From Brachionus manjavacas (Eukaryota > Rotifera > Eurotatoria > Ploima > Brachionidae): a stretch of 64,000 bases of DNA. The position numbers and the translations under genes are program-made. How positions within the stretch are numbered: position 1 is the first letter of the stretch; each line of letters starts with the position of its first letter. This document shows, one piece after another, positions 1 to 64,000 of this stretch. The notes under the pieces were generated by a model. It saw only the letters and a program-made list of their open reading frames with translations, had not been told where the DNA came from and ran no database searches. Location: contig JAHQIY010000009.1 of NCBI GenBank assembly GCA_019054805.1, positions 2,604,001-2,668,000 of the forward strand. Reading direction: 5' to 3'.

Positions 1-215
1 AAGGTCGTGCTGAAGGAGGACGAGGTCACTGCTGCTACTTATAGTGGCGATTAGCTTGCTTTCGTCGGCAAATAGTTTGACAAGATGACTGACTACTCCA
101 GGCATATCGTAGATGTATATGATGTATATGACGAAGGGGTCCGAGTACTCTATCATGAGGAACTCCTCTCGCCACATCCACCCAATCTGCTTTATGCTGT
201 CCTGCTACATTTACC
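1..215 (-). pseudogene. non-LTR reverse transcriptase fragment, frameshifted
   Basis: Read on the minus strand, this piece carries the reverse-transcriptase block GVPHDRVLGP (usual form GVPQGSVLGP), then, after a frameshift, FVIYI, DMPG and KLFADESKL, where the catalytic FADD box has become FADE. A conventional ORF of 70 codons covers part of it in one frame, but the family similarity jumps frame, so it is a decayed LINE fragment cut by the window edge. It is G+C-richer than its surroundings. Identification rests on motif recognition only; the clade (CR1/Jockey-like) is a guess. Confidence 0.6.
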
Positions 216-261
216 ATGATTCTAATTAACTGCCATATCATCTTCATTTGGTACTGTACGA

Positions 262-855
262 TTCAAACAGCGAAAGCTCTCTTTTTGAATTGGCAGAAAA
301 TGTTACAACGCATTTCTTCTCGAAGGAGTCGTTTAGTTAAAATAAAAACTCCAAATGGCTTTTCACCATCATCTTCAACATCTCCATAATTTACATTGAT
401 TTTCCACAAAACCTGTGTCTACACTTGTTGCTTTGCTGTGGTTGATGCACCAGTCCTCGAATTCCACTAAGCTTATTATTTTTGGACCTAATTTTTTACC
501 ACAATTGAGTTAAGTAATTTGAAATTTGTTTTTTTTTTCTTAATTGGAATACCTTTTTCTATTGATTTCTTCAAAATTGCTTTTGGCTTCATTCTTAAAT
601 CAAAATATTTTTTAATTTCAATCTTGATTTCATCAGAAAACCGGTTCAATCATGTTCATTCTCGCTTCGGAAAACAATAACATCGTCACTGCGGCTGTCG
701 AATAAAAAGTTAACTTCAGCCGGACACTGTGCACCTCTCAATTTAGCTTTATTACATCTATAATAAATCTTTTTTCCATCTTTAGTATTATATTCAAAAT
801 GGTAGCTCCACGTTATTTCTTCGTTTATTTTTGTCGATGCTGCTTCCCTGTTAAA
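262..855 (-). pseudogene. MULE-family transposase N-terminal remnant with FLYWCH-like domain
   Basis: The minus strand reads, with several frameshifts, as the N-terminal part of a FLYWCH/MULE transposase. First comes a FLYWCH-like segment (EYNTKDGKKIYYRCNKAK, then a CPAEVNF stretch and ENEHD). Next is the usual helix-rich stretch (SDEIKIEIKKYFDLRMKP), and finally FEDWCINHSK and FGVFILTKRLL, which precede the DDE core in this family. The catalytic domain itself is missing. The order of segments on one strand, in three frames, indicates one decayed gene rather than chance ORFs. Confidence 0.55.
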
Positions 856-860
856 AAGAT

Positions 861-2755
861 TTATTTAATTTGGTACATCCATTTGAACCATAAACGCATA
901 TTTACTTTTTCATTATCATCTTTTTGAAGAAGATTCAGAATCAAAAATAGCAAAATTTTTTACTTGAACACAATCTTACGGCTGTATTTGAAGACAAGGT
1001 ATAGTTTTTTCTTCACATCACTTTTTAGTTTATTCTTTAGTGGAATAGTGGAATAAATTGTTATATTTTGAAATTAAAGGTTTAAAAATAAAATATTTTA
1101 GTCTGAAACATATCATGACAACATTAGCAGCGATAGCATGACAACATTAGCAGTGGATGAAAATTTTTCAGCATCATATAAGTTTCTCTGTATTTGTTAT
1201 TTATTTATTTCAGTAATCATTGTACAAATCTTTCAAGGGTTGAAACCAAAGCACATTTAAATTTTAAAAAACTCGTAAAAGATCTGCTATCTGTTATTTT
1301 TTGGATTTGTGACACATTAAACGAGTAAAAGAATTTTGATTTTAGTATCGCTTTTTAACCTGATCACATAGATTTGTAAAAAAATAACTCTGTAAAAATT
1401 AAAAAAAACGGGAAAAATTTCAATTTTATTGTTTTTTTTTTTTTTAAATTTATTTTTATTAAAATTAAAGTAAAAATATTCGTAAATCAATTATCATAAT
1501 TCCTTATTGACTGTTTTTTCTTTCGACCAGATCTTAAAAAAAATTGATAAATCCTAATCTGAGAATTAAAAGACTTACTTTTTTGTTTTCGATTTTATTT
1601 TGCTAAAATAAAGATAATAAAAAATGGGATTAAAATTAATTTAATGTATAACTATTTAAATTAAAACCATTTGCTAAATTATCAAGTCACACTTAGTTAT
1701 TGAATATTGAAATTTTATTTGCACTGCATTTTTCATTATTTTCAATAAAACTTAATGTTAAAATAAATTTTTTTGTTTAAATATCTGAAATTTTATATCT
1801 GGATCTAAGTTAGGGATTAAAAATTAAATTCTGAAGAGATTGAATTAGAATTAAATTTAAAGTATGATATCCAAAATTTCACTAAAATTTATAAAAAATA
1901 ATTTTATTTAAAATATTAAAAAAACTTAATTATTGAAAATATTACAGGAGATGGGTACCTAAATACCTTTGAAATGGGGAACTATTCTCTATTCTCGAAT
2001 GCAGAAAATTATTTTTCGCATTTTTCTTAAAATTCTTTTAATTTCTAAAAACTCAAGTATAATGACTTGACTTTACTTTGACTTTTGAACAACTAGTAAA
2101 AAACAACAATTTTGAAAGATTGCATAGAATTTTTAAAAAATATAAGTAGTTTTAATTTAATTCCATTTTTATTTTGATTTTTGAGATAACAAACTTAATC
2201 GAGTCAACTAAACCACGGCTAATCTCCATAAATATACCATAAATCTAAAGATATACCTAAGTGAACTTATTTTTTAAGCTCGTGGAATCTTTTTCAGTTA
2301 TTATCATCATATCTGGTATTTTGCTCTGATATTTTACCAAGTCGCTTCAAAAAAATTAAAAAAAAAACAACTTTGTATAAAATAAAGAAAAATTCACTAA
2401 AGCCTTAAAATTAAAAATTTTGTACTAGAAAAATGTAATACCAAACAATTTCCTATTAACAATTAAGTCTAATTTTGATTCATTTTTTTTTTCAATAAAA
2501 TAACAATAATAAGATTTGATTAAAAAAAATCAATAAGTCAATAAATTTTTTTTTAATTTTTTTAACATTAGAGCCGCTTAATTTTAAATAAAATTTTTAA
2601 TAAAAAATAATTTTTGTTAATTTTCTCATTAATTTTTTTTTAATAAATCAAGATTTAATAATTAAACAAAACAATTCAAATTTTTTCTTAATTTGTTTGC
2701 TGTGACAAGAATTTAGCTGAAGTTATAACATAGTGATACAATTAAAAAAAAAATA
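861..2755. other. AT-rich intergenic stretch
   Basis: I see no gene on either strand. The only notable item is a short tandem duplication near 1114-1151 in which ATGACAACATTAGCAG occurs twice. The remainder is poly-A and poly-T rich and lies downstream of KIF3B. Confidence 0.6.
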
Positions 2756-2761
2756 AAACAC

Positions 2762-4984
2762 TTACGAATTATCTATTTCAATATCATCCTCATCTTTTAG
2801 AGCGGTATCAAGAGCAGCTTGTAAATGAGGCGCAAGTGTCGGACTTTCATAGTCTCTGGTAGTCCTGTTTGGCAAGTCTAGCTCTAGGAACAAAACATTC
2901 TCGCCCATAAACCTCGGATTTAGGCTCTGTGCAGCGCTACGCGCAAAATTAGTCACAGCTCTGTTCAGCTCATAGGCCGAAATCGGTCTCTTGGCCATCT
3001 GTAACTCGTGCTGAGACTTGGTACTCTCTTTTGTAATAACCTTATGCTTCCACTTATCCTCATTGGCATCGAAATACAACCGATTCAGCAACTTTTCCTT
3101 TTCTTCTTTGGGCACAAAATTTTCAATAATCAACTGTCTCAGCTTAATGTCCTTCATTAGATCTGTTTGCGTTTGCTCCAATTCTTGGCGCTCTTTGCTA
3201 TTCGCTTCGTTTAAATCTTTAATCTCTTCTTTCAATTGCTGAAATTTGGCAAAGAATTTCTTCAATTTTTTGGTCTTGTAATCGACCTCTTGTTGTAGAT
3301 TAATGTAGCCCTCATTTTTCTCTATCACATTCTCTTCTTCTTTTTCCAACAACTGCTGTATTTCGCGCTCCTTGCGCTTCTCCTCCGCCAGTATAGCCCG
3401 TTTCTCGGCCAGTCGTCTCTCTTGTTCATTCGTGTGATCCACAATATTCTTTCCACTCAAAAGCTTGCTTTCCATAGCCTTTAGTTTGCTCATCATTTGA
3501 ATTTTAGCCTCCTGTTCGCGTTCCAGCTCTTTTTCCTTATCTTTCATCTCTTTTAAAAGCTTGTCTTTTTCAGAAGCGATCAAATTTTTGTCATTCAAAA
3601 TATTCTGCTTTTCCTGGTCGAGTCTTTCTTGCTCGCGTTTCATCACTTCTTCGACATCTTCTGGATCGTCTTCGAACACTTCTTCGCCATCTTCATTGAC
3701 ACGGCGCGTTTTCTTGCCTTTGCGGGTCTTTTTCGGACCACCCTGTTTGTCCAGAAGGGCTTTGAGCCTTAGAATTTCTTCCTGGAACTGGCGCAGCATG
3801 GCATCTTTGGGATCTTCGTTGATTTTGGGCTTGTTTTTGATGTTCTTGGCTCTGTTGGCGTAGCGAAGTGTAGTCAGTGTTTCTTCGAAGTTGTATGAGG
3901 CCGGGCCTATGGTGGCGACCATCACAGTTTTGGAATTGCCGCCCAGAGAGTCCTGTAGCAGTCGGGTGAGCTTGGAGTCCCGGTAAGGTATGTGTGTGCT
4001 CTTATCATCAATTAAAGCTGAAATTACATTGCCTAGGGCTGATAAGGAAAGATTTATTTTAGTGGCTTCTTTGAGCCGGGTTCCAGAAGCGCCTGTTTTT
4101 GCTTGGCGCTCACTGCCGGCCAAGTCGACTAAATTAAGCTTGCCCACTCTTATGTGCGTCTCGCCATCTGCATACACTTGACTGCACTCAATTGTGATTA
4201 TGAATATGGCGTGCGATCTTGAACTGTGTTCGTTCATGTTGGTGGCGCCCACAGACCTGTTCTGGTTGCCCACGTTCATCACGTGCTCAATTTCGGACTC
4301 GTTCTTGGTTATAAAAGCGGATAGGTCTTTGACATAGACGCCCTTGTCGGGGCTTTCTTTGAGCTCGAACCGCTTCGCTTGGTCCTTGTGTAGCAAGTCG
4401 CGAATTTCTTCTTGGTAAATTTCTAAGTACTGTGCGCGGACCAAGTATTGTTCGTCTGTGCTGCGCGATATGTGCGTGAATATGTGATCGAAGGAATTGG
4501 GTATGACCCCGCGCAGTTCTTTGCTAGAGCGCACCCCTTCCATTGTAAATGTTTTGCCAGTGCCTGTCTGTCCATAGGCGAAAATTGTGCCATTGAAGCC
4601 ATCAAGCACTGATTCGACCAAGGGTCGAAATGTTTCTTCGTACAAATCGGTCTGTTTGGAGCTTAAATAAATTAAAAAAAATTTTTTTTTAATAAAATTC
4701 TTTTATTAATTAAAGATTAGAAGATAAATTTTTACTTCCAGTCGTAAACGGCATCGTAGGTGAATTCTTTTTTGTCTGAAGCGTCAGTTTTTTTTATGGC
4801 AACAGTGCCGCGACGCGTGTCCATTTCCACTATTCGCTCAAAGTTCTCGCTTATTTCCTTCTTGTCCATCGGTCGGCATCTCACAACCACTTTGACACAC
4901 TCGTCTTTGGATAGTTTTTTGGGCTATGCGAAAAAGTTATTTAAAAAAAATTATCTAATCTTAATTTCTGCGAGAGCTTACCAT
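2762..4984 (-). CDS. KIF3B: kinesin-II motor subunit KIF3B (kinesin-like protein)
   Basis: Plus-end-directed microtubule motor of heterotrimeric kinesin-II, which drives anterograde intraflagellar transport. I join three coding exons: 4984-4982 (only the ATG, followed directly by the donor GTAAGC), 4923-4736, and 4661-2762, giving 696 residues. The exon 2/3 junction reads [17 protein letters not shown], exactly the family sequence. Motifs: P-loop GQTGTGKT at about 94-101, switch I NEHSSRSH at about 207-214, switch II DLAGSE at about 243-248, then a charged segment and a long coiled coil containing [20 protein letters not shown]. The tail includes [20 protein letters not shown] and [13 protein letters not shown], which is the KIF3B rather than KIF3A type. 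Both introns have GT-AG ends. It appears complete and functional. A truncated copy lies 30 kb away on the same strand. Confidence 0.93.
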
Positions 4985-5144
4985 TGGGAACCTAATCAAT
5001 CTATTGATCAATTCGATTTGTATTTAAATTTTTTTATTTATTTTCAAGTACAGAATTTGAATTTTATTATTGGAATGGAATTTAAAATATGTGATTAAAT
5101 TTATGAATTAATTATTCAGCTTTTTTTTGTGACTAATTGGAAAA

Positions 5145-6620
5145 AAGACGAAATTTTAGGTCCCTAGCAACCAAAAATTTATTTTTTGAAAAATTTGTAT
5201 TTTTTTAAAATTAATTTATATATTTTAAGAAAACTGTTTTTGAATTGGGATTCTTTTATATCAAACCTTATTAAAGATATTAAAAATAAATTATAAATTT
5301 TTGAACTGAAAAAATATTGATTTATTGAGTACAATTTATTTGCAATTTATTTGAATAAATTATGGATATTAAAATAAATATTGAATTTTAACAGTCTTGA
5401 AAATGTCTAATTCGGGTTCCGAATCTAGCATCAAAACAAATCAGATCAAATCAGATTCCGATTAAAAAAATTATAAGAGCTTCATTTATATCTTATTTTC
5501 TTATTGTATCCACTTATCGTCCTAATTTTTTTAAACCGTAAACTCGTGTTCACGACTCTAAGAGTAAAGCCCAAATCCGACCTTTTTTCTTTAAGATTTA
5601 ATTACATAGTTTCTATGTTACAACAATTAAAATTTAATTTTCAAGAAAATACCCTGAATATGGGATATTTTCTAAAGATAAAGTCCAAATTTAACTTTTA
5701 CTCTAACAAAAAAATTGTCTTTGCTGTCAAAAAAAAATGAAAATTTTAATAATTGTAGAGTTAATTAAAAAATAGAAAAAAAGTCAATTTTTTCATTTTT
5801 TTTGAGAGCAAAGCACCTATTGACGGTGGCTGTTAATATGACTTAGTATGAAAAGAGTTATCATTTTTATACTTTAGGTTAGAGTTCTACTCATTTAACT
5901 CATTTTTTTCATTTTACTCATTTTATACATTTTGCTCATTTTTTTAATTTCACTAATTTACTCATTTTATTTATTTTACTCATTTTGCTCATTTTGCTCA
6001 TTTTTCTCATTTTATTCGTTTTACTCATTTAATACAGTTTGACTTAACCTTTTAAGCTTGGTTTAAAAGAATATAGAAACCATTAGTTGATCTTTGGTGT
6101 CAAAAGGTTGAATAAAATTTTTGAAAAATTCTATAAAATTTGTTATCATTTTTATCAAAAATATTTAAAAAAGATAAAAAAGTCATTGATTATTTTATAA
6201 TAAATGATTCATCAATGATTAAAAATCGATCAAAAGTAACAAAATTGAGCACATTATTTCCCTTCCCTGCTAATTGAAATAAACTTTTCGACTATTCTTT
6301 ATTATACTGATATAAATATACTTAATTAAAGATAATGAGTATCAATCATCTTAAACAAAAAAATTTATTTTCAAAATCTTTTTATTATGGTACTTATGGT
6401 TTGAAACTTTAAGAAGTCTTACTCTGTGTGATTCTAAGTTTGTACTGACACAAATTCTAAATACTGAAAATTATCAGTTACCTTTGTATAGTTAGTTTTT
6501 AGAATTGAAAAACTCTTCGTCAAAAGGACTCTGAAATAAAAGTGCCTAAAATGAGTGCCTTTTTGTTATCATTAATCGGATTTATTTTTAAAGAAAGATG
6601 ACTAGCAAGTAACTTCACTC
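5145..6620. other. AT-rich region upstream of KIF3B
   Basis: I see no gene. It holds the low-complexity tract at 5889-6034 listed separately. The KIF3B promoter must lie at its left end but no recognisable element stands out. Confidence 0.5.
5889..6034. repeat. degenerate short tandem repeat, unit near ACTCATTTT
   Basis: About 145 bases consist of imperfect tandem copies of a 9-10 base unit (ACTCATTTT, GCTCATTTT and variants with longer T runs). It is a minisatellite-like tract without coding potential. Confidence 0.8.
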
Positions 6621-6897
6621 ACATTGAGAGTTTTTTAAATGAAAAAAATCAAAAAAACACTGACAAATTATGTATTTAGTTAAAGACTTTTCTTCAGGTT
6701 TCATATCATAAATACTGAAGTAATAAAAAGATTTTGAAAATTAATTTTTTTGCTTAAGATGAGGCATTTTTACTCAAGTTAAAACTAAACTTTAATATTC
6801 AATTGTAAAGGTTCACATGCTTGAAATTAGTAAAACAATTTTTCTTTTTAAATTCAGAAAAAATTCAAAGAAGCAATGATAAAAATAAGATTTAAAT

Positions 6898-6959
6898 GCG
6901 CCATAACTCTGCCGTAAGCCGGTCCCAAGCCCAGGATGAGAAAAGAGGAGGGTGGTGGC
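6898..6959 (+). ncRNA. twister ribozyme (type P1), upstream member, copy A
   Basis: The core GCCGGTCCCAAGCCC followed by GGATGAGAAAAGAGGAGGG matches the twister class. P1 is formed by CGCCA with UGGUG. The scissile U-A step lies between 6904 and 6905 within CAUAAC. P2 pairs CUCU with AGAG. P4 pairs CCGG with CCAGG around loop UCCCAAGC, and the loop CCC can pair with the GGG of GAGGG (pseudoknot T1). An extra A in the P4 3' strand, absent from the partner ribozyme, may weaken this one. Twister RNAs self-cleave without protein. Identification is by recalled consensus plus pairing; no covariance-model search was possible. Confidence 0.85.
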
Positions 6960-7306
6960 AGCCACACAATGTGGTCTTCTACGAGTCCAAAGAAGAGCTG
7001 TATTACGGGTACATAGATCTACGGGTCTTTGTCCTAGTCTTGTCGTATGAGGTGCCGCTGGCTTCGACCATCACCCAGTATAGAATCTTAACAGAGCAAG
7101 AACTTGTTTTACAGCTGACCCTCTTTGGATAGCCGTAACTTTGGAAGCGTTAAAGTTAAGGCATTCTCTCTTAAAGAGATTGTCGCTTGGTTTGTGGTTC
7201 CAAGCTAGTCTAAATAGTTGTCGAGTTCGCAGTCTTTAAGTGCTCGGATGAGTGACGCTGTTTATGATGAACGTCCCACGTGCTTCTTAGGGGAAGACGC
7301 CGTCAT
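6905..7306 (+). ncRNA. 402-nt unit between two twister cleavage sites, copy A
   Basis: If both flanking twister ribozymes cut, transcription of the plus strand would release a 402-nt RNA beginning AAC and ending CAU. The unit is clearly G+C-richer than its surroundings and has local hairpins such as CCACA-CAA-TGTGG (6962-6974) and TCTCT-TAA-AGAGA (7166-7178). A 78-codon ORF begins at 6896, but the same segment is better explained as structured RNA: in copy B one extra G shifts that frame while the ribozyme cores are untouched. The layout resembles hammerhead retrozymes, whose monomers are bounded by ribozymes and circulate as RNA. A retrozyme-like role is inference. Confidence 0.6.
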
Positions 7307-7357
7307 AACTATGCCGTTTGCCGGTCCCAAGCCCGGATGAAAAAATAGGAGGGTGAC
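7302..7357 (+). ncRNA. twister ribozyme (type P1), downstream member, copy A
   Basis: The core reads GCCGGTCCCAAGCCCGGAT, close to the well-studied environmental twister sequence. P1 pairs GUCA with UGAC, the scissile U-A step is at 7306/7307, P2 pairs CUAU with AUAG, P4 is a perfect CCGG/CCGG helix closed by UCCCAAGC, and CCC in that loop faces GGG in GAGGG. Compared with the upstream member, P2 has C-G replaced by A-U and P1 has C-G replaced by U-A, so the helices are kept while the bases change. Confidence 0.88.
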
Positions 7358-7359
7358 TT

Positions 7360-7800
7360 ATCTTTTTTGAAAAATACCATTTTATCTAAAACTTTTTTCT
7401 AAAATCACATGAAACACTGACTCCAAATACAATTTCCAAATATAAACTTAAAATTCATTATTATTTGATCAAATATTAGACAAAATTCCAAATATTGTAA
7501 TTATTATTTGGAATAACAGACACTAAAAAAACTTGTATTGTATTGCTCTAAAAAAACAATAAGTTAAAATCAATTTTCATCGATCAATTTTTTGAGTTTA
7601 GTTTGACTGCCCAATATTTACCCGTAAATACATTATTTAATTTTTTTATATGAGCTCTAACAAACTGAGTTTATAATTGAGCCTTCTCTACACATATTGT
7701 AAATGATTTCGAGTAGAGTAACCGCCTCTCTATCTGGGACAATTAACATACACTATTTACTATTTACTATTTTATAAGCACTTACTATTTTGTTCATTTT
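7360..7800. other. AT-rich segment of the composite repeat
   Basis: I see no coding potential. It includes a short TATTTACT repeat near 7750-7780. The piece 7490-7590 recurs inverted at 26170-26290 and as a lone fragment at 29560-29665. Confidence 0.5.
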
Positions 7801-7809
7801 GCTCCACTT

Positions 7810-8344
7810 ATCCAAAAACCCAAACCTGAGACCGTTTCATGTCCTTGCCGCTACTATAATTGACGCGCGCATAGAGACTTTCGTCTATTTCTACAATCTT
7901 TCCATCCCCTCCAAGCAACAAATTATTTTTGTCCTTTCCAAGACTAGCCAAATGTCTTAAGTGATATAAAAGACTTGATACAACTTCTTTAATATTTTTT
8001 CTAATAAGTTCATTTGAATCATACTTATAGATTTTGAAATTGTCAATTGGCTAGAACAACATTTTATCAAGCTTGTAATAATTTTCGGGGATTTTTTAAA
8101 CTAATGATAAAAAAGACCAATCATATTCTGTTTTGGATCCTCCACAACTCGAACATCTCTAATACAAAAGTGTATTATTTGCATTTTTATTGCGCTTTTG
8201 TAACCATGGTGACATCTCTTGATCATATTTTTTACAATTCAAGTTAAGACATTTCCGGACTGAGAAATGCACAACACCATATTCCAATAGTCTTAAATAA
8301 ATCATATACTCATCGATGTTTATAATATGTTGTTTAATATCCAT
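7810..8344 (-). pseudogene. Merlin (ISXO2-like) transposase remnant, copy A
   Basis: The minus strand encodes pieces of a Merlin/IS1595-type DDE transposase. It begins at 8344 with MDIKQHIINIDEYMIYLRLL, continues through a cysteine-containing segment, and after stop codons ends with LLLGGDGKIVEIDESLYARV, SSGKDMKRSQVWVFG. The VEIDES block holds the first catalytic aspartate of this family. In-frame stops and the missing C-terminal two thirds make it nonfunctional. It is repeated at 20447-20981 in copy B. Confidence 0.7.
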
Positions 8345-8524
8345 TTTGAAAAGTAATAAAAAATCTGTTAAAATTTGATTTTCTTCAATTTTGTTGAATA
8401 ATGACTGTAATCAATTTTTTAAAAAAGATCTTTATAAATTTTAAAATTTCCCATAATTATCATCACAAAAATTAATTTAAAAAAATCAACTAATAAAAAA
8501 TTTTATTTATATTTCAAGAATTAG

Positions 8525-8700
8525 GGGTGATGTCATCATAACACTAAGAATGTTATAATATAGTTTTTTTCTCGTTATCATTGATTATTTTATAATATTA
8601 TTTTTGATTACAAAAATAACTTTTTTGTTATCAGACTGTTCACATTAACGGTATGCTGCCCGTTGATAACATTTAGTGTTATCACCTGATAACTAGACCC
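8525..8700. repeat. MITE-like piece with inverted ends and a perfect hairpin
   Basis: The left end CATAACACTAAGAATGTTAT and the inverted right end GATAACACTAAATGTTATC are similar. The right end is itself a hairpin (8665-8683, GATAACATTTAGTGTTATC, 7-bp stem). This suggests a small nonautonomous DNA transposon lodged in the composite. It is present unchanged in copy B near 21162-21335. Confidence 0.4.
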
Positions 8701-8884
8701 GATTTTTCTAAGAGATTATCAATGAACTTATTTGTATGGAAAATAGCTTTTGAATTATGAATGAGAAGGATTGATCAAGCAGGCGATTGTTCTGAATCTA
8801 TCGATTGATTTAAATAATCATATAAATTTTCGGAAATCTATTAATTAATCTATATCATTATTAAGTAGATGTCCGAAACTAAAT

Positions 8885-9110
8885 CAGATATTTTTACCTA
8901 TACCAATTTTATCAGCTTCCGTTGAACGTACATTTTCATTTCTAAAAAGAATTTAGACAAGGGATTAGAAACTTAATATCACAAGAACGTCTTTCTAGTT
9001 TAGCAATTTTAAATATTAAAAAAGAAGAACTAGAGCCTTTTAATTAAAATAGTATTGAAGATATTTTTTCATCAATCAAAGAAAGAAAGACTCGTCTTAA
9101 CTAAATTTTT
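8885..9110 (+). pseudogene. hAT transposase C-terminal remnant, copy A
   Basis: The plus strand reads QIFLPIPILSASVERTFSFL, LKRI, then after a frame change NLISQERLSSLAILNIK and further charged residues. This is the hAT-type dimerisation region (consensus near IPxSSASAERTFS, RxxLxxERLxxLAxLxI). No upstream catalytic part was found. Related pieces are at 21525-21660, 27303-27365 and 31660-31900. Confidence 0.7.
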
Positions 9111-9244
9111 TATTAATTTTTATTTTTTTCATTAAATATTTTGTATTTACATTCAGGATACGGCTTATTTCGACAAAAAAATTTCAAGAAGAGAAAAGAA
9201 AAGCTGCCGAGAGAGTTCCCATAGATGAAATAAAAAAAGCAATA

Positions 9245-10570
9245 GAATCAATAGAGCTTCTGTAGCCGCTTCTCAGAATCGGACAGCCGCGTATTACTAG
9301 AGCTCAAGTTGACGGCAATCAACTTGTATCTAACCAGAGCAGTAACCGTGCCGTACAGCTCAAAACCGCACACGGACAAAATGTAATTGGCGCCGCTCTG
9401 ATTCTGGCCTGTTTGTTGCACGCGAAAAAACCGCAATTCCTCGCTCTCCTGCTTGCACGGATTTATCCAGTCTTGATGCGTGTATTCTAGCCGATCCAGT
9501 ACAAAAGTCCGTTCTTGTCAAAGTCGCTCTCGTACTCAAATCGAATGGGAAGCTGGTTCGACAAACTCGACAAAAACGTGAGGCCATCTCGCTCATAATC
9601 GTACCATTGTTTGACCAACATTTTAGCAATGTACTTTTCCAAATGACTGATGTTGGCCAATGGTTTCACTTTGAAGACTCGGCCCGTGTAGTCCAAACAA
9701 TGGTGTTGGAGGGCAGGCCTTTTTTCAGACCGAGCTGAAACCGCTAGCTGAACGAGTGCAGATTGTAGGAGCCGGGCGCCTCGTAAAAATACACGGGCAG
9801 GCTATCTCACACCTTTAGGGCACTGGTCAGTTTACGGACTAGATTTAGCACTAGGCCATAGTGGTCGGCGCCGAAGACAGCGGCAAAGGTGGTCGCCCAA
9901 CGCGATCAGGATCGACTGCACCAGACCACTCATGCACAGTTCGTACGACGATATCCCCTTGTCGGTTTCGCCCAGCACTTCTTTCAATTGAACGAGTGTC
10001 TACCGAAATTTTGTCTCACACAGTGACATCACGTCTCCGATATGTTCAACCAGTCGTTTCAGTGTGATGAGGAGCAGACGCGGCCGGCTTATACTGAAGA
10101 TAGTCGATTTGGAGTCGATTGGCCAACGTGACATAGTGACGTTTTAATTGTCTTTGCTTGAGTTTGGTTGAGTTTTGGTTTGCAGCTGACAGGTATTGCT
10201 GGAGAGCGTTCAATTTTGACAAGTCGGTAGACAGGAGGTGTTTGGGCACGGCGATTGAGTCGCCGAATATGTTCTTGCCGCAATCCAGGCTGAGCTTGTG
10301 GCAGAGTTTGGAGTTTAAGGAGGCCTGGTTTTTGCGCAACGTCAGTTTGTAAGAGTCGTAGTGGTCGGCTTTGAATGTCCAGCTTTCGATGTACAGTTAC
10401 TTGTCGGCGCTCAGGATGACGATCTTGGGCGGCACGGCTTGCAGAGCGGTGCGCACTTGCACAAACTCGGCCAGCCACGCTTCGATCTGCGCCTGGCTAA
10501 TTTGGCTGCAAGCGCCGTAGCCAAAGCACACACTGACGGTGTACTTGGTAAAAAACCAAAATGATTCCGG
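9245..10570 (-). pseudogene. HECTD1-like E3 ubiquitin ligase fragment
   Basis: A G+C-richer island reads on the minus strand as consecutive parts of a HECTD1-like protein with frameshifts. The order is VCFGYGACSQ, SLNSKLCHKLSLDC and a KISxYELCMSGLVQSIL-like block, then FKVKPLANISHLEKYI, RFEYESDFDKNGLLYWIG and RVQQTGQNQSG, with YILSVCGFELYGTV. The last blocks match the SUN/discoidin-like domain that precedes the catalytic part of HECTD1. The HECT domain is absent, and the island ends abruptly at a hAT remnant on one side and at a MULE inverted repeat on the other. I take it as a stranded gene fragment rather than a gene. The exact paralogue is inferred from motifs recalled from memory. Confidence 0.65.
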
Positions 10571-10583
10571 GTTAAAAATAAGG

Positions 10584-10611
10584 ATAAAGAAAAATTCTGA
10601 CAAAAAACTAA
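10584..10611 (+). repeat. left terminal inverted repeat of the MULE
   Basis: AAAGAAAAATTCTGACAAAA and the following AACTAAA are matched in reverse complement at 16137-16165. It directly abuts the HECTD1-like fragment. Confidence 0.75.
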
Positions 10612-10729
10612 ATTAATTTTTAAAATATTATTAAAAGAGAATTTAAAACTTTCTAATTAAAAAAATTTACTTCATTATTATTTTTTAATTCTCTTTTAAT
10701 CATATTTAAAAACTTAATTTAGTTTTGAC

Positions 10730-11000
10730 TAAATGATATTATGTCAATTAATTTATATATATGTCAATTAAAAAACAAATATTTGTCAATTAAAACTAGA
10801 TAATTCGTCAGTTATACTAGTGTAAATCTGAAAATATAAATGTCATTTAAATAAATGTTTTGTCAATTAGAAAAAAATGTCATAAAATTGAAGTATAATT
10901 AGAATAATTAATAAATTATAGAATTGTATTATTTAACAGTACAAAACATTATTAATTAAGAGTTCAAAAGATTATTTGTCAATTAAAGTAATTAACAAAA
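10730..11000 (+). repeat. subterminal TGTCAATTA motif array, left arm
   Basis: TGTCAATTA or close variants occur at least five times, often followed by AAA. The mirrored array TAATTGACA lies at about 15900-16120. Such arrays commonly serve as transposase-binding sites; that role here is inference. Confidence 0.6.
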
Positions 11001-11158
11001 ACTCATACAACATATGAACTATTAGAAAATTAACGAGAAATCTATTGCTAGATTCTGGTATAAATATTAAATTAAAAACAAATAAAATATATATTTTTTT
11101 TATCAAATTGTAATAATATTATAATATTCAAAATATTCAAAATATTCCTCTGAATCGC

Positions 11159-12416
11159 ATGGACTCCGTTAAATCGGACGACTCTTATCTGACCATGTGT
11201 CGGAATGCTGTCAGAGTAAGAGTCCCAAACGACAAGTCCGGCACTGTTAATCGCCTTACTATTTTGAATGCTCTTAAAGGCATTCAAAATGGTTTGATTA
11301 TTCCGCACATTAGGACTGTTACAACGACCAAAAGAAATATATGGTTAATTTCTTTCAACGAATCTTATGACTTTTCATCACTAGTTGGAAGTAAAATCTT
11401 AATAAACGAACAACACTTTTCGCTTGATGATGCACAGTACCCTGAAACTTTATACAAATCATTCACGTTCAAATTTGTTGGCCTTAAACCTAACTTTGCA
11501 CATGAAAAAATTGCTAAACATTTGTCCTCAAAAGGTGTCAAATATGAGGAAATAGAACGAATATATGAAGAACACTTTCAAGAGGAAGAGTTCAAACATA
11601 TTTCCAAAGGCACTTTCCGTGCAAAAATCAAAATAAACGCTACAGCTAACCCTAATTACAAAAATGTTCTAGTAAACTTGGTTGAACAAACACAAATTGA
11701 TGGTAATCCGGTAAATGTTCTACGAATTGGCGAGACCCGTTGCTTATTTTGTAAACAAACAGACCATAAAATAGCAAATTGCCCGAAAAAAAATTCGACT
11801 TGTAACAAATGTAAACGTACCGGTCACTCAGCCGACAAATGCTCACTGGCTAAACGAATAACAAACAATACTTACTTTGATCTAGCGGATGATGAAGAGG
11901 ACGAAAACTTAGCACAAATGACTATTGAACCGAATAATGATGAGGTCTTCTATAGGAATGATGTTCATGTTTTCAATTCTAAGTCAACCACCGGAATAAA
12001 CCTTAACTCTAGCCAAATAGACCTTCCTTCTGGAAGTAGAAACCAATCCTGCTCAAGTGTTCTAAGTAACTGGGAAAGTCGGTTAAAAACACTTCCCTCA
12101 ACGAATAACTTGGATCCAAACTTGGATTCACTTAACCAAAGCTCTTCAAGTACCAAAAAATCATTAATACCCAAACCAAAAACATTGTCAAAGTCTAAAA
12201 AAACTCTTAAACAAAGCGAAAATAAAACAAACGATGATTTCAAACTTCCGAATAACTCGTACAGACGTCCTTCTATTCTAAAATAAATCTAGTTCAGTAA
12301 AACGACCGAGTGAAAAAACTTTTAATAAAAGTTTTAAACGAGATAAATTTGATGGACAACTGGATGAAAGCGAAGTCGTTAATGAAGCCGCCAAGTTATT
12401 AAATATCCAAAAATGA
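11159..12416 (+). pseudogene. Jockey-like LINE ORF1 (gag-like, zinc knuckles), one frameshift
   Basis: The ORF opens MDSVKSDDSYLTMCRNAVRV and runs 375 codons to a stop at 12286. A gag-like nucleic-acid-binding region is followed by two CCHC zinc knuckles, CLFCKQTDHKIANC and CNKCKRTGHSADKC (about residues 198-230), and a serine-rich basic tail. Directly after the stop another frame continues with SSSVKRPSEKTF and EAAKLLNIQK, ending in TGA at 12414-12416. A single frameshift near 12280 therefore truncates the original ORF1. The protein would coat LINE RNA in a ribonucleoprotein. The restored stop overlaps the ORF2 start as ATGA. Confidence 0.8.
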
Positions 12417-15211
12417 ACAAGAAGACAAATCAATCAACTTTAAGAACAAAACCTCTTAATAATACAAGGTTAGTAATTACACACTGGAATTGTCTTCATT
12501 TACCTAGTAGGGTTCATCTCTTAGCCAATTTTTTAGCCCAAAAATGTCCCGACATTGTTTTGCTCAATGAATTAAAGATAGATTTGAGTGAGGCAAATAT
12601 TTATCTTGACTTTCACAATTATCTGTTCATAACAAAACCACGCAACAAGTATGGAGGTGGTGTAGCTATTTTAATTAAAGAAGGAATTGAATTTATACAA
12701 GATTTTTCTTATGAGGAATTCAATTCCGAACTTCTTTGTATAAAAATGAACTTAGGAAAGAAAAGTGAATTGTTTGTATTTAGTCTATATAATCCACCCA
12801 ATGTGCTTCTGAACCTTGAGTTTTTTAAAACAGTTAATAAAAAGTGTAGGAACTACATCTTGGGTGGTGATCTAAACGCTAGAACAAAGCAAATAGGCTG
12901 CGTTAGGGAAAATGAAAATGGCATAATATTGGAAAGAATAATCAATGAGTTAGACTTTTCAGTAATCAATGATAAGCGTCCTACTCTCAATATTTTTAAT
13001 AAGAATTACTTTGAAATTCTTGACCTTTTTTTAGTTTCATCTTCTTTAATTGACAAAATAACCGACTTTAGTGTCTAAAATAGTCAAGACATGACTAGTG
13101 ACCATTTTCCAATCGAAGCATCGATTGATATGGGCTATCTAGTAGAAAACAAATCAGCAGCTAAAAGGTTTAACTATAAGAAAGAAAACTGGCAATTATT
13201 CAGCGAGATTTTAAATTCTCAAATAGTGAATATCACTGAAAGTTCCCTCACAATAGACCAACTAAATGATAAAATTACAGAAAAAATTATTTCTGCTTCA
13301 CATAAAAGCATTCCATATCTTTCTAAGAAAATCTACAAAAAGAGTCTTTCACCGAACATTGTTAATTTGATCAAAGAACGTAGGAAAGTAAGAAGAAACT
13401 TCCAGAAAACTCGCTGTCAAAAGGTAAAACAAAAATTTAATCAACTTACATCTGAGTTAAAGGCCTCTTTAAAAAAATTTTGGAATCAAAATTGGTTTGA
13501 TTTTATTGAGAGGATGGGAAAAAACCCACTGACAAGTAGACCTTTTTGGAAAAAAATAAATAAATTTAGAACAAAAAAAGGATCAAATTTAATTCCTAAT
13601 TTGATTTTAAATGAAAATGAATTCAAAACTAATGAAGAAAAGGGAAAATGCTTCGGAGAACTCTTATCTTCAATATTTAGTCCTAATTCTGATTTAATTG
13701 ATTCTGAGAATTTATCGAAATACTAAATTCTAACTCTGATTTCTTTAGAAATTATAACCAATCTAATTTTAATTATCCAATTTGCTTAAACGAATCAATT
13801 ATGGCTTTAAAAAGATTGAAAAATGAAGCGGCATCAGGACCTGACCAAATTCATAATTTAATGTTAAAAAACTTACCTAGAAATTCATTAATAGAAATCA
13901 TAGAACTTTTTAATTTATCCCTTAGAGAAGGTAGAGTCCCTAAAGCGTGGAAAATATCGAACATTACTATGATTCAAAAAAAAGCCTCTTCTGTACAAGA
14001 TCCTTTAAATTATAGACCAATTAGTATAACGAGTTGTTTAGGAAAGTTACTGGAACGCATAGTTTATTCAAGAATATACAATTTTTTGGAACAAAATTCA
14101 CTCCTTATCCAGGAGCAATCTGGAATTAGGAAACACCGGCGAACAGCAGATAATCTTTTCTTTTTAATTCAAAAAATTGTGGAATCATTTAATAGAAAAA
14201 AAAGAGTTAGCGGCCTTTTTTTTGACATTTCTAAAGCCTTTGATAGGGTTTGGCATGAAGGTTTACTTTTTAAATTGATTAAAATAAATCCACCTCATTA
14301 CTTGACTAACTGGATTAGATCCTTTTTAAGGTAAATGTGAATGACCATCTGAGCGAAGAATATCAAATAACTGCAGGTGTTCCTCAAGGCTCAGTAATTA
14401 TTCCTCTTTTATTTAATTTATATATTAATGACATCCCCAGAAGAAAAAAAACAAATAATGAATACTCTCTGCTTTTCGCAGATGATCTTATTACATTCTT
14501 CATTAATAACAAAAAGGGGAACCTAGAAAATAAGATAAATAAATACACCAACGAATTAGAACAATGGCTTATTAAGTGGAAAATGAAGATATCAGTTGAA
14601 AAGTCGTGTTCAGCATTCTTATCTAAGTACAAAAAAGAGAGTGACGATCTTAATTCAAAAATTTATCGAAACAGAATACTAAGCCTAAAAGAAATCAAGT
14701 TTCTTGGTATTAAATTTGATTCTAAGTTAAATTTAAAATAGCAGTTGACGAAATTAAAGAACGCTGCAATAAAAGGCTAAATATTATTAAGATATTGTCA
14801 AACAAAAAATGCGGTCTCAATCAAAACACACTAGGAAATTTATATAAATCTTTAGTCGGATCGTTTTTAGACTATTCTTTTCCTTGCTTAAATTCATTTT
14901 CAGAAAATAATATCAAAAAACTACAAGCAATTCAGAATACAGCAGTCAGATCTATTCTTAAGTTAAAATATGATACTCCCTCCAACATCGTGCAACATGA
15001 AGCTTTTAATAAACTAAAATTACTAACAGTCTCGAATCGTCTTTTTGAGTTGAGCGAGAAATATGTTGGGATAGGACTGAGTCATTCTATTCCATTGGTT
15101 GAAAGACTGGTGAAAGAATACAAAGAAGGTTTCGAATCAAGATATATTGAATACCCAACTCCATTGTGTAATTGCTACCTTACTATTTCTTCTTTTTTTC
15201 CTGAAACTTGA
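12413..15211 (+). pseudogene. Jockey-like LINE ORF2: endonuclease and reverse transcriptase, broken
   Basis: Five consecutive plus-strand ORF pieces (12413-13078, 13091-13726, 13801-14334, 14337-14741, 14795-15211) make up one LINE polyprotein. The first is an apurinic-type endonuclease (WNCLHLPSR, LLNELKI, YILGGDLNAR, and TSDHFPIE from the next piece). The reverse transcriptase follows (ASGPDQIHN, NYRPISITSCLGKLLERIV, FFDISKAFDRVWHEGL, GVPQGSVIIPLLFN, FADDL at 14475-14489), then the C-terminal connection region. Catalytic FADD is intact, but at least four stops or shifts make the copy dead. It inserted into the MULE. Confidence 0.85.
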
Positions 15212-15412
15212 ACTATTTAAACATGTGCCACATGAAACAATCTTTTCCAATTTATGTCTTTTCAACTTTAATTTTTTTTAACTTATTTACTCTATTTTGA
15301 TTCTTTTTTTTATCTAATTTTATTTACTTTAATTTTATTTTTATTTTATTTTTAATTTATTCTGAGGGAGCTATAGCTCGGTACAGAAAACAAATAAATA
15401 ATAATTAGTTTT
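15212..15412 (+). repeat. LINE 3' UTR with terminal hairpin tail
   Basis: A pyrimidine-rich 3' UTR ends with GGGAGCTATAGCTCGGTACA then GAAAACAAATAAATAA. GAGC-TATA-GCTC is a stem-loop. Similar tails end other elements at 18890-18960, 45165-45215 and 50555-50600, suggesting the stem-loop is what the reverse transcriptase recognises when priming. Confidence 0.65.
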
Positions 15413-15544
15413 CATATTTGTCAATTAAAAAAAATATTTGTCAATTTAATATAAACAAATTTTTCAATGTAAAAATTTTTTTCTGTGAAATATAAAATTA
15501 TTTTTCCAGTAAAAAAAAAATAAAATTAAAGAAAATATAACAAA

Positions 15545-15905
15545 AATGTGAAGCATTTATTTTTGCAATGCTTTTGACATATTACGTGGTCGTCCAACAC
15601 TCGCAACTTGACCAAGTCCTATTGTCCAGGCTTCTTTTGGAAATTCTGTAAATAATCTATCTCGAAAGGCAATTCTTATTATGTGCTTGCACATGTAATG
15701 TTTAAACCACGATGGACAAGTACATGTGCTCAAACGCCAATTATCTTCATTTAGACGAATAATGCGTAATTCTTGGAAAGTTTCGACGAAATGTTGAAAG
15801 CTGTTCTACTCGCATTGATTTAGCATCTGAATATAATTCTTGAATGTATCTACTTCATGTACCTTGTTTTCTACTTCCTCAAAATTTACAGATATAATTG
15901 ACAAT
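15545..15905 (-). pseudogene. MULE transposase C-terminus with SWIM zinc finger
   Basis: The minus strand reads ELRIIRLNEDNWRLSTCTCP, SWFKHYMCKHIIRIAF, then IGLGQVASVGRPRNMSKALQ before a stop. The C-x-C ... C-x-H-I spacing is the SWIM zinc finger, and a GRPRN-type basic tail normally ends Mutator-like transposases. An in-frame stop upstream and loss of the DDE core make it a remnant. It sits inside the right arm of the 10.6-16.2 kb element and identifies its family. Confidence 0.75.
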
Positions 15906-16136
15906 TATTAAATAGTTAATTTTCATTTATTCTATTTTAATTGACAAATTTTTTTTTAAATTGACATATTCCTTGTTAACAGCTTTAATTTACAATAAAT
16001 TAATTTAATTGACAATAAATTAAAAAAATGATAATAATTTAATATAATTGACAAGTTAGTATTGACAAAAATATAATTGACAGAAAAAATAATTGACATT
16101 TCTCTAAATTAATTGACGGTTTCTCTTCCTGCCTTT

Positions 16137-16165
16137 AGTTTTTTGTCAGAATTTTTCTTTCTTTT
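16137..16165 (-). repeat. right terminal inverted repeat of the MULE
   Basis: It is the reverse complement of 10584-10611, containing TTAGTTTTTTGTCAGAATTT. Outside it the sequence is a pyrimidine run unlike the left flank. Confidence 0.75.
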
Positions 16166-16170
16166 TCCCA

Positions 16171-16850
16171 AACCATTACAATTTATCTTTTTAAGTAAAA
16201 GAAGATTAAAATTTTTCTCGAGCTTTTTTAATGAACATAATATACTTCTAACTGCTATTTATACTTAAACCATTTATCAGCATAGCATCCTTAGGTTTAC
16301 TTAATCTTATATTTTTGAATGATAGTTCGATGAACCCAGTTTCTTTTTGCACAGAACTGGGCGATTTTTTAGAAATTTTTAAAAAATGAAAGAAGAAACT
16401 TCAAAAATTATGCAATATTGAATTTTAAATCCATTTTTAATGTAATTAAAGTACTGATTTTGACACGTGGATTTTACGTAAATTAACTTTGACAAAAAAA
16501 TGGCAAAAAAATTGACTGAATTTTTGTAAATTTTGGTAAATTTTCACTCAAAAAAAATTCAAAAATTCGGCCATTTTTTTGCAAGTAAATTTTCGTAATT
16601 TTACGAAAACTTAAGAAAATTATCGAAAAATTTTGTAAATTTACGTAATTTTAAAAAATTAACTATTCTTTTATTTTTTAAAAATAATTTAGGATCTTAC
16701 CTCGTCAAATTTTTCAAAAATTTGAATATCATATATTCTAAAAGCATCAATTATAAATTAATTTTAAGAGAATATTAATGACACGATAATATTATCGATA
16801 TTGACGAATATTGTGATGGTTATATTATCGAATGACACGATAATAGGCGA
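16171..16850. other. AT-rich spacer
   Basis: I see no gene. Short internally repetitive patches occur, among them several TTTTCGTAAATTTTACG-like strings at 16540-16660 and two ACACGATAATA strings (16781, 16837), the second at the edge of the chitinase fragment. Confidence 0.5.
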
Positions 16851-16852
16851 GC

Positions 16853-17105
16853 TCAAAAGGCTTTAAAGCTCTAAAGCTGCGCCGCTTGGCTTCGTCGTGG
16901 ACCACGCGGCTCAACGGCTCGGGGCCGTGGTTACAGCCAAGCACGCCGAGCAGCACCTTGAGCAGCGGGTTCTGCTTCTTGAGGTCGATGACCTTGCTAA
17001 AAAGACCCTTGCTGTAGGCCGTGTCCTCGTCGTTCCACTCGTAGGCCACCAGCTTGTCGTCCACTATTTTGACGAACGCGTAAATGATGTGCGTGCACAG
17101 GCTAC
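16853..17105 (-). pseudogene. GH18 chitinase fragment (N-terminal part of the barrel)
   Basis: The minus strand reads in one open frame LCTHIIYAFVKIVDDK, AYEWNDEDTAYSKGLF, DLKKQNPLLKVLLGV then NHGPEPLSRVVHDEAKRRSF. This is the start of a glycoside hydrolase 18 barrel: the strand with YAF, then the KVLLxVGGW strand (here GVLGCN, so a glycine and the tryptophan are changed). No catalytic DxxDxDxE region follows; the frame runs into unrelated sequence. At its 5' side it is joined abruptly to a Ty3/gypsy protease fragment at the string GATCATGATGATCATGATGT. It is a stranded exon, not a working chitinase. Confidence 0.8.
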
Positions 17106-17365
17106 ATCATGATCATCATGATCAAAAACGATGAATTCTTAAATACATTTATTCACACAAATATCGACTTCAACTGGTTTAGTAAAACCAGAAGCCCATG
17201 AAATAATACCTTCAGCGGTTTTAATTCTCTTATATGTCCATAATATTTCGAATTTATTACTAATTGGGGTCATGTCATAGTACCCTTGGTATTCACAGTT
17301 TTAAATGGAATTGGATCATACAGCGTGTCGGATTCACTTGATTTTTCCATTTCAACAAAACTTGT
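17106..17365 (-). pseudogene. Ty3/gypsy deletion derivative: gag start joined to protease end
   Basis: On the minus strand, 17361-17290 encodes MEKSSESDTLYDPIPFKTVN, the same beginning as at 23482-23545. It then jumps to sequence matching the region just after the protease active site of the plus-strand gypsy element (28180-28345). The intervening gag is deleted. The junction to the chitinase fragment follows at about 17105. Confidence 0.6.
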
Positions 17366-18677
17366 TAACCAATATTAAACAAAGACTTTCTAGCCTTGAG
17401 TCTTGTTATTACCTGACTTCATTTAGCTTTGGCTTTCGAGTCATTAATTTTGGCTTTAATCATTAAATCATTATCATTAAATCTCTTTCACTAACTTTAG
17501 GCAACTTTGAAGTCTTTAAATGGATTAAAACATTTTTATCCAACAAAAGGTACTATGATAGACTACATGCATTCAATTTTAAAGGGAATTAATCCGCAAA
17601 TTAGCAGAATATTGGTTTGATTAAAAAATGTCAAAATTAAAAGTTTTCTCTTAGACCTCATCTCCTTAATATAAATAGAAAGTGCAAGAAATCAGAGTCC
17701 CTCAATTTTTTCTTAGAGATCCACGCGAAATTAATTATATCAAACATTGAAAAGCGAACGAATATCTTGCATCTGTTTTATGCTTTGCCCTTCCGATATG
17801 AAATAGATTAGAAATAAAGGAAGCCTAAATGAAGTTTCTTGTTTTCAGTATGAAAATTTTAATAGGATTCTGATTCAATTTTGTAAAGTTCTGTTGGAAT
17901 TGAAATAATACATTCATTTAATTTAATCAAGTGTATTACAAATTATAAATAACGAAATCATTCATCAAGATTTGCAATATAAGGATTCGTATTTAAAATT
18001 GAAAAATAAAAAAAATGCCTAATGAACATTATTAGATTTGTAACATAATATCAAAAAAAGAAATATTGTCTTTTTTGCATCTTTATTTTATAGCAGACAC
18101 AGAGATAAAAAACAAAAGTTTCAAAAAAGCTTTCAATTAAATAAACATTTTATTGTGATTTATTTTATAAGTAATAAGTAAATGGATTTGATTGAAGAAT
18201 TAGCAGTGTTTGCCAAGAACCAACAACTTCGTGGAAGCTTGGCACAACGCTTTTTCAGTTAGTTAAATTTTAATTAATTCAATTTTATTTTATTGAATTG
18301 ATAATTTTTCTAATAATTACGAGTATGTTGAATAAACATCCGTTGTTCTATTCGTTGGTATATTCGCTAATAAAGGAATAAAAAAAAACAGAAAATGAAC
18401 TTGTTAGATTAAAAACAGGAGTAATTTATAGAAGAAAGCCAAAATATTTATTGCTAGACGAACGTATCCAAAATATAATCAAAGAATATGATTCGTCCGA
18501 TAAAGAAAAAACTTTAATTAGTTTATGTTTACTTTTAAAATATTAATATTAGGGATGATTTTTTTGATTTTTATGATTTTTTTTGGATTTTTATTTAAAT
18601 TGAGTAAAAAAATAAATTAGCTATTTTAATTTAATTAATTTTTGTTTATAGCTATTTTTAATTGGCATTTGGCTATT
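17288..18677 (+). repeat. left arm of a 1.4 kb inverted repeat
   Basis: This arm is nearly identical to the reverse complement of 22143-23545; paired coordinates sum to about 40833 along the whole length. It contains a short open stretch reading MDLIEELAVFAKNQQLRG on the plus strand (18183 on) and another reading ENELVRLKTGVIYRRKPKYL (about 18390-18530), separated by AT-rich sequence. I do not recognise these proteins; they could be exons of a transposon-encoded gene. Confidence 0.85.
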
Positions 18678-18884
18678 CATATCGAGTTTTTTAGTGACAG
18701 TTTTTAAAACTGAATTTATGTTAATTCAGTTTCATGTTAACTGTTAACATTTTTCTAATTGGTTATTTTGTGAAAAATAATCTTAAACATTTTAGTTAAA
18801 AGAAAACAATACAAAAATAAAAACAGATTAAATTTTCAATTATTTTGGTTTTAATTAATGAAGTTAAAAAATTAGATTATTATT

Positions 18885-18965
18885 TATTTATTTGTTTTCT
18901 GTACCGAGCAAAAGCTCCTTCAGATTAAAAAAAAAAAATCAAAATAAAAAAAAGTTAAATAAGAT
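18885..18965 (-). repeat. LINE 3' tail (hairpin type), minus strand
   Basis: On the minus strand it reads GAAGGAGCTTTTGCTCGGTA then CAGAAAACAAATAAATAAAT. GAGC-TTTT-GCTC is the stem-loop. It matches the tail of the Jockey-like LINE at 15363-15410 and marks a severely 5'-truncated insertion. Confidence 0.65.
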
Positions 18966-19002
18966 AGAATAAGAATTTTAAAAAATAAAATGTAATAAGT
19001 AA

Positions 19003-19388
19003 ATGGATTCGATTGAAGAATTAGCAGTGTTTGCCAAGAACCAACAACTTCGTGGAAGCTTGTTGAAAACCAGTTGTTTATCAATTCAGTTTTTAAATGT
19101 GTTGGTAATAGTTACGCATCTGGTCGCTGCATCGAGGGCATTCCAGTCACCTGCAGTCCTGTTCGTGAGGAAGTTGGTGCGTGCCTCGCAGTTGCGAACC
19201 AACTGGCGCTCAATTGCACGATGACAAGTTCTGGTGTTCCCTGCTGGACAATCGAGGCCATCAGACGCCAGCCTTTGAACTCCGTTAATGAAGCATACTT
19301 AGTCGTAGTGAACAATTAGAATATATAAATAAAGTTGTCACACGAACAAGTAAGCCAGCAAAGAAGTTGAGCAACTCTAAGTTTTACC
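19003..19388 (-). pseudogene. inverted copy of LINE 3' coding end plus gypsy sliver
   Basis: Positions 19072-19388 are the reverse complement of 24632-24948, so on the minus strand they carry the same LINE C-terminal block (NFLTNRTAGDWNALDAATR) and a few gypsy codons. Positions 19003-19063 repeat the start of the MDLIEELAVF-type segment of 18183 and join the LINE piece at an AAGCTT string. Long plus-strand ORFs here are shadows. Confidence 0.6.
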
Positions 19389-19533
19389 TATTATATTAGG
19401 CATTTTTACTCAAGTTAAAACTAAACTTTAATATTCAGTTGTAAAGGTTCACATGCTTGAAATTAGTAAAACAATTTTTCTTTTTAAATTCAGAAAAAAT
19501 TCAAAGAAGCAATGATAAAAATAAGATTTAAAT

Positions 19534-19595
19534 GCGCCATAACTCTGCCGTAAGCCGGTCCCAAGCCCAGGATGAGAAAAGAGGAGGGTGGTGGC
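19534..19595 (+). ncRNA. twister ribozyme (type P1), upstream member, copy B
   Basis: Same sequence as 6898-6959, including the extra A in P4. The predicted cleavage lies between 19540 and 19541. Confidence 0.85.
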
Positions 19596-19943
19596 AGCCA
19601 CACAATGTGGTCTTCTACGAGTCCAAAGAAGAGCTGTATTACGGGTACATAGATCTACGGGTCTTTGTCCTAGTCTTGTCGTATGAGGGTGCCGCTGGCT
19701 TCGACCATCACCCAGTATAGAATCTTAACAGAGCAAGAACTTGTTTTACAGCTGACCCTCTTTGGATAGCCGTAACTTTGGAAGCGTTAAAGTTAAGGCA
19801 TTCTCTCTTAAAGAGATTGTCGCTTGGTTTGTGGTTCCAAGCTAGTCTAAATAGTTGTCGAGTTCGCAGTCTTTAAGTGCTCGGATGAGTGACGCTGTTT
19901 ATGATGAACGTCCCACGTGCTTCTTAGGGGAAGACGCCGTCAT
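19541..19943 (+). ncRNA. 403-nt unit between two twister cleavage sites, copy B
   Basis: Differs from copy A chiefly by one inserted G (GAGGGTGCCG instead of GAGGTGCCG), which breaks the open frame of copy A but leaves the ribozymes intact. Confidence 0.6.
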
Positions 19944-19994
19944 AACTATGCCGTTTGCCGGTCCCAAGCCCGGATGAAAAAATAGGAGGGTGAC
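19939..19994 (+). ncRNA. twister ribozyme (type P1), downstream member, copy B
   Basis: Same as 7302-7357: P1 GUCA/UGAC, P2 CUAU/AUAG, P4 CCGG/CCGG. Predicted cleavage between 19943 and 19944. Confidence 0.88.
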
Positions 19995-20446
19995 TTATCT
20001 TTTTTGAAAAATACCATTTTATCTAAAACTTTTTTCTAAAATCACATGAAACACTGACTCCAAATACAATTTCCAAATATAAACTTAAAATTCATTATTA
20101 TTTGATCAAATATTAGACAAAATTCCAAATATTGTAATTATTATTTGGAATAACAGACACTAAAAAAACTTGTATTGTATTGCTCTAAAAAAACAATAAG
20201 TTAAAATCAATTTTCATCGATCAATTTTTTGAGTTTAGTTTGACTGCCCAATATTTACCCGTAAATACATTATTTAATTTTTTTATATGAGCTCTAACAA
20301 ACTGAGTTTATAATTGAGCCTTCTCTACACATATTGTAAATGATTTCGAGTAGAGTAACCGCCTCTCTATCTGGGACAATTAACATACACTATTTACTAT
20401 TTACTATTTTATAAGCACTTACTATTTTGTTCATTTTGCTCCACTT

Positions 20447-20981
20447 ATCCAAAAACCCAAACCTGAGACCGTTTCATGTCCTTGCCGCTACTATAATTGA
20501 CGCGCGCATAGAGACTTTCGTCTATTTCTACAATCTTTCCATCCCCTCCAAGCAACAAATTATTTTTGTCCTTTCCAAGACTAGCCAAATGTCTTAAGTG
20601 ATATAAAAGACTTGATACAACTTCTTTAATATTTTTTCTAATAAGTTCATTTGAATCATACTTATAGATTTTGAAATTGTCAATTGGCTAGAACAACATT
20701 TTATCAAGCTTGTAATAATTTTCGGGGATTTTTTAAACTAATGATAAAAAAGACCAATCATATTCTGTTTTGGATCCTCCACAACTCGAACATCTCTAAT
20801 ACAAAAGTGTATTATTTGCATTTTTATTGCGCTTTTGTAACCATGGTGACATCTCTTGATCATATTTTTTACAATTCAAGTTAAGACATTTCCGGACTGA
20901 GAAATGCACAACACCATATTCCAATAGTCTTAAATAAATCATATACTCATCGATGTTTATAATATGTTGTTTAATATCCAT
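20447..20981 (-). pseudogene. Merlin (ISXO2-like) transposase remnant, copy B
   Basis: Same reading as at 7810-8344, with the IVEIDESLYARV block near the low-coordinate end and the same stop codons. The shared lesions show it was already dead when the composite was copied. Confidence 0.7.
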
Positions 20982-21524
20982 TTTGAAAAGTAATAAAAAA
21001 TCTGTTAAAATTTGATTTTCTTCAATTTTGTTGAATAATGACTGTAATCAATTTTTTAAAAAAGATCTTTATAAATTTTAAAATTTCCCATAATTATCAT
21101 CACAAAAATTAATTTAAAAAAATCAACTAATAAAAAATTTTATTTATATTTCAAGAATTAGGGGTGATGTCATCATAACACTAAGAATGTTATAATATAG
21201 TTTTTTCTCGTTATCATTGATTATTTTATAATATTATTTTTGATTACAAAAATAACTTTTTTGTTATCAGACTGTTCACATTAACGGTATGCTGCCCGTT
21301 GATAACATTTAGTGTTATCACCTGATAACTAGACCCGATTTTTCTAAGAGATTATCAATGAACTTATTTGTATGGAAAATAGCTTTTGAATTATGAATGA
21401 GAAGGATTGATCAAGCAGGCGATTGTTCTGAATCTATCGATTGATTTAAATAATCATATAAATTTTCGGAAATCTATTAATTAATCTATATCATTATTAA
21501 GTAGATGTCCGAAACTAAATCAGA

Positions 21525-21720
21525 TATTTTTACCTATACCAATTTTATCAGCTTCCGTTGAACGTACATTTTCATTTCTAAAAAGAATTTAGACAAGGGA
21601 TTAGAAACTTAATATCACAAGAACGTCTTTCTAGTTTAGCGATTTTAAATATTGAAAAAAAAATAGAAATAATAGAAAGACTTGTTTCAACTAAATGCTT
21701 TATAATTTTTAATATCATCT
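21525..21720 (+). pseudogene. hAT transposase C-terminal remnant, copy B
   Basis: Plus-strand sequence for FLPIPILSASVERTFS and SQERLSSLAILNIEKK, as in copy A, followed by the element's 3' end. Confidence 0.65.
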
Positions 21721-22142
21721 ATTTCCATTCAATTAGCCAACTAAAAATAATTTTCGTAGTAAAATTTTTTTTTGAATATGTATTGTATTGTAAATGTTTT
21801 TTTTGCACCCTCCTCTAGCACCCCATATCAGTCATTTGAGTTCACCATACTTCTAAACAAATCCTGAGTACGTCACTGGAGGGACGCTCAAGTCTGATGT
21901 ATAAATTGTGCTATTTGCAATATTATATGCACATTTTTGTAGCTCAGAAACTGGAGCAAAAAAAAAGAGTCTTTTTTGACACAAATATTGATTGATGACT
22001 TTAAATTTGGAAACTTAAAATAAAAAAATAGATTTAAAAGTAAAGTAATGAGGCAGTATCCGGAAGCGTATCAAAATAACAATTATCGAAATAGCTAAAA
22101 ATATACCTGAGATTTTTATTTAAATCAAATTAGCTAAATTAA

Positions 22143-23545
22143 AAATAGCTAAATGCCAATTAAAAATAGCTATAAAAAAATAGCTATAAACAAAAATTAA
22201 TTAAATTAAAATAGCTAATTTATTTTTTTACTCAATTTAAATAAAAATCCAAAAAAAATCATAAAAATCAAAAAAATCATCCCTAATATTAATATTTTAA
22301 AAGTAAACATAAACTAATTAAAGTTTTTTCTTTATCGGACGAATCATATTCTTTGATTATATTTTGGATACGTTCGTCTAGCAATAAATATTTTGGCTTT
22401 CTTCTATAAATTACTCCTGTTTTTAATCTAACAAGTTCATTTTCTGTTTTTTTTTATTCCTTTATTAGCGAATATACCAACGAATAGAACAACGGATGTT
22501 TATTCAACATACTCGTAATTATTAGAAAAATTATCAATTCAATAAAATAAAATTGAATTAATTAAAATTTAACTAACTGAAAAAGCGTTGTGCCAAGCTT
22601 CCACGAAGTTGTTGGTTCTTGGCAAACACTGCTAATTCTTCAATCGAATCCATTTACTTATTACTTATAAAATAAATCACAATAAAATGTTTATTTAATT
22701 GAAAGCTTTTTTGAAACTTTTGTTTTTTATCTCTGTGTCTGCTATAAAATAAAGATGCAAAAAAGACAATATTTCTTTTTGATATTATGTTACAAATCTA
22801 ATAATGTTCATTAGGCATTTTTTTTATTTTTCAATTTTAAATACGAATCCTTATATTGCAAATCTTGATGAATGATTTCGTTATTTATAATTTGTAATAC
22901 ACTTGATTAAATTAAATGAATGTATTATTTCAATTCCAACAGAACTTTACAAAATTGAATCAGAATCCTATTAAAATTTTCATACTGAAAACAAGAAACT
23001 TCATTTAGGCTTCCTTTATTTCTAATCTATTTCATATCGGAAGGGCAAAGCATAAAACAGATGCAAGATATTCGTTCGCTTTTCAATGTTTGATATAATT
23101 AATTTCGCGTGGATCTCTAAGAAAAAATTGAGGGACTCTGATTTCTTGCACTTTCTATTTATATTAAGGAGATGAGGTCTAAGAGAAAACTTTTAATTTT
23201 GACATTTTTTAATCAAACCAATATTCTGCTAATTTGCGGATTAATTCCCTTTAAAATTGAATGCATGTAGTCTATCATAGTACCTTTTGTTGGATAAAAA
23301 TGTTTTAATCCATTTAAAGACTTCAAAGTTGCCTAAAGTTAGTGAAAGAGATTTAATGATAATGATTTAATGATTAAAGCCAAAATTAATGACTCGAAAG
23401 CCAAAGCTAAATGAAGTCAGGTAATAACAAGACTCAAGGCTAGAAAGTCTTTGTTTAATATTGGTTAACAAGTTTTGTTGAAATGGAAAAATCAAGTGAA
23501 TCCGACACGCTGTATGATCCAATTCCATTTAAAACTGTGAATACC
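22143..23545 (-). repeat. right arm of the 1.4 kb inverted repeat
   Basis: Reverse complement of 17288-18677. It has a small extra duplication of an AAATAGCTATAAA-like unit near 22163-22190. The spacer between the arms is about 3.5 kb and contains copy B of the twister composite. Confidence 0.85.
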
Positions 23546-23963
23546 ATTTTTTAAACTTATTTAAAAAAAGAGGCAATCATAAAGCCATATGTTAGTATAA
23601 ACACAGATAAGAAATCTAATAAACCGTTGTTAGGTAATTGGTTATTAACTGAGACTAGGTTAAAATTGATAGTGATGTAAAAACTGAGCACGGTGACTGT
23701 TCATCTCGGACAACGTCAGAACCTGTTGACGTTGTCCAAGATGAAAGTGCTCAAAGATCAAATAACACCGAAAGTTTTAATACTGTTGAAGAAGCTGATT
23801 GCGCGGACACATTAGAAGAAGCCTTAAATGAGGAAGAGGAGAGTGGAGATATGACTTATGATGAAGACGTGGATAAAGGTGAAGATGAGATGGGAGAAAT
23901 TCAGGCAAGGCCGCAAAGAACCAAGAAAAAACCGAATAGATATAGAAATCCAGTCCCACATTA
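23482..23963 (+). pseudogene. Ty3/gypsy deletion derivative: gag start and integrase C-terminal tail
   Basis: ATG at 23482 opens MEKSSESDTLYDPIPFKTVN. After a deletion and stops, an acidic stretch (EEALNEEEESGDMTYDED) leads to ARPQRTKKKPNRYRNPVPH and a stop at 23961-23963. A basic PxRxxRxxxPPxRY-like tail is typical of the end of gypsy integrases. Gag, protease, reverse transcriptase and the integrase core are absent, so this is an internally deleted copy. Confidence 0.6.
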
Positions 23964-24288
23964 ACAGATGGTCAACAAAAGAAGAAATTTTTTTATTTAA
24001 TTACTTAGACGTTTTATTTTATTCATTTAGAAAATTAATATTTTGGGCAATATTTTAACTTAAACTATTTAGTTTTTTCACTATTTAGCATTTTGCGCAC
24101 GGCACTAGTTTTATTCTTGTATAATTAGTAACAATTTTAAATAATAAACATAGTCATTATTTCATTCTATGAAATTATAATTTGTTATCTCTCTCTTGTA
24201 TTTAACATACTAAGCTTTTGCCACAGAGTGGCCACTTTCTATTTTAGAATAAACTATTAAACGGTATCAGCTTGTTTTATTCATTTAT
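23964..24288 (+). other. possible gypsy 3' end or LTR, no partner seen
   Basis: The stop is followed by a purine run (AAAAGAAGAAA) like a polypurine tract, then about 300 AT-rich bases that could be an LTR. I found no matching upstream LTR in the window, so the assignment is weak. Confidence 0.25.
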
Positions 24289-24660
24289 TCAACAAACAAA
24301 CCAAATATTTTTCAGTTTTTGGCACCATTCTAATCTATTAAAATTTTTGTCTAGAGTTGGTGTTACATGTCGTTCTCTCAGAATTGCTTGATTTGGTAGC
24401 CCTTCGTCAGTGCAAATTCTGATACTTTCAGGCTGATTTAGCTTTTGAACAATTACTTTCGGGAAACCCATGGAGTTGGACCTTTAATTGGCTCAATTAT
24501 ATCAGTATTAAGCTTGTACTGGATTTCATTTTCAACAGTTTCTCTTAAGTGAAACGGTACACAAAAGCGATTTTCGTGAAAGTATTCATAGCCACACAGA
24601 CCACAAGTTTGTTCCTTCGGATGTTTTTTTTGGTAAAACTTAGAGTTGCTCAACTTCTTT
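24289..24660 (-). pseudogene. Ty3/gypsy fragment: gag zinc knuckle fused to reverse-transcriptase start
   Basis: On the minus strand, KKHPKEQTCGLCGYEYFHEN (a zinc-knuckle beginning) is joined directly to the reverse-transcriptase entry segment FHLRETVENEIQYKLNTDII, then PTPWVS. After a frameshift it continues LNQPESIRICTDEGLPNQAI and LRERHVTPTLD. The protease is deleted and the catalytic YxDD is not reached. It belongs to a different gypsy lineage from the element at 27.6-29.5 kb. Confidence 0.7.
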
Positions 24661-24699
24661 GCTGGCTTACTTGTTCGTGTGACAACTTTATTTATATAT

Positions 24700-25030
24700 T
24701 CTAATTGTTCACTACGACTAAGTATGCTTCATTAACGGAGTTCAAAGGCTGGCGTCTGATGGCCTCGATTGTCCAGCAGGGAACACCAGAACTTGTCATC
24801 GTGCAATTGAGCGCCAGTTGGTTCGCAACTGCGAGGCACGCACCAACTTCCTCACGAACAGGACTGCAGGTGACTGGAATGCCCTCGATGCAGCGACCAG
24901 ATGCGTAACTATTACCAACACATTTAAAAACTGAATTGATAAACAACTGGGTTTCCACTATATAAGACAACATCCACCAAAATCAATTTACACACATTAT
25001 AAGCACATGAAAAAAAAAAAAAAATAAAAA
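24700..25030 (+). pseudogene. LINE 3' coding end with poly-A tail
   Basis: The plus strand encodes AIERQLVRNCEARTNFLTNR followed by TAGDWNALDAATRC, the C-terminal block typical of non-LTR reverse transcriptases (NFFxNRVxxxWNxLP). A short 3' end and an A-run follow at about 25009-25024. It is a 5'-truncated insertion lying between gag (25220-25500) and the zinc-knuckle piece of the minus-strand gypsy remnant. The minus-strand 90-codon ORF here is a shadow. Confidence 0.65.
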
Positions 25031-25129
25031 TTGACAAACTAAAAATAGGATATTAGAAAATATGTAAAAACAAAATAAATTAATATAATTTGTAAAAATA
25101 AGCTATTATTCAATAGCTTATTTAAAAAA

Positions 25130-25232
25130 AGAGGCAATTGGCTGTTAAAGTTGGGCGTCTACGTGCGCCACTACTTGGAGACCAAAGTCTCCCACAGCAT
25201 TTATACTACTACTGCTACTACTAAAAGCCAAT
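25130..25232 (+). repeat. possible LINE tail ending in an ACT-rich microsatellite
   Basis: About 60 G+C-richer bases end in TACTACTACTGCTACTACTA. The minus-strand LINE at 46.5 kb ends in the same ACT microsatellite, so this may be a very short LINE 3' insertion into the gypsy gag. Weakly supported. Confidence 0.35.
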
Positions 25233-25500
25233 TCTAGTAATCGACTCACAAATTTGTCGATTGGTTCATCATGGTGTTGTTTTAATTGTTTTAATTTGCC
25301 TAAATTGGGAAATTCTTAGTCATTTATTTCTAGTAGGTTGAAAATAAACAGTAAGCTTGTCGACTACCTGTTGAAACGTGTACTCATCTGACTTTAAATT
25401 TGCGAATATAGCGTAAGTTCTTGGGCCAATGCTGTTAGTTTGTATTTGAATTATTTTTCTCTCGTCGCAAAATGTGATATCTTAATGTTGGATTGAACTC
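25225..25500 (-). pseudogene. Ty3/gypsy gag remnant
   Basis: The minus strand reads IGPRTYAIFANLKSDEYTFQ then VVDKLTVYFQPTRN, and after a stop EPIDKFVSRLLELAF. This is the gag capsid region common to Ty3/gypsy elements (a long helix, then DxFVxxLxxLA). It appears to belong to the same minus-strand copy as 24289-24660, separated by the LINE insertion. Confidence 0.6.
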
Positions 25501-25504
25501 TAAG

Positions 25505-26160
25505 CCGAAGAGCAGCTGTGTGTAAAATAAAAAGCGTGGTTTTTATGTAAATAATTTATTCTGTATAAAAAGTGATTATTTTTTATTTTATTACCCTTCT
25601 CTTATAAGCGTATATAATTTAGTATATACTGTAAAGATATACATCTTTAGATAAAAAAAACGATTGACAGGAAAATGTATAAAATAGTCACATGATTTAG
25701 ATAGTAAAAAAAAACTCTTATGAAGTTGAGAAAAGTAAAAATTAAGACATCACAGAAATCAGCTTTTGAATTATGAATGAGAAAGATGGATCAAGCAAGC
25801 AATTGTTCTTAATCTTTCGCTTGATATTACTTGATAAATTTTTTGGGAATTTTATTCAAATTTCAACATGTCTTTGAAAACTTGAATTTCAACTAAGGTT
25901 TCTAATTATGCATTCTTTACAAAATGAAGTAAACTTTGACAAGTCTTCTTGATTATTAGACAAAATATCTTTAAGATTTTTTTTCTTGTATATTTTTTGG
26001 AGAGTCCTTAAGTCAATTCTTTGTAAGAAAATAATGACCAAGTCTCTATTTTTTTAATAAATATCATCGAAAATTTTTGCATATACAAAAATTCGACTTA
26101 AATCTAGTTTTTCTACTAATCTATTTGTTTCAAGGCTAAAGATTATAAAATTTCTGTGCA
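25505..26160. other. AT-rich segment with a divergent hAT-related piece
   Basis: Positions 25761-25830 resemble the hAT-flanking sequence at 8748-8815 (AGCTTTTGAATTATGAATGA). Minus-strand open pieces near 25900-26000 have no recognisable motif. Confidence 0.4.
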
Positions 26161-26425
26161 ATAAAATATTGGGCAGTCAAACTAAACTCAAAAAATTGAT
26201 CGATGAAAATTGATTTTAACTTATTGTTTTTTTAGAGCAATACAATACAAGTTTTTTTAGTGTCTGTTATTCCAAATAATAATTACAATATTTGGAATTT
26301 TGTCTAATATTTGATCAAATAATAATGAATTTTAAGTTTATATTTGGAAATTGTATTTGGAGTCAGTGTTTCATGTGATTTTAGAAAAAAGTTTTAGATA
26401 AAATGGTATTTTTCAAAAAAGATAA

Positions 26426-26481
26426 GTCACCCTCCTATTTTTTCATCCGGGCTTGGGACCGGCAAACGGCATAGTTATGAC
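26426..26481 (-). ncRNA. twister ribozyme (type P1), downstream member, copy C
   Basis: Minus-strand equivalent of 7302-7357 with identical core and stems. Predicted cleavage between 26477 and 26476. Confidence 0.88.
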
Positions 26482-26879
26482 GGCGTCTTCCCCTAAGAAG
26501 CACGTGGGACGTTCATCATAAACAGCGTCACTCATCCGAGCACTTAAAGACTGCGAACTCGACAACTATTTAGACTAGCTTGGAACCACAAACCAAGCGA
26601 CAATCTCTTTAAGAGAGAATGCCTTAACTTTAACGCTTCCAAAGTTACGGCTATCCAAAGAGGGTCAGCTGTAAAACAAGTTCTTGCTCTGTTAAGATTC
26701 TATACTGGGTGATGGTCGAAGCCAGCGGCACCCTCATACGACAAGACTAGGACAAAGACCCGTAGATCTATGTACCCGTAATACAGCTCTTCTTTGGACT
26801 CGTAGAAGACCACATTGTGTGGCTGCCACCACCCTCCTCTTTTCTCATCCTGGGCTTGGGACCGGCTTACGGCAGAGTT
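26477..26879 (-). ncRNA. 403-nt unit between two twister cleavage sites, copy C
   Basis: Same unit as copies A and B read on the minus strand; no lesion in either ribozyme core relative to them. Confidence 0.6.
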
Positions 26880-26886
26880 ATGGCGC
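26825..26886 (-). ncRNA. twister ribozyme (type P1), upstream member, copy C
   Basis: Minus-strand equivalent of 6898-6959 with the same extra A in P4. Predicted cleavage between 26880 and 26879. Confidence 0.85.
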
Positions 26887-27302
26887 ATTTAAATCTTATT
26901 TTTATCATTGCTTCTTTGAATTTTTTCTGAATTTAAAAAGAAAAATTGTTTTACTAATTTCAAGCATGTGAACCTTTACAACTGAATATTAAAGTTTAGT
27001 TTTAACTTGAGTTAAAATGCCTCATCTTAATCAAAAAAATTAATTTTCAATATCTTTTAATTATTCAGGACTTGTGGTATGAAAATTGAAGAAAAGTCTT
27101 AAACTAAATACATAATTTGTCAGTTTTTTTTTGATTTTTTACATTTAAAAAACTCTCAATTTGTTGTCTCTTTATGTCGATTTAATTCCAATTACAAATA
27201 TTTACAAAATACTTTTTTAAAATGATGAGTTTAATTATAACATTTAAGTAAATTGTAAATAGAACGTAAAAGAAATATTAATAGAAAATAACTTAATTAA
27301 AT

Positions 27303-27365
27303 TTTTTCCGACGATTTCTTTACTATATCAGATATTTTTTACTACACCAACTTCATAATATCTTA
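27303..27365 (+). pseudogene. short hAT dimerisation-domain sliver
   Basis: PTISLLYQIFFTTPTS matches the opening of the hAT C-terminal block seen at 31665 and then stops matching. Confidence 0.45.
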
Positions 27366-27599
27366 TTATTTTTTGGTTCATTTGTTTCTATTATTGCGTT
27401 GACAATTAGGAAAAATAAAAGAAATTTACAATATAATAAAGATTTTGGTTTAGTTTCTGAAAAAACATATTGAATCACAAACGATTGGATCTCCTTCGAA
27501 AATGAACTAAAATCAACCTTCAGAAATATAAATCGTAGAAAATTCGATCTGAATTAATATCTTTAAAAAGCAGGGAAGATCTATTAATTGAAAATTATG

Positions 27600-29495
27600 T
27601 AAGTAAATTTTTAACCCTTACTAATAAAACATCATTCATAGCAGAAGATGAAAAGATGTTTCACTTAATTCAAGGATTAAAAGAATCTACATAAAATGAA
27701 CTCGTATGTCGTATTATCTAAAAGTTAAATTCAGCCATTCCCTTAGCTATTCAATTTGAATCTTTTACAAATAGTAAAGTGTTGCTTAAATTAATTATTT
27801 CTAAAATAACAAATCCAAGAATAATGTTTTATTCAAAAAGCAATTCAGATACAATTTAGAAAAGGTTAAAAATAATACACAAACTAAAAATAAATCAGAT
27901 ACTTCTAGAAGGTTTAAAAATTTTTCTTCAGTCGACAATAAAAACCAAAATGAAAAAATTATTTGTTTAAGGTGCAAACGTAAAGGACACTTTGCTGATA
28001 CATGTAGATCAGACCTAAAAAAAATTAATAATGTCTCATGTAACTCTGATGACTTGTAAAGCGATAAAATTTATGTTTTAAATGATCCTAGATTCCTAGC
28101 ATTATTGGTAGAATTGAAGGTATGTCAATGAAGATAGGTTTGGACAGCGGTGCATATCACTCTGTGATGAATCACATGACCCCAATTAGTAATAAATTCG
28201 AAATATTATGTACATATAAGAGAATTAAAACCGCTACAGGAATTATTTCATGGGGCTTCTGGTTTTACTAAACCAGTTGAAGTCGATATTTGTGTGAACA
28301 AATGTATTTAAGAATTCATCGTTTTTGATCATGATGATCATGATGTTCTTCTTAGAATAGATTGGCTCCATAAAACAAGAGCTGGAATTTTTCCATCTCA
28401 TGGTTTAATTGAATTCCCATCGTGTAAGTTGAGTTTTGATAGAGACAAATTGGAGTTAAGCTGTGATGTTTTTGAGGTTTTCACAGCCGATATAGATGAA
28501 TTTCAACAAAAATATGATTATTTTTGGCAAACTTCAGATTTTAAAATGGTACCAAAGGGTGAACTAAATCAATCTCAACAATTGATCTTTAAAGATTTTT
28601 ATAATGAAGCAACCAAGCTATATTCTTCATTAATGATTAATGAATCAACGCCTCCTCTGTATACACATGCATACCGAAAATCGCAAAGTGAAAGGAATTT
28701 CCTCAAAAAAGATTGTGAGAAAATGGTAAACGCAAAAATAATTCAACCATTTAAGTCGCCCTGGTCTTCTCCAGTAATAGTGGTTCCCGAAAAAGATGGC
28801 TCGAAGCGAATCTGTATTGATTATAGAAAATTAAATGAAGTGACTATTACAGAAAAATGGCCTTTACCAAATTGGGACTCAAATTGGTTCACAGTAATTG
28901 ATCTTAAATCTGGTTATTGGCAAATAAAAATGAATGAAAATTTAATCCCATTAAGTGCTTTTACCACGCCCGTTCGAAATTTTGAATTCTTAAGATTACC
29001 TTTTGGTCTAAAGTATGCTCCTACTGATTTTAGCAGAAAAATGAACATTATATTCGGCAAACAAGATTCTGAAGAAATCTATATAGTTAATATTACAATA
29101 CATTTAAAAAGTTTTGGAAATGTACAACAAATATAGAGGTTTCGTTAAAAATTTCTCTATCATTGCACAACCATTATTTAAGCTATGCTCAAAAAATATT
29201 ATATTTGAATGGGACAAGGAATGCGAGGAAACATTTGAAAACTTAAAAATCAAATTATGTTTATATCCAAGACTTAGAATATTTGACCCACAAAATCCTT
29301 GTGTATTGTACGTAGATGCATCTAGCTTCGCTTTAGGAACTGAACTAACGCAAAAAGATGAAAAAGGAAAGGATTTTATTGTTTCATTGGCATCTAAATT
29401 ACTGTCTAAATCAAATAAAATTAAAAAAAAAAAGAAGAAAAACACAAAATTTTTAAATATTTATCTAAAAAATATCTATTTGATAGACCCTTAAC
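27600..29495 (+). pseudogene. Ty3/gypsy retrotransposon remnant: gag, protease, RT, RNase H start
   Basis: Plus-strand pieces appear in canonical order. A gag C-terminus with zinc knuckle CLRCKRKGHFADTC lies at 27965-28006. The aspartic protease has GLDSGAYHSVM near 28140. The reverse transcriptase (28429-29136) has FKSPWSSPVIVVPEKDGSKR, ICIDYRKLN, TVIDLKSGYWQIK and LPFGLKYAP. The RNase H start (29114-29445) has VDASSFALGTELTQKDEKGK. At the position of the catalytic YxDD the sequence reads YIVNI, after which a frameshift and a deletion remove the rest of the palm. No LTR was recognised. The copy is nonfunctional. Its protease segment is closely matched at 17113-17280. Confidence 0.82.
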
Positions 29496-29559
29496 TTTCG
29501 ACCATGCTAAAAAATCAGTTTCATATTTTTATTATCATTTTTAATCCCAAGCAAAAGAG

Positions 29560-29665
29560 AAAAAAATTGATCGATGAAAATTGATTTTAACCTATTTTTT
29601 TTTAGAGCAATACAATAGTGTCTGTTATCCAAAAAAACAATTACAATATTTGGAATGTTTTCTCA
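29560..29665 (-). repeat. fragment of the composite repeat (copy D)
   Basis: About 100 bases match, in reverse, the AT-rich segment 7490-7590 of copy A (ATCGATGAAAATTGATTTTA and flanks). No ribozyme is included. Confidence 0.6.
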
Positions 29666-29669
29666 ACTC

Positions 29670-30335
29670 ATTATTGTCAAAAAAAGTACAAAAACTAAAT
29701 TTTGATTAATGTTTGAAAAATGAAAGGGATTGTTAAGAAAACCAAAATCGTTTCATTTGGATTTCTAAGAACTTGGAATTTTGTGAAATCTCTAAAAGTT
29801 TCATAACTCAATTAAAAGTACTCATAATGTCTTGATTCCGGTTGTTTTTTTTAGTTTCCTATCTAGTGGTTGCACCTTTACTTTCCTTTACAATTAAAGT
29901 AATCACTTTTTAAAACATGCAGAAATTTTTCCTTTTCTTTTCTCCTTATTTGTTTTAAAATTTAAAAAGTTTTAAACCTTTTTCTTCCCCCTTTTCTTAA
30001 CAGGAGCGAATTATTACAATATTATTAAATTAACTTTCACGAAAATTGATGTTTTTTTTTTGGTTTATTCACAATACTAGAGACAAGGTTTTTAAAAAAA
30101 TTTTGGTTTTTGTAATGAGAATTAGGCAAAATACTTTTCATTTATTTTTTGTTAAATATTTTATAGTATATCAAAAACTGGATATGAGATAATATTAATA
30201 TAAATAACGATCGATACTTGCTGTTTGATCTAAATAATCCGTAGAAAATTTTTTTTTCCATAAGTTTTAAATTATTACAAAATATAAAATTAATGGACAA
30301 TTTTGAATTATGTCACAGATTTTAACGCATGGGCA
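29670..30335. other. AT-rich stretch
   Basis: I see no gene or recognisable element here. Confidence 0.5.
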
Positions 30336-30339
30336 TTAT

Positions 30340-30535
30340 TTCGCATAATGTATGTGATCATTGTTGAGCAACAATTAAATTGGTCAAACGTAAACTATAT
30401 AGTCAAGAAAATAATATGCTTTCATTGCGCTGTAAAAATGGTAAACTTCAAAGATACAGAAGTAAGACGCATGGATCTTATCATGGAAACTTATCAGTTA
30501 AATATAATTTGATTATTTTTCTGAAATATTTAAAT
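30340..30535 (+). pseudogene. Merlin (ISXO2-like) transposase N-terminal sliver
   Basis: The plus strand reads NNMLSLRCKNGKLQRYRSKT, then HGSYHGNLSVKYNLIIFLKY and a stop. The RC...RKGSFF...LSL pattern is the entry to the Merlin/IS1595 transposase. It is short, and the DDE core is missing. Confidence 0.45.
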
Positions 30536-30689
30536 ATGAATTAAAAATATATATTTTTCTTACAAATTCCAACAATAACAACTTCCAAAAATAATAAAAT
30601 ATGCTTAATTCTTTATGTGCTAAAATTATCTCTAAAAACAATTAGTTGAAAACATAAAGAAAAATAGACGTCTTTTTTCCCTTCCATCT

Positions 30690-31640
30690 AGTTTATTACT
30701 ATTTTTATTGAAATAAAGCCCTCCTCAAAATAGATAATTTATTATGATTATTATGATCGATGTCTTTAGCCGAACCAGAACAACAAAAATAATAAGTCAG
30801 GTTATTTGATTGATGAACATAGACTTGTAATTGAGAAGCAACATAATGGATCTATTCAGTTCTGCTCGGAGCTAATTGTTTGTGAGTCACCGGACCATTT
30901 TGAACAAAATTATGCTAATTACGTTAATCAGGTAATTTTTTTAAATAAATAAATATTCTAAGTTAAAAATTGAAATCGATACTGAAGCTAAAAACAAAGA
31001 AATTATGACTAAAAATTTGTTTATAGTGAAGCGCTTGGAGCATTTAATACCCTCAAATCTGTTTTTGAAAAAATTAAAATGAATGAAAATGATTTTGAAT
31101 TGTAATCTAATTTAAAAGAACAGTCTGAGTTCCGTTTTAATAAATTAACCCAAAAAAATATTGATTGTTTCTTACTAAAAAAATAACTTTATTTTGTTTT
31201 TATTTTTAATTAATGTTATGACTTTGAATTGTAATTATACTTTTATCAATAAATTTTTTTATCCGGATTTTTTTATTCCTGACATTTTTTTGAATTATCG
31301 AAATCCCGGAAAAATTAATCCGGACCGCTTTTTTACGGTCCCGAGTAGTCCGTTTAAAAGAGCGTGGACTAAAAATGTTCAATTAAAAATGAAATTTTTA
31401 AATGTTAATTTAATAATGAAAATTTAAAAAAAAAATTTGCAAATCTAAATTAACATACAATTTAATTAGAAAAAATCAATGAATCGAAAATTTCCTTTGT
31501 AACTTTTTATTTTTTTATACTTCTAATTGAAACAATTTTTGTTACATCTCTTCCTTTTTGAAAAATAAAAAATTCAATTTTTAATTAATGTTTAATTTAT
31601 TTTTGTATTGAAATAAATTCACAATGCCTATAGAAAATTA
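30690..31640. other. AT-rich stretch with an unassigned open segment
   Basis: A plus-strand open piece at 30785-30932 reads GYLIDEHRLVIEKQHNGSIQ and SPDHFEQNYANYVNQ and ends at GTAATT, which could be a donor site. I do not recognise it. The 77-codon ORF at 31194 has no family features. Confidence 0.3.
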
Positions 31641-31654
31641 TCTAATAACAAAGT

Positions 31655-32090
31655 TTCCGACGATTTCTAAACTATATCAGATATTTTTAACTATACCAAT
31701 TTCATCAGCTTCCGCTGAGCGTACATTTTCATGTCTTAAAAGACCTTAGACTTGGATTAGAAACTTAATATCACAAGAACGTTTTTTTGTTTAGCAATTT
31801 TAAATATTGAAAAAAAATAACTAGAGCTTTTAAATTAAAATGGTATTGTAGATATTCTTTGATCAATCAAAGATAGAAAGAGTTGTTACAACTAAATGCT
31901 TTATAATTTTTATTTTTTACATTTAATATCATCTATTTACATTCAATTAGCCAACTAATAACAATTTTCGTAGTAAAAATTTTTTTTGAATATGCATTGA
32001 ATTGTAAATGTTTTTTTTGCACCCTCCTCCAACACCCCATTACAGTCATTTGAGTTCACCATACTTCTTAACATATCCTATTCTAGACAT
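31655..32090 (+). pseudogene. hAT transposase C-terminus and element end
   Basis: Plus-strand reading LYQIFLTIPISSASAERTFS, CLKR, then a stop and frame changes with RNLISQERF and LNIEKK. This is the best-preserved hAT dimerisation block in the window. The 3' flank to 32090 matches the outer end of copy B (GCACCCTCCTC and TCATTTGAGTTCACCATACT), marking the shared end of the parental hAT element. Confidence 0.7.
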
Positions 32091-32099
32091 TTATGCTAA

Positions 32100-33920
32100 T
32101 ATAAATGTGTCTCATTAAATTTTTAGTACCTCAACTTTGTAAAGGTGAAAGTTCTGTTGGAATTAAAATAATACCAACAACAATAATTAACACTACTGTA
32201 ATGATAGGTGAGCAAAAAACCCTGAGTTTATATTTAGAACAATGGCAAAATCACTCGTTTCTGATGTAGAAATATGGGCTAAAAGTAATGGAAAAACAAT
32301 GATTGAAAAATTTACCGAGTTAATAGAGCTCAAGGTAATAAAAAAAATGATTAGTTAAATTATATGCTAATATTTGCTAGATTAGCATAAATACCTCATT
32401 AAATTTTTAGTCCCTCATTAAATTTTCTATTTAATTTTTACCATGTGTTTTATTTTTATATCGCTCTTGAGTCACGGGAAATTAAATTACAGAAATTTCA
32501 ATTAAATTAAATGAAAAAAAAAAACACTGTAATTCGATAAAATATTTTTATAATTTAAGAAAATATAAGAATAGTATTTTATAACTATTTTTATATTTTA
32601 TAAAATACTTTTCTTTGAAATTAATTCAATAATTTTTTATTCAATAAATTCAATAATTAAATTATTATTGAATTTTAGAAATTATTAAATATTTTTGTTA
32701 AATAATTGTATAATTACCATTAGTTTTTGCTTGTAAATTAAAATTCTGGAAATTATTTCTTTTCTTAATGAATGTTTAATTTATTAATTTTTTTAAAAAT
32801 AGTTTTTTTTATAGGGAATAGTAAAAGCATTCTAAATTGATTTGATCGATAATAAATAAAAATAAAAATTTTTTTTTTTTTTTATAATTGATACAAAATA
32901 ATGAATTTTAAAAGTTTTCAATAAGTTAAAATTAAAAAAATCAAAACAAAAAATTTAAAAAATTTTACTATTAAAGCATAATTTAGTAATTTAATTTCAA
33001 AAATCCAAAGTACCACCCTTTAGTCCTTTATATAAAAATGAGATACCAAATTTTGGCTTATTCATAACTCTTTTGTCAAGCCAAAAATGATACCCACATA
33101 TATAATATATATATATTTAAAAACTTATTTAGTCATCTATAAATGTGTAAAATTTTGGATCCAATGTTACAATAGAAAGTTATAACTTAAGGAATCAAAA
33201 AACAGCATTTTTTTGGAATTTTACAAAGTGGTCATTTTTTGGCGGTTTTTTAAAGATATTTTTTGAACGGAACATGATAGAAAAAAGATCTATGGCTCTT
33301 TTTAATCAGCATAAAATTTCACATCAGTATATGTGCATTCAAAAAATGGTAAAATTGAAACCTTCGAGGACATTTTTGGTCAAAAGTCGGTCAAGGTGAT
33401 TTGGGCCCGTTGATTGTATCCGTATAACTAGAGGTGGAAAGCTAATAACACCCATTTCTTAAACATGAAAGGTTTTTAAAAATTCGGACGATTCACTCAC
33501 TATGATTTCAAAAATATTTTTATGCATTTTTCATCATTTTAAACAGATAGTTTTTTTTTTATGAGTGAATGAAATTTTTTATTAATAGATTGTTTTTATA
33601 ATCCCTTTTTATCTTTTTATTTGTTTTTAATCCTCACCCTTGAGAATTCAAAAATCGAATAATTTAGATCGTCTTTTTTTTTAGAATGACAGATAAATAG
33701 ATTTTCATTTCAACACAGACTTATTTTTAATTTTGATCTAACAGAATAAAAACATCAGAACCATCTAAATTTGTATTTGAAATTCAAAATTATTAATCAC
33801 TTATTTTACTTGGTTAAAAATGGAGACAAATGGCTTTTTTATTTAAGTTAAATTCAGTAATTATTTGAGATAAATGCTTAAAATTTATTTTTAGCTAAAT
33901 TTCTCTGTATTAAATTTAGA
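32100..33920. other. AT-rich intergenic stretch
   Basis: No gene is supportable. A less AT-rich patch near 33340-33480 has no recognisable coding frame. Confidence 0.5.
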
Positions 33921-33925
33921 AAAGC

Positions 33926-35104
33926 TTAAGAGATTGAATGTTCGTTGATTTTGGGCCTGTTTTTGATGTTCTTGGCTCTGTTGGCGTAGCGGAGTGTAGT
34001 CAGTGTTTCTTCGAAATTGCATGATGCCGGGCTTATGGTGGTGACCATCACAGTTTTGGAATTTCCGCCCAGAGAGTCCTGTAGCAATCGTGTGAGCTTG
34101 GAGTCCAGGTAAGGTATGTGCGTGCTCTTATCGTCAATCAAAGCTGAGATTACATTGCCCAAAGCCAAATAGGAACGAGATATTTCATAGGCTTTTTTGA
34201 GTGTGATTCCAGAGGTGGCTGTTTTTATTTGGCGTTCACTCCCAGCCAAGTCGACTAAATTAAGCTTGTCCACTCTTATGTGCGTCTCGCCATCTGCATA
34301 CACTTGACTGCACTCAATTGTGATTATGAATATGGCGTGCGATCTTGAACTGTGTTCGTTCATGTTGGTGGCGCCCGCATACCTGTTCTGGTTGCCCACG
34401 TTCATCACGTGCTCAATTTCAGACTCGTTCTTGGTAATAAAGGCGGAAAGGTCTTTGACATTAACGCCCTTGTCGGGGCTTTCTTTGAGCTCGAACCGCT
34501 TCGCTTGGTCCTTGTGTAGCAAGTCGCGAATTTCTTCTTGGTAAATTTCCAAGTACTGTGCGCGGACTAAGTATTGTTCGTCTGTGCTGCGCGATATGTG
34601 CGTGAATATGTGATCGAAGGAATTGGGTATGACCCCGCGCAGTTCTTTGCTAGAGCGCACCCCTTCCATTGTAAATGTTTTGCCAGTGCCTGTCTGTCCA
34701 TAGGCGAAAATTGTGCCATTGAAGCCATCAAGCACTGATTCGACCAAGGGTCGAAATGTCTCTTCGTACAAATCGGTCTGTTTGGAGCTTAAATAAATTG
34801 AAAAAATTTTTATTAAATTCTTTTATTAATTAAAGATTAGAAGATAAATTTTTACTTCCAGTCGTAAACGGCATCGTAGGTGAATTCTTTTTTGTCTGAA
34901 GCGTCAGTTTTTTTTATGGCAACAGTGCCGCGACGCGTGTCCATTTCCACTATTCGCTCAAAGTTCTCGCTTATTTCCTTCTTGTCCATCGGTCGGCATC
35001 TCACAACCACTTTGACACACTCGTCTTTGGATAGTTTTTTGGGCTATGCGAAAAAGTTATTTAAAAAAAATTATCTAATCTTAATTTCTGTGAGAGCTTA
35101 CCAT
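33926..35104 (-). pseudogene. truncated duplicate of KIF3B (motor domain only)
   Basis: It repeats the KIF3B gene structure: ATG at 35104-35102 before GTAAGC, exon 35043-34856, intron, and exon 34787-33926, giving a predicted protein of about 350 residues that stops with INEHSIS where the parent continues into the neck and stalk. P-loop, switch I NEHSSRSH and DLAGSE remain. The switch II helix has changed from LKEATKIN to LKKAYEIS and IPYRDSKLT to IPYLDSKLT. The lost helix glutamate normally pairs with the switch I arginine, so motor activity is doubtful. The 5' half is almost identical to the parent, introns included, while the 3' part is diverged. It could be a pseudogene or a recently copied headpiece. 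Confidence 0.8.
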
Positions 35105-35439
35105 TGGGAACCTAATCAATCTATTGATCAATTCGATTTGTATTTAAATTTTTTTATTTATTTTCAAGTACAGAATTTGAATTTTTTTTATTGGAATGGA
35201 ATTTAAAATATGTGATTAAATTTATGAATTAATTATTCAGCTTTTTTTTGTGACTAATTGGAAAAACAGACTGGTGAGTAAATACCAAATAGGCTATCAT
35301 ATAATATTCTTTTTTTCCTTTCACGTAAAGTCCAGTGCTTACTACCATTTGAATTTATTTTTATTTGTAAATTTTACTTTTATTTTTACGTATAAGCAAT
35401 TGTCCGATATAGCATTAATAAAAAATTCATCATAACTAA

Positions 35440-35665
35440 TAATGAAAATCTCGATGCCTGCGTAGCGAGACTAGGACTCGATAATAAGACTCAACAACCC
35501 TTCAAAATTCTTTACCAATTTTATTGTCATTCAAATCAAGTTTCTTATATTTTATTCGAGCATTAAAAAAAATTCTTTAACTAATTTCTAATTTTTAATA
35601 GTTAATTTGAAAATCATATTTTAAATAAGCCCAAAACTGTTCAATTGGATTTAAATCGCTATGAT
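35440..35665 (-). pseudogene. Tc1/mariner-type transposase C-terminal remnant
   Basis: The minus strand reads HSDLNPIEQFWAYLKYDFQI, then, after stops, GKEF and VVESYYRVLVSLRRH. The SPDLNPIExxWxxLK block contains the last catalytic acidic residue of Tc1/mariner transposases. Stops and lack of upstream sequence make it a relic. Confidence 0.6.
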
Positions 35666-36124
35666 ATTATAAAGCCGAAGATAACAGTAATAAGTGTGCA
35701 TTTTGAAGCAAAAGCAGAAGTTTAAAAATAAAAGGAAAATACTATAAGGTAATCTAATAAAACGTTAATTTACTCGAAAAATTATAATTCTTCATTTTTT
35801 ACAAAATAATTTTTTTTCTAACTTTTTATGAGAAAAATTATCACAATTTTTTGTCTGTTTGGGCCGACTTATATCCATTTAAGACAATCATATGGAAAAA
35901 AGGTGGTTTTCCGTGGTATTTCCGCGAGATATAATCGGAATGAGCTGAAACTGAGTGGATGTCATTTTTTAGGTACCAGGAAAGTTATCGAAATCAGTCG
36001 AAACTTTCCCATGGGACCCACCTTTTAAATAACTTGGATTAATTTTTGGTCAATGAGATAGCACGCTAGAATGAAAGCTGGTAGTCAAAAGTATCGGGAG
36101 AATGAAAAATTCATTTTTAAAAAA

Positions 36125-36580
36125 AGTTAAGATTTTTGGTGCAGCGAACTCCATCATAAATTCCATCCGTTCATTCCAGCTCTTGACTACTCATATTGTC
36201 TTGTCTTGGTAAGTTGTTTACTAAACCTTTGTTTGTTTGTCCTCGGATACTGTTGCAGGACCATTCGTTGTAGGGAAGTTACATTTAGGTACAGGATTTT
36301 GCTAGGTCATCAAGTTAAGCTGTTTAATGCATTTAAAAAATCCATCAGGTCTCCTCTTTAAGATCTAACTTTTAAATAAGTTAAATCGAGCATTATGCCA
36401 ATCTTTGTTCAAAATTTAACTGCCTAATCTCAGGGACCAATTTAGTTGCACGGCGTTGTATTTTTTCTAATGCTTCTATATCTTTTTTCAAATATGGATT
36501 CCAAGCTGCAGCAGCTTACTTTAAGTAGGACCTTGCAAAAGCTACATAAAGCTGTCTAAATGTGTTAATTTACCAGCACT
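36125..36580 (-). pseudogene. non-LTR reverse transcriptase C-terminal remnant
   Basis: Minus-strand pieces in order: AAAAWNPYLKKDIEALEKIQ then RRATKLVPEIRQLNFEQRLA, RGDLMDFLNALNSL, and VVKSWNERMEFMMEFAAPKI. These are the post-RT blocks (IExVQRRATKLVP, RRxRGDLI, RVVxxWNxLP) of CR1/L2-like LINEs. Frames differ between blocks, so it is decayed. Confidence 0.65.
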
Positions 36581-36584
36581 TTAA

Positions 36585-37285
36585 ACTGGTTTAAGCTGAC
36601 CAAGAATAGCGTTAAATAACGTAATCGTCCGAATTGAGTGACATGTCTTTAAAAAGAGCAGCAAATTTTTAAAAAATAAAATTTAAATTTTAGTGACATG
36701 TGTTGGTCTAGGAAATTTGGCCAGAATACCTTAGATTAACTTCAGAGGAGAGATAGTGAAGACAAGAACTGGATTGTGTTGAAAAAATATTTATTAGAAT
36801 ATTTATTGCAATAAGGGAAAATACAAAAATTACAACTAAGAATAATTACAACTTCTATTTATATTCAGTAGTTGTATCTTAATCATAAAGTTAAATCAAG
36901 ATAAATTATAATATTGATAAGGTTAATTTAAATAGTTGAAACGATCAGTTTCACACCGTAATTCATGTAATAAAAAGTGAACACATTTTAAAACTATTAA
37001 CAATTTTATAAAGCTTAGATAAAATTCTTTAAAAAATGAAAATTGAATTAACAATGTTTTTTAACTATGTTTAAGACGTTAAATAATTTTTATCCACAAA
37101 TTTAATAAAAACTACCACAAATATAATAAACGATGAATAAAAACAATAAAAAAAGATATAAGTTATTGAATATTAATTATTTTATTTATTTCATAACAAA
37201 TATAAGAAAAAAAGAAAAATAATAAAAAAAAAACTAATTTTTATTAATTAACACAAAATTGATAATTATTTAAAAAAGAAAAAAA
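36585..37285. other. AT-rich stretch
   Basis: No gene seen; it includes the 3' flank of the FLYWCH-type gene. Confidence 0.5.
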
Positions 37286-37937
37286 TTAATCTTGAGTACA
37301 TTTGTTAATGCAATAATAGTACCTACGTTTTTTCATCGGCTCGTTGCATTTTTTGCAATTAACATTGGCATTCTCACTGTTAGCTTCAACTTCTACAGTC
37401 TTAGCTCTTTTATTTGGTCTTGATGTGTCGTCAAAAGTTTCATCGTTTTCAACTATAACCCCTTCGTCTAATTGTACTACATCAGAAGGCTGTTTATTGT
37501 AGCATGATAAATTTTTTCTAGACGCACCAATTATTCTCTTTTTTTCGATTGGAACATCCATGCCAATATCTTTCTTGCTCTGGATGATTTGAATGGTCAT
37601 CAATTGAAACGAAACAATGACCAGACGAACCTTCAGTTGATTGCAAATAAAGAGATGCCCTACATCCCTTAGAAAGATACCTACAATAAAAACGATATTT
37701 TTCACCGTTTTGATGTTTAAATTGCAGGTATTTTCCTTTTACTTCACCCCTAACAATTTTCTCAACAAATTCATTATAATTGTCGTAGCTGCAAAAGAAT
37801 TCGTATTCGATGTTTGCTCCTCTTTTTTTCGTATCACTTTGCTTTAACACGACCACGTTTTCCGCATCGACCAAGGTGTCGTCGTCAGGGTTCATCAAGA
37901 CACTCTCATTTGAAACAGTTTTTGGATCGTTTTCCAT
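37286..37937 (-). CDS. FLYWCH-type zinc-finger protein, frameshifted in this sequence
   Basis: An ATG at 37937 opens MENDPKTVSNESVLMNPDDD. Residues 40-110 are FLYWCH-like (VKGKYLQFKHQNGEKYRFYC, CRYLSKGCRASLYLQ, ending HSNHPEQE). This frame stops at 37518. An overlapping frame from 37705 to 37286 continues naturally with KDIGMDVPIEKKRIIGASRK, a serine/acidic region, and a C-terminal zinc pair CKKCNEPMKK ... CINKC. The two frames overlap around 37540-37600, where an A7 run occurs, so a single-base indel (real or from sequencing) most likely splits one protein of about 215 residues. FLYWCH domains bind DNA. No DDE core follows, so it may be a host gene derived from a MULE. Confidence 0.6.
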
Positions 37938-37939
37938 TT

Positions 37940-38970
37940 TTTTTAGATAAAATTAGAATTTAAATTTGGTAAAATACCAGAAGTTTAAAGTTTATAAATA
38001 GTCAACTACAAAGTTTTATCATCATTAAGGTGTAGTTAATTAATTTGTTAATTAGTTGTCACAAAAAAATTAAGGGTATTCTCAAAATATATTATTTTTT
38101 TAAGTTAATTAATTAGTTAATTAGTAATCACAAAAAAATTAAGAGTATTTTCAAAATGTATTATTTATTTATTATTAATGTGCGGAATTTATTGATTTTA
38201 TTATCAGATATTAAAATAAGTGTTAAAATACAAATATCAATTTTTATTTAATTATATTTGACAATTTTTTTTATGTTTGTTACTTTTTTATTTGTTTTAT
38301 TCGAAAAAAGATAAATTTGTGGATATTTTTATTAAATTTGTGGATGCATGTTATTACACGCCCTATGTTTAAGTCGGGTGTTTTTTTTTTACCACGGATC
38401 AAATTTATTTATTTTTTAATACATTTCATTAAAATTGAACTCTTTTTAAAACTAGTGCTCATTTTTTAGTAACATGTCACTAAATTCGAACAACTACTTT
38501 AATTAAGTAAATTAAGTAAGAAAAAAATCAGGGAGACTATCTACACTAATCAATTTTTATTTTAAGAAAATTTTAAATATTTGAAAAAAAATTCTTGTGA
38601 AAAATGTCTGGAAGACAAAATATTTAGCCTAAAATAAAAAATGCAGCAATATTCCAAAATATATAATTTTAGCCACAAAAGTAAAAAAAAAAAAGTAAGA
38701 CAAATTTTCCTAAGTTTTGTCTTGTACGCCAAAAAATATGTACTGAACTTTGAAACATGCTAATTTTTATTTGAAAATAATCTAAAAATTTCAAATTTCA
38801 AATATCTTCAATTGCATTCACTAAATTCAATAATTATACTCCAAGAGAAAAAGGATCAAAGTTTAGTCCCCAATAAACACACATTACACATCATGCTAAA
38901 AAGCTTCTATTATAACCAATTGATATTTAATTATTTTTTAAAAACAAAAAAGCTTTAGAAAAATAAGTCT
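37940..38970. other. AT-rich intergenic stretch, divergent promoters
   Basis: It lies between the start of the FLYWCH-type gene (minus) and the start of HADHA (plus), so both promoters must lie here. No distinct element is visible. Two similar strings with AATTAGTTAATTAG occur near 38040-38130. Confidence 0.45.
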
Positions 38971-38975
38971 TATAA

Positions 38976-41900
38976 ATGGCTGCGTTAAGACAATTAATCA
39001 CCAAATGTGTACATACCAACCAATTAATACTAAACACTAAAATTTCATTTCCTCAAGCTCGCTACATTTCTACGACTCTTAATCAAATGACAGGTAAAAT
39101 AAAAAATTTAAATTTTGATGAAATCTTTAAGAAAAAATTTATTTGAATTTTTTCTGTCCAAAGATCGTAAGCACATTCAGCTGACTTACCGAGATGAAAT
39201 AGCTGTCATTAAAATTGACTCACCAAACTCTAAGGTAAACACCCTTAGCCGTGATATGTTTCCAGAATTTACTTCGACTCTGGAAGAGGTGAGCAAGAAT
39301 GAGAATTGCCGCGGTGTTGTTTTAATATCTGGAAAAACGAGTGGTTTCATCGCTGGAGCAGACATTAAAATGATCGAGTCATGCAAGACTCAAGATGAGA
39401 TTTATCAACTTTCCAAAATGGGACAAAAAATATTCTTTGACATAGAGCGTTCTAAGAAACCAGTAGTCTCGGCAATTATGGGTCCATGTCTGGGCGGTGG
39501 TCTGGAGGTGGCTTTGGCAACACACTACCGCATTGCTGTCAATGACAACAAAACTGTTGTCGGTCTACCAGAAGTAAAGCTCGGTCTTTTACCGGGCTCG
39601 GGAGGAACTCAGCGTTTGCCCAGATTGGTCTGCGTTCCTGATGCTTTGGACATGGCTTTGACTGGCAAAATGGTCAAAGCTAAAAAGGCCAAATCTCTTG
39701 GTTTAGTTGACATGCTTGTTGAACCGTTGGGACCCGGTATTTCCACTCCAGAAAATAGAACTTTAGAGTACCTTGAAGATGTAGCTATTCAAGTCACTAA
39801 ACGCTTGGCAAAAGAAGGAGTCAAACAGAAAAAGAAAGCTTTGGTTAGAAGTAAGAGAATTTTATTTGGATTATTTTTAATCTCATTTAATTGACACTAT
39901 AGACTGAAATTAGAATAAATTTTATTTCAATTGTTTTCGGTTAAGATCTGAATTTAGATTTAATTTAAATTAAATATGTTTTAAAACAATTGTTGAGATA
40001 ATAGATACCATAGTAAAGTTTTCTAAAATTAGACCTAAAAAATTTTGCAATCATTTCTAGGAAATTGAAGAATTTTTCTAAATTAGATTATTTATTTAAA
40101 AGAAAATTTGATTGATTGATAAAGTAGAGTAGAAAATTTTATTTTTACTTTAAATTATTTAGAAACACCAAATATTTTTTAGTCATACCAAATTAAATGT
40201 ATCGCTAACTTAATAATTTTTGGATCAAAGTATTTGAATGCTCCTTTGTTTTCCATTTATTAATTAGGCATTTTCTATTCATGATTTTATCAAGAGGTGC
40301 TTCATAAAAATTAAAATTAATTCTAATTGAATTAATTTTTGGTTTCATTGAAATTAATATTTGGTACTAAATAAAATAGTTTTACCTAATCAGGTACAAA
40401 AAGAGTAGTATTTGAGATTATTTTTGATACTAGTAAAACATATTAGGTACCAATCTTTTTGATTTTGAATTAAATTTTATTTGGTACAACATTAAAAATA
40501 ATTAGGGACTGAATAGAATATTTAATTACTGAGTAAAATATAAGCCAAACTTTATAAAGGAGGTGATAAATTTTGAAGATCGAGTTTTTTAATCGAATTT
40601 CATCACCAAGAGCCAAAAATCAAAGCGTTTTCTGGTAGATAAGGATCCCAGGATTTCAAATCTGTAATTGTTTTCAATAAAACGTTTTCTTTCATAATAT
40701 AATTTTTAGTCGAGATTTCTAAAGGCGTTGTTTTGAGGAGTAAAAGAGTAAATGATGTTTTCATCTTACTTTGTCAATGATTTATTTGGAGTAACCGCGT
40801 AAATTTTTGGGGCAAAACTTACATGAAAACAGAAAATGAGGCCATCACTCCATTAACCCATCGTATAAATTGGATAAATGAAAACCTTGGAGCAAAAGAG
40901 GTTATAAAAGGTTTAGTTTTACCTAAGAATATCAAAAAATTGGTCACCAGATTTGGCCATCTTACAAATTTATTTTGTTTATTTTAAAAATTTCAGCCTC
41001 ATAGTCCTTAAAACTTTATTTATAAAAAAGGAAAAAAAATCAGAATAAAAATTTGTGTTATTAAAACACAAGTAGAATTTTAAATTTTATCTAAATGTAA
41101 AAAATTTAATTAAGACTATAAAATTTTGATAAGAAAAAAATTCAAATTATATTTAAAAAAATTTGGCAAAATTTTACATTTTTATATTTTCTAATATTTT
41201 TTGTGCAAAATTTACAAGAAAAATCTATTTTGGATTTTGATGAGTAATTTTTTTTTAAATTTTCTGAAATATCATAAATAGTAAAAATACATCATCATTT
41301 AAATTTTACCGATTATCTCTGAATTTTGATATTATTCCATTAAATCATCTTTAGAATTAATGAATTTCTGACTGAAGACTCTTAGCGATAAAGTGAACTT
41401 CTAGTTCATTCCTTTTTCAGTTATTACGATCTGAACCATGTTATAAAAAATTTAAATTCTATTTCATTTAATAAATTATTTTTTAAAATAGTTCTCAAAA
41501 TTTAATTTTTCAGAATTAAATTTAATTCTTGGCTTTAAAAAAGGCAACATTGGACATTATTTGCTTTACATGAGATTAGTACACAACAGTCTACGGTAAA
41601 TCTTGAATAATTTAAACAAATAAATTTGAAAAGAAGATTTAAATAATTAAATTATTGGAAATTAATTCTTAAATGAAAATATAATAAAAAACTTTTCAAT
41701 TTAAAGACCTGACTGACAAAGCTTTCGAATACCAATTTGTGCGCAATTATATTTTCAATCAAGTTCGATCAAAAATAATGGGTCAAACCAAAGGTCTGTA
41801 CCCGGCACCGCTAAAAATTTTAGAAGTTGTCAAAACAGGAATAGAAAAAGGCCCAGAAGCCGGATACGAAGCTGAAGCTCAAGTAAAATACCATCTTTTA

Positions 41901-43438
41901 TCTAATTCTAAAGTATTCGTTAACACATATCAAAGCCAAAAACTATTATTGAGGCCAAAAAATGCAAAATATGTATTCTTGGATTAATCTAAAAAAAATT
42001 TTAATTTATTTTAATTAATCTTGGATTAATTAAATAAATAAAAAAATTTTTCAAGAAAAATTGTAGAAAATACAGTTAGACAAGTTTTAAAAGGCTTTTT
42101 TTGCAGGGTTTTGCCGAGCTTGGAATGACCAACGAATCCAAAGCGTTGATTAACTTGTTCCATGGTCACACAAGCTGCAAAAAAAACCGTTTTGGCAATC
42201 CTCAAGTGGAGGTAAAGAACATTGGTGTTCTCGGAGCAGGTCTTATGGGCGCAGGTATCGCCTCAGTGAGCATAGATAAAGGATACAATGTGCTTTTAAA
42301 AGACATGAGCAATGCAGGGCTAACGCGCGGTTACAATCAAATTGCCAAGACTCTGAAAGACGCTGTGAAGCGAAAACGCTTCTCACAAATCCAATCGGAT
42401 CAGATAATCAGTCGCCTATCACCTCAGCTAACATTCGATAAATTCGACAAACTGGACATGATAATTGAGGCGGTCTTCGAGGACATAAACATCAAACATC
42501 GTGTCCTCAAAGAAGTGGAGTCGATCACTCTGCCCCATTGTATTTTCGCTTCGAACACCTCGGCCTTGCCGATCAGCGACATTGCCAAAGGCAGCTCGAG
42601 GCCCGAGAAAGTAATAGGCATGCATTACTTTTCACCAGTTGAAAAAATGGAGCTTTTGGAAATAATAACAACAGATGTAACTTCCAAAGACACAGTTGCC
42701 TCAGCGGTTCAGGTAGGCTTGAAGCAGGGAAAAGTGGTTATTGTGGTCAAAGATGCGCCAGGCTTTTATACCACTCGAATCTTGTCCGTGGCGTCAGCTG
42801 AACTGTTCAATTTGTTCCAAGAGGGCGTAGAGCCCAAAGAGATTGACCAAGCCTCGAAGGCGTTCGGCTTCCCAGTAGGCAATGCCACTTTGTTGGACGA
42901 AGTGGGCATAGATGTGGCCTCACACATAGCCGAGTATTTGTCACAGGCTTTGGGCGAGAGCGCCTCGAGCAGGGCAGGAATACCTATCCTCAGAGACCTG
43001 GTCAAAAATGGCTTTACTGGACGCAAAGCTGGCAAAGGAGTGTATATCTATGAAGCGGGAGTCAAGGGCTCGGAAAGACAAGTCAATCCTGGATTCTATG
43101 AAATTATCAACAAGTACAAACTAGCAGCGCCAGCTTCGGTCAAAAATGATACAGAGACTATTCAGTGGAAGTTGGCGTCCAAGTTCATCAACGAAGCAGT
43201 GCTGTGCTTGCAAGAGGGAATTGTTGCTTCGCCTACTGAAGGTGACATCGGAGCTGTTTTCGGTCTTGGCTTCCCGCCCATGAAAGGAGGTCCATTCAAG
43301 TTTGTCGACTTGTACGGAGCTTCCAAAATTGTTGACAGATTAAAATCGTTCGAGCAAGTCTACGGTGCTTCATTCAAGCCTTGTGACTTACTCGTCGATT
43401 ATGCCAAGGACTCGTCCAAAAAATTTTATTCATCATAA
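38976..43438 (+). CDS. HADHA: mitochondrial trifunctional enzyme subunit alpha (HADHA)
   Basis: Enoyl-CoA hydratase plus 3-hydroxyacyl-CoA dehydrogenase of long-chain fatty-acid beta-oxidation, acting on the inner mitochondrial membrane with the HADHB thiolase. Four exons: 38976-39093, 39164-39850, 41707-41882 and 42107-43438, all GT-AG and in frame, giving 770 residues (human about 763). Exon 1 is a basic transit peptide ([13 protein letters not shown]). The hydratase domain has [32 protein letters not shown] and [20 protein letters not shown]. The dehydrogenase has the NAD loop [11 protein letters not shown] (about 367-377), FASNTSALP and catalytic-site [14 protein letters not shown]. The C-terminus is KKFYSS, as expected. 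The 1.86 kb second intron is far longer than the others. Confidence 0.95.
39851..41706 (+). other. long intron 2 of HADHA
   Basis: Mostly AT-rich. A slightly less AT-rich patch at 40600-40960 contains plus-strand open segments ([17 protein letters not shown] and [20 protein letters not shown]) that look like a decayed coding insert, but I cannot name a family. Confidence 0.4.
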
Positions 43439-43842
43439 AATCTATAATTTATAAAAAAATTTTTAAAAACACGATTTAATAATTTTCGATTAGTTTTGAT
43501 CAGATTTATATTAATAAATTAAAATAAATAGCTAGTTAATTTAATTTATGCTTCGAAATCTAAAGTAGAAAAAATCAAATAAAATTTTTTTAAAATTTAA
43601 AAAAAAAAATTTAAATTTAAAAAGGAAAATATTATCAAAAAAAAGCATTTTTTGTAAAAAATCTTCTGATAGCTTTTGTTTTTCACCTGCTAGTAAAATT
43701 ATGTTTATGATAGCAAAATTTTTTCTTTTAATAGCAAAAATAAAAGTATAAATTTTATTCATATTAAGTTTGAAAAGAGGAAAAAATAAATAAAGCTTAG
43801 TACCGACAAAAAAAATAAAAGCTTCAAATGTAAATATCAAAT

Positions 43843-44082
43843 TTAATTTTTTCGCTTTCTTTTTGATTTTCTGACAGAACTATTTTCTGTATTGCTTTTT
43901 TTAGTTGTAGAACCACGAGGTCTGCTACGACGTTTTGGACCAATTGAAGATTGTTGTGCATCTGCTTGATAATTTTGATCAATATTTAAATCATTGGGTT
44001 CACCTAATTGTAAAAGATTTGATAAGTTTTCACTATTTACAACATTTGATAAAACGTAATGCTCTTGAAGCGATTTTTCCAA
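43843..44082 (-). CDS. small basic-tailed ORF, possibly a MULE tail
   Basis: 79 codons beginning MEKSLQEHYVLSNVVNSENL and ending IGPKRRSRPRGSTTKK with further basic residues. The RPRG-containing basic end resembles the tail that follows the SWIM finger in Mutator-like transposases. There is no SWIM finger upstream, so it may be a stranded fragment or an unrelated small protein. Confidence 0.3.
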   Translation of the reverse strand: MEKSLQEHYVLSNVVNSENLSNLLQLGEPNDLNIDQNYQADAQQSSIGPKRRSRPRGSTTKKSNTENSSVRKSKRKRKN

Positions 44083-44454
44083 AGGACTAGCTTGTTGTTG
44101 TTGATGTTGTTATCAAATGTTAAGTAATTCAAATTTTCGATTAATATTAACTGCTTTTTCTCTTCGCGTATAATATATTAAAAAAACAAAAATAATATTT
44201 TCTAGAACAAAAATACTGATGTTAGTGTTAATTATTTTTTGTTAGTAAAATTAAATAAAACAATGTCAAATATGATTGAGTTAGTAACTATTTTAATTCT
44301 TTGATAGCTAATTTGATCTAATTGAAACAATATATATCTAAGAAAACTTTTTATTTCACTAATTAATTTAAGACGTTTTTAAGCTGATTCCGACAAGATG
44401 AGTTTATTGGTGTTATACATAAAGGAAATTATTGAGCTAGACAATAAAAATGTC

Positions 44455-44853
44455 TTTAATCGAAGAAATCTCAAGCAACTTATGTGATTGCAGCATGTTC
44501 TCGGCTAAGTAAGTTTCCTAACAATTCTCTAAAACTTTTACTAAATTTTATTTTAAGAACTTTGTCATATCAAAGAATTAGCAATGAACATTCCACTAGA
44601 AAGAAAGCGTCGGCCAGTTTGCCTTAAAGCTTCAACCAATGCCTTAACTCGTCAGCCAAATGAAACTCTAAATGTAAATGATTTGGGTATCAGCGTATAT
44701 GAAGAATCAGATTCGGACGATCCGCCTGTACAAGAGCCAATATCAAAAAAAATTCGTCTTGAAGAGACCCCAATCTTTACTCCACAGCTCCAAGTTAAAA
44801 AAAACGCGTTAGACCATTTGGATCAAACAAACAAAAAAAATTTGAAAAATTGA
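44455..44853 (+). pseudogene. MULE transposase C-terminal remnant (SWIM-like end)
   Basis: The plus strand reads EISSNLCDCSMFSA, then after a GTAAGT...TTTTAG-bounded gap ELCHIKELAMNIPLERKRRP, and continues CLKASTNALTRQPNETLNVN to a stop at 44853. C-x-C ... C-x-H-I followed by a KRRPGRPK-type basic block is the SWIM end of a MULE transposase. The splice would not keep frame, and the rest of the transposase is missing, so I treat it as a remnant. Confidence 0.45.
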
Positions 44854-45164
44854 ATATTAGTTTTGTCTTTGTTTAATTATTTTTTTATTTATTTACCTTT
44901 TTTATTATAAAAGAAATGAAAAAATACATTTGTTCCTTAGTTCAGTAATTTTGTTTTTTATTTCAATATTAATAACATAATTAATAATTACATGCCTTTT
45001 CTCTTTTATATACTGTCAAAATTTGATAGCAGGTATTAATTTTTTAGAAAGCTTAAAAAAAATTTAGCAACCATTAATTAATTTTTTTTTACTAGGAGTT
45101 AAAAAAAATTTGCAAGCAGAATGAAATAGATTTCTTTTTTTATTCCTTTTTATTTTTTTTTTTT

Positions 45165-45215
45165 ATTTGATCTGAAGGAGCATTAGCTGATTACAGAAAA
45201 CAAATAAATAAATTA
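45165..45215 (+). repeat. LINE 3' tail (hairpin type)
   Basis: TCTGAAGGAGCATTAGCTGA followed by TTACAGAAAACAAATAAATA. AGC-ATTA-GCT forms the small stem-loop. It is the same tail type as at 15363 and marks a truncated LINE copy to its left. Confidence 0.6.
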
Positions 45216-45544
45216 ATTCCTTGTGTCAATAGAATTTTATAAATGTCTTTAAAAAGAATCATCCATTAAATAAATATTAATTAATTGATATAAAAAAGGG
45301 TGGTTTCTTGTTTAAAATTTCACTGATATAAGAACAATTAAAAAAACAATTGTAAAATTCAAGAAAAAAATTTACAAATTAGAACTATATATTTATTGTG
45401 TCAATAATCGCCGATCGGTGATGTTGATTATAGAAAAAAATAATATAAAAATTAAATAATATATTAATAAATTAATAAATTAAAAAATTAAATTCGTAAA
45501 AGTAATTATACTAATTTAAAAGCGTGAATTTAGTCGGGTATTTC

Positions 45545-46255
45545 TTTATAGAACACTGAGCTATGCAAATCATTAACTTTTCCAATGCCATTTATTCCTT
45601 CGTTTAGCCCAGTCCTTACTTTCCTAATATTTCGCTCCCATACGCCATATAATGTATACTTTTATTGACGTAGACTAAAAGATTACAAGCATTAATCAGT
45701 TCAGCAGTTTTCATATTTCTTCCTTTTGTTAGCATCTCAAGAAAGTGTATTATTGACTTTTTATTTTGCTTTATCTTTTTTCGTTCAGTCTCAGTCCTTA
45801 TTAGTTAAACAAGCACTCAAGTTGTTGGGCCTTTCAAAAAGTTCACATCATCTATTTTTCAAGCAAACATCAATGTTCTGTATTAATATTAATACACGAC
45901 CACTTCAGGCCAAACATTGATTTAAATTATTTGATTCGTAGTTTGTACTTTGCGGACATCATTGTTGATAAATATGGTTACATTAAGTTTTCACTAGCAA
46001 GGTCCTCAAATGGACAAGGCGAGAGTGGACTAACTCGTTTGACACCAATAGTTGTTTTAAAAGACTCGCTGAATTCTTATGCATTATCAATTACAACAAA
46101 CGAGTTAACATTCTAAGCTATCAGGCTTTATAAATAGGAAGTTTATATAAGTAAATGAATCTGATAAGGGATCACTTTCTCCCAGAGGTTATTTCTGATG
46201 ACCTTATCAAAGGCTTTCGACTCATCTATAGCGCATACACATGTTTTAGTAGAAT
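45545..46255 (-). pseudogene. degenerate non-LTR reverse transcriptase
   Basis: The minus strand carries VCAIDESKAFDKVIRNNLWE (46250-46190), the block usually YSKAFDxVxRxxLW, then ESFKTTIGVKRVSPLSPCPF, equivalent to GVKQGGPLSPxLF, and further decayed sequence to YGVWERNIRKVRTGLNEGIN. Many stops intervene. It is a different lineage from the adjacent LINE at 46.5-50.2 kb. Confidence 0.6.
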
Positions 46256-46509
46256 TATTTATTTATTTAATAAATTTTACGTTATTGAAGATAAGATGGA
46301 TGACTTAGATTTAAAAAAAAGCTACATTATTAAATTTTTTTGTAACTTTAATATAATAAATCTTAATAATGATTTCATTCTTAATTTTCTAATTTGTTTT
46401 AAAATTTTTATTAATGTATTGTATTTTTATTATATATTTTGCATTTACATAACTTTTAAGCTTTGTATTAATATTTTGAAATTTTTCTTAGAATTTTCTA
46501 AATGTCAAT

Positions 46510-46530
46510 TTATTAGTAGTAGTAGTAGTA
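46510..46530 (-). repeat. ACT microsatellite at a LINE 3' end
   Basis: GTAGTAGTAGTAGTAGTAGT on the plus strand, that is (ACT)n on the LINE strand, sits shortly after the reverse-transcriptase stop and likely is the 3' tail of that element. Confidence 0.6.
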
Positions 46531-46579
46531 GTAGTTTTGGCTGGAGCTGGCTAGCCAGCGAGTGTGCTGATAAGGCACA

Positions 46580-48334
46580 CTAAGACAGCTGATCTGATTG
46601 ATTGCTGCTCATCCAGCAATCAATGCCTGCTTTAAAGCTGTTTACATTAGGGGCTTCAACTAATTGATTTGGCAGTGAGTTCCATTTGTTAGCGGTTCTG
46701 TTGAAAAAAAAGTAATCTCTATGTTGAAGCCTCGAAATTTCTTTGTGATATTTGAAACAGTGATCTCTTCCTTGGATTTTGGTGACATAAAAATTGTTGC
46801 TTTTTTCAACCATTTCTATTCCATGCATGAACTTGTATAATTGAATTAGATCACCTCTTTTTCTTCTTTCCACCAGATTTGGAATGTTTAAAGCCTTCAA
46901 TCTGCTTTCATACGGTTTGTTTCTAATTGAAGAAACAAATTTCGTAGCTCTGCGTTGAATCCTCTCAAGATTCTCACAATCCGACTTAAGAAATGGAGAC
47001 CATAAAGGCACAGCAAATTCCAAAAGAGGACGAACAAAAGTTAAATACAATGATCTAAATAACTTACAATCAAAACGAGCGAAAGATTTCCTGATGCGAC
47101 CCAACATTTGATTTGCTTTGTTTGTAGCCTCTATCACTCGATTTTTCCATTTGAGATTTGTATTGAAGATAACTCCAAGATCTCTTTCGGTTACAGACGT
47201 TGATAACTGTTTACCATTAATAAAATAAGTGAATTCTTTGTTTTTATGACCGTAATGCATAACCAAACATTTTGATGTGTTGAAGAGAAGAAGCCAATCT
47301 TGAGTCCACTTGAAAATTAAATCTAAATCTGATTGAAGTTTCACTGCGCTTATTTCTGATACCGTTTGCGAGAATATTTTTGTATCATCTGCATACATTT
47401 TGACAATATTCTCTATTCCTTTTGGTAGATCATTGATATACAAAACGAACAAAAGTGGACCAATCACTGATCCTTGTGGTACACCGCTAAAAATCTCAAC
47501 CCAATCCGACAAAATTTCACCTTGAACAACTCGTTGTCTTCTATTTTTCAAGAAAGCTTCAATCCATTTTAGTGTCAGACCATCAAAGCCATACGCTTTC
47601 AATTTAGCTATTAGTCGTCTGTGCGGAACAGTATCAAATGCTTTCGCAAAATCTAGCAGAATTACATCAACAGGAATACTTTTGTCTAGACTCATTGAGA
47701 TGAAATCTAGAGTTTCCAGAAGATTAGATGTACATGACTTTTTCTTGACAAATCTTTTAGATATAATATTGTTCTTACAAAGAAAGTCTTCCATTTTGGT
47801 TCTTATTATGCTTTCCATAATTTTGCACGGAATTGAAGTTAAAGACACGGGACGATAATTGCTGGCCGTTGATCTATTAACTTTTTTAAACAATGGAGTA
47901 ATATTTGCTGATCTGAATTGTATTGGAAGCTTACTATTAGATAAAGACTTTCTGAAAATTAAAGTTAAAAGAACAGTAAAGGCTTCTGCACAGTTTTTAA
48001 GCAATAGCGGATTAAGCTTGTCTACACCACATGATTTATTTTGATTTAAGTTTTGTAATTTTTTATAAACCACTTCATTACTAATATCATTTGGTTCAAT
48101 GTCAATATATTCTGAACAGTTTTCATTTAGTTCAGCTACAAAAGGTGGAAGCTCCCCATCTTGTTCAATAACAAAAACATCTTGAAAACATTTATTTAGT
48201 AGATTTGATATCTCTTTCGGTTCTTGCGTAAATTCATTGTTTGACTTCTTTAATGTTTTGATTGATTCTCTAATTACTTGTTGATCATTTTGATATTTGT
48301 ATAATAATTTTGGATTCTTCATAGCTTTATCCAC
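46580..48334 (-). CDS. LINE reverse transcriptase (CR1/L2-like), long open frame
   Basis: A 584-codon open frame covers the whole reverse transcriptase and C-terminal region: CGVDKLNPLLLKNC, NYRPVSLTSIPCKIMESIIR, VDVILLDFAKAFDTVPHRRL, GVPQGSVIGPLLFVLYINDL, catalytic YADDTK (47384-47395), LNTSK-type thumb, LERIQRRATKFVSSIRN, RRKRGDLIQLYKF and NRTANKWNSLPNQLV. The enzyme primes reverse transcription at a nicked target. All catalytic residues are present, but the upstream endonuclease is split by frameshifts, so the element is recently dead or nearly intact. Confidence 0.88.
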   Translation of the reverse strand: MDKAMKNPKLLYKYQNDQQVIRESIKTLKKSNNEFTQEPKEISNLLNKCFQDVFVIEQDGELPPFVAELNENCSEYIDIEPNDISNEVVYKKLQNLNQNKSCGVDKLNPLLLKNCAEAFTVLLTLIFRKSLSNSKLPIQFRSANITPLFKKVNRSTASNYRPVSLTSIPCKIMESIIRTKMEDFLCKNNIISKRFVKKKSCTSNLLETLDFISMSLDKSIPVDVILLDFAKAFDTVPHRRLIAKLKAYGFDGLTLKWIEAFLKNRRQRVVQGEILSDWVEIFSGVPQGSVIGPLLFVLYINDLPKGIENIVKMYADDTKIFSQTVSEISAVKLQSDLDLIFKWTQDWLLLFNTSKCLVMHYGHKNKEFTYFINGKQLSTSVTERDLGVIFNTNLKWKNRVIEATNKANQMLGRIRKSFARFDCKLFRSLYLTFVRPLLEFAVPLWSPFLKSDCENLERIQRRATKFVSSIRNKPYESRLKALNIPNLVERRKRGDLIQLYKFMHGIEMVEKSNNFYVTKIQGRDHCFKYHKEISRLQHRDYFFFNRTANKWNSLPNQLVEAPNVNSFKAGIDCWMSSNQSDQLS

Positions 48335-48599
48335 TAAATTTTGTTCATAAGTAATCTGGCTCTTTTTAGTTCCGAAGTAACTAATTTACAGATACTTGTG
48401 TAATCATTATAAAGATTCATATCCTTCCATTTACATGAACAGTTCCTGTATCTAAGATTTCTTATTCCTAATTAAGATCTTCAGATCATCTTTTATCCAA
48501 GTTTTGAGATACTTTTCTTTTTAGAGCCATCCGTCACTGGAATGAATCGATTACTAGACTCGCTGACATAGAAAATAAACTCATTGTACATTTCCTGAA

Positions 48600-49519
48600 T
48601 ATTTAAATTCTCAAATAAGTGCACCCAATCAATATTTGATAAAAAATAAGCTTTACAATAAAGAAATTTTCAATAATATTTGATTCCTTACTAACCTTGT
48701 TTTTGAGTACAAAATTGAAAAAGATAACCAGATGTCCTTTATTAATGTTACCAAGCACAAATTTTATATCGATTGCATACACACTACCAGACTGAGTCGT
48801 GAAAATCAAATCCAAAGTGTTGACAGCTTTTTCGTTGACATTTGAAATGTTGGAACATTTACAAGCTGATATAATAAACTGTCGCTTAGCGTCTCGCTGA
48901 ATTTATGTTCGATGCAATTTTCGTTTAAGATTTCTGAAACACAGCCATTTGACCAGATGATTGATGGAAAGTTAAAGTCACCCATTATTAGAATATCCTT
49001 AAAACCTCTTTCATCCACATAGTCTTTAGCCTTTTTGAAGACTAAATCAAAATCGTTCATATCAACAAAATCGTTAGGCCTATAAAGACAGCCAACTAAA
49101 TACTTTTCACAGTTAAAATTAACAACTACCCAAATTTATTCTATTTTACTTAAATTAAAACCTGCATCATTTAATTCAAATGAATCGATATTTTCATCAA
49201 TGAAGAGACATACACCCCCGCCTCTGCGTCCATCACTTCTGTCCTTTCTGTACAAATTGTATCCTTTAATGTTTGCTTTTGAGATGCTCTTAAACCAAGT
49301 CTCACTAACTGCCACAATTTGTAGACTAAATGTTTCAATAACAACACTGAATTCATCAAGTTTATTGTCCAAGGAAGTACCATTTAAATACATACATTTT
49401 AAAGAATCGAGATTATCCACACGTGATGACGCTTTTGATGAACGATTATTGCTTCTTGAATTTGACGATCTGATTTCCACGGATGCCATATCGAAAGGGC
49501 GAGTCTTGTGAAAGACCAT
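48600..49519 (-). pseudogene. LINE endonuclease domain, frameshifted
   Basis: Minus-strand pieces upstream of the reverse transcriptase: YLNGTSLDNKLDEF, IVAVSETWFKS, RSDGRRGGGVCLFIDENIDS (49519-49136), then ILIMGDFNFPSIIWS (49060-48806) and LDLIFTTQSGSVYAI with GNINKGHLVIFF (48815-48603). These are the blocks of the APE-type endonuclease (ETW, GGGV, GDFN, HxxI). At least three frame breaks separate them. Confidence 0.75.
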
Positions 49520-49607
49520 TATTTGCTTCGTTTCTTTGTTTCCTCAATTCATAGTCTAAAGCTCTTCGGTTTCAGTCAAATCTGGACTAAGATAAATAGA
49601 TTTGAAA

Positions 49608-50160
49608 TTATTTGAATCTGGCAACTTTGAGTTCTACTAGAATTGGGCCCGGTTTACTTTGATCTTTAGATCTCAAGCGTCTCGAATACGCTGGCTTGAC
49701 ATCACCTTTTCCAATAGTGGTCAGAATTTGTTTGATTTTTTCTTCATCTTCTGCTCTCCTGTCTGTTAGAATCTCTTTCTTTGATTCTGGCACACCATAA
49801 ATGATCACATTTTTTTTTCTTTTGATTCTTTCATTCATTTCGCTGATGGTTGCATTTGCTACAGCTATCTGGTCGGCTGGTTTTTTGCATTTTTTGTCCC
49901 TTGTTTTACAACTTGAACTCACTAACTACTGATGTTGGATGAGTTTGCTGTTTTATTTGCTGCTGCCAATTCAGATTTCAGTTTGTTTATTTCAATGTTT
50001 TCTCAATTTCTCTTTCCTCTAGATGTTTCACATGATTTGGAAGCTCCAGGACAAATTTCGAAATACTACCGCACCATTCATGCAAAGTTTTCGAATGCCC
50101 AGATACGGTACCTTGTCCAAACGTTGGCCAGTTTGTTTCAAGCAAAAAATTTGAGTCCAT
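49608..50160 (-). pseudogene. LINE ORF1 (coiled coil and RRM-like), frameshifted
   Basis: A start at 50160 reads MDSNFLLETNWPTFGQGTVS ... SKFVLELPNHVKHLEEREIE. A frameshift then leads to NKLKSELAAANKTANSS and, after another break, EMNERIKRKKNVIIYGVPES and KPAYSRRLRSKDQSKPGPIL. The KNVxIYGVPES block begins an RNA-recognition-like fold found in CR1/L2-type ORF1 proteins. The plus-strand ORF at 49932-50258 is a shadow of this region. Confidence 0.6.
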
Positions 50161-50334
50161 TTGACATAAACTACGTGCTTTATATTTTATTTTGGCTTAC
50201 TTGTGCTTTTTTTTTTCCTTACTTTTGGCTTACGTGTGCTTATATCAAAATAATTTAAATTTAAATAGTACTTTTTATTTATATTTTTAAAAAAAAATAA
50301 ATAATGTTCCTTTATTTATTATTTTATATTTTCT

Positions 50335-50770
50335 TTAAAAAATGGTTTAATTTTTATGTTTGAATTACAAAATGTATCCAATGTTGAAATAACATTGAAT
50401 AAGTGCGATGTTTCAATTTTTTTTTCAGTTTCAAAAAAAAAATAATTTTTATATTTCAAACATTTTCATATTTGAAATTAAACTCTTGGTGAGATTTTTG
50501 AGTTTAATTCTTGTTTGAAAATTTTAAAATTCTTTTTTAACTTTTAAACAATCCATTTATTTATTTTTTACAGAGCAAATGCTCCTTCAGAATAAAAACA
50601 TATGAAAAATCTTAAAATAAAATTAAATAAAATTAAAATAAAAAAAATGAATAAAAAGAAAAAAAAAAGAAAAATAATTCATTCAGATTTAAGTCTATAT
50701 TCAGTCGTTGAAAAACTGGGTCCAATCGGTTAGGTGAACCATAGTTCACTTATTATCCGAAAAATTCTTG
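50335..50770 (+). repeat. dispersed repeat, copy 1
   Basis: Closely similar to 63045-63440, for example TTTGAATTACAAAATG, AAATAACATTGAA, AAGTGCGATGTTTCAA and AATTCTTGTTCTCAGGTTTT in the same order. It has no coding potential. It may be a nonautonomous transposon or a LINE 3' region. Confidence 0.65.
50555..50600 (-). repeat. LINE 3' tail (hairpin type), minus strand
   Basis: The minus strand reads CTGAAGGAGCATTTGCTCTG then TAAAAAATAAATAAATGG, with stem GAGC-ATTT-GCTC. Confidence 0.6.
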
Positions 50771-50929
50771 TTCTCAGGTTTTGTTAACTATTGGTAAATA
50801 TTTTGAAAATTTTGTTCAAAGATTTTTAGATTATGCGAACAAATTGAATAAAGCTCAAAATTTAATAGAATGCCTTATTCTCGAAACTGATATAAAAATT
50901 AGTTAAAAGTTTTTAGTTTTTTTTTTTTT

Positions 50930-50972
50930 GGAGGAGCTTTAGAAATAGCATTAGCTATGATCTGGTTTAAGA
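50930..50972 (+). repeat. LINE-like tail variant with longer hairpin
   Basis: GGAGGAGCTTTAGAAATAGC then ATTAGCTATGATCTGG resembles, inverted, 63745-63792. It seems a second subtype of the tail. Confidence 0.45.
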
Positions 50973-50974
50973 TG

Positions 50975-51970
50975 ATTGTTTAAAAATTTCTTTTATAAAA
51001 ATTTGTATAAGATTTTTTATTTTTTTATAATTTAAAAATTAAATAATCGAAGAGTAAATCGGTCTTTCAAGACAAGAGCACTAGTCTGTTGATTAACCTT
51101 GAATTTTAATTTTAATTTTAAACACTTATTTTTCCTTCCTCATTTTGATGACAGTGCTTAGATTAAAAAGAAATGAAAGAAAATTAGAAAAGATAAAATG
51201 TTTTTAAAAATTGAGAATAACAATTATTCCAGTATTAAAAAATCTAGTAAATATTTGATTTGGAAAAATAATATGATTTAATTTTTTTTCGATTGACAAA
51301 AACAGCTATCGTAACGATTTTAACCTAGCCACGGTTGTCCTGTTATAGCTTAATATTAATAAAAATTTTTTAAATAAGAATTTTTTTAATTTAATTTAAA
51401 CCAAAAAATATGCAACATTTTTGTTTATTTATTTAGAATTTTAATACTCTTAAATGTAATGAAAACGACTGCTACTCCTAAAAGAAAAAAACATAAAAAA
51501 CATTAAAAAATTCAAAAAAAAATTTAAAAAAACTTTATTTATCCGACTTAAAATTCAGACAAATTTTTTGAATTTCACTTTTTAACACGTATGAAAACGT
51601 GTATTTACTAACCATAATGTGAAAAATCACGTTTATCTAAGCAACTTGTAAATCTTGTCAGTGGTGAAAGAGGTCCAACCATTTTTACCATGTTTTTCAT
51701 TCACAAAGATTATATTTAAATAATTTTGTTTTAGATAAATAAATCAAAAATAATCAATTGAGAGGTAACTGCAAAATGTGCCCGGCAGATCACAAGCTCC
51801 TTTTGATCAATAAAAAAAATTTTATTTTTAAATTAATTAAATTTTTAAAAGAAAAAATTAAAATTAAATTGGCATCTTCAAAAAAAAAACAAAACAAAAT
51901 ATTTTTTAACCATAAATAACAAAAAAAAACAACTAAATAGAGCTATATCAATGTAAGGAGTAAAAAAATT
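50975..51970. other. AT-rich intergenic stretch
   Basis: I see no gene or recognisable element. Confidence 0.5.
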
Positions 51971-51974
51971 GACT

Positions 51975-52580
51975 TCATAATTTTGAGTCAATAGCAGATA
52001 TAATTTTTTCATATCGACATTTGGAGCATCTTTTCAATTCAGAACCGAACAGTTCATAGCATCTATTCTGATATATATGGTCAGTATTGATGCATTTGAA
52101 TCTTTTTACTTTTAAAACATCATATCTACATCCACTGTACCATTTTGCACATTTCATGCACATTAATTTTCCATAGTGATACCGAACAGTGGAATTCGAC
52201 ATTTCACATCCGACACACTTGCTTCCTTGGGGTGCATCTGGCCACCGACTATTTGTTCTCAAAGGTCGTCCTCGTCTTCCTGTCTTAAATCTCATCCCAA
52301 CTGAAAGACATTTTTTGAAGCGACATTTTCTGCATCCTATCCTAAAGCCTACACAATTGCATCTACCATTGTTGTCGCATACCAGTCCATCTCTTATCGG
52401 ATATGTTCGTTTGAAAAAACTACGACAATTAGTGCAGACATCGGGACCATAAATGGAAGATCTGGCATCGGAATATTCACAAACAGGACAATTATTGGGA
52501 AAAGAAAAGTTTTTTTTTGAAAATGGAAATGGATCGCTTGGAATATCCGCCTGTTCGTCATGATCATCTGAATTTTCCAT
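51975..52580 (-). CDS. protein with two nuclear-receptor-like zinc modules, no ligand-binding domain
   Basis: A complete 201-codon ORF. Residues 31-96 form a nuclear-receptor DNA-binding domain: C31/C34/C49/C52 with the P-box-like CTNCRSFFKR, then C68, C74, C83, C86 and CRKCRFKKCLSVGM. A linker with an AT-hook-like GRRGRPLR (101-108) follows. A second module has C122/C125/C141/C144 (KCVGCEMS, LMCMKCAKW) and C163/C174/C185/C188 ending CSKCRYEK, the same eight-cysteine layout with unusual spacing. Nothing resembling a ligand-binding domain follows. Nuclear-receptor DBDs bind hormone-response elements as transcription factors; this would be a ligand-independent DNA-binding protein. Two-DBD receptors are known in other invertebrates but normally carry a ligand-binding domain. 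Confidence 0.8.
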   Translation of the reverse strand: MENSDDHDEQADIPSDPFPFSKKNFSFPNNCPVCEYSDARSSIYGPDVCTNCRSFFKRTYPIRDGLVCDNNGRCNCVGFRIGCRKCRFKKCLSVGMRFKTGRRGRPLRTNSRWPDAPQGSKCVGCEMSNSTVRYHYGKLMCMKCAKWYSGCRYDVLKVKRFKCINTDHIYQNRCYELFGSELKRCSKCRYEKIISAIDSKL

Positions 52581-52690
52581 TTTTATTTCTTTTACCTTTT
52601 CTGCATCTCTCGATTGTTTTTCTTGATTGTGTACATTTTTTTTTAAAAACTCTTTTTAAAAAAAAGAAATAATATTTTTATTTTTAAAAT

Positions 52691-52852
52691 TTATTTTAAT
52701 GATTTACTGTAAATGCTTTCTGAGTCTTCGTCGAACTCGGCAATGACGAATTTTAAAAATTCGACAACCTGACCAAAGTCTTGCCTGTTGAAATCCTTGA
52801 GGAAAATGCAAAACTTTTCTTTTATTGCTTTTAAACTCATTGCTTTTTTCAT
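52691..52852 (-). CDS. small ORF, 53 codons, unknown
   Basis: It reads MKKAMSLKAIKEKFCIFLKD then FNRQDFGQVVEFLKFVIAEF and DEDSESIYSKSLK. It is less AT-rich than its flanks and lies 110 bases upstream of the zinc-module gene on the same strand. It could be a small protein or an upstream exon. No family recognised. Confidence 0.3.
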   Translation of the reverse strand: MKKAMSLKAIKEKFCIFLKDFNRQDFGQVVEFLKFVIAEFDEDSESIYSKSLK

Positions 52853-52859
52853 TTTAATT

Positions 52860-55755
52860 TTTAATTTAACAAATCTTTAATACCTAGACGTGGTTTATTT
52901 ATAGACTAGAAAAAAAGCTTTAGACCTACAGTCTGAATAGATCAAATTTAACATTTCATTTGTACAATTGATTTTATTTTAAATTCTTTTTCAAAGAAAA
53001 ATTTTACTCCTAAAATTATTCAAAGATTACAACAAAAAGAGAAATTATCAATGATTTTTTTTCTCTTGAAAATGGGATCTACTTTTTGAGTTTAGTTAAC
53101 GTGTTCATTTGATTTGTTTTTATTTATCTTTTTTAAAATTAAGAATAAATTTTAATTTATAATGTTCCGATGAGCTAGAAAATTCTCAGAATTACCATAC
53201 GAGAACAAAATCTTTGAATTTAGGCCAACTTAAATCGAATTGACTCTTAGCTAATAGTTAATCAAAAAAAAAAATTCTTTTTTTATTTGAATAAATATAG
53301 TAATAGTTATTTTTTTTTATTTTGCCATTTTTTTTAATTAAATTTATGATTATTGTAATCAAATTTGATTTTAAAAAAAATTATTGATAAAATAACTAGA
53401 TTAGTGGAAAAAACTGAATCTGTGATTAAAAATTTAATTTTTGGAATATATAACAATTTTTATGGTATAACAATTTCTTACTATTTTGTTGACCTAAAAA
53501 TTAAGTATTTATTTATAAAAGAATTTGTTTACAATAGTTTAATTATTTGTTTTTTTTTTTTTTAATTTGGAATTTTTAATAGATTCAAGATTTCGTAAGC
53601 TTTCTATTCATCTTGGATATGTTCTAAATCGATCCAACATCTAAGCAACGAAGAAAGAAAAATTTACAAGGATCATTTTTTTTAAATAATTGGGAAGATG
53701 TAATTTTTTTTAAAAATGATTAAAAAAGTAATTCAATGAATATTTTATTTATTTTAATATTGAAAAATTAGTAACACGACTTTATTAGTAAGACGTTATT
53801 TATATAAATTTTTTTAGAATCATTTTGAAAAATGGTTTTTTAATTTTATATTTTCACAGATTAAAAGATCTTAATCATGAATAAAATAGTTTAGTGATAT
53901 TTTTCCACTGTATAGAGACTAATTAATTTTAAGTTAATTTGGTATTTTTTTACAAAATTTTTATAAACTATATTTTTTTTTATAAACTTATCAGGTAAAA
54001 TACAGCTAAAAAAACTTGAGCGATTCAATTGATTTTACAATTAAGAAGCTTTAGAAGATATTTTCTGTACATATCTGTCTAATTATCTATTCAGGTGACT
54101 CTTAATATTTGTGCACAATTTTTTTTGTAAAAATTCCAAAGATTAAAAAATATCGACAAAAAAAATGCAATAATAAATTTAATATAGTGTCAATTTTTTT
54201 ATTTAAAATGAGCATAATAAGAAAAAATACCAAAAAAAATCAATTTTTTCCATTTAATCAATAAAAAAACCTTTTTTAGTAAAATTATAAACTTTTATAA
54301 AATTATTTTTTATTTTATCAATTAATTAAAAATATTACTGGAAGAATAACAAGGAAAGTTGATTAATAGTTTATTGCAATTTGAAATAATGAAAATAAAA
54401 ATAATATAATATTATATAATATAATTTAAGACTCTTAATATTTGTGCACAATTTTTTTGTAAAAATTCCAAAGATTAAAAAATATCGACAAAAAAAATGC
54501 AATAATAAATTTAATATAGTGTCAATTTTTTTATTTAAAATAAGCATACTAAGAAAAAATACCAAAAAAATTTAATTTTTTCCATTTAATCAATAAAAAA
54601 ACTTTTTTAGTAAAAGAAAACTTAAAAAAAATTTAATTTGTATTCTTAGTACAACCATTTGTTCGGGATGATTCGAAGGAGTCTCATCTGATTCTTTGAA
54701 TTTGCATCGATTATCATTGATCTTATCCTTTTGTTAGACTTTTGAAAAACTTTTTGATATGGGAATGATTACGCATCATTAAGAGTTTCGTCTTCAAGAT
54801 TGAGTAATACGCTTTCACTTGATTTTGTCTGATCGACGGATTGCATAAAAATGTTCACTTTCATCAATAAAAACTTCAAATCATTTACTATTTACTATTC
54901 GGATGAGTGCTAAATTTTTTGTCAATTAAAAAAAATATTGAGCTTTTAAGATTTTAGTTGCAATTTATTGATTGAAGTTGTAAATTTAATAGATTTCTTA
55001 TGTTTTCATTGATTTAATTATTTTATTTAAAATATGTTCCGAAAAAAAATAAAGAGATAAAAATAAATAATTTTTGTTGATACTTCATATAAGTTTGTGG
55101 TAATTTTTACTAAATTTATTGAGTTCGATACTGACAGCCTTAATTTAATTTAATATTATATTCTCTGTATCTCGTTGGAAGAATTCCATTCTGGTTCTAG
55201 AAGTAATGGGTTCTATTAGATTATAGATTATAGAAGTGCTAATTTCTGTTTTATTTTTTTTTAGATGGTCTCGGTTAAATAAGATAAAATACAAAATGCG
55301 AAACACGACTGTATATTTAATTTTTAATGGTCAAAAGAAGTCTAAAAAACTTCTTCTCGGGTCATCTAGTTTGAAATTTAATGAACGTTCAAAAAATTAT
55401 TAGCTAAAATTTTCCAAATTTTTGAAATTCTAAGAATTTAAAATACTTAACTTTTGATGATTATTTTTTTCTGTTTTCATTGAATAATTAGATTTAAAAT
55501 AATAAAAAAAATTTTTCGCAATTATTTTGTTTAATTTTAATTAATTATTCATGCTCAGTCTAAAAAGTTACAAAATTGATGGGAAAAGTGTAGAAAATAT
55601 CTCAAAATTGTCGGTAGATAAAATCAAAACAAATAAAATAATTTTTTTATTTAATATTTTTATGTTTTACACTAATAAATTTAAAAAATTACCTTAAAAA
55701 ATATATTTAAAATAACTTTTTATTAGAAATTTAAAATAATAAAAATTAAACGAAT
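52860..55755. other. AT-rich intergenic stretch
   Basis: No gene is supportable. It contains the direct duplication described separately (54097-54616). Confidence 0.5.
54097..54616 (+). repeat. direct duplication of about 190 bases
   Basis: 54097-54285 and 54429-54616 are nearly identical (beginning GACTCTTAATATTTGTGCAC, ending with AAAAACxTTTTTTAGTAAAA). They are separated by about 140 bases of AT-rich sequence. Noncoding. Confidence 0.85.
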
Positions 55756-55760
55756 CTAAT

Positions 55761-58700
55761 CTAAATAGATCCAGTATCGGACGAATTAACCAAATGATTT
55801 CGTTCGTCCAATTCGCTTTGCAGGACAATAGCACGCTGCTGAAGACTTTCAATTTGATTTTTTAAAGCACTTATGGTTTCCTCGTAGTCGTTTTTGGCCT
55901 CAATCGGCATTAGCCCCTTTAACTTTTCTTCATACTGCATTTTTAGTTTAGTAACATAGTGATCTTGTTCAATTGATAACTGCTTGAGTTTTTTTTCCGC
56001 ATTTTTGTATCTGATCACTTCCTGATGCAGCTCTTTTTCTAGATTAGAAATTTGATTTTGACAATATTTTTTCACAGAATTTTTCTCCTCTTCAATTCGA
56101 ACAAACGAATCGTTTTTCTCTCTATCTAAGGTTTCCTTTAGTTTTCTTATTTCAAGCCGTGACTTTTCCAAGTCATCTTCCAATTCTGAAATTGAATTAT
56201 TCAACTTTTTCACTCTTTCATCTGACTGCTTTTGTAGACGCTCCAAGTCGGCTTCATAGCGCTCTTCAAATTCTTTTATTTTTTTCTTATGCACCAATTC
56301 ATCTTGGTCAATTTTTATCTTTAAATTTTCGATTTCAGCCTCATAGTTGCGGTTTATTTTATTTTTTTCATCCTCACGCAAAAATCCCAACTCGGCAATT
56401 TGATGCTTGCGAAGACTATTTGCTTCCACCAACTCCTGTTCCAAATTTATGATTTTGTTCTCTAGCTCGTTGATTGTCTAAAATAGAATAAAAAAATTAA
56501 TTCTATCAACAAGCTTCGATGGTGTAGTGGTTATCACATCTGCTTTACACGCAGAAGGTCGCGAGTTCGATCCTCGCTCGAAGTACTTTTTTTTAAAACT
56601 GATCAAAAAAATTTTTGTTAAAATTTTAATTTTTTTAGTTTTTGTTTTAAATACAAAATTTTTATGAATATTTGAACAAAGCGATGTATTAGACAAAAAA
56701 TGATTTTGTTATTTAGTACTTTAGTAAAGAAAAGAGATTAAGAAGACATAAAAAATATGAATCTAAAAAACAAGAACTTGAAATAAAATTTTTAATTTGA
56801 TATTTTTTAAAATAGTGAAGTTTTAAAGTTAAATATTATTATTGCAAAACAGAAAATAAAAAAATAATTTGTTATTTTGGAAAACTGCTGAGAAAAAAAA
56901 ACCTGTTGAAACATTTAATTATAGTTTCGTAAATTTTTTGAACGTTCTTTTCTTTTTTTAATTAAAAATGACATTAAAAAATGTTTATGTTTTATTATAT
57001 TAATGAAAAAACAAGCTTATGCATAGGGTTAAAAAAATAAAATTATTTTTATCCTTGATTCACTTTTTAAGTATGTTTCTTTAATCATTACCCTTTGACG
57101 AATTTATAAAAATATTGAATTATTACTGTTTATGGCTACCGAAAAAAATAATTAAAGACAATTAATAGAAATTTGATGAATAATTCGAATCTTTTGTATT
57201 AAAGTTTATTCATCTAAAATATGCATTCATTACTTGTGAGCTAATTTTTGAAAAGGTTAATTGTGACTTTGATTTGGTATCCTTTTTTTACACTGATCAT
57301 TTAAACATTTTTTATATGTTTTACATTTCAAATAAAATTTAAATAAAATTCATATTTATTTGGGAATTTTTTGAGCAAAGACTTAAAAAAATAGTAGGCG
57401 ACTTTAGGCATTATTAAATTTTTGACAAAAATTTTTGGCTTAAATTCTCTTAAATTGTTACTTTACAGCTTTTATTATTGATTACATATTTCATATTATT
57501 ATATGATTTTTTTAATTTCTCAAATATTTCGTCATGGCGTTCGATTTTTATCTTTGAATTTTTTTTCATATATATTTTGATTTGGTGAAAAAAAAGAAAA
57601 ATTTATCAATCAGCCCGATCAACTTTGTAACTTTATAGAATCAGGCAAGCAGACCTGCGATGGTGAAGATGTCTTTTAAGATACTCAGAAATTCAAGTTT
57701 ACAATAACCACGATGAGTTTAATAATGATATTGAATTTAGTCGAAAGCATTTTTTTTCGTCATAATTTAAAGAAATCTTAATTTTTTGAGTTTTAATACC
57801 AAAAAAAATTAAAGTTAGCCTAAAAGATTCTTTTTACGAAGGATCTATCAAGCCAGATAGAAGGTTTCTTAGAAAATGGTTACTAAAATCGGTTCCTAAC
57901 CGGCTTAGTAGTTGATGTTTATACCATTCATCTCTTTTTTGCATGTTTCTAAGCATTTGCAAGGCGTTTTTTCTAAGTAGTTTTGTAACGCAATCTATTA
58001 GTCTTTTTCTTTCAATATTTGTTTGGTTCCTAGTATCTTTTTATACTAGGTATATCCATTCATCTGCTTTATCTCTGTCGTTTCCATATAATTTTGGTCT
58101 GTCACCGACTTCAACTTTATTCTTCGGGTTTCATTAAGTTCAAATCCTACGTTTTCTAGCTGAGCATTATTTTGTATTAAATTTTTTGATGAAGTGGTTA
58201 TTTCCTGAAAGGTTCTTTCTTCTGTTCTTTCACTTTTTTTGATTCATTTACATCCGTAATCTTATCTATTTTTATTTTCGTCTTTTTTAAGCTGGATATT
58301 ACCTCAGTTCTTTTGAAAAATAGCTCTTAAGCACCTTAGTTAGGTTTTCCTGAATTTTGAGCATTGTGAAGTCAAATCATTTGTTCGGCCTCTGTTCAGC
58401 TAATTATTCAGCCTCATCATCTAATCTCTAGAATTCATTTTCAAAAAGACTCATTTTATGACCTTATTAGGTGTACCAGCTCCTGTACATTCAGTTTTTC
58501 TAAGTAATCTCTTGAGATTGGTAACATAAAGAAGACCATTTTATCTCTACCAGCTATTACCGGTCTATAGAAATAAAATATATATTGTTAAGAATCTTTA
58601 TTTATGTAATTGAACGTTCTGAAGTTCTAAGAATGGAATTAATTCTTATTTTTACCTATAGGCTCTTGTCAAGAACTTGAGCTTATAATTAAGTAAAGAT

Positions 58701-60107
58701 GTGAGTTGAGTGATAAATATATTTGTCAGCATTCTGAAGCGTTTAATTTGTGAAAAACGTGACAAGTTTAATTCTAACTTATCGTTTATCATTAATAAGC
58801 TGATGAATAAGTGATAATTCAGGGAAGCACCCTTCTAAAATCAAAAGAGAAAATAGTGAAAAAGACCCAAAGTATTTTTAAATAAAATTTAAAATTTAAA
58901 ATTTAAAATTTAAATTTTTCAATATTTTTACTGAAGTTTAACTGATGAAATTTTTAGTCTTTTAGACAGAAATACTAAAGTGTTGATTAACTTTGAGATT
59001 TTTAAATATTTTTAAAGAATGCTTTCAAAAATTGGAAAAAAAGTGAATCAAAAACTAGTTCCTTCCACCTTTTTTTATTGTCTACTTCTTCTATTTAAAT
59101 TGTAATTTTATTTGATTTGGATGAATGGTATTTAAACTGTAATCTATTCATCATCATCTCCGCAAGCTTGCTTCCTGTAGCTTATTCTTATTATTCTTAT
59201 TATTAAAAACTTCATTTTTCGCATTAAAAAAATTGGAATTGTCAAAGAAAAAGAAAAAAAAATAATTTACCTTATTTAATTCGTCGACTTTCTGATTACA
59301 GTCTTGGTTATTTTCCAAAACCTGGTGTTGAAACGACTGTTGAATTTGATTATAAAAATTTTCTTGATTCTTTATGATTTTCTGCATTTCATATTCGTGG
59401 CTATTCTTTAATTTGGTCTTTTCGTCTTCGAATTGACCAAGCAAGTTATCTATTTCTTTTCCATGCTCATTTTTCAACTCTTCTATTTGTTTGTTAAATT
59501 CTTTACACTGTTTTTCTTTACTCAATTTAGACTTGGCCAAATCGCTTTCGCATCTATTTATTTGCTCACGCATTTCCTCGTACAATCTATTCGAATTGGC
59601 TTCGATATCTTTTTTCAATTCGTTAAGTGCCGTCTCTGCTTGAACCTTTTGTTGCTTTATTGTGTTCATAGCACTGACTAATTGATTTTCCTTTTCCCTT
59701 GACAAAACATTACCAAATTTTAAATTTTATGAAACCTCTTACTTTAACATTTGGGAAAAATTTTCACATTTTTTGTCCATTTCACATTTGCAATTGGAAA
59801 TTTCTTCTCTAAGATTTTGCACTCTCTTCTTCAAGTTATCGGCTTCCTTGGTCTTTTCGGACAAATTTGACTCCAATTTTGAATTCAAAGCTCCCATTTC
59901 TTTTTTATAATTTTCTCTAGCTTTATGCATTGTGTGCTCCAGCTCAATATTTTTCTTGTTCTCCTCTTTAAGCCGTCTTTCCAATGACTCAATAACACTT
60001 TGCTTTTCTTTGTTATCAGATTCCAAAGTCCTTGCCAACATGATGTTTTTCTCCATTTCTGCTTTCAACAAATTGGTCCGGTTCTCTAGCTCCATAATTA
60101 TTTTGTC
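55761..60107 (-). CDS. CEP112: centrosomal protein of 112 kDa (CEP112), C-terminal half
   Basis: Three in-frame exons on the minus strand, 60107-59743, 59697-59271 and 56477-55761, encode 502 residues that are almost entirely coiled coil. The joins keep phase (MLK/EKENQ and DELNK/TINELENKI). Diagnostic blocks are LRKHQIAELGFLREDEKNK, QYEEKLKGLMPIEAKNDYEE and TISALKNQIESLQQRAIVLQ near the end, which match the CEP112 C-terminus. CEP112 (CCDC46) is a centrosome/basal-body coiled-coil protein. The first intron shown is only 45 bases, the second 2.8 kb and hosts a tRNA gene. Exons for the N-terminal half were not found before 61.1 kb; they may lie beyond the window or be lost. 60469-60690 has open frames but no convincing exon. 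Confidence 0.8.
56513..56585 (+). tRNA. tRNA-Val, anticodon UAC
   Basis: A full cloverleaf: acceptor GCTTCGA with TCGAAGT (first pair G-U), D arm GTGTAGTGGTTATCAC, anticodon arm TCTGC-TTTACAC-GCAGA giving anticodon TAC, T arm GCGAG-TTCGATC-CTCGC, discriminator A. Boxes A and B are intact and a T run starts three bases after the discriminator, a Pol III terminator. It has no intron and lies antisense inside an intron of CEP112. Confidence 0.95.
56590..57820. other. AT-rich part of the CEP112 intron
   Basis: I see no gene or recognisable element beyond the tRNA terminator at the left end. Confidence 0.5.
57830..58570 (-). pseudogene. decayed coding remnant in CEP112 intron, possibly LINE ORF1
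   Basis: Minus-strand open pieces in several frames (KMVFFMLPISRDYLEKLNVQ, KKTKIKIDKITDVNESKKSE, NYLEKTPCKCLETCKKEMNG) lie in order within a less AT-rich patch. This suggests a decayed mobile-element gene with a charged coiled-coil region. No family motif is certain. Confidence 0.3.
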
Positions 60108-60109
60108 CT

Positions 60110-61112
60110 AAATTTATTTTAATTTTAATTTAGAGCTGTTGTGTTAATGTGTGACGTGTTTAAAATATAACTTTGTTTTAGATTTAAAATCTTTAATTTT
60201 TTAATTGGAATTTAACAAAATTTGTAAAAACTTTTAAATTTTTAAAATAATTGAAAAAATATTCGATTAATAAAAAAATTCGATTTGAATTAAAAAAAAT
60301 GACAAAATATCAAATCGATTTTGATAAAAAGAATTGATTGATAAATTGAACATTAAACTTATCAAAATTTTAAAATTAAAAACATAATTTATTTTTCCTT
60401 CTAAAAATCATTTGGATCTTTATTCTTAATAGGTCCAAAGTTATAATTTAAATTCTTTTACCAAAAAGCTAATGATTATTATACCTTTTATTTAATATTT
60501 CTAAAAAAGAATTTCCAGTTCGAAAAAAGAATTTAAATATCTTAAAATGACTTTTAACACGGTACCTTTTTCTTTCTTTTTGGTATTCATCTTTATCTAG
60601 AAATTTCTCGACTACTTTGAGTGTCCATTTTTTCACTAAAACTACTAAAAATTTCTCTTTTCGGATCAAGCATTTTGAAATTTGGTGATATTTTGGAAAT
60701 AATTTTTTTTTTAAAGATATTTTAAATTAATATATCATTTTTATAAAGTAAATTTATTTTAGTGATAAAATAAGTGATTTAAGTTACAAAAAGAATTTCT
60801 AGCCATTAAAAAATTCTAATTTACTTAATAATAATTTTATAAACTGCTTAAATTCATTTGTTCATCTATTAAATTTTCAAATTTAAATTTTTTAAATTTG
60901 TTAATTTTGGTATCGTTTTAGTGTTATAAAACTTAAAATTGAATAAATTGAAAAAAAAGTCTTTACTCTTAAATATTTATTATTATAAGAGTAAAGACCA
61001 TCTTTTTGTTAGAGTAAAATCTAAATTTAGGCTTTAATATTGGAAAATATCCCAGGTACTTGTAAAAATTTTTAATTTTTTTTTCAATTCTAAATTAAAA
61101 TACAATTGGTTG
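60110..61112. other. AT-rich stretch upstream of the visible CEP112 exons
   Basis: No supportable gene. A 66-codon minus-strand ORF at 60469-60669 is lysine-rich but shows no family features. Confidence 0.45.
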
Positions 61113-61114
61113 GA

Positions 61115-63035
61115 TCTATCTTAAAATAGCTGAGAATCAAATAGCTGTGTCAAAACAAACTTGTTAAAATACAAAGAAAATTTAATTAATTATAGCAGTG
61201 TCAAAATCGCTTTTTTTAACACGATGAAAACATCTCTTTCATTATAGCAAATAAAAATTACCATTTCTAAATAGCTAAATTATAGATTTTTTTCATTTTA
61301 ATTATAATTTCTAAGAAATGAGTGAGACTACAGATTTAAACGATTTAGCTTCAAATCTTAATTCAATTAATTTAAATGATAAAGGTAAAATCACTCGATC
61401 TCAAAAAGGTTTTCCACAACTTTGTTTTCAAAACTATTACTATCGGTTGGTAAGCTCAAACGCCCCTAAATGCAATTGGCGTTGTGTTAAAAATTTCTGT
61501 AATGTCAGATGTTCAACCTTCGGCGATAAAATTGGAGAAGAATATGAAGTAAAATTTGAGAGCAAAACTACTGCACATAATCATACATCAGATCCTTTAA
61601 AATATGTACAACTTGAACGAAGACGGAAAATAGAATTAAAAGCTTCAATGTGTGATGAACCGCCACGTAAAATTATATCTGAATTTGGAAATGAATTAAA
61701 GTTAGAAGAAGAAATTGCAAACGCTGCGTCTCAAAACGCCGATCGACTCTTTATTTCCAGGATAAAAAAAAAATCCAAACCAGAGTATTTAAGAGACTTA
61801 AAAGAGCCAAACACTCTAGAAGCGATAATTTTTCCAAATGAGCTTTTGAAAACATTTAAAGCTGAAAATTTTCTGATCCATGATTCAGGAGTTGATGATA
61901 AAGAAAGATTTTTTGTTTTCGGAACTGATTCGGCTTTAAAATTACTTGAAGGTAGAGATGTTTTCGCTGATGGAACTTTCGACATAGCGCCTAAACCATT
62001 CACACAGGTTTATAGTCTTCATGTTTTGATAAATAATAAGTGTTATCCAATTGTATACGCTCTTTTGCCTCGTAAAACACAAACTATTTATGAAAAATTA
62101 CTGACCGTGATTTTAGAACGTTTGGACATAGGTCCAAATTCAATCAGTTGTGATTATGAATTGGCATTTATCAGTGCAGCTAGATGTGTCTTTTCATCTA
62201 CCAAAGTATATGGTTGCTTTTTTCATTTAAATCAGTCAATTTGGCGAAGAATACAAAAACTTGATCTCGAGAATCACTACAATAATTTAAAAGCGGGCTA
62301 TAGAAAGCTAATAAAGCTGTTAGTGTGCTTGGCTTACGTACCAGCTGAAGATGTCTGTGAATTATTTTCAGAAATGAAATCAAGTTTAGACGTAACTGAT
62401 CCAGTCCAAGAGAATATTTCTTTATTGTATGATTATTTTGAAGACAATTATTTGGGCAAAGAAGTGGTAAAAAAAACTGGAAGAGGAAGAGGTGTCAAGA
62501 TAATAACAACAAGAGCTAAGCCATTATTCGATATTGAACTTTGGAGTATTCATTCAAGAATATTAAACAATATACCTCGTACCACTAATCATGTAGAGTC
62601 GTGGCATAACTCGTTTGGTAATATGTTAAAAAGCCATCCTGTTGTTTATGATTTTGTCGAAAGTTTAAGAAAAGAGCACAAGAGAGTAGAGGACAATCTA
62701 ATCATGGTGAAAACAGGCTTAGTTGCAAATCGGAATAGTAATCAAGAATTAATTCAAAAACGTCTACTTGAGTTATTGAATAATTATGACAAGATAAAAT
62801 TAGATGAATTTTACAATAATTTAGCTTTAATATTAAAATATTGATTAATTACTTAATAATTCAATTTCTTTTCGTGTCATAAAACAAATTTTTTTTCTAA
62901 TAAACTTAGCTATTTTCAACAAACTATTTTTTATTGGCTATTTTTAGCTTTACCTGTCTATTTTAATTGATTTGTTTTGACATATCTATTTGTTAAAAGT
63001 GGCTATTATGTTAATTTTTTTTTGAGATAATTTAT
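61115..63035 (+). mobile_element. MULE-type DNA transposon, apparently complete
   Basis: The left end (61118-61160: AAAATAGCTGAGAATC, then AAATAGCTGTGTCAAAACAA) is matched in reverse complement at the right end (about 62965-63015: AAATAGATATGTCAAAACAA). Several copies of AAATAGCTA-like motif occur inside both ends. Between them lies one intact transposase ORF. The AAATAGCTA motif also crowds the ends of the inverted-repeat arms near 18600-18677 and 22080-22220, hinting at related nonautonomous copies. Exact ends and target duplications are uncertain. Confidence 0.6.
61318..62844 (+). CDS. FLYWCH/MULE transposase
   Basis: An intact 508-codon ORF. Residues 30-90 are a FLYWCH-like DNA-binding domain (GFPQLCFQNYYYRL, KCNWRCVKNFCNVRC, AHNHT). 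The MULE catalytic core follows with the expected triad: D218 in FADGTFDIAP, D279 in ISCDYELAFISAA, E427 in RTTNHVESWHNSF, plus the conserved CFFHLNQSIWRRIQ at 300-313. There is no C-terminal SWIM finger, unlike the other MULE family in the window. It would cut and rejoin DNA at the flanking inverted repeats. With no stop codons or frameshifts it is a candidate active or recently active transposase, or a domesticated gene. Confidence 0.85.
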   Translation: MSETTDLNDLASNLNSINLNDKGKITRSQKGFPQLCFQNYYYRLVSSNAPKCNWRCVKNFCNVRCSTFGDKIGEEYEVKFESKTTAHNHTSDPLKYVQLERRRKIELKASMCDEPPRKIISEFGNELKLEEEIANAASQNADRLFISRIKKKSKPEYLRDLKEPNTLEAIIFPNELLKTFKAENFLIHDSGVDDKERFFVFGTDSALKLLEGRDVFADGTFDIAPKPFTQVYSLHVLINNKCYPIVYALLPRKTQTIYEKLLTVILERLDIGPNSISCDYELAFISAARCVFSSTKVYGCFFHLNQSIWRRIQKLDLENHYNNLKAGYRKLIKLLVCLAYVPAEDVCELFSEMKSSLDVTDPVQENISLLYDYFEDNYLGKEVVKKTGRGRGVKIITTRAKPLFDIELWSIHSRILNNIPRTTNHVESWHNSFGNMLKSHPVVYDFVESLRKEHKRVEDNLIMVKTGLVANRNSNQELIQKRLLELLNNYDKIKLDEFYNNLALILKY

Positions 63036-63044
63036 TTTAACCGT

Positions 63045-63470
63045 TTCCCAATTGGTTTAATTTTTTGGGTTTGAATTACAAAATGAATCCAATAATGAAA
63101 TAACATTGAAAAAGTGCGATGTTTCAAATATTTTTTTCAGTTTCAAAAAAAAAATAATTTTAAGTTAGTATTACAAACATGAAAAACTTTGTTTTTTTTT
63201 ATAAATTTTGACTTTGGGTTTGTGATATGATGATCCTTAAAGATAAAATTTCTAGTTTAAAAAACTTACTACGCTCTGTTTTCCATTTTTCATAAATTAA
63301 GTATTTGTTAAAATGCCCCAAACGAAAGTAAATTATCACTAAAGTCAAAATTTAATATGAAGAAAACCAAGTTTTTCGGGTCTAGTCGCTTAGGTAAACT
63401 ATGCTTCACCTGTTATTGGAACAATTCTTGTTCTCAGGTTTTATGAACTTTTAGTTGACCTAATCTAAAA
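63045..63470 (+). repeat. dispersed repeat, copy 2
   Basis: Matches 50335-50770 in order and orientation, and begins just after the MULE right end. Noncoding. Confidence 0.65.
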
Positions 63471-63739
63471 ATTGTTCACCTTTTTTGAAATTTTTTCATC
63501 TATATAGAAAAAAGCTAATGTAATGATAAAAAATAAGTTAGAAAAAATAATTACTTAGAAAATTTAAAGTTTGGCGGAGTAGGTAAATTTTGCTAAATAG
63601 ATGACTCTTTGTCCTCCAAAGTCAAACACTAAAAGGGTGAAAATTAATTTTAATTTTCCTTAATGTTTATTGTTTTATGCTGAAAGGCAAAGATTTAAGA
63701 AGAGAGTGCATTTAGGTATTTGGGATTATGGAAAGAGCA

Positions 63740-63795
63740 ATACCAAGTCAACCAGATCAGAGCAAATGCTAAGCTATTTCTAAAGCTCCTTCAAA
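63740..63795 (-). repeat. LINE-like tail variant, minus strand
   Basis: On the minus strand GAAGGAGCTTTAGAAATAGC then TTAGCATTTGCTCTGATCTG, closely related to 50930-50972. The hairpin AGC-ATTT-GCT is retained. Confidence 0.5.
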
Positions 63796-64000
63796 TTAAA
63801 GATAAAATAATTATTAACTCATTTTTATTTCATTTTCGAGAATTAGGCATTCTATTAAATAGCTTTATTCAATAGATTTTTTTTTTTTATTCATTTTTTC
63901 TCTTTTTTATATTATTTAACTTTATTTTTAGATTTTTCCTTCATAATTTGGTGATAGTCAATAAAATGACTAAAGGTAGTTCAAAAAAGAATTTAAAGTC

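Follow-up and report, generated by a model that had tools for sequence, protein, structure and literature searches.

What would a rotifer genome do with a few hundred nucleotides of DNA bounded at each end by a self-cleaving twister ribozyme? The question is raised by a 64,000-nt stretch of Brachionus manjavacas DNA (contig JAHQIY010000009.1; hereafter the window), for which an earlier note had reported two tandem twisters on the plus strand and had proposed a twister-based retrozyme. In animals, a layout with a ribozyme at each end is known with the hammerhead. Our analysis points elsewhere: the unit in the window probably belongs to a multicopy family of non-coding RNA genes, in which two twisters would release a unit that RtcB could seal.

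The Rfam Twister-P1 model (RF03160), proposed as a check in the earlier note, matched both motifs in a cmscan search of 1,201 bases, the 5′ copy with 43.8 bits (E = 4.2e-8) and the 3′ copy with 51.4 bits (E = 2.8e-10). In its alignment, cleavage is predicted at the U-A steps 6904/6905 and 7306/7307, exactly where it had been expected, and with these steps the unit is 402 nt long. Both matches stay below the Rfam gathering score (67.2 bits) and are therefore missing from a default Rfam scan of the window; this score is a database threshold and no defining feature of twisters. Both copies carry the features of type P1 twisters, i.e. the conserved core, the U-A cleavage step, stems P1 and P2, and the pseudoknot T2. 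The P3 stem of the Rfam model is lacking in both. According to the account in PMC6154101, this stem is optional: 78% of twisters have it, and it is absent from the crystallised twister of Oryza sativa as well. No hammerhead was matched in the whole window at the gathering score, nor between 6500 and 7700 at E values up to 10. The unit stands out by its GC content (0.478, with 0.225 and 0.282 in the 1-kb flanks) and holds no long reading frame, the longest circular ATG frame comprising 26 codons on the plus strand and 22 on the minus strand.

Table 1. Features of the twister-bounded units and their surroundings (window coordinates)
Feature	Position	Strand	Evidence
Upstream block common to many distant copies, possibly promoter and leader (inferred role)	6728..6897	+	Identity, 11 copies
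5′ twister, type P1, no extended P3	6900..6956	+	RF03160 match; predicted cleavage 6904/6905; covarying P1/P2/T2
402-nt unit, predicted release product	6905..7306	+	Twister cleavage sites
RAGATH-11 domain with closing stem (7143-7150 with 7280-7287)	7140..7300	+	RF03148 match, fold, covariation
3′ twister, type P1, no extended P3	7302..7357	+	RF03160 match; predicted cleavage 7306/7307
Downstream block, weakly shared, T run near start	7358..7457	+	Mean identity 0.625, lowest 0.400 (11 copies)
Second complete unit	19534..19994	+	99.8% identity over 461 columns; within 2.27-kb duplicated block
Third complete unit	26426..26886	- (inverted)	99.8% identity over 461 columns; within 1.0-kb duplicated block

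The earlier note had missed three things: a RAGATH-11 match inside the unit, two further complete units in the window, and the copies elsewhere in the genome. The RAGATH-11 match (RF03148; 7165-7284) covers the whole model with 106.3 bits (E = 1.5e-18; gathering score 79.4), and the second and third units are matched as well in the default Rfam scan. Ten RAGATH-11 sequences (classes A and C as defined below, L092, L104, and sites without twister), each folded alone, gave one overall layout with small differences near the 3′ end and z values of -1.9 to -5.2. This layout comprises, in order, a closing stem, two hairpins (a short one and one of six pairs with the loop UUUGUGGUU), and a long arm, after which comes the conserved strand GAACGUCCCAC. 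GUGG in the loop may pair with a 3′ CCAC. For the closing stem, which lies outside the Rfam model, 14 loci were entered in a scan and 12 gave a row, the class B loci L068 and L071 giving none; a complementary flank run of at least six pairs, with differing sequences, was found in 11 of the 12. The sole class B row, L058, showed five pairs and these out of place, so that the closing stem is seen in classes A and C and not in class B.

When nine RAGATH-11 sequences were compared on a structure derived from L098, 22 pairs had changed on both sides. Cells with such changes numbered 43, compared with 18.1 in shuffles (none of 500 as high), which do not keep the relatedness of the sequences. The signal fell when the structure was slid by 1 to 3 columns, a control in which a structure derived from a single row favours itself. 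RNAalifold, applied to the same nine-sequence alignment, returned 22 pairs, three of them changed on both sides. By this comparative evidence, divergent RAGATH-11 copies hold one fold through compensatory changes. Beyond this genome, two exact RAGATH-11 patterns gave no occurrence in viral contigs, and the second gave none in the genome_contigs collection. A looser pattern found one viral stretch and six genome_contigs stretches, which were treated as chance since none had an Rfam match at E 0.01; a blastn search of phages and plasmids (E 0.1) found nothing.

Near-unit-length copies elsewhere, which the earlier note had expected of such an element, do exist in the genome (114 Mb in 61 contigs). 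At least 41 matches to the 460-base query showed 95% identity or more, the three units of the window included (40 of 520 first-look candidates scored). The 15-base twister core occurs 1,515 times exactly (573 forward, 942 reverse) and the RAGATH-11 core 764 times; neither pattern occurs when written backwards, so that the recurrence of the twister core is no chance event. The ratio of the two cores, 1.98, is that predicted for units of the order twister, RAGATH-11, twister, as a genome total that does not give the layout of individual copies. In covariance-model searches of the genome, all 47 scored RF03148 matches lay above the cut-off (47 of 5,232 candidates scored), and none of 14 control genomes gave one. 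For RF03160, none of the 62 scored matches exceeded the cut-off (62 of 4,087 candidates scored, the twisters of the window being outside the 62), and at E values up to 1 two of the 14 control genomes also gave matches, both below the cut-off.

Two paralogous classes with a body between twisters were found. Class A, to which the window copy belongs, has units of about 402 nt (401-403 nt released in 27 distinct unit sequences) and is dispersed, with clusters on contigs C9, C11, C12, C19, and C27 and one site on C17 (L101). Class B, with units of about 313 nt, is arranged in tandem on C18, C44, and C24, and in a short array on C17. Its layout is alike and its RAGATH-11 domain nearly identical, with a different 5′ half; among the blastn matches listed, the class B locus L082 aligned with class A loci only around RAGATH-11 and into the 3′ twister. 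Each class B repeat contains a pair of twisters at a distance of about 313 nt and, in addition, a spacer of about 159-261 nt; one unit is an unusual 320-nt variant, whose fold was therefore set aside, and the C24 array includes truncated units without RAGATH-11. The arrays are large, extending, among the places listed, on C18 from its first kilobase and again from 189.7 kb on, as well as on C44. As one C18 array begins at the contig end, the true copy number may be higher.

Other sites depart from the paired layout. These comprise (i) class C (L096, L097, and L098), in which the covariance model placed one 3′ twister directly after RAGATH-11, and L103, which by eye resembles class C; (ii) L104, with a degraded twister after RAGATH-11 by eye; (iii) L094 and L095 (no covariance match) and L102 (by eye), with RAGATH-11 and no twister; (iv) L058 on C17, with a class B body and no twister match; (v) L092, with RAGATH-11 above the gathering score and a 3′ twister that gave no match and appears degraded by eye; and (vi) the degenerate L093, L099, and L100, with RAGATH-11 below the gathering score. 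By eye, L058 looks like a secondary twister loss beside L082, the second unit of which has no 3′ twister. L094, L095, and L102 have long and mutually different closing stems; possibly, they are stand-alone RNA genes. Two further loci, L061 (C20) and L072 (C1), carry two diverged twisters, with no RAGATH-11 match at E 1 in 3.1 and 1.6 kb, respectively.

Selection on the twisters was assessed from 61 distinct core contexts, from which 37 distinct twisters were parsed (eight occurrences unparsed). Of the 37, 25 have A-U and 12 have G-C as their first T2 pair; the second is C-G in all except one, where it is broken. Positions in P1 and P2 likewise swap pair types, with some mismatches, and 12 of the 37, every one a class B 3′ twister, have G-A as the P1 pair adjoining the cleavage site. 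Among distinct contexts assigned to a class, cores were intact in 19 of 19 (class A, 5′), 28 of 29 (class A, 3′), 20 of 21 (class B, 5′), and 9 of 19 (class B, 3′, counted intact when both UAA and GAGGG were kept); assignment requires GGYCCCAA and, for the class A 5′ kind, also the cleavage-site bases, so these counts omit losses there and leave out unassigned contexts. The damaged class B 3′ contexts have GAGG only (six), lack UAA (three), or differ otherwise (one). This damaged set counts against the notion that both twisters work in each class B unit. Homopolymer errors in the assembled arrays are a possible source of the damage.

Measured against the window copy over 11 distant copies, class A mean identity was 0.980-0.995 in both ribozymes, the body, and RAGATH-11. 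The 3′ twister, although it lies outside the predicted circle, is 99% alike in class A copies and was retained in all 11 compared. Similarity also reaches upstream, with a mean identity of 0.914 (lowest 0.800) in the 20 bases before the unit (6878-6897) and of 0.699 (lowest 0.453, some copies sharing little) in the 150 bases further up (6728-6877). Directly past 7357 conservation drops from 0.96 to 0.78 in a profile of 39 rows, in which some places were entered twice and one row is class B.

In class B, bodies were 0.917-0.994 alike in all ten comparisons, which leave out the C17 sequence as it has no complete unit. The C24 spacer had identities of 0.275-0.345 to those of the four others, and the spacer of the second C18 array had 0.712-0.722 to those in units of C44 or of the first C18 array (C18a); the second C18 array and C24, for example, share 0.939 in the body and 0.275 in the spacer. 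Between C18a and C44 units, the spacers (0.972-0.994) match at least as well as the bodies do (0.949-0.981), so that the contrast of body and spacer is confined to arrays separated for long enough to diverge. Homogenisation of loci by a reverse-transcribed circle was considered and is not favoured, the outer 3′ twister being just as conserved; by way of a longer linear precursor it would still be feasible. By eye, class A and B upstream sequences shared no element with two U6 and five U2 loci. Four class B units have T runs of 5 to 7 inside the body; such runs would argue against Pol III.

In the RNA gene family that we propose, the gene would be transcribed from the plus strand, and both twisters would cut at their U-A steps, as the covariance matches and covarying pairs suggest. 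Cleavage would then free the 402-nt unit with a 5′-hydroxyl, a 2′,3′-cyclic phosphate, and neither cap nor tail; the hydroxyl and the cyclic phosphate are the ends described for self-cleavage (PMC8216279). RtcB, which is present in this genome, seals such ends, and the unit would most likely become a circle, as in the engineered Tornado system. For the animal hammerhead units covered in PMC7229834, RtcB in vitro gave over 80% circles in one species (about 3% by self-ligation) and about 30% in another (about 1%). The functional part would be the RAGATH-11 domain, a multi-branched RNA with stems kept by compensatory changes, and our guess is that it most likely serves as a stable protein-binding RNA. 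More tentatively, at slightly under even chances, the paired twisters could serve specifically to mature the non-coding RNAs of a host gene family. This would be Tornado's equivalent in nature, with an abundant circle carrying RAGATH-11 as its product and, as for rRNA or snRNA, hundreds of genes encoding it.

The fate of a circle may differ between the classes. Released class A ends can form an in-register P1 of 7 bp in all 27 distinct units, with a model energy lower than that of the precursor P1 stems in each; the 5′ P1 of the precursor has five pairs in 21 of the 27 and three in-register pairs in six. In class B, 13 of 14 units have no in-register P1 across the junction (46 distinct pairs analyzed in all, four of them unassigned and one unparsed). 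On this modelling, a class A circle could open and close again, whereas a class B circle should stay closed. Counting against the proposed gene family are the twister scores below the Rfam threshold, the damaged class B 3′ twisters together with the G-A that this kind mostly has beside its cleavage site, the three-pair 5′ P1 of six class A units, the C18a and C44 spacers that match as well as the bodies, the truncated C24 units, the rebuilt twister that could reopen a class A circle, and the several sites that keep RAGATH-11 without two twisters.

The same sites bear on an alternative in which the twisters merely trim the ends of a linear 402-nt RNA gene product and the circle has no role. L096, L097, L098, and L103, with a single 3′ twister right after RAGATH-11, and L094, L095, and L102, which keep the fold without any twister, indicate that the domain can persist without paired ribozymes. 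We nevertheless regard a linear product as unlikely: with twister and RAGATH-11 counts near two to one, most units appear to keep two ribozymes, and the published animal hammerhead units were circularised by RtcB in vitro (PMC7229834). Less probable still is the retrozyme of the earlier note, a non-autonomous retroelement that inserts by way of a reverse-transcribed circular RNA, even though the size of the ribozyme-bounded unit (402 nt, where a few hundred are expected), the hundreds of copies, the class B tandem arrays, the reverse-transcriptase genes in the window, and the twister with a 7-bp P1 that a class A circle would rebuild all fit it. An insertion templated by a circle should carry neither upstream flank nor outer 3′ twister, yet many distant copies have the DNA upstream of the 5′ ribozyme in common, and the outer twister is kept in all 11 compared and as conserved as the rest. 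Moreover, each copy in the window sits within a longer duplicated block, class B repeats combine two ribozymes with a separate spacer instead of forming one-ribozyme monomers (the animal form as we read it), and no insertion junction was seen in passing. The retrozyme label was therefore not retained as the leading reading; as drawn from sequence comparison, the argument against it is strong and not final, since a longer precursor RNA could carry some flank.

That the locus is a satellite or relic, with inactive twister remnants spread by DNA duplication and conversion, would agree with the local duplicated blocks, the tandem arrays, the damaged class B 3′ twisters, and the degenerate copies L093, L099, and L100. 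Compensatory changes in the stems of both twister and RAGATH-11, and spacers that diverge between arrays while the units stay alike, make this reading very improbable.

The gene family that we favour resembles several known systems in part. Like metazoan type I hammerhead retrozymes as described in PMC7229834, it consists of genomic units bounded by ribozymes, a few hundred bases long and in many cases arranged in tandem; RtcB, which would seal its units, sealed the hammerhead ones into circles in vitro. It differs from that description in having twisters instead of hammerheads, two ribozymes per unit with the spacer outside, a RAGATH-11 domain, and upstream DNA shared by many copies. Plant LTR retrozymes, for which PMC4918200 describes an LTR, a PBS, a PPT, and short TSDs, likewise have an RNA unit delimited by two ribozymes, of another class than here. 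With Tornado (PMC11263348), it shares twister-made ends fit for RtcB; unlike that engineered system as presented there, this is a natural family, in which the released unit would retain the core of the 5′ twister and a twister could arise anew in a class A circle. Compared with RAGATH-11 in Rfam, the domain here has a closing stem outside the model (classes A and C), is bounded by twisters, and occurs in hundreds of copies in one genome.

A literature search of titles and abstracts returned no description of a twister-bounded unit of this kind, and no paper on RAGATH-11 by name. RAGATH stands for RNAs found near genes associated with twister and hammerhead ribozymes, a set of motifs that reportedly stems from a 2015 paper; from the meaning of the name, the link between RAGATH-11 and twister may already be known. 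Twisters in related settings have been mentioned, namely truncated ones at the 5′ ends of RTE retrotransposons (unpublished work cited in a 2020 review, PMC7761336) and 11 in metatranscriptomic contigs with hairpin ribozymes (in the results given in PMC8216279). If the proposed gene family is real, animals make circular or uncapped RNAs by twisters at the scale of a gene family, and such RNAs arise beyond hammerhead retroelements and back-splicing. RAGATH-11 would gain a place in the genome and a fold that includes a closing stem, along with a product whose length and ends are specified and can be tested.

Within the window, all three units are complete and of the order twister, RAGATH-11, twister, with the twister cores of the second and third 403 bases apart. 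Recent local duplications carry them: 6759-9026 matches 19395-21662 (99.7% identity), and 6620-7619 matches 26164-27163 in inverted orientation (98.3%). Further inverted duplications (17287-18659 with 22176-23546 and 19062-19388 with 24632-24958; 99.4-99.8%) lie between the second and third units. Elsewhere, the window contains a kinesin motor gene (2762-5149) and its 95% identical partial copy (33926-35271), reverse-transcriptase reading frames (13708-14334, 28312-29136, and 46580-48385), a C4 zinc finger of the nuclear-receptor kind (51975-52655), a kind specific to animals and so in keeping with an animal genome, and a MULE transposase with a FLYWCH domain (61315-62844).
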